From NCBI GenBank assembly GCA_019310965.1, contig JAFDDG010000033.1, positions 1 through 36,870 on the forward strand: a stretch of 36,870 bases of DNA, in the 5' to 3' direction. The translations under genes were made by a program, and so were the position numbers. Below are positions 1 to 36,870 of this stretch, piece after piece; within the stretch, counting starts at the first letter, position 1; every line of letters starts with the position of its first letter. This stretch comes from Deltaproteobacteria bacterium (GTDB taxonomy: Bacteria > Myxococcota_A > UBA9160 > SMWR01). The notes beneath the pieces are model-generated. The model did no database searches and was not told the origin of the DNA. It saw only the letters and a list, made by a program, of their open reading frames with translations.

Positions 1-109
1 TGACGTCGGCACCGGCGTCGACCCAGAGCTTGGTTGCGTACGGTCCCGCGATCTCCGACGAGAAGTCGACGACCCGCAGGTTGCGGAGGGGCTGAGGGGC
101 GTCCGCCAT
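1..109 (-). CDS. CaiB/BaiF-family CoA-transferase, N-terminal fragment
   Basis: Only the first 36 codons lie in the window; the gene runs off the left edge. Read from the ATG at 107-109 on the minus strand, the peptide has the opening of class III CoA-transferases: an LRVVDFS strand, then a GPYATK helix and a GADV turn. That is the CoA-binding Rossmann-like start seen in CaiB, BaiF, formyl-CoA transferase and alpha-methylacyl-CoA racemase. No strong Shine-Dalgarno sequence precedes the ATG. It diverges from the crotonase gene starting at 215. A second, complete member of the family lies at 1203-2417, so this locus carries at least two. The substrate cannot be told from so short a piece. Confidence 0.72.
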   Translation of the reverse strand, partial: MADAPQPLRNLRVVDFSSEIAGPYATKLWVDAGADV

Positions 110-214
110 CGGGGCATGAGTTAGCACGTCGAGCCGGGGCGCTGCATCCGCCGGGCACCGCGCGCACCTCTGGTACTCTTCGCGCCCCACCGCGAGCCCC
201 GAGGAGGCACGACG

Positions 215-1006
215 ATGAACGAGCCCATCTTGCGCGAACTCGACGACGAAGGCGTGCTGCGGATCACGCTGAACCGACCCGAGAAGAAGAATGCCTTCAA
301 TGAACCGCAGTGGGACGGCCTCACGGCGGCACTCAAGGAAGCACGCGCCGACAATCGCGTCGCCTGTGTTCTCCTGACGGGCGCAGGGGACGATTTCTCC
401 TCCGGACAGGATCTCACCGCCTTCGCTCAACCGGGCGAGCCGCGGGAGGACGGATTTGCCAGCGGCTTCTTCGCCTGCCGCGAGACGCTCCACACCTTCG
501 ACAAGCCCATCGTGGCCGCGGCCAAGGGCGTCGCCGTGGGCGGCGGAATGACACTGCTCTTCATCTGCGACGTCGTCTACGTCGGGGAGAGCGTGCGCTT
601 GCGCCTGCCGTTTCCCAGCCTGGGTCTCGTGCCCGAGCTCGCGAGCAGCTACCTGCTCCAGGTCGCGATCGGCAAGCAACGCGCCGCTGAGCTCTTCTTC
701 ACGGCCGAATGGATCGACGCCGCCCGCGCCGTAGAGACCGGCATCGCGGCACGTTCCTTCCCGGACGACGAGCTAATCGACGCGGCGCTCGCCAAGGCCC
801 GGGAGATCGCCCAGTGGCCAATCGACTCGTTGCAGGCCACCAAGCGCACCTTGATGCTGGCCCATGCGGCCGGGATCCAGGCGGCGTGTGAAGCCGAGGA
901 CAAGGCCATGCTGGAGCAGGCCGGCTCGCCCGCAAACCAAGAGGCAATCCGCGCCTTCCTCGAGAAGCGCAAGCCCGACTTCAAGAAGCTGCGTCCGAAC
1001 CCGTAG
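215..1006 (+). CDS. Enoyl-CoA hydratase/isomerase (crotonase) family, isomerase-like active site
   Basis: A 263-residue crotonase, the normal family length. It starts at an ATG seven bases after a GAGGAGG ribosome-binding site. Residues 18-27 (TLNRPEKKNA), the oxyanion-hole loop SSGQDL at 62-67 and GVAVGGGM at 105-112 are clear family marks. The two hydratase glutamates appear absent: the residue after GGGM is Thr113, and the usual PE at the second site is Pro134-Ser135. Instead Glu141 sits in a VPELASS motif, where peroxisomal delta3,delta2-enoyl-CoA isomerases (ECI2/PECI) keep their single catalytic acid. I therefore infer an isomerase that moves a 3-enoyl double bond to position 2 in oxidation of unsaturated acyl-CoAs. 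It is a single plus-strand gene between two minus-strand transferase genes. Generic enoyl-CoA hydratase remains possible. Confidence 0.88.
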   Translation: MNEPILRELDDEGVLRITLNRPEKKNAFNEPQWDGLTAALKEARADNRVACVLLTGAGDDFSSGQDLTAFAQPGEPREDGFASGFFACRETLHTFDKPIVAAAKGVAVGGGMTLLFICDVVYVGESVRLRLPFPSLGLVPELASSYLLQVAIGKQRAAELFFTAEWIDAARAVETGIAARSFPDDELIDAALAKAREIAQWPIDSLQATKRTLMLAHAAGIQAACEAEDKAMLEQAGSPANQEAIRAFLEKRKPDFKKLRPNP

Positions 1007-1202
1007 AACGTGACCGCTGCGAAGCAGAAGCCCGTCCATCTTGCCGAGACAGCCGGGATCAGGCCCGACAGAACGCCGAACGGGCGGCGGCGCACAACCT
1101 CGCGCGCATGCGCTGCCTCGTGGTGGCACATTGATTCCGCAAGGAAAAGCCTCGGAGATCCTGGGCCGGGGGCGAAGCGCGACGAGCTATCTCAGCAGCG
1201 CG

Positions 1203-2417
1203 CTAGATGACTTCGCGCTTGCGCAGATCGGCGATGCGCTCCCAGTCGTAGCCCAACACGTCGAGCAGGATTTCCTCGGTGTGTTGCCCGAGCTCCGGAG
1301 CCGGGGTTCGCACGCCGCCGGGGGTCTCGGACAGCTGAATCGGAATTCCGACCATCTCCGTCGGTCCGTGCTGCGGATGATCGAACTCGACGATGTAGTC
1401 GTTCGCCCGCATCTGCGGATCATCGGCCAGCTCGTTGAGATCGTTGACCACGGTGTAGATGAAGTCGCCGGGCTCGTCGCGCAGGGTCTGGAGCCACTCG
1501 TCCCGCGTCTTCGTCGCGAAGATCTCGTCGAGAATGGCGATGATCTCCTCGGAGTTCTGCGCGCGCACGGCGCCGTCCTTGAACTTCTCGTGGTCGGCGA
1601 GATCGGGCCGCCCCATGGCACGGGCAAAATCCGCCCAGTAGCGATCCGCCTGCAACATGGCCAGCGCAATCCAGCGGTCGTCTTTGCAGCGATAGTGGTT
1701 CCACAGGCACTGGGTCGTCTTCTCGCGCGTCATGCGCGGCATGGCTCCGCCCATCATCAGCTTCATCGAGAGCGATAGTCCCTGGAGGTAGGCCATCGAG
1801 CCCAGGTGAGAGGCGTCGACATCCTGGGCGATGCCGAGGCGCTCGCGGACGAGGAGCGCCGTCATCACGCCGTAGGCCAGCATGACCGCTCCCATCTGGT
1901 CGGCAATGGCGCCGGCGATGGGCAGCGGCGGCCCGTCGGGCTCGCCCGCGGAGTACATGATGCCCGAGCGGGCCAGACCGAGAAAATCGAAGGAGGGCTC
2001 GCCGCTATCCGGGCCTTCACGCCCGTAGCCGGTGGCGCTGGCGTAGATGAGCTTCGGGTTGCGCTCGCGCAGGGTGGCCGCATCCAGCCCCAGGCGACCC
2101 GCCACGCCCTGACGGAAGTTCTGCAAGAAGACGTCCGACTTGGCGGCCAGCGCCTGCACCAGCTCGCGCCCTTCGGGTTTCTGCAGATCGACGGTGACGC
2201 TTCTCTTGTTGCGATTGTTCGCCTCGAAGTAGAAGTTCGGGCGATCGGTCACATCGATGCCAGCCATGCTGACGACGCCGCGGCCCGGATCCCCCAGCGT
2301 GCGTTCCTCGATCTTGATCACATCGGCGCCGAGGTCCGCCAGCATGCCGGACGCAACGGTGCCCTGTTGCCAGATGCTCCAATCGACGACGCGGATTCCC
2401 TCGAGCGGCAGCGGCAT
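1203..2417 (-). CDS. CaiB/BaiF (class III) CoA-transferase
   Basis: A 404-residue class III CoA-transferase, normal length. The reading frame stays open to 2489, but the ATG at 2417 is preceded by GGGAGGAG at proper distance and starts the standard LEGIRVVD strand, so I place the start there. Visible family marks are LADLGADVIKIE (about 27-38), NRNKRSVTVDL (68-78), FLQNFRQGVAGRLG (97-110) and the catalytic-aspartate motif FDFLGLARSG with Asp144. These enzymes move CoA between carboxylates through a covalent aspartyl-CoA thioester. The gene follows the ThDP enzyme at 2434-4080 by 16 bases and must be co-transcribed. That pairing resembles formyl-CoA transferase with oxalyl-CoA decarboxylase, but residue evidence is too thin to name an oxalate route. 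Confidence 0.92.
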   Translation of the reverse strand: MPLPLEGIRVVDWSIWQQGTVASGMLADLGADVIKIEERTLGDPGRGVVSMAGIDVTDRPNFYFEANNRNKRSVTVDLQKPEGRELVQALAAKSDVFLQNFRQGVAGRLGLDAATLRERNPKLIYASATGYGREGPDSGEPSFDFLGLARSGIMYSAGEPDGPPLPIAGAIADQMGAVMLAYGVMTALLVRERLGIAQDVDASHLGSMAYLQGLSLSMKLMMGGAMPRMTREKTTQCLWNHYRCKDDRWIALAMLQADRYWADFARAMGRPDLADHEKFKDGAVRAQNSEEIIAILDEIFATKTRDEWLQTLRDEPGDFIYTVVNDLNELADDPQMRANDYIVEFDHPQHGPTEMVGIPIQLSETPGGVRTPAPELGQHTEEILLDVLGYDWERIADLRKREVI

Positions 2418-2433
2418 GGAAGCTCCTCCCTTC

Positions 2434-4080
2434 TTACTGAAGATAGTTCGCGCCGCCCGCGCGGGCGGCCTTCGGATCGATTCGCACATGCACCAGCGCC
2501 ACGCGATCCGCGGCCAGTGCCGCGTCGAGCGCCGGGCGGATTTCTTCTGGGCGCTCCACTCGGAAGGCCGCGCCGTCCACCATCTCCGCCATCTTCTCGT
2601 AGTTGGCGGGCAAGAGCGCCGCGATCGGCGGCGAGCCCGGCGGCAGCATGTGGTCCTGCAGCAGGTGCCCGGCGATGCCCTCGTTGTTGGCGACGACGAT
2701 CACCGGCTTCGCGCCCACCCGCGCTGCGGTTTCGACTGCCATGGCGGCAGCGCCGAAGGCGTAATCGCCTACCACGGCAACGCAAGGCCGGCTCGGATCG
2801 GCGAGTGCCGCGCCGACCGCGTACGGCACCCCCGTGCCGATGCAGCCTGTCGTACTCGCATTGAAGCACGAACGCGAACGGTAGATAGGCATCACCGCGC
2901 GGCAGATGCCCATGATCGTCTCGCCATCCGTCACGAAGTTCGCATCGCGCGGCAGCGCGTCCCGGACTTCACGCACCAGGCGGTAGGGGTGGATCGGCAC
3001 CGAATCGTTCTCGAGCAGCGGTGCCAGCGCAGCCTCATTGCGCTCGCGCTGCGTCGCCAGCTCCTCGAGCCAACCTCCGGCACCGGAGGCAAGCGTGCGG
3101 CCGTCGAGGGCCTCGCAGAGCGCTGCGACCGCGGCCGCAGCGTCGGCTACGATGCCGATCTCGACGTCGGCAGCGCTGGTGAACTCCTCGGCCGCCACGT
3201 CTATCTGCGCGATGCGCGCGTCGGGGCGATAGCGCGGCGGGCGGCCGAAGCCGAAGATCCAATTGAAGCGCGCCCCCACCATCAGGATCGCATCGGCGCC
3301 CTTGAGCGCGGCCGATCGCGCGGCATTCACGAACTCGGCACGATCGTCGGGCAGCGTGCCCCGCGCCATCGGCGAGGTCACGTACGGAATGCCGCGACCG
3401 ACGAGTCGCTCGAGGGCCGGGCCAGCGTCGGCCCAGGCCGCACCCTTGCCGACGACGACGAGCGGACGCTCGGCCTTCGCGAGCATGTCGGCGACGCGAT
3501 CGATGGCGTTCGGGTCCGGCTGCGCATGCGCCACCTCCGGAGCGCGGGAGCGCAGCGGCGCCGTCTCCTCGGCGACGCGGTTCGCGACGAAATGCCCAGG
3601 AAAGTCGAGATACACGCCGCCGGGGCGCCCGTGCTGAGCGCGCGCCAGCGCAAGGTGCAGCCACTCGCCGATGCGCTCGGTGGCGTCGACGCGACCGGTC
3701 CACTTGCAGGCGGGGTTCGCAAAGGCGACCTGATCGGCCTCCTGAAAGCCCCCGACGCCGAGCGTGTTGGCGTAAGTCGAGCCGCCGAGAACGACGAGAG
3801 GCATCGCGCTCTCCGTCGCGACGTAGAGCGGCGTCACGCAATTGGTCATGCCTGGGCCCGAGCCAGCGACCATGACGCCGGGCTTGCGCCGGGCCCAGCC
3901 CCAGGCCGACGCCATGAAGGCCGCGTTCATTTCGTGGCGGCAACCGATGACCTGGAGCCCCTCGGCCTGGGCGCCAGCCATGACCTCGATCGTCGGACCG
4001 GCGACGACCCCGAAAACCGTGTCTATGCCGGCAGCCTTCAGCTGACGCGCCGCAATTCGTCCACCGTCAATCTCAGCCAT
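2434..4080 (-). CDS. ThDP-dependent enzyme, oxalyl-CoA decarboxylase / 2-hydroxyacyl-CoA lyase type
   Basis: A 548-residue thiamine-diphosphate enzyme with a GGGAGG site before its ATG. The N-terminal domain carries the cofactor-activating glutamate in RHE (Glu50), and the middle domain has GKGAAWADAGP and GARFNWIFGFG. The C-terminal cofactor site reads GDYAFG at 438-443 and NNEG from 465, with the same spacing as GDSAFG...NNGG of oxalyl-CoA decarboxylase; the third residue is Tyr instead of Gly/Ser. The overall pattern is closer to oxalyl-CoA decarboxylase and 2-hydroxyacyl-CoA lyase than to acetolactate synthase. Such enzymes cleave the C1-C2 bond of 2-oxo or 2-hydroxyacyl-CoA and release formyl-CoA or CO2. 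The linked CoA-transferase suggests an acyl-CoA substrate that is activated or recycled next door. The usual oxalyl-CoA C-terminal tail was not recognised, so the substrate is open. Confidence 0.88.
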   Translation of the reverse strand: MAEIDGGRIAARQLKAAGIDTVFGVVAGPTIEVMAGAQAEGLQVIGCRHEMNAAFMASAWGWARRKPGVMVAGSGPGMTNCVTPLYVATESAMPLVVLGGSTYANTLGVGGFQEADQVAFANPACKWTGRVDATERIGEWLHLALARAQHGRPGGVYLDFPGHFVANRVAEETAPLRSRAPEVAHAQPDPNAIDRVADMLAKAERPLVVVGKGAAWADAGPALERLVGRGIPYVTSPMARGTLPDDRAEFVNAARSAALKGADAILMVGARFNWIFGFGRPPRYRPDARIAQIDVAAEEFTSAADVEIGIVADAAAAVAALCEALDGRTLASGAGGWLEELATQRERNEAALAPLLENDSVPIHPYRLVREVRDALPRDANFVTDGETIMGICRAVMPIYRSRSCFNASTTGCIGTGVPYAVGAALADPSRPCVAVVGDYAFGAAAMAVETAARVGAKPVIVVANNEGIAGHLLQDHMLPPGSPPIAALLPANYEKMAEMVDGAAFRVERPEEIRPALDAALAADRVALVHVRIDPKAARAGGANYLQ

Positions 4081-4188
4081 GTGCCCTCCCGAGCCTCGAG
4101 ACGGCGCTCAGACTATCACGCAACCGGGGTGCGCAGTACGCCAACTGCCCCACCGCCACCCCTCACCCCCTGAAAAGGCAGAACGCGC

Positions 4189-5343
4189 TCAGCGGCGCTC
4201 CCGAAAGAACGCACGCACGTCGTCCACCAGCAGCTCCGGCTGCTCGAGAGCGGCAAAATGCCCTCCCCGCGGCATCTCGACGCGATGCACGAGATTGACT
4301 CGCGCTTCGAGCCAGGCCCTCGGCGCCTGCACCAGCTCGCCGGGGAAGCAGGCGAGCCCCGTCGGCGTCTCGAGGTACTGCCGCAGATCCATCCGATCGG
4401 CCTGGGTCTCGCGGTAGAGGCGCGCGGAAGAGCCGGCGGTGCCGGTCACCCAGTAGAGCGTCACGTTCGTGAGCAGCTCGTCGCGCGTGACGGCATTCTC
4501 GATCCTGCCCTTGCAGTCGGTCCAGCTGCGGAACTTCTCGGTGATCCAGGCCAGCTGCCCAACGGGCGAGTCGTGGAGCGCGTAACCCAGCGTCTGCGGC
4601 TTGGTGCCCTGGATGCGCGCATAGCCCGACTCGGTATCCACGTAGTGCCGGAACTGCGCGAACTTCGCCTTGTCGTCGTCACTGCCATTCTCGAGCGCCT
4701 CCGCGGAAGGCGGCGGGGCGAACAAGAAGTTCAGGTGAATGGCAATGCAGCTGTGGGGCACTTCGCTGGCCAGCGCCTGGGAGATGTAGGAACCCCAATC
4801 CCCACCCTGCGCGCCGTAGCGTTCGTAAGCCAGCCGCCGCATCAACTCGGCCCAGGCCCGGGCCACGCGTCCCGTATTCCAGCCTTTCGAGGAGTTGGGC
4901 TGCGAGAAGCCGTAGCCGGGGATCGACGGACACACGACGTGAAACGCGTCCCGCGCGTCCCCGCCGTGGGCGGTCGGATTCGTCAATGGATCGATGATCT
5001 TCGTGAACTCCGCGATGGACCCCGGCCAACCGTGGGTCACCACGAGCGGCAGCGCGTCCGCGTGGGGCGAACGCACGTGGAGAAAGTGGATCGTCTGCCC
5101 GTCGATCTCAGTGAGGAATTGTGGGAAGCGATTGAGCTCGGTCTCGTGCTTGCGCCAGTCATACTGCTCGGCCCAATAGCTCGCAAGATCCTGCAGGTAG
5201 CTCTGTTCGACACCGTACTCCCAGTCCGGGTCGTCGAGGGGCTCGGGCCAGCGCGCGCGGCGCAAGCGGTCGCGCAGGTCGTCGAGCACCGCGTCGGGGA
5301 CATCGATGTGAAACGCTCGGATGTCGTTCTGTGTCACGCCCAC
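4189..5343 (-). CDS. Epoxide hydrolase, EHN-domain alpha/beta-hydrolase
   Basis: A 384-residue alpha/beta-hydrolase of the microsomal-type epoxide hydrolase group. Residues 10-105 form the N-terminal EHN extension (FHIDVPDAVLDDLRDRL start, then WEYGVEQSYL and YDWRKHE). The oxyanion motif HGWPGS is at 104-109, the nucleophile Asp182 lies in GGDWGS, and the catalytic histidine is in GGHFAALE (His362). It adds water to an epoxide through an alkyl-enzyme ester to give a diol. The start is a GTG at 5343 or the in-frame GTG six bases later; a G-rich stretch precedes both and no ATG is available near the N-terminus. It lies upstream of the ThDP gene on the same strand with a 108-base gap, so it may or may not share its transcript. 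Confidence 0.93.
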   Translation of the reverse strand: MGVTQNDIRAFHIDVPDAVLDDLRDRLRRARWPEPLDDPDWEYGVEQSYLQDLASYWAEQYDWRKHETELNRFPQFLTEIDGQTIHFLHVRSPHADALPLVVTHGWPGSIAEFTKIIDPLTNPTAHGGDARDAFHVVCPSIPGYGFSQPNSSKGWNTGRVARAWAELMRRLAYERYGAQGGDWGSYISQALASEVPHSCIAIHLNFLFAPPPSAEALENGSDDDKAKFAQFRHYVDTESGYARIQGTKPQTLGYALHDSPVGQLAWITEKFRSWTDCKGRIENAVTRDELLTNVTLYWVTGTAGSSARLYRETQADRMDLRQYLETPTGLACFPGELVQAPRAWLEARVNLVHRVEMPRGGHFAALEQPELLVDDVRAFFRERR

Positions 5344-5439
5344 CCCCGCTCAACCGCCGAGCTTCGCCGCCTCGGTCTCCTGCAACGATCAGATGGAGGT
5401 CGATGGTACACCGCAACGCGATAGGGATGCGACCGATCC

Positions 5440-7074
5440 TCAGCGATCGAGTGCGCGACCAGGTTTGGCGAGCGACTCGGATCGCCGCGGAAAACGCTCG
5501 CTCAGACCCAACACGTAGACACCGTTGCGGAACGCAGCCACCCGACGCAGCGTGTCCGGCTGCAGGTCGCGGATGAAGTTGCAGTTCCTCTCCTTGTGCC
5601 GGATGACCACGTAGTCGGCTCCGGCGTTGCGGAGCAATCGAAGCGTCTGCTCCGGGGGATGACGGCACAAGGTCCAGTGATACCCCGACCGGCTGAACGC
5701 GCCGTACTTCCACGGCTCGGTCGTCACCACGGCCCGCAAGGGCCGCTGCCTGTCGAGCCAGGCGATGAGATGTTGCTCGCCCTCCGTGAGGCCATGCTTC
5801 AGCTCTCTGTCGAACAGCGCGCGCATACCCTGCGCGTTGCTCAGCAGCGTCAGGCCTACGAGTCCCGCAGCGACGAGCCGACCTACGCGCCCGGAGTGGG
5901 CGTCGAGATAGGCAAGCGCCGGCACGATGAGCAAGATCAGCGGCAGCCCGTGTCGGAAGCCGAATAGCCACTCGTAGCCGAAGGTCATGTGCGCGGCATG
6001 CACAGGCAGCAGCATGCCGATGCCGGTCATCACCGTCGCCAGCGGCAGCGCGTGTTCCAGAGCGATTTCTACCCGCCGCGGCCTCCAGCGGCGCGCCAGC
6101 AGCCAGCCGCAATGAGCCAGCGCGGCCGGCGCGACGTAGGCGAGCGCACCGAAGTGGGAGACGTAGGACTCGGGCGAACGCCAGTCGAACGCGACGCCGA
6201 CCCCGGACAGGCGATCCCGGAGGAACAACAACCACGACTCGGGAAAGAAGGCGTGAGAAAACGCTTTGAGCTCCGGAGTCTCGCGCTGCGTGTCGAGACC
6301 CAGCGCCGTACCGAAGGTGAGCGAGTCGTTCCAGCTGGCGAGATACAGAACCCAGGGCACGAACGGCAGCAGCACTCCGACGATGGAGATGGGCCCCAGG
6401 CGTCGCGCTCGCGGATCGCCGAGTGCCACGGCAGCGAATGCCAGCGGTACGGCGACCGCCAACGCCAGCGCCTGGACACGCGTCAGGCAGGCGAGACCGG
6501 CAAGCAAGCCCGCCACGAAGGCCCACCCGGGCTGCAGCCCGCGTGCGGCGCGGTCCACCGCAATCAACCCGCCGAAGATCAGGCAGAAGGCCAGGGGCTC
6601 GTTGTTCGGCACCGAGCTGAATTGGAAGAAGACCACATTGCCGGCGAAGACCAGCACCGCAACGTGGCCCAGATTCACAACGGAACGGCCGCGAAACAAC
6701 CAGCCCGCGCCGGGCGCAATCCCCCGGCGCAAGCGTTGCGCCAGGAAGTACAGCAACACGAGGTCGATGAAGTAGAGGGCTACCGGAACGGGCGTCGCGA
6801 CAGCGTCGATGCCGAAAACGGCGCCGATGGCCCCGAGCATCGCGGGCCAGACCGGGCTGCTGGTGACGTGGTGCGGGAGGGTCTTGAAGCCCTGGTAGTA
6901 CAAGGAGAGGTTGCTCTTGAACCCCTCGCCCTCCGACACCGATCGCGCGATCGTGAAGTAATAATCGGCGTCATTGGCCCACTCGCCCAGGCCATAGTCG
7001 AGATTGAGCTTGAGCGGCACGAAACCGGCCAACGTGACGAGAAGGAGCCCGACCGGTAGTGCGCGTCTCAGCAT
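5440..7074 (-). CDS. Multipass membrane protein, GT-C (family 39-like) glycosyltransferase candidate
   Basis: About 544 residues, starting at the ATG at 7074; a GTG nine bases upstream is an alternative and neither has a clear ribosome-binding site. A first membrane segment near 5-20 is followed by a periplasmic loop with NDADYYFTIARSV, like the acidic first loop of GT-C enzymes that take lipid-linked sugars, then many hydrophobic segments. The last 150 residues look soluble and include GADYVVIRHKERN and VAAFRNGVYVLGL. Fold and topology fit dolichyl/undecaprenyl-phosphate sugar transferases such as ArnT, but no specific family motif identifies donor or acceptor. It stands alone in the minus-strand run, with 96- and 144-base gaps. 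A second protein of similar build is at 19518-21074. Confidence 0.75.
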   Translation of the reverse strand: MLRRALPVGLLLVTLAGFVPLKLNLDYGLGEWANDADYYFTIARSVSEGEGFKSNLSLYYQGFKTLPHHVTSSPVWPAMLGAIGAVFGIDAVATPVPVALYFIDLVLLYFLAQRLRRGIAPGAGWLFRGRSVVNLGHVAVLVFAGNVVFFQFSSVPNNEPLAFCLIFGGLIAVDRAARGLQPGWAFVAGLLAGLACLTRVQALALAVAVPLAFAAVALGDPRARRLGPISIVGVLLPFVPWVLYLASWNDSLTFGTALGLDTQRETPELKAFSHAFFPESWLLFLRDRLSGVGVAFDWRSPESYVSHFGALAYVAPAALAHCGWLLARRWRPRRVEIALEHALPLATVMTGIGMLLPVHAAHMTFGYEWLFGFRHGLPLILLIVPALAYLDAHSGRVGRLVAAGLVGLTLLSNAQGMRALFDRELKHGLTEGEQHLIAWLDRQRPLRAVVTTEPWKYGAFSRSGYHWTLCRHPPEQTLRLLRNAGADYVVIRHKERNCNFIRDLQPDTLRRVAAFRNGVYVLGLSERFPRRSESLAKPGRALDR

Positions 7075-7218
7075 GGCAAGCACGCGTAGTATCGGCCGTG
7101 GACGGATGCCGCGCTAACCAGAGGGGCACCGCCAACCGCGGCCTGCCCGTCTCACGCCCCGGGAGCGGCATGAGCCACCTATCGAGGCCCCCCCGACCGG
7201 CGACTTCTCGGCCCGGAT

Positions 7219-8109
7219 TCAGCTCCAGTGCGGCTCGAGAAACGCGGCGATCCGCTCGATCGCCTCACGGCCCTCGGGCACGACATCGGCGAACGTGTGC
7301 CAGACGTGAACCATGCCCTCCGCCACCTCGAGGCTGACGTCGACACCGGCCGCTTCGGCATGCACGGCAAAGCTGCGCGCGTCGTCGAGCAGCACCTCGG
7401 CGGTACCCACCTGCACGAGCAGCGGAGGCAAGCCCGACAGGTCCGCGAATAGCGGTGACGCGGTCGGCGCCTTCGGATCGCTGCCCTTGCAATAGGCGGC
7501 CGTCGCCATCTCCAGAAGCTCGCGGGTGACCATCACGTCTTCTGCGGCGCGCTCGACGTAGCTCTGGCCGGAGCAGGTGAGATCGAGCCACGGCGAGATG
7601 CAGATTCCCGCCGCCGGAAGCGCCCCGCCGCCGTCGCGAAGTTCGACCAGCGCGGCGGCGACGAGGCCGCCACCGGCCGAGTCACCCGAGAGCGCGACGC
7701 GCTCGGGGGCCACACCGCTGGCCAACACGAAACGCCAGGCCGCCACGGCGTCTTCCACGGCGGCCGGATGCGGGTGTTCCGGTGCGAGGCGGTAGTCCAC
7801 CAGCAGAACGCGCGAGCGGCTGGCCCGGGACAGATTCGTCGCGAGCCCGCGGTGACTCGCCAGCGAGCCCATCGCGTAGGCGCCACCGTGAAAGTGAATC
7901 AGAACGCGATCCTCTCGCGCCTCGGGCGTCACGACCCACTCCGACGCTACCCCGCCGGCGTCGACCGGCTCGCAGCGCGCGCCTTCCGGCAGCGGCAGCT
8001 GCGACACCGCCGCAGCCATGTTGGCGCGCATCTCGAGCAGGTCGCTGCCACGGATCACGGGGTTCTCGCGCAGTGCCTGCACGAGGCTCTCGAACTCGGC
8101 GCTGGGCAC
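7219..8109 (-). CDS. Alpha/beta-hydrolase, hormone-sensitive-lipase (acetyl-hydrolase) family
   Basis: A 296-residue esterase of the HSL/bacterial family IV type. The oxyanion-hole motif HGGAYAMGS is at 74-82, the nucleophile elbow GDSAGGG has Ser144, and the last third has the LLDDARSFA aspartate region and HVWHTF with the likely catalytic histidine. Such enzymes split short- to medium-chain acyl esters or lactones. The start is a GTG at 8109 only three bases after the stop of the SRPBCC gene, with GAGGG nearby, so translation is probably coupled. It is the last gene of an alcohol dehydrogenase - SRPBCC - hydrolase operon, which points to turnover of an ester and its alcohol. The substrate cannot be read from sequence. 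Confidence 0.93.
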   Translation of the reverse strand: MPSAEFESLVQALRENPVIRGSDLLEMRANMAAAVSQLPLPEGARCEPVDAGGVASEWVVTPEAREDRVLIHFHGGAYAMGSLASHRGLATNLSRASRSRVLLVDYRLAPEHPHPAAVEDAVAAWRFVLASGVAPERVALSGDSAGGGLVAAALVELRDGGGALPAAGICISPWLDLTCSGQSYVERAAEDVMVTRELLEMATAAYCKGSDPKAPTASPLFADLSGLPPLLVQVGTAEVLLDDARSFAVHAEAAGVDVSLEVAEGMVHVWHTFADVVPEGREAIERIAAFLEPHWS

Positions 8110-8112
8110 GGC

Positions 8113-8532
8113 TCAGCCCTCGACCAGCGGCTTCAGAGCCTTCAATGCCCCGCCGTAGGCACCCTGCAAGCCCGGCGCAAGCTGCTCTTCAGAGAGCCCA
8201 TCGGGCAGATCGAAGCTCGCGGTCCAGTCGACGTGGCACGCATCGGCGCCCGCCTCTTGCACACGGATCGTCGCGAGATAGTTCTCGACGGGCATGGGCC
8301 CCTCGGCGATCGAGTACGAGAGACTGCGACCGGCATCGTCGAACGCTTCCAGGCGCTCGACGACCTGCACCGGACCCATCACCACCTTGCGCACCGCACC
8401 GATGCCGTCGCCCTCGGTCTCGCAGGATTCGACACCGGGCATCCACGACGCCAGCCCGCCGAAATCGGCGAGCCTCTTCCACACCACGGCAGCGCTGGCT
8501 GCGTAGTCTTCTTCCACTGCGATCTTGGCCAT
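8113..8532 (-). CDS. SRPBCC/START-like ligand-binding protein
   Basis: A 139-residue protein of the SRPBCC (polyketide cyclase/dehydrase, START-like) fold. The frame is open to 8694, but the ATG at 8532 has AGGAGGAG just ahead, and the protein starts as the fold expects: a strand, then SAAVVWKRLADFGGLASWMPGV at 12-33. It continues with VRKVVMGPVQVVERLEAFD and the strand LSYSIAEGPMPVENY, and ends with a long C-terminal helix. These small cavity proteins bind hydrophobic ligands or act as cyclases and dehydratases; no catalytic residues are diagnostic here. It lies 38 bases after the alcohol dehydrogenase and three before the hydrolase, so it likely acts on or carries the same metabolite. Confidence 0.88.
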   Translation of the reverse strand: MAKIAVEEDYAASAAVVWKRLADFGGLASWMPGVESCETEGDGIGAVRKVVMGPVQVVERLEAFDDAGRSLSYSIAEGPMPVENYLATIRVQEAGADACHVDWTASFDLPDGLSEEQLAPGLQGAYGGALKALKPLVEG

Positions 8533-8570
8533 GACTGGCTCCTCCTGGAATTCCGGCAGAGAATGCGGCT

Positions 8571-9668
8571 TCAGAGGTCGAGGACCGTGCGAATGCCCCG
8601 ACTGGCGCGCAGGTCGTCCATCGCCTCGTTGATCTCCTCGAGAGGCCGGCGCGAGGTGATCAGACCCTCCAGATCGAGCTGCCCACTCTGCCACAGGGCG
8701 AGCAGGCGCGGAACCTCGTGCAGCGAGTTGCAGTTGCCGAGAATCGTGCCCATCACCTTCTTGCCGCTGATGCCGAAGGCCACCGCCGGACCGAGGTCGA
8801 GGTTGTCGGTGAGCGGCGGCGCGCCGACGCAGACGGTGGTGCCGCCGTTGCGAGTCGCAGCCACGCCGACAGGGATCAAGGAAGCGACACCCGCAGTCTC
8901 GAAGGCATAGTCGACGCCGATGCCGCCGGTCAGCTCCCGGCTGGCGGCGGCAACGTCATCCGCACCGGGATCGAGGAGGTCCGTGGCTCCGAAGCGTTTG
9001 GCCACCTCGCGACGCTCCGCCACCGGGTCCGACACGATGATGCGAGCCGCACCCGCAATCTTCGCGCCCTGCACCGACGAGAGACCGATGCCTCCGAGCC
9101 CCATCACCAGAACGGTGGCGCCGGGCTCGACCCCCGCCTGGTTGAGCACCGCCCCGGCGCCAGTCTGCACCGCGCAACCGATCACACAGGCGAGCTCCAA
9201 CGGAACGTCGGAGGGAATCTTCACCGCGCCGGTTGCCGCCACCACGGTATATTCGGCGAAGCCCGCCACGTTGAGGCCACGGTAGATGGTCTCGCCTCCT
9301 CGGGAGAGCCCGGTGCGGCCGTCGGGAAACGCGTTCAACATAATGCCCATGCTGTTCACGCACAACGCGGCTTCACCCCGCACGCACCAATAACAGATCC
9401 CACACGGCGGACACGGCGTCAGCACGACGCGGTCGCCGGGAGCCAAATGGCTCACGCCCTCGCCAACGGCGTCGACGACACCCGCCGCCTCGTGACCCAG
9501 TATCGCCGGCAACGGGCTCGGAAAGGCGCCGTCGACGATACTGAGATCCGAATGGCAAACGCCGCAATGCTTCACTCGTACGCGCACGTGTCCGGCGCGC
9601 GGCTCGTCGAGCACGACGTCGTCGACCACGTGAAGCTTCCCCGGGGCCTCGAGCAATGCAGCCTTCAT
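8571..9668 (-). CDS. Zinc-dependent alcohol dehydrogenase (MDR, class III-like)
   Basis: A 365-residue medium-chain dehydrogenase. Catalytic-zinc ligands are Cys38 (CGVCHSD), His59 (GHEAAG) and the cysteine of VIGCAVQTGAGAV. The structural zinc is held by Cys89, Cys92, Cys95 and Cys103 with classic 2-2-7 spacing. The nucleotide-binding motif VMGLGGIGLSSVQGAK follows, then an acidic residue in SDP that suggests NAD+ preference. It oxidises an alcohol or reduces an aldehyde; the length and the DLEGLITSRRPLEEIN segment resemble the class III/aryl-alcohol branch. A GGGGAG site precedes the ATG at 9668. It heads an operon with the SRPBCC protein and hydrolase. A 157-base gap separates it from glnS upstream, enough for its own promoter. 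Confidence 0.94.
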   Translation of the reverse strand: MKAALLEAPGKLHVVDDVVLDEPRAGHVRVRVKHCGVCHSDLSIVDGAFPSPLPAILGHEAAGVVDAVGEGVSHLAPGDRVVLTPCPPCGICYWCVRGEAALCVNSMGIMLNAFPDGRTGLSRGGETIYRGLNVAGFAEYTVVAATGAVKIPSDVPLELACVIGCAVQTGAGAVLNQAGVEPGATVLVMGLGGIGLSSVQGAKIAGAARIIVSDPVAERREVAKRFGATDLLDPGADDVAAASRELTGGIGVDYAFETAGVASLIPVGVAATRNGGTTVCVGAPPLTDNLDLGPAVAFGISGKKVMGTILGNCNSLHEVPRLLALWQSGQLDLEGLITSRRPLEEINEAMDDLRASRGIRTVLDL

Positions 9669-9825
9669 CTTTCAGCTCCCCTCGTCTGGGTCATGCGCCG
9701 AGACAAGATGGCCTCGGCCAGGACGCGGCCGCCCGCACCCGTTGGACACCATCTCCCTCCAGGCGCGCTGCGCCGCGGCCCTTATACCACGCTGCGGACT
9801 CGCGGTGGGCTGCAATAGCCCTGCT

Positions 9826-11508
9826 TCAGCGGCGCTTCGCCAGCTTGGCCCAGCTGTCGCGCAGGGTGACGGTCCGGTTGAAGACGGGGCGACCGGGCCC
9901 GCTGTCGGGATCGGCGGTGAAATAGCCAATTCGCTCGAACTGGAAGCGCTCACCCGGCGCCACCCGAGTCAGCGCCGGCTCGACCTGGGCCCGCACGACC
10001 CGCAGCGAGGCCGGATTCAGGCTCTCGACGAAGCTGTGACCGGGCTCGGCATCCGCGGGATCGTGCGCAGAAAAAAGCACCTCGTAGAGCCGCACCTCGA
10101 CCTCGGTCGCCTGCTCGGCGGCCACCCAGTGGAGCGTGCCGCGCACCTTGCGACCATCCGGAGCGTCGCCGCCGCGAGTCGCAGGATCGTAACGGCAACG
10201 CAGCTCCACGACATTGCCATCCGCGTCTTTCACCACGTCGGTACAGGTGATGAAGTAGGCGTAGCGCAGGCGAACCTCCCGCCCGGGTGCGAGGCGGAAG
10301 AATTTCTTTGGGGGATCCTCGAGGAAGTCCTCGCGCTCGATGTAGAGCACGCGGGAGAAGGGCACCTTGCGGACGCCCGCCGCCGGATCTTCAGGGTTGT
10401 TGATCGCATCGAGCTCCTCGACCTGCCCTTCCGGATAGTTCTCGACCACGACGCGCAACGGATCGAGGACCGCCATCGCTCGGGGCGCTGTGCGATTCAG
10501 ATCGTCTCGAACCGCTGCCTCCAGCTGCGCGAGCTCGATGGTGTTGTCCCGGCGCGCGACACCGACGCCCGCGATGAAGCGCCGAATCGATTCGGGCGGA
10601 TATCCGCGGCGCCGCATCCCCGACAGCGTGGGCATGCGAGGATCATCCCAGTCCTCCACGCGCCCCGCGTCGACGAGCTGCTTGAGCATCCGCTTGCTCA
10701 TCACCGTGTGGGAGAGATTGAGCCGCGCAAATTCGGTCTGCTCGGGCCGGGAAGGCACGTCGACGTTCTCGAGCACCCAGTCGTAGAGGGGCCGGTGGTC
10801 GATGAACTCGAGCGAACAGAGGGAATGAGTCACGTGCTCGATTGCATCCTCGATACAATGCGCAAAGTCGTACATCGGGTAGATGTGCCAGCGGTCACCC
10901 GTTCGATGGTGTGCGCCGTCCACGATGCGATAGAGCACCGGGTCGCGCATGGGCAGGACGGATGAGGCCATGTCGATGCGGGCGCGCAGAACGCGGCTGC
11001 CCGGCGGGAACTCGCCGGCACGCATGCCCGCGAAGAGATCCAGATTCTCCTCCGCCGAGCGTGTGCGGTGCGGGCTGTCCAGGCCGGGCTCGGTCAGGCT
11101 GCCCCGCCGCGCATCGATCTGCTCGGAACTCAGATCGCAGACGAAGGCCTTGCCGCGCTCGATCAGCTGCACGGCGAAATCGGCCATCTGCTCGAAGTAG
11201 TCCGAGGCAAAATACAGATGTTCCCCCCAGTCGAAGCCGAGCCAGCGGATGTCTTCCTGGATGGCCTCGACGAAGATCGCATCCTCGGTGAGCGGGTTCG
11301 TGTCGTCGAAGCGCAGGTGGCACTCGCCACCGAACTCTTCCGCGACGCCGAAATTGACGCAGATCGCCTTGGCATGACCGATGTGCAGCCGACCGTTCGG
11401 CTCCGGGGGGAAGCGCGTCACCACCCGCCCGCCGTGCTTTCCGGACTCCAAGTCACGCCGGATCATGTGGCGAATGAAGTCGTTGCCCGTTGATTCGTCC
11501 GCCGACAC
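9826..11508 (-). CDS. glnS: Glutaminyl-tRNA synthetase
   Basis: A class I aminoacyl-tRNA synthetase of 560 residues, near the 554 of Escherichia coli GlnRS. The start is the GTG at 11508, which gives [20 protein letters not shown], matching the NFI(R)-x-I(I) opening of the family; the frame stays open further upstream but without homology. PPEPNG is at 34-39, HIGH at 42-45, and the KMSKS-equivalent VMSKR at 269-273. The later [24 protein letters not shown] region is the start of the anticodon-binding beta-barrels, and the protein ends in the usual [12 protein letters not shown]. It charges tRNA-Gln directly, so this organism need not depend only on the GatCAB transamidation route. It stands between catabolic genes and diverges from the DUF1329 gene. 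Confidence 0.98.
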
Positions 11509-11582
11509 GGCTGGCCTCTTTGGTCCCCGGAAACAGCCGGAGCGCTGCGGGGGAGGCGCATGGTAGACACTCCCGACCGGCC

Positions 11583-11595
11583 TGTCCGCCGGACA
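11583..11595. repeat. Inverted repeat TGTCC-N3-GGACA
   Basis: Perfect five-base arms with a three-base centre, between the divergent glnS (start 11508) and DUF1329 (start 11735) genes. The same half-sites recur at 11641-11657 with a seven-base centre, so the centres are 60 bases apart. The repeated TGTCC/GGACA pair suggests a protein-binding site for a regulator of one or both genes. Five-base arms are short and chance in GC-rich DNA is not excluded. Confidence 0.35.
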
Positions 11596-11640
11596 CGGCT
11601 GACGCCGCCGAGAGACCGGAAGCTGCGGCCGAATTTGCTG

Positions 11641-11657
11641 TGTCCAAGCAACGGACA
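11641..11657. repeat. Inverted repeat TGTCC-N7-GGACA
   Basis: Second copy of the TGTCC/GGACA palindrome, here with a seven-base centre (AAGCAAC). It lies 77 bases upstream of the DUF1329 ATG and 132 bases upstream of the glnS GTG. Its partner is at 11583-11595. The different centre lengths argue for two half-site contacts or a coincidence. Confidence 0.35.
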
Positions 11658-11734
11658 TTCGCGTAGGGTTTGCGCCGGGCTGCGCGCCGCGAGAGCCCCC
11701 GGCCCCCGCTCGGCTCGTCATCGAGGAGATCGCC

Positions 11735-13051
11735 ATGAATGCAACGATCGTGCGCCACGGCCTCGCCGTCGGCTGCCTGCTGGCCCCCCTTTCAGCTCGG
11801 GCCGTGGAAGACGCGGGCGGCGCCACGCCGCAGTTCCAAGAAGGCGACGTCATCACCTACGACCAGGTCGACACGCTGCGGCGGTTCGTGCCGGACGAGT
11901 TCTGGGACAACCGCGATTTCTTCTTCTACGAAGGCATGCAGCTCACCGTCGGGCCGACCATGCGCGACTACACACCCAACGAACAGTACTTGGACGCGCG
12001 GGAGCGCTATGCCGACACGGCCACCATCGGACCGGACAACAGCCTCGTGGGCTACACCTCCGGGCGCCCCTTCCAGAACGCCAACATCGACTGCAAGAAC
12101 GATCCCCAGGCCGGTGTCAAGATCATGTGGAACTTCGACAAGCGGCCAGACGGCGACGGCAAGGCATCGTTCTTCTATTCCTACTGGGACCGCGGTGAGC
12201 AGCTGCCCCTCTACTACGAGGGCACGGCCAGCCAGATCAAGCTGTCCCAACGCTACGAACCCGGCTACGAGGAAACTCGAGGCGACATCTTCCGCGGCGA
12301 GAAGCGCATCGACGCCTTCGGCGTGCACGTCGATGCTCCTTTCGACGCCCGCGGCATCGAGCTGCTCTCCTACCGCTACCGAACGTCGGACTCGACCCGA
12401 GAAGAATCCCGCAACGACGACACCTGGGTCTACGTTCCGACGCTGCGCCGCGTGCGGCGCATCTCTTCGGCACAGCGCACGGACGCGGTCGCCGGAACGG
12501 ACTTCACCCTCGACGACCTGCGCAGCTTCAACGGCATCGTTCCCCAGTACGAGTGGGAGTGCCTCGACGATCGCAGGCTGATCTCCCCCTCGAACACCAT
12601 GGTCAAGGCGTACCCGTACGTGAAGGACCACAACTTCGGCCCGTACGGCCTTTCCTACGCCAGCGATCGCTGGGAGCTGCGCGACGCCTGGCTGGTGCGG
12701 ATGAACCCCAAGAACGACGACCACCCGTACCACCACAAGGACATCTGGATCGACAAGCAGAGCCTGGCGCCGCTCTACTCCTTCGCGTACGACCGCAAGG
12801 AGGAGCTGTGGAAGATTCTCTGGCACGTCAAGCGCTGGAGCGAGGATACGGACCTGACCGGCGTGTGGTACGAGGGCTGGGAAGGCGTTCCGGTGCCGCG
12901 AGCCCTGCAGGTCGTGAGCGACATGATCGTCAACGTGCAGACGGGCACGGGCAATCGTATCGAGTTCTGGGATGCGCACGGCACACCGCCCAAGAGCAAG
13001 GGCAAGATCCGCCGTTTCATCGACGTGGGGCGACTGACGAAGGGACGTTGA
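11735..13051 (+). CDS. Exported DUF1329 protein
   Basis: A 438-residue DUF1329 protein, typical length, after a GAGGAG site. Residues 1-23 are a signal peptide ending SARA, so it is likely periplasmic or outer-membrane associated. Family marks are the [18 protein letters not shown] start, the central [13 protein letters not shown] strand, [15 protein letters not shown], and the long [18 protein letters not shown] segment near the C-terminus. The fold is thought to be LolA/LolB-like, shielding a lipid in transit. In other genomes DUF1329 genes sit beside RND/MMPL exporters and DUF1302 genes in clusters for hydrophobic compounds; neither partner is in this window. Here it is a single gene, divergent from glnS, so a lipid-carrier role is inference from family only. 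Confidence 0.9.
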
Positions 13052-13060
13052 AGGGCGGCC

Positions 13061-13075
13061 CCCCAATAGCTGGGG
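13061..13075. terminator. Hairpin between convergent genes
   Basis: CCCCA and TGGGG arms around a five-base loop, in the 44-base gap between the convergent DUF1329 gene and the 61-residue gene. No T tract follows on either strand, so intrinsic termination is uncertain; it may only stabilise 3' ends. Confidence 0.25.
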
Positions 13076-13095
13076 CTGTCGCGCGGGGCTGTGCC

Positions 13096-13281
13096 TCAGC
13101 GCTTGAGGCGCAGATGCAGCGTCGCCCCTACGGTCGTGGCCTCGATGTTGTTCCACTCGGCCAGTAGACGACAGCGGGTCACCTGCGCGCTGCCGGGTGA
13201 ACCCATGCGCAGCGTGAGCTCCCCCTTCCTGCTTTCGTTCAATCGTCGAATCACTGCGGGCCAATCGCGGCGTCGTGCCAT
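13096..13281 (-). CDS. Small basic protein of 61 residues, unrecognised
   Basis: A short open frame whose ATG at 13281 follows an AAGGAG site at seven bases, which is what makes me call it real and reject the longer frame to 13350. The peptide starts MARRRDWPAVIRRLNESRKG, continues ELTLRMGSPGSAQVTRCRLL and ends in LHLRLKR. It has 13 Arg/Lys and few acidic residues, no membrane segment, and alternating polar/hydrophobic stretches suggesting a small beta sheet or beta-hairpin. Nucleic-acid binding is possible but is only a guess. It is convergent with the DUF1329 gene, and the complex 350-base upstream gap may hold its promoter. Confidence 0.5.
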   Translation of the reverse strand: MARRRDWPAVIRRLNESRKGELTLRMGSPGSAQVTRCRLLAEWNNIEATTVGATLHLRLKR

Positions 13282-13357
13282 GAGGATGCTCCTTGCGCGA
13301 AGAGTGGCAGGGTTTAGCACGCCGGCGCGAAGACGCCCACACCGCCACACCCGGCGA

Positions 13358-13375
13358 CTAACCGTTAAACGTTAG
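13358..13375. repeat. Operator-like imperfect palindrome CTAAC...GTTAG
   Basis: Five-base arms CTAAC and GTTAG frame an inner TTAA at the centre, giving 14 of 18 symmetric bases. It lies 77 bases upstream of the 61-residue gene's start on the minus strand. The spot and size fit a dimeric repressor site. The GTTAGGT at its right end also matches the integron core consensus GTTRRRY, but no matching partner box is present. Confidence 0.35.
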
Positions 13376-13462
13376 GTCGTCATGCCCATAGTAGTCAACA
13401 GCGTCATCCGCGCTCTCGAGCTGGAAACGGCCCGGCCAGCCGTGGATTTGGATGCAGCCCAG

Positions 13463-13503
13463 CCAGAAACGGTTTCTGGGGCCCATTCTGTTGAACGGGC
13501 CCC
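13463..13503. repeat. Nested inverted repeats
   Basis: CCAGAAAC and GTTTCTGG form a perfect palindrome around one central base (13463-13479). Overlapping its right end, GGGGCCC (13478-13484) pairs with GGGCCCC (13497-13503) across 12 bases, and another GGGCCC follows at 13511-13516. The two hairpins cannot form in full at once because they share bases 13478-13479. Confidence 0.45.
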
Positions 13504-13560
13504 GTGCATTGGGCCCGCGGCGCCGGAAATCGGGGCGGCTGCATGCGCATCGGGTGATGA

Positions 13561-13578
13561 ATGTGACAAGCATCACAT
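13561..13578. promoter_or_regulatory. CRP/FNR-superfamily binding box, perfect palindrome
   Basis: ATGTGA, six bases, then TCACAT: an exact match to the symmetric TGTGA-N6-TCACA consensus of cAMP receptor protein and close relatives. Such an exact 12-position symmetric match is unlikely by chance in DNA this GC-rich. It lies 283 bases before the start of the 61-residue gene and downstream of the DUF4345 stop, so its target is unclear: a small RNA, a distant promoter, or an unrecognised transcript in the gap. Confidence 0.6.
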
Positions 13579-13597
13579 GCCGAGCTCGGAGGCGCGC

Positions 13598-13608
13598 GGG
13601 GGGGGGGG
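13598..13608. repeat. G11 homopolymer
   Basis: Eleven G in a row on the plus strand, directly before a CTCCCC that can pair with it. Tracts of this length slip in replication and in sequencing, so the true length may vary. It does not lie in a called gene. Confidence 0.8.
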
Positions 13609-13633
13609 AACTCCCCGCAGGTGCGGAGTTTTT
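13609..13633 (+). terminator. Possible intrinsic terminator
   Basis: AACTCC pairs with GGAGTT around an inner CGCA/TGCG part, followed by five T on the plus strand. No called plus-strand gene precedes it, so it would end an unannotated transcript from the repeat-rich gap. The stem is interrupted, so confidence is low. Confidence 0.3.
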
Positions 13634-14028
13634 CAGGCCGTCTGCGACGCCCGGGGTCGGCCGCGCAGCAACACCCACCCGACCGCGAACGCGGCCAGCA
13701 CCTCAACCGCCAGACTCTGGAGCTGATAGGTGGCGAACTCCGCGTCGACCAGCAGGCCGGCGCCCCGGATGATGGCGACGGCGGCGCAGAAGAGCAGCAG
13801 CGCAACCAGCCCCGCGGCGTAGCGAGCCGGATCGCGGTCGCACCAGAGAAGGAAGCCGGCCAGGGCGAGCTGCGGCCCAGCGTAGACTGCGCGGAGCTCG
13901 GTGAGACCGGCGGCGCTCGCCGAGATCCCCGCAGCCGCCGCGAAGAAGCCGGGAGCCAGCGCGCAGGCAAGGCCGGCGAGAAGCAACAGCGCGCTGCCGA
14001 TGCGAATGACGATGCGTTGCGCGGACAC
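13633..14028 (-). CDS. DUF4345 small membrane protein
   Basis: About 131 residues with four hydrophobic segments (near 9-27, 45-62, 67-90, 100-120). The segment LTELRAVYAGPQLALAGFLL is the mark of the DUF4345 family. The frame stays open to 14106, but GTG at 14028 follows GGAGAGG at five bases and gives the usual family length, so I use it. The function of the family is not known; members are inner-membrane proteins. It is divergent from the TetR gene at 14121, and the 92 bases between hold a palindrome over a perfect -35 box, so it may be controlled by that regulator. Confidence 0.8.
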   Translation of the reverse strand: MSAQRIVIRIGSALLLLAGLACALAPGFFAAAAGISASAAGLTELRAVYAGPQLALAGFLLWCDRDPARYAAGLVALLLFCAAVAIIRGAGLLVDAEFATYQLQSLAVEVLAAFAVGWVLLRGRPRASQTA

Positions 14029-14081
14029 GTCGACCTCTCCATCTGAATCGTTCGCCCGCCGGAGGCGGGCATGGATCCCGT

Positions 14082-14115
14082 TTGACATCCTGTCACATCC
14101 CGCCATAGCCTGTCA
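14082..14115 (+). promoter_or_regulatory. Promoter with overlapping operator of the TetR-P450 pair
   Basis: A perfect -35 TTGACA (14082-14087) lies about 17 bases before a weak -10 near 14104-14110 (CATAGC). The palindrome TGACA-N3-TGTCA (14083-14095) overlaps the -35, and the half-site CCTGTCA recurs 20 bases later (14109-14115), next to the TetR ATG at 14121. This is a typical layout for autorepression by the TetR protein and may also affect the divergent DUF4345 gene. Confidence 0.5.
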
Positions 14116-14120
14116 GGATC

Positions 14121-14780
14121 ATGACCACGCCGTCACCCTCTTCTCAGGGTTTTGAAATTGTCGAATTTTCTTCCCTGGAGCCGCACGGCGAGCGGCGCAA
14201 ACGCCAGCTGGTACGCGCAGCCGCCCACATCGTCGAATTCGAAGGACTCGACGCCCTGCGCATGCCACGCGTGGCCGAGCTCGCCGGTTGCACCCGAACC
14301 CTGATCTACCGCTACTTCCCGGGTCGGGACGATCTGCTGATCGCCGTCGCGGCCGAATACTACAGCGCGCTCGACGAGCGGCTCGATCAAGAAGCGCAGA
14401 AGAACGCCGCCCAGGGTATCCCGCCCCCGCAGGATGCATTGGAAATCACCCTGACCACGCTCGATATCGTCTTCGAAGTGGTCACCGAGCTCGGGCTCGC
14501 CGGGCTGATGCTGCGCAGCAGCGCTCATCTGAGCGAAGGCATGCGCGAGTACCTGGCCCGGCGATCGGAGCACTTTTCGGCGCGCTGGGTCGAGCCGATG
14601 CGCCGGTCGGGCCTGTCCGGCCTGCGTATGGCACTCTTCGCCGAGGCGAGCATCGCACTCCTGATCGAGCTGGTGCACCGCTGGCAGCACGAGGAGATCC
14701 TACGCGAAGAGGCCATGGCTCTGTGCCGCAGCGCCTGCATCGGCTTGCTGAGCGGGCTGCAGGAGCCGCCGCCGCAGTGA
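14121..14780 (+). CDS. TetR-family transcriptional regulator
   Basis: A 219-residue TetR regulator. The N-terminal DNA-binding domain spans about 24-75: RRKRQLVRAAAHIVEFEGL (helix 1), MPRVAELAGCTRTLIYRYFPGRDDLL (helix-turn-helix and start of helix 4). The rest is the variable ligand domain. An unusual 23-residue N-terminal leader (SPSSQGFEIVEFSS) precedes the usual start. The stop overlaps the GTG of the P450 homologue by four bases, so the two are translationally coupled and the regulator probably responds to a ligand linked to that protein. A palindrome and -35 box directly upstream suggest autorepression. Confidence 0.95.
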   Translation: MTTPSPSSQGFEIVEFSSLEPHGERRKRQLVRAAAHIVEFEGLDALRMPRVAELAGCTRTLIYRYFPGRDDLLIAVAAEYYSALDERLDQEAQKNAAQGIPPPQDALEITLTTLDIVFEVVTELGLAGLMLRSSAHLSEGMREYLARRSEHFSARWVEPMRRSGLSGLRMALFAEASIALLIELVHRWQHEEILREEAMALCRSACIGLLSGLQEPPPQ

Positions 14781-16009
14781 CGCCTGCGCTCCACAAGCGC
14801 GCGACGCTGCCCGGGGATATCGATCTCACCAGCCCCGGCTGTTTCCGCGACGCAAAGGCGCATCACGCAGCATTCGCACGGCTGCGCCAGGAGGCGCCGG
14901 TCGCTTGGCACCCCCACGCGGGGGGTGGTTTCTGGGTGGTGTCGCGTCATGCCGACGTGCTGCACGTGCTGCGCGACACGGAAACATTCGACCAGGCTGC
15001 AGGGCATCTGATCGGCGGCCTGGCCAACGCCACACCCGCGGCCGGGGCCGAGGCATTCGCGTTCCGCAACGGGGCGCCGCCCTTCTCTCGCAAGGGCGAA
15101 GGCGGGCACGCCCGACTCGAGGCGGCGGCCGTAGAGGCTCTGGTTCCCGGCATCCGCGCACGAATCGTGGAACGCCTCGCTGCCCATGCGGGCAGCGGCG
15201 CGCTCGACTTCGTCGAGCTGATCGCACCCTTGCCGAGCGAGGTTCGCGCAACCTTGGCGGGCGTGCCGGGCGCGCACCAGGACCACCTGATCGCCTGGGT
15301 CGACACGCTCGGCGATCGACGCACCGGGGTCATCAGTGCCACTGCCGACGCGCGTCGCGAGGCCGCCGCAGAGCTCATCCGGTACGCGGAGAAGCTCCTC
15401 GCCCGCAAGCGAGAACAGCCAGGCGAAGACCTCATCAGCGACTGGCTCGCCGCCGAGACACAGGCGAGCCCGGTCACGGCCCGCCACGTCGGAGTGCTCC
15501 TCTTCGCATTCATCGCAGTCGGCAGCGCGACGACGCGCAACGTCGCGGCGGCCGGCCAGCGCCTGCTCTTCGAGTCCCCGAATATCACCAAGCAGCTGCG
15601 CGCCGCGCCCGATCTGCTGCCGGCGGCGATCGAGGAAATGCTGCGGCTGGCGCCTCCGTTTCACTACGCGCGCCGTACGGCGCAGCGCGATGCGGCCGTC
15701 GGCGGCCAGCGCATCGCCAAGGGCGACGCGATCACCCTCTGGCTGGGATCCGCCAACCGCGACTCCGCCGTCTTCGAACACCCCTCTCGCTTTGCGCCCG
15801 AGCGCACAGCGCACACGCACCTGAGCTTCGCCGCTGACGGACTCTTCACTCTGGGTGCGGCCCTCGCTCGCATCGAGCTCGTCACCCTATTCGACGAGCT
15901 CCTGCAGCGCTTCCCGGAGATGATTCCCGCTGGCCCGACGGAACACACCGACTCGAACCACGAGAACCGGATCGTGCGGTTGCCGGTATACCTCGGCGCA
16001 GCAGCCTGA
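14777..16009 (+). CDS. Cytochrome P450 homologue lacking the heme-ligand cysteine (predicted pseudoenzyme)
   Basis: A full-length 410-residue bacterial P450 fold, start GTG inside the TetR stop (GTGA overlap). Clear marks: DIDLTSP near 14-20, WVVSRHADVLHVLRD (53-67), the ExxR pair Glu287-Arg290, ANRDSAVFEHPSRFAPER (326-343) and the end pattern N-x-I-x-RLPVYL. The overall pattern resembles the CYP125/CYP142/CYP124 group. Yet the heme loop reads FAADGLFTLG (351-360): without any gap, the proximal cysteine is Thr358 (codon 15848-15850), the preceding His is Leu356 and both glycines are changed. The I-helix reads VGSATT, with Ala251 for the acidic residue, and the C-helix HARLE (111-115) ends in Glu where heme-binding Arg is normal. 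The frame is intact, so this looks like a retained protein without P450 chemistry: a partner/activator, a ligand binder, or a new heme use. Confidence 0.9.
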   Translation: MTPALHKRATLPGDIDLTSPGCFRDAKAHHAAFARLRQEAPVAWHPHAGGGFWVVSRHADVLHVLRDTETFDQAAGHLIGGLANATPAAGAEAFAFRNGAPPFSRKGEGGHARLEAAAVEALVPGIRARIVERLAAHAGSGALDFVELIAPLPSEVRATLAGVPGAHQDHLIAWVDTLGDRRTGVISATADARREAAAELIRYAEKLLARKREQPGEDLISDWLAAETQASPVTARHVGVLLFAFIAVGSATTRNVAAAGQRLLFESPNITKQLRAAPDLLPAAIEEMLRLAPPFHYARRTAQRDAAVGGQRIAKGDAITLWLGSANRDSAVFEHPSRFAPERTAHTHLSFAADGLFTLGAALARIELVTLFDELLQRFPEMIPAGPTEHTDSNHENRIVRLPVYLGAAA

Positions 16010-16044
16010 CACCCGCGACAGCGGCGCTGGAACCAGCACGCTGC

Positions 16045-16217
16045 CCTGCCCGGCGCCGAACGGGCGGCGGCGCGCCCTTTGGACCGATGGCGCGCGATCC
16101 AGCGCTGGACCGTCCGTACGCCAACGCCAGGGGCCTGGGCGGCTCCTCTGCAGCCCATCCGAGCCGCTGAACACGGTCGACGAGAAGCTCGCAGGTGAAC
16201 GGGGTGGTCTTCGCGTT
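16045..16217 (-). pseudogene. IS481-type transposase N-terminal remnant, frameshifted
   Basis: In one minus-strand frame NAKTTPFTCELLVDRVQRLGW (about 16217-16155) resembles the start of IS481-family transposases. In the next frame AAQAPGVGVRTVQRWIARHR (from about 16143) continues with the helix-turn-helix, followed by SKGRAAARSAPGR. The switch of frame near 16150 and lack of any DDE domain make it a dead fragment. No terminal inverted repeats were found. It marks a past insertion between the P450 homologue and the SelD gene; the rest of 16010-16416 holds nothing else I can name. Confidence 0.5.
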
Positions 16218-16416
16218 AGCAGGTTGCTGAAATAGCTTGGTAAGCGGTGCCAGGGCCAGGTGCGAAGGCGGTGTCGTGCTCATGCGCCGGCGCCCCTCGT
16301 TCCTTCACCAGAGCTGCGAAGCGCCTGCGTTGGGGCACCTCTGCTTCCGCGCGCCACCGCCTTCGCACCCGGCACGTTCCTCCGTGGCATCCGGCAACAC
16401 TCTCACCCAGCCAGTG

Positions 16417-18639
16417 CTAGGTCGCGGCGAAGCTCTTGCCATCACCCCGCGGCGGCGTAACCACGCCGATGCGCGCCGCAGTGCCGTCGCCCGCCGCCCG
16501 AAGATCCGCCAGCACCGCATCTGCGCGCTCGGAGGCCACCGCCAGCAACAACCCGCCGGAGGTCTGCGGATCGAAGAGCAGCGCACAGCCCAGCGGATCC
16601 GCCGTGGCAGCCACGGCGATGCGGCGGCGAAGCTCAGCGTTCTGCGCATGAAACGTGCTGCGCACGCCGCGCGCCAGAAGCTCGCGCACCCCGGCGAACG
16701 CGGGCAGCGCCCCGATGCAGAGCTCTGCGGCAACACCGCTCGCGGCCAGCATCTCGCACAGATGCCCGGCCAGCCCGAAGCCGCTGACGTCAGTCGAGGC
16801 GTGTACCGCGTGGCGCCGGGCGATCTCGGCAGCAGCCGCATTGTCGCGCACGAGCACCGCGTGGAGCGCCTCCACCCATACCCCGCGAGCGAGCCCCTGC
16901 ATGTCTGCCGCCAGAAGCACACCGGAGCCCAGCGCCTGGGTCAGAAGCAGACAGTCGCCGGCGCGGGCGCCGTCCAGCGGCAGCGGCTCAGCGCCGGCCG
17001 ACAGCTCGCCGGTAATCGAGAGACCCACGAATAGCTCGGGCCCCCGCGTCGTGTGACCGCCGAGCAGCGTCACGCCGAGTGGGTCGAGGGCGGCCCGCAC
17101 ACCGGACAGCACCTGATGCAAGGTGTCTTCGCCGCGCGCCGGCTCGACGTCGGGCACGGTCACGAGAGCCAGCGCATGACGTGGGCGACCGCCCTTGGCC
17201 AACACATCGCTCACGGCGTTTACCGCGGCCACCCTGCCCACGAGCCAGGGGTCGTCGCAGAAGGCCGGAAAGCCGTCGATGGTCGCGAGCAGGACGTCAC
17301 CGCCGGGAAGCTCCACGGCCGCCACATCGTCCGGCCGGGCGAGCCCCAGGCGAACGCTCGGATCATCCGGCGCCGGGTCGAGGCGCGCGAGCGCAGCTTC
17401 GAGAGGAGAAACAGCGAGCTTCGCAGCGCAGCCCCCGCATTCCATCGGCTCCATGCCCATCGATTCGGCCGATGGAAAGCTGGCTGCCGGCGCGCCGTCT
17501 CCCGCGAGCACTTGAAAGCGCCGCATGAAGCGCCGGTCGATCCAGTCCTTGAGTCGCCACACCGCGCGCCCGGTCTTCACGACGCCCCACTTCGTGCCGA
17601 GAGCGCGGCGCTCGCCGAGGTTCAGCAGCGCCAGAAAGCTGCGCTGCGGCCGGTAGCGACGCAGCGGTCTGCCGCCGAGTGCCGCGCGCAGGTTCGCGTC
17701 CAGCAGCGGACCCTGGCGCACGGCATAGACACCTGCCTTCGGCAGCCATGGATGCGCGACCAGCGCCGCACAGTCGCCGGCGGCGAAGAGCGCCTCACAG
17801 CCCTCGACCTCCAGGGTGTCGCGCACTCGCACGAAGCCGGCCGCGTCGGTCGGCAGGTCCGAGGCTTCGAGCAGCGGCGGCGCCGCCGCGCCGGCAGCCC
17901 AGACGACCAGATCGACCGGCAGCGGCTGGGCCACACCCTCGAGAACGACCGCATCGGCCGCGACACGCATGACACGGGCGCCGGTCAGCACTCGGAACCC
18001 TCGTGCCTGGGCCAGCCGCTCGGCGGCGTGCACGGCTCGCCGAGCCGCACCCGGCAGCAGTGTCGACGCCTCACCCAGCAGAGTGAGCTGCGGCTGGATG
18101 CCCGCCGCCCGCAAGCGCGCGTCCAGCGTGAACGCCAGCTCCACGCCAGCCGCGCCCGTGCCGACCACTGCGACGCGCGGCACATCCGGCAGCTCTGCCA
18201 GACGAGCGTCGAGCTCGGCGACGAAGCGAGGAATCGGACGCGTCGTCAGCGCGTGGTCGAACGCGCCGGGGATCTCCCGTCCCCGCACCGTCGATCCCAC
18301 GTTCAGGCTCGCCACGTCGTAGCGAATGGACGGGCGACCCTGGAGATCGATGCGACGGCTGACGGCTTCGACGCGTGTCGCCGCAGCGAGCACCACCCGG
18401 GCACCCGCGCGGCGCGCCAACGGCACCAGGTCGATCGTAAAATCGTCGGCTGTGTATTCGCCCGCCACGAAGCCCGGCAGCATGCCCGAGTAGGCCGCCT
18501 CGGGACCGTCCAGCACCACGGTCAGGCGCACGTCGGGTAACGGCGCCATCATCCAGCGTCGGATCACCTGGACGTGCGCGTGGCCGCCGCCCACCAGCAC
18601 CAGATCGCGGCCGGGCTCCGGCGCCCCAAGGCGGTGCAA
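16417..18639 (-). CDS. selD: Selenide, water dikinase fused to N-terminal FAD/NAD(P) oxidoreductase
   Basis: A 740-residue two-domain protein. Residues 11-375 are a pyridine-nucleotide-disulfide/NDH-2-like FAD domain: DLVLVGGGHAHVQVI, the second nucleotide fold VAVVGTGAAGVELAF (156-170) and the FAD end motif LFAAGDCAAL (284-293). Residues about 397-740 are SelD, which makes selenophosphate from selenide and ATP. Its catalytic loop reads CGGCAAK, with Cys404 and Lys407 in the places of Escherichia coli Cys17 and Lys20, then ATIDGFPAF and VNAVSDVLAKGG. This fusion is a known SelD architecture; the oxidoreductase may help supply reduced selenium. The start is a TTG with GGAGG at seven bases. No selA, selB or tRNA-Sec gene is in the window, so use for selenocysteine or selenouridine is open. 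Confidence 0.95.
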   Translation of the reverse strand: MHRLGAPEPGRDLVLVGGGHAHVQVIRRWMMAPLPDVRLTVVLDGPEAAYSGMLPGFVAGEYTADDFTIDLVPLARRAGARVVLAAATRVEAVSRRIDLQGRPSIRYDVASLNVGSTVRGREIPGAFDHALTTRPIPRFVAELDARLAELPDVPRVAVVGTGAAGVELAFTLDARLRAAGIQPQLTLLGEASTLLPGAARRAVHAAERLAQARGFRVLTGARVMRVAADAVVLEGVAQPLPVDLVVWAAGAAAPPLLEASDLPTDAAGFVRVRDTLEVEGCEALFAAGDCAALVAHPWLPKAGVYAVRQGPLLDANLRAALGGRPLRRYRPQRSFLALLNLGERRALGTKWGVVKTGRAVWRLKDWIDRRFMRRFQVLAGDGAPAASFPSAESMGMEPMECGGCAAKLAVSPLEAALARLDPAPDDPSVRLGLARPDDVAAVELPGGDVLLATIDGFPAFCDDPWLVGRVAAVNAVSDVLAKGGRPRHALALVTVPDVEPARGEDTLHQVLSGVRAALDPLGVTLLGGHTTRGPELFVGLSITGELSAGAEPLPLDGARAGDCLLLTQALGSGVLLAADMQGLARGVWVEALHAVLVRDNAAAAEIARRHAVHASTDVSGFGLAGHLCEMLAASGVAAELCIGALPAFAGVRELLARGVRSTFHAQNAELRRRIAVAATADPLGCALLFDPQTSGGLLLAVASERADAVLADLRAAGDGTAARIGVVTPPRGDGKSFAAT

Positions 18640-18762
18640 CGCTCTTCCTCCGTCCCGCGGCCAGTTGTATCACAGCGCCCGGGGGCCCAGCGCCTGCTCC
18701 CGAGTCGGGCGCCCGAGTAACCCGCCTGCATCCCCGCGGGGCTAAGCTTCGCGTCGAGGGAG

Positions 18763-18831
18763 GCCGAAAGAGCGAGGGGAAATCGATACAGGTCTTCGCT
18801 CTCGAACGGCAACTCCAACCTTCGCAAGGTT
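18763..18831 (+). promoter_or_regulatory. Structured 5' leader, possible cis-regulatory RNA
   Basis: GCCG (18763-18766) plus AGAGCGA (18769-18775) pair with TCGCTCT (18796-18802) plus CGGC (18807-18810), giving an 11-pair stem with a small internal loop and a 20-base apical loop. Six bases on, AACCTT-CGC-AAGGTT (18817-18831) is a perfect second hairpin whose 3' arm holds AAGG, the only Shine-Dalgarno-like bases before the ATG at 18840. A stem hiding the ribosome-binding site is how translational switches work. I do not recognise a known riboswitch class. Confidence 0.4.
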
Positions 18832-18839
18832 CCGTCAAC

Positions 18840-19289
18840 ATGCGCATCTCCCCCTCCCTCCGCTGCGTCGCGGTGTGCCTCGCGCTCACCGCCGGCGGGG
18901 CCGGTGCGAACGACTCCGAGCCGAGCCCGGGGCCGGCCAGCGGCACTCCCGCAGCGCTCGTCACGCGGCACCTGTCCGCGGTCATCCCACAACACGCCCT
19001 CGGCGAGCTGGGCCTCGAGCCGCTCGCGCCCAGGGCCCTGCCGAGGCGGGCGGATGAGAAGCCGTTCGCCCTCTCCCGCATGCTCGAGCTGGAGCTGCGC
19101 GGTCTCGCCGGCCCGCAGCCGCCCGACCCGCGGCGCTTCCTGGGCAGCGGCAATGCCACGCTGCGGCTGCCGCTCGGGGATTCTCTCGACCTGCGACCCG
19201 GTGTGCGCCTCGACTACGTGCGACATCCCGTCGACGATCTCTGGACCGGCGAGCCAATCGTGACGATCGGCCTCAGCATGCACTTCTGA
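18840..19289 (+). CDS. Small exported protein, unrecognised
   Basis: 149 residues with a signal peptide (MRISPSLRCVAVCLALTAGG, cleavage probably after AGA near 23). The middle is Pro/Ala/Arg-rich, with FALSRMLELELRGLAG. The last 45 residues alternate polar and hydrophobic residues (NATLRLPLGDSLDLRPGVRL, then GEPIVTIGLSMHF) and end in Phe, the usual C-terminal signal of outer-membrane beta-barrel proteins. It may be a short outer-membrane or periplasmic protein; no enzyme motif is visible. The start codon is preceded only by AAGG inside a hairpin. It diverges from the SelD fusion and is followed by a membrane-protein gene on the same strand. Confidence 0.65.
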   Translation: MRISPSLRCVAVCLALTAGGAGANDSEPSPGPASGTPAALVTRHLSAVIPQHALGELGLEPLAPRALPRRADEKPFALSRMLELELRGLAGPQPPDPRRFLGSGNATLRLPLGDSLDLRPGVRLDYVRHPVDDLWTGEPIVTIGLSMHF

Positions 19290-19380
19290 GCACTCGCCTG
19301 TGCTTGCTGGGCGGCCGCAGCGAAGACATCCGCCCGGGATTTCCGCGCGGATGCCTGGAATTGCTAGCATGCGCCCCGCG

Positions 19381-19500
19381 ATGAGCGAGGCTGCTGCACC
19401 CACCGGCTGGCGCCGCAGAACGGTCGAGAAGAACGCGCGGCGAAACCGGCAGGCATGGAAAGCGCAGTGCCGGAAGTTGCTCGAGCGCCAGGCGGCCTGA
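19381..19500 (+). CDS. Possible 39-residue basic peptide
   Basis: A short frame from ATG 19381 to TGA 19500; an in-frame ATG also occurs 12 bases upstream. The peptide has 11 Arg/Lys, with GWRRRTVEKNARRNRQAW and CRKLLERQAA at the end, and would form a basic amphipathic helix. No ribosome-binding site is visible. It ends 17 bases before the start of the next membrane protein, so it might be a leader peptide affecting its translation. Coding by chance is quite possible. Confidence 0.3.
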   Translation: MSEAAAPTGWRRRTVEKNARRNRQAWKAQCRKLLERQAA

Positions 19501-19517
19501 CGCGCGCGCGGGCTGCC

Positions 19518-21074
19518 ATGCGTACACCGCACCGTACGACCCTCCTCCGCCTCGGGGTCGCGGCGTGTGTCTTCGCCGGCCTGTGCAGCGCATTTCCGGA
19601 GCAGGCCTGGCACTGGGATGAGTTCCAGCTGGCCTACGCCGTGCGCGATTTCGATCTGGCGCGGCATCAGCCCCACCCGCCGGGTTACTACCTCTTCGTG
19701 GTGGCTGGCCGCGCACTCGACGCGCTGCTCGGCGATCCCTTTCTCGCGCTGCGCTGCGTGTCGGGCCTCGCCATCGCAGCCTTCGCAAGCATGGCCATCG
19801 GAGCGCCGGCGGCGGGCACAACCCCCATCGCGCGTGGGCTCTGGGTCGCCGCCGCCGCCGGCTTCGGACTCGCCTCGCCGCTGACACAGCGTTTCGGCGT
19901 TGCCGCGCTGACCTACGCAGCAGAGGGTGCGATCTGGATGGGTTGGCTCCTCGCGCTGGGGCAACGGCCACGCGCCCGCGGACGCCTCGTGCTGGCTGCC
20001 ACCGCCGGACTCGCGGGCGGCGTGCGACCGACTCTGGCGCTCTGGGCCGGCGCGATGTTGCTCTTCGATGTCGCTCGGCGGCGAGACTGGCGTTCGCTCG
20101 CGGGCCTCGGCCTGGCCGGAGCGGCGGGAGGCGCGCTGTGGGTGATCCCGCTGCTCTGGGAGAGCGGGGGCATCGCCGCCTACCGCGCCGACGCGGGCCC
20201 CCTGGCGGTGGGCAACATCTGGAACGGCTCGGTCTTCGTGGCGGGCTTCGACGGCTGGAGAACACGACTGGCCGACATGGGGCTCGACCTGCTGACGGCC
20301 CTTGGCGGACTCGTCGCGGTGGTGGTGGCGGCCCTGGCGCTGCGCGTGCGCAAACGAGCGGCGGAACCCGTCGCGTACGACGTGTTGCTGCAGGGCGCGG
20401 CGCTGGCATTCGGCTTCTACGCGCTCGTCATCTACGACACCGCGGGCTATCTGATGGCAGTCGTGCTGCCGCTGGCGGCCTGGGCGTTGCGCAGCGCCGC
20501 GGCGAGCGCCGCAAACTGGCCGGCACGGAACCAGGCTGCGGCCGCGGGCGCCGCACTCGTCCTCGCCGTCGTCGGCACACTCGCACCAGACGACCGGATC
20601 GACCCCCACTACGCCGAGCACGCTCGGCTGCTCGACGCGCGCTTCGCACCGGTGCGCGCAGGCTTCGACCCGCGGAGCACACTGTTGATCACTTCGCGGG
20701 AGTACTGGGACTACGCATTGCGGCACGTGGCTCACGCGCTGCCGGAGTTCACCACGCTCCAGCTCGCAAAGGACCCCTACTTCACCATCAGCAACGCAGC
20801 ACAGCCGTATCTCTCCGCGCGGCAGCGACGCATCGCCGCCGTGGGCCCGGATCCGCTCGATCTCGCCACGTTGACGCCCAGCGGTCGACTCGCGCAGGTC
20901 GTGTACATGGTGCCCTTCGACGCACAGGAGTTCATCGCGCGGGCGTGCGGCGAGCTCGCGGAGGCACTGCAGACGAGCAGCGACGAAACCCTGCCCGTGT
21001 TGCGGCTGCGCCCGGGCTGGCGCATCGAGGCACGCAATCAGAGACTCCACTGCGCCCGCAGCGACGCCCGCTGA
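19518..21074 (+). CDS. Multipass membrane protein, GT-C-like glycosyltransferase candidate
   Basis: About 518 residues from ATG 19518; an ATG at 19455 would add 21 residues and overlap the small frame before it. A first membrane helix (LLRLGVAACVFAGLCSAF) is followed by the loop EQAWHWDEFQLAYAVRDF, with the WDE acidic loop of GT-C enzymes, then HPPGYYLFV, and eight or more further hydrophobic segments. HPPGYY resembles the P-x-Y part of the dolichol-phosphate-mannose mannosyltransferase family. The last 130 residues are soluble and start near RSTLLITSREYWDYAL. It probably moves a sugar from a polyprenyl carrier at the periplasmic face; donor and acceptor are unknown. The protein at 5440-7074 is of similar build. 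Confidence 0.75.
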   Translation: MRTPHRTTLLRLGVAACVFAGLCSAFPEQAWHWDEFQLAYAVRDFDLARHQPHPPGYYLFVVAGRALDALLGDPFLALRCVSGLAIAAFASMAIGAPAAGTTPIARGLWVAAAAGFGLASPLTQRFGVAALTYAAEGAIWMGWLLALGQRPRARGRLVLAATAGLAGGVRPTLALWAGAMLLFDVARRRDWRSLAGLGLAGAAGGALWVIPLLWESGGIAAYRADAGPLAVGNIWNGSVFVAGFDGWRTRLADMGLDLLTALGGLVAVVVAALALRVRKRAAEPVAYDVLLQGAALAFGFYALVIYDTAGYLMAVVLPLAAWALRSAAASAANWPARNQAAAAGAALVLAVVGTLAPDDRIDPHYAEHARLLDARFAPVRAGFDPRSTLLITSREYWDYALRHVAHALPEFTTLQLAKDPYFTISNAAQPYLSARQRRIAAVGPDPLDLATLTPSGRLAQVVYMVPFDAQEFIARACGELAEALQTSSDETLPVLRLRPGWRIEARNQRLHCARSDAR

Positions 21075-21155
21075 ACCCGGCACCGGCGAGGGGCACGAGC
21101 TGGGCCCGAGCGCGTCGGGGCAGTAGACTGCACGCCATTCGAGAAGGGAGGTCCA

Positions 21156-21332
21156 ATGAGATTCCAGATGTGGATCGCGATCGCAATCGTGGCAGCGGTG
21201 TTCGGAGGTGGCGTCGGCTGCAAGGAAGAGGGGCCGGCCGAGAAGCTCGGGCGGCAGCTCGACGACGCCGCACAGAACGCCGGCGACGCGATCGAGAATG
21301 CGACGGAAGAAGCCAAGAAGAAGCGCGAATAA
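21156..21332 (+). CDS. Entericidin-like small lipoprotein, 58 residues
   Basis: ATG at 21156 follows GGGAGG at five bases, a strong start signal. Residues 3-19 are a hydrophobic signal segment (WIAIAIVAAVFGGGVGC); Cys20 is a plausible lipid-attachment site, although the residue three before it is Gly and not the usual Leu. The mature part, EKLGRQLDDAAQNAGDAIEN then ATEEAKKKRE, is an amphipathic helix with spaced Ala and Asp/Glu, much like entericidin or other small cell-envelope lipoproteins. The gene is 28 bases upstream of the acyl-CoA synthetase and may share its transcript. Confidence 0.7.
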   Translation: MRFQMWIAIAIVAAVFGGGVGCKEEGPAEKLGRQLDDAAQNAGDAIENATEEAKKKRE

Positions 21333-21359
21333 CCCTCCACGGCCCGGGTGACCCGCGAC

Positions 21360-22841
21360 ATGGATCTACTCATCGGAAATGTATTTCGCCGCAACGCAGA
21401 GCATGTCCCGGAGCATGTCGCGGCGTCGCTGGGCGAGCACACACTCACCCACGGTCAGCTCGATGCCGACGCCAACCGTATCGCCCACGCGCTGCGGGCG
21501 CTGGGCATCGGGCACGGCGACCGGGTCGTCACCTGGGCCGACACGTCGCTGGCCGTGCTGCCGCTTTTTGCAGCGCTCGCGAAGCTCGGCGCCGTCTTCG
21601 CACCGCTCAACGCGCGCCTGGGAGCCGACGAAGCAGCCGACGTGGCGGCGCTGGCCCGCGCCCGGCTCTTCGTCGCCGATGCCGCGCGCGCCGAGGCGGG
21701 CGAAGCACTGGCGCGCAGGCTCGGCATCCCTCACTTCGCGCGCCTCGGCGGCGAGCGCGGCCCCGGGCTGCTGCTCGAGCCCGAGGCACTCGGCGGCCCG
21801 ACGACCGATGTCGACACACCCGAGCTGCGCGAGAACGACCCGCACGTCATCTTCTTCACCAGCGGCAGCACGGGACGGCCCAAGGGCGTCGTGCTCTCGC
21901 ATCGCACCAACTGGCTGCGCGGCTTCCAGGGTGTGTTCCGCGATGCGCCGGAGCGCTCGATCTGCATGTTCCCGTTCTTCCACATGGGCGCCTTCACCCT
22001 GGCCCTCACCGCCTGGCATACTCGCGGTGAGATCGGTCTCGTCGAAGCGGCCACGGCCGAGCAGATCCTCGCGGCCGTCGAACGCCGGCGCGGCAACCGT
22101 CTCTACTGCATTCCCGCCGTGTGGGCGCGCATCCTGGAGACGCCCCCGGACGCATACGACACCTCGAGCCTGCGCGAGATCGACACCGGGACTTCGGCGA
22201 CGCCCATCGAGCTGATCCGCGCGCTCAAGCAGCGTTTCCCCGGAACGGTGACGCGCATCTACTACGGATCGACGGAATCGGGCTCCGGCACGACGCTGCC
22301 GGACGCCGACGTGCTGCGAAAGCCGGGCAGCGCGGGGTTGCCGTCTCCGAGCGTCGAGCTGCGGCTGTCGGGCGCCGGGGAGATCCAGCTCCGAAGCCCC
22401 TTCTTGATGGACGGCTACTTCGACGATCCGGAAGCCAGCGCCGCCGGCCTCCAGGGGGGCTGGTACCAGACCGGCGATCTCGGCGAACTCGACGACGAGG
22501 GCTACCTGAGCGTCATCGGGCGCCTGAAGGAGATCATCCGCACCGGCGGCGAGAGCGTTGCGCCGAACGAGGTGGAGGCCGCCTTGGCCGATCACGCGGA
22601 TCTCGCGGAGATCGCCGTGGTCGGCATTCCCGACTCACAGTGGGGTGAAGTCGTGTGCGCCGTCGTCGTGCCGAAGCCCGGCCGGAAGCCCCGCCTCGAG
22701 GCGCTTCAGCAACACTGCGAGGCGAAGCTGGCCGGCTTCAAGAAGCCGAGACGGCTCGAGTGCGTCGACGCACTGCCGCGCACAGCGGCGACGGGCCAGG
22801 TGCAGCGCCGCCTGCTCGTCGAGAGCATCGTCTCGGCTTGA
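21360..22841 (+). CDS. AMP-dependent acyl-CoA synthetase/ligase, catalytic A10 lysine replaced
   Basis: A 493-residue ANL-superfamily protein from ATG 21360; a GTG 12 bases upstream is an alternative and both lack a strong ribosome site. Core motifs are intact: A3 FFTSGSTGRPKG, A5 YGSTES, A7 YQTGDLG, A8 GRLKEIIRTGGESVAPNEVE. But the A10 motif, normally TGKVQ, reads TAATGQVQRRLL, so the lysine that contacts carboxylate and ATP in the adenylation step is Gln480 (codon 22797-22799). Mutating this lysine strongly slows adenylation in studied members, while thioester formation can remain. The protein may be slow, act on preformed adenylates, or use another residue. It follows a small lipoprotein gene and is convergent with the dipeptidase. 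Confidence 0.92.
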   Translation: MDLLIGNVFRRNAEHVPEHVAASLGEHTLTHGQLDADANRIAHALRALGIGHGDRVVTWADTSLAVLPLFAALAKLGAVFAPLNARLGADEAADVAALARARLFVADAARAEAGEALARRLGIPHFARLGGERGPGLLLEPEALGGPTTDVDTPELRENDPHVIFFTSGSTGRPKGVVLSHRTNWLRGFQGVFRDAPERSICMFPFFHMGAFTLALTAWHTRGEIGLVEAATAEQILAAVERRRGNRLYCIPAVWARILETPPDAYDTSSLREIDTGTSATPIELIRALKQRFPGTVTRIYYGSTESGSGTTLPDADVLRKPGSAGLPSPSVELRLSGAGEIQLRSPFLMDGYFDDPEASAAGLQGGWYQTGDLGELDDEGYLSVIGRLKEIIRTGGESVAPNEVEAALADHADLAEIAVVGIPDSQWGEVVCAVVVPKPGRKPRLEALQQHCEAKLAGFKKPRRLECVDALPRTAATGQVQRRLLVESIVSA

Positions 22842-22849
22842 GCTGCGGA

Positions 22850-22865
22850 CTCGGCCACGGCCGAG
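22850..22865. terminator. GC hairpin after the acyl-CoA synthetase gene
   Basis: CTCGGC and GCCGAG pair around a CACG loop, nine bases after the stop. It lies in the 103-base gap between convergent genes. There is no T tract, so it may halt or protect transcripts without being a classical intrinsic terminator. Confidence 0.35.
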
Positions 22866-22944
22866 CACCAACAGACCAGGGGGGACGCCCACCCCGCTCT
22901 TCCTCCCGCTTCCCCTTCCTGTTCCCGGGCGCTGCGCCCCCATC

Positions 22945-24111
22945 TCAGCTCGTCGGTGGGAGGCTCTCGCCCAGGACGCGGAGGATGTTGCCTCCGATCA
23001 CGCGCTGCACGCGCTCCGGGCGATGACCCGCATCGAGCAGGGCCTGGGTGATGACGGACAGGCGGCTCGTATCGAAACCGGCGGTGATGGCACCGTCGAA
23101 GTCGGAGCCGAGCCCCACGTGCGCGTCGCCGACCAGGGCGATGACGTGCTCGATGGCGGCCACGACCTGCTCGACACCCGTGCCGCAGATGGCCCACTCG
23201 AAGTAGCCGATGCCAACCACGCCACCGGACGCCGCAATGGCTCGAACCTCCGCATCGGAGAGGTTGCGCTGGTTGTCGCAAGTACCTCGCACGCCGCCGT
23301 GGGAGACGACCAGGGGTTTGCGGGCGAGCGCGAGCACGTCGCGGATGCCGCGCGGCGAGCTGTGGGCCAGATCGACGACGACGCCCCGAGCTTCCATGTC
23401 ACGAAGTAGCTCGCGGCCGAGGTCGCTGAGCCCGCCCTTCTCTACCCCGTGCGCCGACCCGATGAACGCGTTGTCGTAGAAATGCGCGAGGCCGATCATG
23501 CGCACACCGAAGTCGAAGGCCTGCGCCAGATTTGCCGGATCGCCCTCCAGCGCGTGGGCGCCCTCGAGCGCGTAGAGCACCCCCACCAGCGAGGCATCGC
23601 TGCGGCGCGCCGCCACCAGCGCGTCGAGATCGGCGCGGTTGCGCACCCAGCGCAGCGCGCCGTCCGAGCGCTGGACGAAGCCGTCGAGATTCGACGCGAG
23701 CCGGCGCGCCCGCCCGAGCAACCCGCTCAGTGCGAAGCGCGGCGCCAGCAACAGGCCTCCTACACCCAGAACATCCAGGGCGTCGGCAGCATTGCCGTCC
23801 AGGGCCACGTTGATCGGAACGCGCGTCGGCGCCCCGAACACCTGGAGGGCGACGCCACCTGCCTGCAGCCGCGGCAGGTCCACGTGGCCGACCGAGCCGT
23901 GCGCCAGCAGGTCGCGACCCCAAAGGAGCGAATCCGCGTGAAGGTCCGCCACGAAGCTTCTGCGGTGCAGCGCCTCGGCCTCGGCACTCGTCTCCGGGAG
24001 CAGCACCGGATCGACGCGATTCAGCTGTGCCTCGAGGTTCGCGCGCAACCAGCCGAGCGCCAGCGCGCACGGCGCCAGCAGCGCCAGCGCGATCCAGCCA
24101 AGCCTCCGCAT
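22945..24111 (-). CDS. Membrane dipeptidase, renal dipeptidase family (peptidase M19)
   Basis: A 388-residue M19 metallopeptidase. ATG 24111 follows GAGGGGG and starts an N-terminal hydrophobic segment (LGWIALALLAPCALALGWL), an uncleaved anchor or signal peptide, so the enzyme faces the periplasm. Zinc ligands are visible: HAD at 58-60, bridging Glu183 in YALEGAHALEGD, His250 (DLAHSS) and His271 (VVSHGGVR), then GLGSDFDG near 339. These enzymes cleave dipeptides and some beta-lactam or amide bonds. It is divergent from the HIT gene, with palindromic DNA between, and convergent with the acyl-CoA synthetase. Confidence 0.95.
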   Translation of the reverse strand: MRRLGWIALALLAPCALALGWLRANLEAQLNRVDPVLLPETSAEAEALHRRSFVADLHADSLLWGRDLLAHGSVGHVDLPRLQAGGVALQVFGAPTRVPINVALDGNAADALDVLGVGGLLLAPRFALSGLLGRARRLASNLDGFVQRSDGALRWVRNRADLDALVAARRSDASLVGVLYALEGAHALEGDPANLAQAFDFGVRMIGLAHFYDNAFIGSAHGVEKGGLSDLGRELLRDMEARGVVVDLAHSSPRGIRDVLALARKPLVVSHGGVRGTCDNQRNLSDAEVRAIAASGGVVGIGYFEWAICGTGVEQVVAAIEHVIALVGDAHVGLGSDFDGAITAGFDTSRLSVITQALLDAGHRPERVQRVIGGNILRVLGESLPPTS

Positions 24112-24171
24112 GCATGCCCCCTCTGCCACGACGCACACAGTCTAGGCCGGCGCGCCGGCACTGAGTCAGGT

Positions 24172-24190
24172 GCAGCGGGGAAGCCGCTGC
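24172..24190 (+). repeat. Hairpin upstream of the HIT gene
   Basis: GCAGCGG and CCGCTGC form a perfect seven-base stem with a five-base loop, 31 bases before the HIT start. A 14-base GC palindrome lies at 24146-24159 in the same divergent gap. They may be regulatory or only GC-rich chance structure. Confidence 0.3.
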
Positions 24191-24221
24191 GTGGTAGGCT
24201 CGCCTGCCTGCGGAGGACTCC

Positions 24222-24644
24222 ATGGCATCGATCTTCACCAAGATCATCGGCGGCGAGCTGCCCGGTCGCTTCGTCTGGAAGGACGAGCACGTCGTGGCCT
24301 TTCTGACCATCAACCCGATCCGACCGGGGCACACCCTGGTGGTGCCCCGGCAAGAGGTCGATCATTGGATCGATATGTCACCGGAGCTGGCGCGGCGCGT
24401 GATGGACGTGAGCCGCGCCGTGGGCCAGGCGATCCAGCAGGCGTTCGCGCCGACAAAGGTCGGCGCTTCGATCGTGGGCCTCGAGGTGCCGCACGTGCAC
24501 GTGCACCTGATACCGATCGACGGCATGCAGGACCTCGATTTCGGACGCGCCGACAGCGACCCGACACCCGCGGCCATGGACGCCGCCGCCTCTGCGATCC
24601 GCACGGCGCTGCGCGAACACGGGCACGCCGAGGTCTCGGACTAG
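24222..24644 (+). CDS. HIT-family (histidine triad) nucleotide hydrolase
   Basis: A 140-residue HIT protein, ATG after GGAGG. The opening SIFTKIIGGELPGRFVWKDE and the INPIRPGHTLVVP strand are standard, and the triad is HVHVHL with His91, His93 and His95. The GQ pair usual before the triad is replaced by VGLEVP, as in one bacterial subgroup. Such enzymes hydrolyse nucleoside phosphoramidates or adenylates, including AMP esters left by ligases. It sits seven bases before the M20 gene and likely shares its transcript. Confidence 0.95.
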   Translation: MASIFTKIIGGELPGRFVWKDEHVVAFLTINPIRPGHTLVVPRQEVDHWIDMSPELARRVMDVSRAVGQAIQQAFAPTKVGASIVGLEVPHVHVHLIPIDGMQDLDFGRADSDPTPAAMDAAASAIRTALREHGHAEVSD

Positions 24645-24651
24645 ATCGAGC

Positions 24652-26076
24652 ATGCGACGCCCCCGAGCCGGCGCACTGTGCCTGTGGCTCTCGCTCCTCG
24701 CCGGCGCGGCCCACCCGAGCGACGACATCCTCGCGCTGGTCGCTGCAGAAGACACGCGCGCCACACGCATCGCGAGGCAGGTCTGGGATTGGGCCGAACT
24801 CGGCTATCTGGAAGAGCGCAGCTCGGCACTTCTGCGCGATGAGCTGCGCGCGTCGGGCTTTCGCATCGAAAGCGGCATTGCGGGCCTGCCCACCGCGTTC
24901 ATCGCCAGCGCCGGCAGCGGCAGCCCCGTCGTCGCCATCCTCGCGGAGTTCGACGCGCTGCCCGGTATCTCGCAGACCGCGGCACCGCGACGCGAACAAC
25001 GCAGCGGCAGCGACGCAGCACACGCCTGCGGTCACAACCTCTTCGCCGGGGGATCCGTCTCCGCTGCCGTCGCCACGGCAAACTGGCTACGGGGTTCGAA
25101 GACCCCGGGCACGCTCCGTGTCTACGGCACGCCGGCCGAGGAAGGCGGCTCGGGCAAGGTCTACATGGTGCGCGCGGGCCTCTTCGACGACGTCGACGCC
25201 GCGCTGCACTGGCATCCCAGCGACCACAACGATGCATCGCCGATCCGCAACCTGGCGAACAAATCGGCAAAGTTCCGCTTCCGCGGTGTGGCGTCACACG
25301 CGGCCGCAGCGCCGGAGCGCGGACGCTCGGCGCTCGATGCGGTGGAGGCCATGAACTTCATGGTGAACCTCTTGCGCGAGCACGTGCCCGAGACGACCCG
25401 CATCCACTACGTGATCACCGACGGTGGCCGCGCTCCGAACGTCGTACCCGAGAACGCCGAGGTCTTCTACTACGTGCGTCATCCCGACCCGGCAACTCTC
25501 GAGGAGATCTGGGCGCGGGTCGAGCAGGCCGCGCGCGGCGCGGCCGCCGGAACCGGAACCGCGCTCTCGAGCGAGGTCATTCACGGCAACCACAGCCTGC
25601 TGCCGAACGAGAGCCTGGCCCGACTCATGCACGCCCATGCAGCCGCCGTCGGCGGACCGGTCTGGGATCGCAGCATGCGGGACTTCGCCGCGGCCCTGGC
25701 CAGATCGCTGCCACCCGACGCTCCGACACTCGCGGCGACGAGCGGCGTCGAGAGCTTCGAGCCTCGTATGCGGAGGGCCTCCACCGACGTCGGGGACGTC
25801 AGCTGGGCCGTGCCGACGACGGGCCTGCTGGCCGCGAGCTGGCCCCCGGGCACCGTGGCACACACCTGGCAGTCGGCCGCCGCCAGCGGCTCGCCCTTCG
25901 GCGAGGCCGGCATGCACTTTGCCGCACGCGTGCTGGCGGCGACGGCGGTGGAGCTGTTCGAGTCTCCCGCGCTGCTGGAAGCGGCGCGCGGCGAGCATCG
26001 AGCCGCTCGGGGCGCCAACTACATCTTCACTCCATTGCTAGGTGATCGCGCACCGCCTCTCGACTACCGACGCTGA
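24652..26076 (+). CDS. Exported M20-family amidohydrolase (AbgB-like)
   Basis: A 474-residue metallo-amidohydrolase with an N-terminal signal peptide (ALCLWLSLLAGAAHPSD). Metal and catalytic marks: EFDALPG, HACGHNLF, PAEEGGSG and LHWHPSDHN, followed by the lid/dimerisation domain with FRGVASHAAAAPERGRSA and ITDGGRAPNVVPENAE. This order and the AHACGHN form match AbgB, subunit B of p-aminobenzoyl-glutamate hydrolase, and related N-acyl amino acid amidases. The substrate is unknown; the signal peptide is unusual for AbgB and suggests periplasmic scavenging. It follows the HIT gene by seven bases and runs convergent with the phosphotransferase gene, nine bases apart. Confidence 0.93.
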   Translation: MRRPRAGALCLWLSLLAGAAHPSDDILALVAAEDTRATRIARQVWDWAELGYLEERSSALLRDELRASGFRIESGIAGLPTAFIASAGSGSPVVAILAEFDALPGISQTAAPRREQRSGSDAAHACGHNLFAGGSVSAAVATANWLRGSKTPGTLRVYGTPAEEGGSGKVYMVRAGLFDDVDAALHWHPSDHNDASPIRNLANKSAKFRFRGVASHAAAAPERGRSALDAVEAMNFMVNLLREHVPETTRIHYVITDGGRAPNVVPENAEVFYYVRHPDPATLEEIWARVEQAARGAAAGTGTALSSEVIHGNHSLLPNESLARLMHAHAAAVGGPVWDRSMRDFAAALARSLPPDAPTLAATSGVESFEPRMRRASTDVGDVSWAVPTTGLLAASWPPGTVAHTWQSAAASGSPFGEAGMHFAARVLAATAVELFESPALLEAARGEHRAARGANYIFTPLLGDRAPPLDYRR

Positions 26077-26085
26077 ACCGCGGGC

Positions 26086-27180
26086 TCAAGCCCCCATGCG
26101 ACTCGCCAGCTCGAGCCCCTGCTCCGCGAGAGGCCGGACGAGCTGCCCGACGTTCTCGGCGCGTTCGCCAGCGGCGGTGCCCTGCTTCACCCGGCCGGCG
26201 ATCCCCTGCATGATCGATGCGCTGCGAAAACAGTGGAACGCCAGGTAGAAGTCGAGATTGGCGACGCCGCCTCGGCCCGTGCGTTCGCAATACGCAGCCA
26301 CGAACTCCGCCTCCGTCGGAATGCCGCGCGCGGCGAGCGTGGCGTCATCGAGCCCGTGGAGCGCATTGGACGGCATGCGCCGCTGCGAGAGTTGGTACGT
26401 GAGATCACCGAGCGGATGCCCGATGGTCGAGAGCTCCCAATCGAGCACTGCCACGACCCGCGGCTGCGTCGGGTGCACCAGCAGATTGTTCAGCCCGTAG
26501 TCGCCGTGCACGATGCTGATCGACGCATCGTCGGGAATGTTCGCCGGCAACCACTCGATGAGCCGCTCCATTTCGGGAATCGTGACAGTCTCGGATGCGC
26601 GGTACTGCCTCGTCCAGCGGCTCGCCTGCCGCGCAAAGTAGTTGCCGGGTCGACCGAAGTCGCCGAGGCCGATGGCCTCGTAGTCGACCCGATGCAGGCG
26701 GGCCAGCGTGTCGATGATGGACTCGTAGAAGGAGGCCCGGGCCCCGGGCGAGAAGTCGGAGAGCGACGCATCCCACAGCACGCGACCCTCTACGTAATCC
26801 ATCACGAAGAACATGGTGCCGATGACGCTCTCGTCCTCACAGAGCAGGCGCGCTCGGGGCACCGGGAAGCCGACTTCGTGAAGGGCAGAGATCACCCGAA
26901 ACTCGCGGTCGACCGCGTGCGCGGAGGGCAGCAACACCCCCGGCGGCTTGCGGCGCAGCACCCAGCGGTGGGTGCCATCCGTGAGCTCGTAGGTCGGATT
27001 CGACTGGCCGCCGCGGAACTGGCGCACCTCGAGGCCCCCGTCGAACTCCTCGATTTCGCGCCGGAGCAGCGCTACCAGGCGGGTCGTGTCGAAGCGATGG
27101 CGCTCCTCGACCTCTTTGGTCCCGGTGGGCATGTCGACGGGAAGCACGGCGGGGTCTCCTGGCTGCGAAACGCCCACCAT
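26086..27180 (-). CDS. Phosphotransferase family protein (APH fold, ACAD10/11-like N-domain)
   Basis: About 364 residues with an aminoglycoside-phosphotransferase/kinase fold. The opening VRQFRGGQSNPTYEL, the ATP lysine in WVLRRKPPG, LLPSAHAVDREFRVI, the catalytic loop HGDYGLNN and the metal motif LDWELSTIGHPLGDL match the kinase-like domain fused to acyl-CoA dehydrogenase in human ACAD10/ACAD11. That domain phosphorylates 4-hydroxyacyl-CoA in 4-hydroxy acid catabolism, so a similar role is plausible but no acyl-CoA dehydrogenase gene is adjacent. The ATG at 27180 has GGAGGGG ahead; a GTG and an ATG further in are alternatives. It diverges from the TetR gene across an inverted repeat. Confidence 0.92.
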   Translation of the reverse strand: MVGVSQPGDPAVLPVDMPTGTKEVEERHRFDTTRLVALLRREIEEFDGGLEVRQFRGGQSNPTYELTDGTHRWVLRRKPPGVLLPSAHAVDREFRVISALHEVGFPVPRARLLCEDESVIGTMFFVMDYVEGRVLWDASLSDFSPGARASFYESIIDTLARLHRVDYEAIGLGDFGRPGNYFARQASRWTRQYRASETVTIPEMERLIEWLPANIPDDASISIVHGDYGLNNLLVHPTQPRVVAVLDWELSTIGHPLGDLTYQLSQRRMPSNALHGLDDATLAARGIPTEAEFVAAYCERTGRGGVANLDFYLAFHCFRSASIMQGIAGRVKQGTAAGERAENVGQLVRPLAEQGLELASRMGA

Positions 27181-27220
27181 ACCACCCCTCCGGAGCCCAC
27201 CCGCGGGGATGCAGGGTTTG

Positions 27221-27269
27221 ATTGAACCTGAATTATTGACTTGGATGCTTTTTTGTACCATGGTTCAAT
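27221..27269. promoter_or_regulatory. Inverted-repeat operator between phosphotransferase and TetR
   Basis: ATTGAACC (27221-27228) and GGTTCAAT (27262-27269) are perfect eight-base arms with 33 AT-rich bases between. A related ATTATTGAC lies inside at 27233-27240, and TTGACT at 27236-27241 could be a -35 box. The right arm touches the TetR ATG at 27271, which has no Shine-Dalgarno sequence. The location in a divergent promoter region fits binding by the adjacent TetR. Confidence 0.55.
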
Positions 27270-27270
27270 A

Positions 27271-27975
27271 ATGGCATCGGCAAATACCCCGGCTGCGCAA
27301 TCCCTCGGGCGCCGCGAGCGCAAGAAGGCCGAGACGCGCCAACGCATCCTGAGTGCGGCGGCGCACCTATTCACCAGCCAGGGCTTCGAGGCCACCACCA
27401 TCGACGAGATCGCCGAGCACGCCGACGTCTCCCGCGGCACCTTCTTCAACTACTACTCCGAGAAGTCTGCCCTGATGGCCGCGCTCGGCGATGGCATGAC
27501 GAAGACATTGATCGAGCACATCGCCGCGGCCCGGGAGCTCGATGCGCCGACCGTTGGGCGGCTGGCCAAGTTGTTCGCCGGCTCGGCCGCGCGGCTCACG
27601 GAGCGCCGCGATCTCTCCCGCGCGGTGCTGCGCGAGACCGTGGCGCGCCGCAGCGGCCTCGATGAGAGCCACAACCACACCGCCACACTCCACGCCTGCA
27701 TGGAACAACTCTTGCGCGACGGCGTCGACGCTGGCGATGTGCGATCGGACGTTCCCACCAGCCTACTCGCCGAAATGGTCGCAGGCGCCTACGTCGAGGT
27801 GCTGGTGAGCTGGATCATGGCGGACGACTACCCGCTCGCAGAGCGACTCCAGATGGCGGCCGAAATCCTCGGCGCTGCACTCGACCCCCAGGCAGCCAAG
27901 GCAGAGCGCCGACGCTCCTCCACCCGGGCTCGCAACCCCCGCGTTTCCAAACGCCAACGCGTGCCCAAACGATAG
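27271..27975 (+). CDS. TetR-family regulator with basic C-terminal tail
   Basis: A 234-residue TetR protein. The ATG at 27271 is directly next to the operator repeat and lacks a ribosome-binding site, so the message may be leaderless; a TTG 30 bases upstream is an alternative. The DNA-binding part spans about 16-65: RRERKKAETRQRILSAAAHL, then TIDEIAEHADVSRGTFFNYY and SEKSALMAAL. The final 29 residues (from AAKAERRRSS to RQRVPKR) are extremely Arg/Lys-rich, unusual for the family and perhaps an additional DNA contact. It is 11 bases before the WS/DGAT gene, so it most likely controls that gene and the divergent phosphotransferase. Confidence 0.95.
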   Translation: MASANTPAAQSLGRRERKKAETRQRILSAAAHLFTSQGFEATTIDEIAEHADVSRGTFFNYYSEKSALMAALGDGMTKTLIEHIAAARELDAPTVGRLAKLFAGSAARLTERRDLSRAVLRETVARRSGLDESHNHTATLHACMEQLLRDGVDAGDVRSDVPTSLLAEMVAGAYVEVLVSWIMADDYPLAERLQMAAEILGAALDPQAAKAERRRSSTRARNPRVSKRQRVPKR

Positions 27976-27986
27976 GACCCTCCAGC

Positions 27987-29459
27987 ATGGCCCGGTACAA
28001 CTACGAACGCCTCTCGTTCCAGGACAACAGCTTCCTGATCATGGAGACCCCCAACGTGCACATGCACGTGGCCTCGACGCTCGTTTTCGAGGCCGGCCCA
28101 CTGCGCCGGGAAGACGGTGGCGTCGACTTCAAGCAGGTCAAGCGCTCGATCGTCGACGTGCTCCACCGCATCCCGCGCTACCGACAACGGCTGCACTGGA
28201 TTCCGCTCGACAACCATGCGGTATGGGTCGATGACCCGCACTTCGACGTCGATTACCACGTGCGGCACGCGGCGCTACCGCGCCCCGGAACGCCGGAGCA
28301 GCTCAAGAAGCTATCCGCGCGCATCATGGCACAGCAGCTCGATCGCAAACGCCCGCTCTGGGAAACCTGGGTGGTGGAAGGCCTCGACGACGGCGAGAGC
28401 TTCGCGCTCATCACCAAGATCCACCACTGCATGATCGACGGCGCGTCGGGCACGGATCTGGCCCACGTGCTGCTCTCGACGTCTCCGGAGCCGTCTCCGC
28501 CCGGCGAACGCCCGGCGTTCATGCCGCGGCCGGCGCCGCACCGCTCGGACCTGCTGCGCGACGAGCTCGTGCGACGCTTCAAACGGCCCTTCCAGCTGAT
28601 CTCCAACCTCGGCGCTCTCGGCCGCGAGTTCGAGGAGCTGCGCGATGAGATCTCGACCCGCGCCAGCGCCGTGCTCGAGCTGGCCGGCATGGCCGGCGGC
28701 GCCGACGAGACGCCGCTCAACGGCAAGGTCGGCCCGCACCGCAAATTCGACTGGCTCGAGGTGCCGCTCGACGATCTCAAGGAGATCCGGCGCGCCTGGG
28801 GGTGCACCATCAACGACGTGGTCCTCACCATCGTGACCAGCGCGGTCCGGGAATACCTGATCCACCGCGCGGTGGACCCCACCAAGATCAACTTCCGCGT
28901 GTCGGCGCCGGTCTCGGTGCGAACCGAAGAAGACCGCGGCCAGATGGGCAACCGCGTGTCCACCTGGATGGTGGACCTGCCGATCGCCAAGAAGACCCCC
29001 AAGGAGCAGCTGACCGCGATCCACGCCGAGACCCAGCGCCTGAAGGAGACCCGCCAGGCGCTCGGGGTCGAGACGATGATGGCGGTGGCCGAGTGGACAC
29101 CTTCGGTGCTGATGTCACTGGGCGCCCAATCGATGGGAGGCCAGACCAACAGCATCGTCACCAACGTGCCGGGGCCGCAGGTGTCGCTCTACTGTCAGGG
29201 CGCTCGCCTCAAGGCCATCTATCCGCAGGTGCCGCTGCTCGAGAACCTCGGCCTCGGCATCGCGCTGATGAGCTACGCGGGCAAGGTGTGCTGGGGCTTC
29301 AACAGCGATCCGGAGCTGGTGCCGGATGCCGACGTCTTCGTCGAGAAGATTCGGGAGGCAATCGACAGCGTGCGGGCCGCCGCGGCAGCGGAGCCGAAGC
29401 CCAAGCTGAAGAAGAAGGCCGCCAAGCCGGCGCCCATCCGGGCGGCGACCTCCCACTAG
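27987..29459 (+). CDS. Wax ester synthase/diacylglycerol acyltransferase (WS/DGAT)
   Basis: A 490-residue WS/DGAT. The active-site motif HHCMIDG is at 146-152 (His147, Asp151), ending the N-terminal acyltransferase domain that starts LSFQDNSFLIMETPNVHMHV. The C-terminal domain has the NVPGPQVSLYCQGARL segment and GLGIALMSYAG. These enzymes join fatty acyl-CoA to an alcohol or diacylglycerol to make wax esters or triacylglycerol for storage; some act on other lipids. The last 24 residues are a Lys/Ala/Pro tail (KPKLKKKAAKPAP), perhaps for membrane contact. It lies 11 bases after its likely regulator and is convergent with the SnoaL-like gene, nine bases away. Confidence 0.95.
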   Translation: MARYNYERLSFQDNSFLIMETPNVHMHVASTLVFEAGPLRREDGGVDFKQVKRSIVDVLHRIPRYRQRLHWIPLDNHAVWVDDPHFDVDYHVRHAALPRPGTPEQLKKLSARIMAQQLDRKRPLWETWVVEGLDDGESFALITKIHHCMIDGASGTDLAHVLLSTSPEPSPPGERPAFMPRPAPHRSDLLRDELVRRFKRPFQLISNLGALGREFEELRDEISTRASAVLELAGMAGGADETPLNGKVGPHRKFDWLEVPLDDLKEIRRAWGCTINDVVLTIVTSAVREYLIHRAVDPTKINFRVSAPVSVRTEEDRGQMGNRVSTWMVDLPIAKKTPKEQLTAIHAETQRLKETRQALGVETMMAVAEWTPSVLMSLGAQSMGGQTNSIVTNVPGPQVSLYCQGARLKAIYPQVPLLENLGLGIALMSYAGKVCWGFNSDPELVPDADVFVEKIREAIDSVRAAAAAEPKPKLKKKAAKPAPIRAATSH

Positions 29460-29468
29460 CCGCGAGAA

Positions 29469-29939
29469 TCAGTAGGGCACGAGCTCCGGGTAGGTGTGCA
29501 CCTGGTCCGGGCCGTAGACCGGGCCGTCCATGTAGAGGTTCGAGAGCGTGCGGCCGCAGATGCGCCAGCCATCGGCCCCGCGCCTCCACTCGTCGCGATA
29601 GATGGCGTGGTGGCGGAAGACACTCGAGCTGTCGTCCTTGTGGTGCTGCACGTGGATCAGATGGCCGTAGGTGGTCGAACGCGCGGCGTCGCCATCGAGA
29701 TCGACCAGTGGGTTCGACATATTGTGCTGCGTCACGCGAAACAGCTGAAGCCCACCCGGCAGCCACTTCTTCATCTCGGGCCAGGGCTTCTTCACACCGC
29801 CGGGCACGTCGTAGTGGACGATGGCGTCCGCAGTGAAGATGGCGTCGAGCTCGTCGAAGGCACGGTGGTCGACGCACCAGCCGTAGCGGTAGATCTTCTG
29901 CTGGATCTCGATGATCGAGCAGGACTCTTCCGGCGTCAT
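29469..29939 (-). CDS. SnoaL-like (NTF2 fold) dehydratase candidate
   Basis: A 156-residue single-domain protein of the SnoaL-like family 4, the group of bile-acid dehydratase BaiE and scytalone dehydratase. Tyr19, Asp24 (YGWCVD) and His72 (TQHNMSNP) are spaced 5 and 48 residues apart, the same spacing I recall for the BaiE triad Tyr30-Asp35-His83, so the dehydratase site is probably intact. The later YGHLIHVQHH and FRHHAIYRDEWRR strands complete the cone fold. Its ATG overlaps the stop of the upstream SDR gene (ATGA), so the two are made together and likely act in turn: oxidation or reduction, then loss of water from a cyclic hydroxy compound. The substrate is inferred only. Confidence 0.88.
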   Translation of the reverse strand: MTPEESCSIIEIQQKIYRYGWCVDHRAFDELDAIFTADAIVHYDVPGGVKKPWPEMKKWLPGGLQLFRVTQHNMSNPLVDLDGDAARSTTYGHLIHVQHHKDDSSSVFRHHAIYRDEWRRGADGWRICGRTLSNLYMDGPVYGPDQVHTYPELVPY

Positions 29940-30685
29940 GCCAGCGTGCCGCCGTCGACGCGAATCTCTTCGCCGTTGATGTGCGCGCCGTCTTCGCTCG
30001 CCAGCATGGCGACCACCGCCGCGATCACTTCGGGACCACGCGGCTTGTCGAGAGGCATCGCGCGCATCACCAACTTCATGTCGCTGCCTTCGGGCAGGTG
30101 TTCACCGCTTCCCATGGCCGTGCTGATCGACCCGGGGTTGACGGCGTTGCAGCGCACCCCCCGGCCCCCGAACTCGACGGCCAGCGTGCGCGTGAGCGCG
30201 CTGACGCCGCCCTTGCTGGTGCCGTAGGCCGCACCGTACGGCATGCCCGCCAGGGCGGACGTCGAGGACGTGTTGACGATGTTGCCGCCGCTCTCGAGCA
30301 GGTGTGGCATGGCCGCCTGACACAGGGCGAAGGTTCCCACGAGGTTGACTTCGAGCAGGCGGCGAAACTTCGCGATCGGGATCTTCTCGAAGTGCTCGAG
30401 CAGCAGGATGCCGGCGATGTTGCAGAGCACGTCGAGGCGGCCGTGGCGCTCGATGCAGGCATCGATGCTGGCCCGGATCTGCGCCTCGTCGGACACGTCG
30501 CAGAGGCGGTGATCCACCTTCGCACCCTGCTCCGCACACAGCTTGGCCGTCTCTTCGAGCCCCTCCTCGGCGACGTCCACGATCGTGAGCGCCGCCCCCT
30601 CGCTGGCGAGGCGCACCGCCGTCGCCCGCCCGATGCCCGCCGCTGCGCCGGTGACGAACGCCACCTTGCCCTCGAATCGCCTCAT
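29936..30685 (-). CDS. Short-chain dehydrogenase/reductase (SDR)
   Basis: A 249-residue classical SDR. The cofactor motif TGAAAGIG is at 12-19, with Asp37 (IVDVAE) at the end of strand 2 favouring NAD(H). NIAG replaces the usual NNAG. Catalytic Ser, Tyr and Lys are in NTSSTSALAG and YGTSKGG. The end, IRVDGGTLA, is normal. AGGAGG precedes the ATG. It interconverts a secondary alcohol and ketone. It is coupled through an ATGA overlap to the SnoaL-like dehydratase and lies 67 bases from the aldo/keto reductase on the same strand, so a three-gene redox unit is likely. Confidence 0.95.
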   Translation of the reverse strand: MRRFEGKVAFVTGAAAGIGRATAVRLASEGAALTIVDVAEEGLEETAKLCAEQGAKVDHRLCDVSDEAQIRASIDACIERHGRLDVLCNIAGILLLEHFEKIPIAKFRRLLEVNLVGTFALCQAAMPHLLESGGNIVNTSSTSALAGMPYGAAYGTSKGGVSALTRTLAVEFGGRGVRCNAVNPGSISTAMGSGEHLPEGSDMKLVMRAMPLDKPRGPEVIAAVVAMLASEDGAHINGEEIRVDGGTLA

Positions 30686-30752
30686 CTCGCCACCTCCTGG
30701 CAGGAGGCCGAGTCTACCGCGTCAGCCGACCCAGCGGTGGCACGGCAGCCGA

Positions 30753-31733
30753 TCAGCCTTCGTTCAGGCACTCCATGAAATCGGGGAGCGCCGCGCCGCG
30801 GACCGCGCCGGGCGGCACCGCCGCCTCGATGCGAGCCATCTCGTCGGCCTGCAAGGAGACGCTCGCAGCCTCGGCATTCGACGCCACGCGCTCGGGCTTG
30901 CGGGTTCCGAAGAGCGGAACGATGAAGCCCCGCCGGTGCAGCAGCCAGGCGAGGGCCAATTGACCGGGCTCGACTCCCTTCTCGGCGGCGATCTCGCAGA
31001 CGCGTTCGACGAGCGCGACGTTTTCTTCGAGACTCTCGCCCTGGAAGCGCGGTGTCGAGCGCCGCAGATCCTGCTCGGCGAGATCGTCGCCGCTGCGGAT
31101 CGCTCCGGTCAGCATGCCGCGCCCCAGCGGGCTGTACGCCACGAACGTCACTCCCAGCTCTTCGCAGGCGTCGAGCACGCCCTCCTCGGGAGTCCGCGTA
31201 AAGAGCGAGTACTCGGACTGGACGGCTGCGATCGGGTGCTCCGTCTGCGCCCGGCGCAGCGTATCCGGTGCAATCGCCGAGAGCCCGACCTGCCGCACCT
31301 TCCCCGCGCGCACGAGGTCGCCCATCGTGCCCACCGTCTCTTCGATCGGAACGTCGGGATCCTTGCGGTGCAGGGTGTAGAGGTCGACGTGATCGACGCC
31401 CAGGCGTTCGAGGCTGCCATCGATGGCGCGACGCACATTGTCGGGGCGCCCGTTGGCCTGCAACCGCCCGTCGGCGAGTTGCAGACCGAACTTCGTGGCC
31501 AGCACCACCTCGTCCCGACGCTCCTTCAGCACCTCGGACAGCAGCCGTTCATTGTGGCCGCCGCCGTAGATCTCCGCCGTATCGAGAAAGTCGATGCCGC
31601 AATCCAACGCGCGATGGATCGCGCGAAGCGACTCTTCGTCTTCGCTCGGTCCATAGGTGCTCGACAGGCTCATCAGCCCGAAGCCGAGCGCGGAGATCTC
31701 CGGTCCGTCCGCTCCCAGGCGCCGACGCTGCAT
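30753..31733 (-). CDS. Aldo/keto reductase
   Basis: A 326-residue AKR with the (beta/alpha)8 tetrad: Asp and Tyr in DTAEIYGGG, Lys in LATKFG and His in YTLHRKDP. The NADPH site is in PLFGTRKPERVASN near the C-terminus. The start is best at ATG 31733, since GAGGAG is then nine bases ahead; the ATG at 31742 directly abuts GAGGAG. The opening MQRRRLGADGPEISALGFG is standard for the AKR12/13-like group that reduces aldehydes and ketones. It is upstream of the SDR-SnoaL pair on the same strand. Confidence 0.94.
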   Translation of the reverse strand: MQRRRLGADGPEISALGFGLMSLSSTYGPSEDEESLRAIHRALDCGIDFLDTAEIYGGGHNERLLSEVLKERRDEVVLATKFGLQLADGRLQANGRPDNVRRAIDGSLERLGVDHVDLYTLHRKDPDVPIEETVGTMGDLVRAGKVRQVGLSAIAPDTLRRAQTEHPIAAVQSEYSLFTRTPEEGVLDACEELGVTFVAYSPLGRGMLTGAIRSGDDLAEQDLRRSTPRFQGESLEENVALVERVCEIAAEKGVEPGQLALAWLLHRRGFIVPLFGTRKPERVASNAEAASVSLQADEMARIEAAVPPGAVRGAALPDFMECLNEG

Positions 31734-32219
31734 CACACCCATCTCCTCGATTCATCCACGAGCTGGGAACGGATCAGCCGCCCACTCGGTACATCGCAGA
31801 GAAAACCGAAATTATCGTTATTTTTCAGGATGTTACGGATCTTGGTGCGTGGTGGTAGCGATGCAGCCAAGTCGCATGCTCATCAACCGAGGACAACCTT
31901 CGATCCATAGGATCGCCGCGCTATCGGGAAGTGTAGTCCGAACCGTCGATGATCCGCAGCCCGTTCTCCGCTGCCAAGAGGGCTAGCCCGCCTACGACCT
32001 CGATGCCCTCCGCGCCATCGCGGCCGAATCCCAAGCTGCCGATCCCGGGCTGCCCAACCGTCAGCGCATCACGCGAAAAACCTCACAACTCTGGTCACCT
32101 GGACTGATCGACTGCGCCTGAATTGAGCCCTCAACTTCGGGCCCCGGAGAGTCGATTCACGCAGCTGCACCTCCCTGTCGGCAACCGCCTCTGAGCAACC
32201 TGGCAGCAGGAGAAACGAC
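31734..32219. other. 486-base intergenic region
   Basis: No start-supported gene is present. The region lies between the divergent aldo/keto reductase and the lipoprotein-pseudopilin operon and should hold both promoters. It has an AT-rich patch near 31800-31835 (AAATTATCGTTATTTTT inside), and a palindrome at 31901-31915. A minus-strand stretch of 53 codons (31921-32082, with VGQPGIGSLGFGRDGAEG) is open but has no ATG, GTG or TTG start and may be a gene relic. Confidence 0.6.
31901..31915. repeat. Palindrome CGATCC-N3-GGATCG
   Basis: Perfect six-base arms around ATA, 168 bases upstream of the aldo/keto reductase start and 305 before the lipoprotein gene. It fits an operator in size; the bound protein is unknown. 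Confidence 0.35.
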
Positions 32220-32621
32220 ATGCCCGAACCCCGGGCCTGCACAACCCGTCGACTGAAGCGAGCGGGCGCCTCTGGTTTGGTGCTCTGGCTGATCGTTGGC
32301 TGCGGACCCGCGATGCTCGAGAGCGCGCCGCTGGAGCTCGTCGCAAGGTGGGTGACGGACGCACCGGGCTATGACGACCGCTACCTCGAGATCCGCTCCG
32401 ATACGCTGGTATGGGGCATGGGTCGGACGACGCTGGCCCGCCATGCGATCGAAGAGATCGAGAGGGTCCCAGAGGGCCGAGGCAGACCGCCCGCCTACCG
32501 CTTCCAATATTCGGAGACCGGGGGCTACGACGACGTTCTAGTCGTTCATCTCGTTTCCGCCAGCCCCCGCCGGATTCGGCTGGGCTCGAGGACGGAAGAG
32601 TGGACACCGGTCGAAGAGTAG
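32220..32621 (+). CDS. Lipoprotein of unknown function, first gene of pseudopilin operon
   Basis: 133 residues after an AGGAG site. The N-terminus is basic (RRLKRAG), followed by LVLWLIVGC, a good lipobox with Cys28. The mature part has no motif I know: ELVARWVTDAPGYDDRYLEI, then LVWGMGRTTLARHAIEEIER, and alternating strands to the end. The segment DTLVWGMGR followed by a charged helix looks like a small mixed alpha/beta domain. Its end overlaps the pseudopilin start by 22 bases, so the two products are probably made together, and a role as pilotin- or secretin-associated lipoprotein is possible but unproved. Confidence 0.82.
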   Translation: MPEPRACTTRRLKRAGASGLVLWLIVGCGPAMLESAPLELVARWVTDAPGYDDRYLEIRSDTLVWGMGRTTLARHAIEEIERVPEGRGRPPAYRFQYSETGGYDDVLVVHLVSASPRRIRLGSRTEEWTPVEE

Positions 32622-33070
32622 GCGAAAGGACCGGCTACACGCTGGTCGAGCTGATGCTCACGATGGCCCTGCTCGGCGTGCTTGCTGCAATCTCGATCCC
32701 ACAGTTCGTGCACTTTCAGGAGCGGGCCGAGGTTGCCCAGGTGATCGTGCATCTCAAGAGCATCTCCGCCGCGCTCGAGATCCACGGGGCTGAGCACGGG
32801 ACGCTCCCTCTTTTCCTCGTGGACATCGCCCCCGAACTCGCCGCCATGACCGACCCCTGGGGAGCACCGTACAACTACACCCGGGTAGAGGGCGCGAAGA
32901 AAGGCAAGCTCCGCAAAGACAAGTTCCTGGTTCCGATCAACTCGGACTACGACCTCTGGAGCAACGGTCCGGACGGCAAGACGGTCATGCCCTTGACGGC
33001 GAAGCCCAGTCGCGACGACATCATCCGGGCGAGCGACGGCTCGTACTTCGGCCGTGCCGCAGCCTTCTAG
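32600..33070 (+). CDS. GspG-like type II/IV pseudopilin
   Basis: 156 residues from a GTG within the end of the lipoprotein gene. The prepilin leader MDTGRRVGERTG is followed by YTLVELMLTMALLGVLAAIS; cleavage after Gly12 leaves a Tyr at +1 and Glu at +5, as prepilin peptidase needs. The mature part has a long helix, then DPWGAPYNYT and the calcium-loop-like SDYDLWSNGPDG, both typical of major pseudopilin GspG. GspG normally needs ATPase GspE, platform GspF/GspL and secretin GspD; none is in the window. The gene overlaps the EAL gene by 17 bases, tying it to c-di-GMP control. Confidence 0.9.
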   Translation: MDTGRRVGERTGYTLVELMLTMALLGVLAAISIPQFVHFQERAEVAQVIVHLKSISAALEIHGAEHGTLPLFLVDIAPELAAMTDPWGAPYNYTRVEGAKKGKLRKDKFLVPINSDYDLWSNGPDGKTVMPLTAKPSRDDIIRASDGSYFGRAAAF

Positions 33071-35927
33071 GACTGCGTTCCTTAGCTCGCGGCTCGGGCG
33101 AAGGCTCTTCGCGGTCTTCGTCTTGTCTGCCCTGCTGCCGCTCGGAGCCCTGGCGGTGACGTCCTACTTCCAGGTCAGCAGCGAGCTCCTGCTACAGACT
33201 GACGAACGTCTCCACCGCGCCGCGCGCGCGACCGGCCTGGAGCTCGCGCGACGGCTCCTCGCGCTGAGCGTCCGGCTGCCGGGGGCCGGGGCCGACGGGT
33301 CGGGCTTCCGCTGGGTCGCGCGGGTCGACGCCGCAGAACGGCCGCAGATTGTCGTCGGGGAGCCCGACGCCGAGATGCTGCGCCGTGTTGCGGAGGCCGA
33401 GCTGGAGGACCCGGGCCTGCTGGCCGTACCCGCATCCGACGCGGAGGCTCGCGTGATCCTGACCTCGGGACCGAGGGACGGGGTCCGCTTCGTGGCCGAG
33501 CTCGACCTGGGCGAGCTCTTCGCGCTCTCCCACGAGAACACGCTCACCACCAACGGCGACTTCTTGGTGATCGGTGCCGGGGGACTCCTGGCCACCTCGC
33601 TCGAGGGTGCGCCACCGCCTCCACGAGATTGGCTGGGCAACGATTCCGCGCGCAAGCTCGTCGAGTGGTCGCACGGCGGCAAGGCCTACTTGGCCAAGCC
33701 GTGGTCGCTATTCCTCGGGGCGAGTTTCGGAAGCAGGCCGTGGACCACGATCCTGCTCGAGCCTCGCGACGTGGCGCTCGCGCCGCTTCGCATCTTCCGC
33801 CAGGGCTTCGTGCTGGCTGTCCTGCTCGTGTTCCTGTTGGTGCCGTTGCTGGCGACCTTCCAGATCCGGCGCAGCCTGGTGCCCCTCGAACGGCTGCGCG
33901 AGGGCGCCCTGCGGATTCGCGAACGCGACCTGACCGCACGGGTGCATGTGGAGAGCCGCGACGAGTTCGAGGAGGTGGCTCGGTCGTTCAACGAGATGGC
34001 CGAGTTCCTCGAGACCCACATCAGCTCGCTCGACAAGCTCCTCGACATCGACCGCGAGATTCTGGCGGCACCGGACGAGCGCACGGTGGCCGAGACGCTA
34101 GTGCGCCATGCGCCAACGCTCGTACCCTGCACGCTGGTCGCCTTTGGTGCCACAGCCCGGGACAACGGGAGCGCGCAGGAGCTCGGCACGCTCGCCACGC
34201 ACCACGGATGCGACGACGTGGTCTCGCTGGCGCGCGAGGCGCTCGACCCCGCCGACGCTGCGCTCGTGGAATTTGCAGACGAGCCCCGGAACGTTGCACT
34301 TGCCGACGAGCGGACCCCTCTACTCGCGAAGTTGCACCGAGCGGGATCGACCCACGCCACGCTGCTGCCGTTGCGGGTCGGCGAGACCCTGCTGGGCATC
34401 CTGGCCCTCGGCCGCAGCGGGACCGCACCACCCGAGGCGAGTTCTCTCGCCTACGTGCGCCAGCTTGCTGACGAGGCCGCAGCGGCGCTCTCCCATCTTC
34501 GCGAGCGCGAGAAGCGTCGGCTTCTCGCGTCGTATGACTCCCTCACGGGACTCCCCAACCGCCAGCTCTTCCGCGAACGCCTGGGCCAGGCCTTGCGCAG
34601 AGCGTCCGGAAAGGAATCCGCCGTCGGTGTCTGCATCCTGGTCGTCGACGAGGCCAGGCGCTTCGTGCAGACATTGGGACCCGTTGCAGGGGACCAGCTA
34701 GTAAAGGAGGTCTCACGCCGCCTGCTCCAGACCCTGCCGGGGGGCGACGTCTTCCGCATCGCCGAGGATGAGTTCGCCGTGCTGCTGGCCGGTCTCGCCC
34801 GCCTCGACGACGCTGCCCAAACGGCCCGGCGATTGCTCGCCGAGGTGGCACGTCCCTTCGAGCTGCTCGACAGCCAGGAAGTGTTCACCGCAGCGAGCGC
34901 CGGCATCGCCATCTCGCCCGAGAACGGCGACACCGTTGAGCTGCTGATGCGAAACGCCGCCGCCGCCGCCCGGCAGGCTCACTCGAGCGGCCGCGGGCGC
35001 TTCCGCTTCTACTCCGCTAAGGGGCGAGACGCTGCCCAGCAGAACCTGGTTCTCGAATCCGCTCTCCGGCGGGCCGTCGAGCGGGAAGAACTCCGGCTCG
35101 TCTACCAGCCGATCATCGAGACCGCGACAGGCGACCTGATCGCGGCCGAGGCGCTCATGCGCTGGCTCCGTCCGGACGGACCCGTGAGCCCCGAGACATT
35201 CATCCCCCTGGCCGAAGACGTCGGGCTGATCGGTCAGCTCGACGAGTGGGCACTGCACCGGGCCTGCGGGGATCTCAGCGGCTGGATCGATCAGGGCCTT
35301 CCCCCAGTGCAGATACACGTGAACCTCTCGTTCGCGCAGCTCGACGAGGATCGCCTCCTGTCCTCCCTGCACAGTGCGCTAGCGGCGAGCAAGATCCCCC
35401 CGCACGCCCTCGAGCTCGAGCTCACCGAGAGCATGTTCATCGACGCCGACGAGGAGACCCTGCGCCTGCTGCACCGCATCCGAGAGCAGGGCGTTGGCCT
35501 GGCAATCGACGACTTCGGCACCGGCTACGCCTCCCTAGGCTATGCGCGGCACTTCCCGGTCGACACGCTGAAGATCGACAAGCTGTTCATCGGGCGCCTG
35601 GACCGAGATCGAGGCGACGCGGCCATCGTGCGCGCCGTCCTAGCCCTGGCCCGCGGCCTCGGGCTCAAGGTCGTAGCAGAGGGCGTGGAGACGGAGGCCA
35701 CGCTGGCGTTCCTGAGGGAAGAGGGCTGCGACGAGGTACAGGGTTACCTGTTCGGGAAGCCGCTGGAAGCCGACGCCTTCCAGAAGTACCTGGTCGAGCG
35801 GGCAGGGGCCGGCGAGGTGGCCGACCTGCCTCCACGATCCTACGCGACGCATACCGCGACTCAGATCGACCGAAACGATGACGGGGGCCCCTCCGCAGCC
35901 GGGGCCCGACAAGGAGGAGAGCAATGA
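33054..35927 (+). CDS. Membrane HAMP-GAF-like-degenerate GGDEF-EAL c-di-GMP phosphodiesterase
   Basis: 957 residues from a GTG in the end of the pseudopilin gene. Membrane helix 1 is at about 18-38, a periplasmic sensor domain at 40-248, helix 2 at 252-270 and HAMP at 271-325. A GAF-like region follows (about 326-485). The GGDEF domain (490-655) is broken: the signature reads AEDEF (570-574), and the substrate-site ND is VQ, so it cannot be a normal cyclase. The EAL domain (665-915) looks active: EAL at 699-701, Asn757, ELTES, Asp819-Asp820 in DDFGTGY, KIDK at 840-843, EGVET at 876-880 and QGYLFGKP. It should break down cyclic di-GMP in response to a periplasmic signal. Operon partners suggest it tunes the pseudopilin system. 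Confidence 0.95.
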   Translation: MPQPSRTAFLSSRLGRRLFAVFVLSALLPLGALAVTSYFQVSSELLLQTDERLHRAARATGLELARRLLALSVRLPGAGADGSGFRWVARVDAAERPQIVVGEPDAEMLRRVAEAELEDPGLLAVPASDAEARVILTSGPRDGVRFVAELDLGELFALSHENTLTTNGDFLVIGAGGLLATSLEGAPPPPRDWLGNDSARKLVEWSHGGKAYLAKPWSLFLGASFGSRPWTTILLEPRDVALAPLRIFRQGFVLAVLLVFLLVPLLATFQIRRSLVPLERLREGALRIRERDLTARVHVESRDEFEEVARSFNEMAEFLETHISSLDKLLDIDREILAAPDERTVAETLVRHAPTLVPCTLVAFGATARDNGSAQELGTLATHHGCDDVVSLAREALDPADAALVEFADEPRNVALADERTPLLAKLHRAGSTHATLLPLRVGETLLGILALGRSGTAPPEASSLAYVRQLADEAAAALSHLREREKRRLLASYDSLTGLPNRQLFRERLGQALRRASGKESAVGVCILVVDEARRFVQTLGPVAGDQLVKEVSRRLLQTLPGGDVFRIAEDEFAVLLAGLARLDDAAQTARRLLAEVARPFELLDSQEVFTAASAGIAISPENGDTVELLMRNAAAAARQAHSSGRGRFRFYSAKGRDAAQQNLVLESALRRAVEREELRLVYQPIIETATGDLIAAEALMRWLRPDGPVSPETFIPLAEDVGLIGQLDEWALHRACGDLSGWIDQGLPPVQIHVNLSFAQLDEDRLLSSLHSALAASKIPPHALELELTESMFIDADEETLRLLHRIREQGVGLAIDDFGTGYASLGYARHFPVDTLKIDKLFIGRLDRDRGDAAIVRAVLALARGLGLKVVAEGVETEATLAFLREEGCDEVQGYLFGKPLEADAFQKYLVERAGAGEVADLPPRSYATHTATQIDRNDDGGPSAAGARQGGEQ

Positions 35928-36604
35928 GCAAGAGCACCACGAAGAACCGGCCGGAGCACGGCGGTCTGTTGTTGTCCGTACTGAAGGCCCCCTTCGGACG
36001 GCGCCGGCAGCTCATCGTCGACCCACAGTCTCAGCTGCGGGCAGTTGCCATCCCGACCGGGCTGTTGATGACCGTCTTCGGCTGCGTGTTGGCTGCCGTC
36101 CACATCGAAACCGTCCGCATCCGCGACGCGATGATGCGTCTCGACCCGGACATCGCACGCGAACTCGGAGCGATGGCCGCCATCGACCTCAAGATGATGG
36201 CCGGGATGGGCGCCGTGATCGCCGCGGGTGTCGCGTTGCTCGCGCTGCTCGAGTCGCACCGCTCTTCGGGTGCGGCCCATTCCCTTGGCTCCACACTCGC
36301 AGATCTCGCCGAGGGCCGCTTCGGAGCGCGCGCCTCTCTGCGCAAGAACGACCACCTGCAGGGCTTGAAGGGCGCCATGAACCGGATGGCCGAGCGGCTC
36401 GAGGAGCGCGGTCGGGAAGAGGCAGCGGCACTCGAGGCGCTCGCGGCGCGCCTCGAAGCAGCGAAGGACGAGGCCGAGCGCGATGGCATCGCGTGCGAGC
36501 TTCGCCAACTCGCCAGCGCACAGCTCGGGCAGCTCACGGGCTGGGCGGACTCCAGCGCCCCAAGCAGCGCGAAGAATCGAAAAGCCCATAATAAGATCAA
36601 ATAG
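35924..36604 (+). CDS. Two-TM HAMP-domain membrane protein
   Basis: 226 residues; ATG overlaps the stop of the EAL gene (ATGA) and has GGAGG just ahead. RRRQLIVDPQSQLRA comes before membrane helix 1 (about 41-60), a short periplasmic loop follows (IETVRIRDAMMRL), then helix 2 (92-110) and a HAMP-like segment (LADLAEGRFGARASL... to NRMAERLEER, 121-162). The C-terminal 60 residues form a likely coiled coil and then a disordered tail. There is no output domain, kinase or methylation region. The helix pair with a QLR motif resembles a family of deltaproteobacterial HAMP proteins of unknown function. It may transmit membrane signals to the EAL protein or to the pseudopilin machine. Confidence 0.85.
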   Translation: MSKSTTKNRPEHGGLLLSVLKAPFGRRRQLIVDPQSQLRAVAIPTGLLMTVFGCVLAAVHIETVRIRDAMMRLDPDIARELGAMAAIDLKMMAGMGAVIAAGVALLALLESHRSSGAAHSLGSTLADLAEGRFGARASLRKNDHLQGLKGAMNRMAERLEERGREEAAALEALAARLEAAKDEAERDGIACELRQLASAQLGQLTGWADSSAPSSAKNRKAHNKIK

Positions 36605-36614
36605 TCACTCCAAT

Positions 36615-36870
36615 TCAGCCGCCCACCCGGTACATCTCGATCCGCGGCCGCTCCGGCGTGCGGCCCGCTGTATCGGTCTGGGCCGCGCGTTCCTCGGAGT
36701 AGCGGTCGCCGCGCTGCGTCCAGACGGCGGCGATGCGCTCGCGCAGCTGGTCGTCGCTCTCGCCTGCGCGCAACGGACCGCGCAGGTCGACCCCGCCGGC
36801 TGCGAAGAGGCACGTCACGAGCCGTCCTTCGATGGTGAGGCGCGCGCGGGTGCAGTCGCCGCAGAAGGGC
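36615..36870 (-). CDS. moaA: GTP 3',8-cyclase MoaA, C-terminal fragment
   Basis: The last 85 codons of a gene that continues beyond the right edge. PFCGDCTRARLTIEGRL holds two cysteines of the C-terminal [4Fe-4S] cluster that binds GTP in MoaA; a third is in VTCLFAAGG. LRGPLRAGESDDQLRERI and the RYSEER run follow, ending IEMYRVGG, the MoaA tail. MoaA starts molybdenum cofactor synthesis by turning GTP into 3',8-cyclo-H2GTP. The end GG motif needed by MoaC-coupled MoaA is kept. It is convergent with the HAMP gene, ten bases apart. Confidence 0.95.
   Translation of the reverse strand, partial: PFCGDCTRARLTIEGRLVTCLFAAGGVDLRGPLRAGESDDQLRERIAAVWTQRGDRYSEERAAQTDTAGRTPERPRIEMYRVGG

Follow-up and report, generated by a model that had tools for sequence, protein, structure and literature searches.

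A TetR gene and a P450-family gene overlap

The window analysed here is the whole stretch of 36,870 nucleotides of contig JAFDDG010000033.1. Four features define the locus:

13633..14106, minus strand: divergent DUF4345 frame, a possible co-regulated neighbour
14083..14095, plus strand: palindrome TGACATCCTGTCA, a weak candidate for a TetR operator
14121..14780, plus strand: TetR-family regulator gene (219 aa)
14777..16009, plus strand: gene of a P450-fold protein without the axial cysteine (410 aa, GTG start, coordinates including the stop)

The TetR gene lies directly upstream of the P450 gene on the same strand, and its TGA stop overlaps the GTG start of the P450 frame in the sequence GTGA at 14777–14780. 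The translation of the P450 frame contains no internal stop, in agreement with the full-length, 410-residue frame described in the first-pass annotation. The product matches PF00067 with 59.8 bits (cut-off 22.8), and the regulator matches TetR_N with 36.5 bits (cut-off 24). None of the NCBIfam TetR models reached its cut-off on the regulator, and the P450-fold protein had no match in PHROGs.

Heme-site residues are replaced throughout a clade

Positions at the heme site were assigned in an alignment (A3) that contains the window protein and seven Cys-less relatives, together referred to as the clade rows (n = 8), as well as 73 canonical rows.

15083..15097, plus strand: Phe103 to Gly107, replacing the C-helix HxxxR pair
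15527..15529, plus strand: Ala251, replacing the I-helix acid
15635..15646, plus strand: ExxR motif, Glu287–Arg290, retained
15827..15856, plus strand: former Cys loop FAADGLFTLG, residues 351–360
15848..15850, plus strand: ACT codon of Thr358, the axial-Cys position

The former Cys loop aligns without gaps with FGEGTHYCLG of the canonical relative P0009. The axial cysteine of the heme-thiolate signature FxxGxxxCxG is replaced by Thr358, as is evident from both the codon and the alignment, while the ExxR motif (8/8 clade rows) and the P450 fold are present. Across the clade rows the Cys position reads T, A, T, A, T, S, T, T, and His356 is missing in seven of the eight. The I-helix acid, a Glu in 79% of the canonical rows, is Ala in all eight; Thr252, the I-helix alcohol, persists in 7/8, so that the acid-alcohol pair is broken. 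In the C helix, the His and Arg of HxxxR are each found in 99% of the canonical rows, and the pair is absent from all seven clade rows that reach this region. ExxR, Arg300 (8/8), Asp329 and Arg365 are retained in the clade despite these losses. In P450 anatomy, Arg300 presumably occupies a position able to hold a heme propionate. Several small or polar residues are exchanged for hydrophobic ones: H103F (7/7), H356L (6/8), A248 to Val or Ile (8/8) and G352A (6/8).

The codon and the alignments uphold most of what the first-pass annotation had read from this site, namely Thr358 in place of Cys, the gapless loop, Leu356, Ala251 and the intact ExxR. It had also placed a lost C-helix heme ligand at Glu115; the loss stands but the position does not, since HxxxR aligns with Phe103 and Gly107 rather than His111 and Glu115. 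A sequencing error at 15848–15850, which it had considered, would have to be more than a single-base change, because ACT is two substitutions away from TGT. Since the cysteine and other heme-holding residues are absent, we predict from the sequence that the protein holds no heme and is not an oxidising enzyme.

The Cys-less proteins form a single branch with a canonical sister

A protein search returned 141 proteins, one of which is the window's own entry. Among the 120 listed, seven lack the cysteine (P0003–P0008 and the fragment P0010), with BLAST identities of 52–74%. A profile search added an eighth Cys-less relative, the fragment P0138, with the loop FAAGGFFTLG. The cysteine is present in 111 of the other 112 listed rows. 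The exception, P0072, resembles P0033 and P0034 at the other motifs and has a garbled C-terminal end, probably caused by an assembly frameshift.

The full-length Cys-less proteins, seven in number, group in one clade with a support of 100/100 in a maximum-likelihood tree of 80 rows, and canonical P0009 is placed as its sister with the same support (100/100). P0009 (398 aa) shares the layout of the window protein and 53% identity over the whole chain. Unlike the window protein, it retains FGEGTHYCLG, GSETTR and HTRQR. The stem of the Cys-less clade measures 0.41 changes per site, compared with 0.21 for the P0009 tip in the same tree. The simplest reading is a single loss of the heme site with faster change, followed by renewed constraint. 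The first-pass annotation had allowed that orthologues might all keep the cysteine; the outcome is the opposite, as every clade relative found here shares the loss. Its observation of a heme site lost within a retained frame is supported.

Among the related genomes searched, the clade was found in the window's own genome only. The loci taken from this assembly (4.66 Mb) contain 28 P450 frames, and by alignment 27 of them carry the cysteine. The glutaminyl-tRNA synthetase encoded nearby has matches in 12 of 14 genomes that contributed loci, the closest (70%, then 68% identity) being MAGs labelled Deltaproteobacteria and Myxococcota; this one gene suggests a Myxococcota-like host. No member of the clade was found in 78 other genomes of the order (up to 23 candidates scored per genome), in 89 other genomes of the class (up to 20 per genome) or in 376 other genomes of the phylum sample (up to 4 per genome), limits under which a relative may have been overlooked. 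A scan of genome contigs for orthologues gave a best identity of 39% among the best 80 of 568 matches, and no relatives were found in a viral scan. Over 140 loci, 141 of 143 P450 places hold the cysteine; both exceptions are the window's own gene, counted twice. One candidate Cys-less P450, at locus L066, was rejected: its loop, FGAGGPHNCLG, is an insertion artefact and the cysteine is present.

The P450 fold is predicted to be kept

The predicted model of the window protein has a pLDDT of 90.1 and keeps the P450 fold. Confidence is low in the C helix, which is shortened, and in the Cys loop; the model of the sister P0009, built on the same rows, is confident at both. In the Cys-loop block the pLDDT is 69 for the window protein versus 95 for P0009. 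Before residue 20 the window model contains just one four-residue helix (3–6).

The nearest solved folds include CYP125, CYP142 and CYP124, which are steroid- and lipid-oxidising P450s. Among solved structures, CYP125, CYP142, CYP124 and CYP126 from Mycobacterium, together with the ancestral CYP125MRCA, are the best matches in both fold and sequence. Their aligned chains carry the canonical heme loop among the matches listed, unlike the window protein. Within the aligned fold, identity to these chains reaches 34–36% at best, a figure that covers solved structures; under P450 nomenclature, a protein is placed in a family when it is 40% or more identical to one of its members.

Sequence constraint by region

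The full-length relatives have frames of 408–412 residues and are 51–73% identical to the window protein. In a simple neutral simulation of 300 copies per level, with indels ignored, 7%, 4% and 0.7% of copies stayed free of stops at 26%, 36% and 49% amino-acid divergence, respectively. Intact frames of 408–412 residues are therefore unlikely under drift, although at the lowest divergence level the simulation alone is weak evidence.

Constraint was measured as the mean pairwise identity of the seven full-length clade rows and of two chosen canonical groups of seven, with region limits drawn by hand. Over the whole chain the clade reaches 0.62, versus 0.67 and 0.53 for the canonical groups. The clade lies below both groups in the C helix (0.45 versus 0.61 and 0.60), the Cys loop (0.61 versus 0.86 and 0.72), the I-helix centre (0.71 versus 0.89 and 0.80) and the meander (0.56 versus 0.61 and 0.64). 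It lies between them in the B-C loop (0.63; canonical 0.83 and 0.54), the F-G region (0.53; 0.70 and 0.39), K-beta1 (0.84; 0.94 and 0.77) and beta4 (0.66; 0.78 and 0.42). In P450s, substrate-recognition sites fall in the B-C loop, F-G, K-beta1 and beta4, and also in the I-helix centre. The pattern fits a protein that would have lost its cofactor while much of its ligand site is still selected; the I-helix centre, however, runs the opposite way.

TetR relatives on contigs that match those of three Cys-less relatives

A search with the window TetR found 15 relatives besides its own copy. Three of them match Cys-less relatives in contig size and source: P0123 and P0007 (both 7517 bases, source ena), P0127 and P0006 (both 3697 bases, source jgi), and P0130 and P0008 (both 19872 bases, source lgn). 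We infer that each of these pairs lies on a single contig. A TetR relative on an equal-sized contig from the same source is thus found for 3 of the 7 Cys-less rows versus none of the 112 other listed rows, and P0009, unlike these three, has no TetR row on a contig of equal size. The remaining four Cys-less rows, for which no TetR matched, belong to contigs 991 to 5013 bases long, or clustering may have placed them under a different contig. The TetR relatives are 70, 67 and 55% identical to the window copy; for the same three relatives, the P450 identities are 58, 64 and 51%. Because three Cys-less relatives share contig size and source with TetR relatives, we regard the TetR gene as a conserved neighbour; to this extent, the gene pairing noted in the first-pass annotation is supported.

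TetR relatives occur in 8 of 90 genomes of the class, the window's own included. Seven TetR stretches were taken from the class, with one second place in genome G024 left out, and no clear ancestral TetR-P450 pair was seen among the seven. In one of them (L152, positions 3801–10330, from another genome of the same order), two canonical P450 frames flank a distant TetR relative (33% identity); each is no more than about 2 kb away from it, and both have the cysteine. In another (L151), an MFS gene stands beside the TetR relative.

The upstream region contains the perfect palindrome TGACATCCTGTCA. With up to one mismatch allowed, it is the sole match in the window (0.53 expected), and the sole exact match in its own genome, with about one expected by a hand estimate. 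As an operator it is a weak candidate, no more than chance would give. A direct repeat, CCTGTCA with a 20-base spacing, lies with the palindrome within 14083–14119, immediately before the TetR gene. A scan of 13900–16450 revealed no sigma-70-like promoter. The divergent DUF4345 frame matches PF14248 with 37.1 bits from residue 30 onwards, and its true start may lie downstream of the annotated one.

Comparison with known systems

To our knowledge, heme-free P450 pseudoenzymes are known only as activators of glycosyltransferases in antibiotic pathways. According to PMC3391682, EryCII is a P450 descendant that lacks the axial cysteine as well as the C and C' helices. The window protein is like these DesVIII/EryCII-type activators (TIGR04515) in its P450 descent and missing cysteine, and its shortened C helix in the predicted model recalls the helix loss described there for EryCII. 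The long added N-terminal helix A'', which contacts the transferase in DesVIII/EryCII, is absent from the window model, and the partner gene is a TetR instead of a glycosyltransferase. Against a TIGR04515 cut-off of 343 bits, the window protein scores 105.5 and four Cys-less members 103–112, whereas four canonical P450s score 122–154. Glycosyltransferase activation was set aside on these scores, which are far under the cut-off and below those of canonical P450s; the doubt about such a role in the first-pass annotation was justified. EryCII is absent among the matches listed in the fold searches, which is uninformative either way. The frames of the window that were scanned gave no Pfam glycosyltransferase match exceeding its cut-off. 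A 539-aa frame at 19455–21074 (plus strand) has no Pfam match up to an E-value of 5; by motif, we presume that it resembles a membrane GT-C glycosyltransferase.

The gene order has its own precedent. According to PMC3814354, Bm3R1/FatR and CYP102 are encoded in operons in which TetR-family and P450-family genes stand in tandem, as in the window, and the TetR is released by fatty acids. The P450 of those operons actively hydroxylates fatty acids, whereas in the window the heme site is gone. The window pair combines two known themes, a P450 pseudoenzyme and the TetR-P450 gene order, with the pseudoenzyme placed behind the TetR gene. In the titles and abstract openings of the open PMC literature, which was partially covered, no paper was found in which a TetR regulator accompanies a Cys-less P450.

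Possible roles of the Cys-less protein

We tentatively favour, at somewhat below an even chance, a heme-free ligand-binding pseudoenzyme of the P450 family that works with the TetR regulator of the overlapping gene. This reading would build on the absence of the cysteine, of the acid in the I helix and of the C-helix anchors throughout one well-supported clade with a canonical sister, for which a single loss is simplest, and on the contigs that TetR relatives appear to share with three Cys-less relatives. By analogy with Bm3R1/FatR and fatty acids, the TetR would repress its own two-gene operon until a hydrophobic molecule releases it. The P450-fold protein would bind the same class of molecule through its retained substrate-recognition parts and more hydrophobic core and, by holding the molecule or touching the TetR, would set the response of the switch. 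A steroid- or fatty-acid-like ligand class is proposed because of the nearest solved folds. In its more specific form, the idea is rather unlikely: the protein would be the subunit of a transcription switch that senses the ligand, and would capture a steroid- or lipid-like signal and either pass it to the co-encoded TetR repressor or act directly on that repressor. The retention of Arg300 in all eight clade rows, the less conserved I-helix centre and the four of seven Cys-less rows without a matching TetR count against the favoured reading. A TetR gene next to a P450 gene is nothing unusual and does not have to imply contact between the two proteins.

The protein could instead serve without heme as a scaffold, activating or stabilising an unlinked client enzyme as EryCII does a glycosyltransferase, with the TetR controlling expression only. 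The client could be, for example, any of the genome's 27 canonical P450s. This is doubtful, if well conceivable: the partly missing C helix of the predicted model would fit, but the TIGR04515 scores are in no way special, the model lacks the long added N-terminal helix, and the two-gene unit contains no client, the next downstream gene with a family match being on the opposite strand. Alternatively, the TetR could sense a toxic hydrophobic molecule alone and induce the P450-fold protein as a plain carrier or sink, so that the two proteins never meet. Such a circuit would be of the Bm3R1 type, its enzyme replaced by a binding protein; it is unlikely in our estimate, yet nothing speaks directly against it. 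The operon layout, the conserved TetR, the Bm3R1/FatR precedent (PMC3814354) and the constraint retained in the presumed substrate-recognition parts all agree with it, and the sole point that sets it apart from the favoured reading is that the TetR receives no feedback from the P450.

It is improbable that heme is still bound with another axial ligand or none, or that the protein performs other chemistry. While Arg300 and Thr252 (7/8) are kept, the Cys position is variable (5 Thr, 2 Ala, 1 Ser), the loop offers no other conserved ligating residue, His103 and Arg107 are gone in 7/7 rows and His356 is gone in 7/8. That the gene is a decaying pseudogene or the product of an assembly error is very improbable. 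In favour of this reading, the clade was found in just one of the searched genomes of the order, class and phylum sample, but the change is common to eight relatives on other contigs, frames of 408–412 residues down to 51% identity were rare in the neutral simulation, and two base changes separate the Thr codon from a Cys codon.

The heme-site loss is separate from that of the antibiotic-pathway activators, and with its canonical sister at 53% identity it provides a before-and-after pair for a cofactor-free P450 scaffold. Counting P450 enzymes by PF00067 matches alone gives too high a number: five of the nine Cys-less proteins are named 'cytochrome P450' in databases or would be by Pfam.

Surrounding genes

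The region looks rich in lipid metabolism, because it holds genes for a DUF1329 protein (11735–13051, plus strand) and an AMP-binding ligase (21348–22841, plus strand) near the TetR-P450 pair and, elsewhere in the window, CoA-transferase, enoyl-CoA hydratase and wax-ester-synthase genes. At 16417–18639 (minus strand), a single frame of 740 aa contains both a pyridine-nucleotide oxidoreductase (PF07992) and domains of the AIR-synthase type (PF00586, PF02769), which we take to be a selenophosphate-synthase-like fusion.
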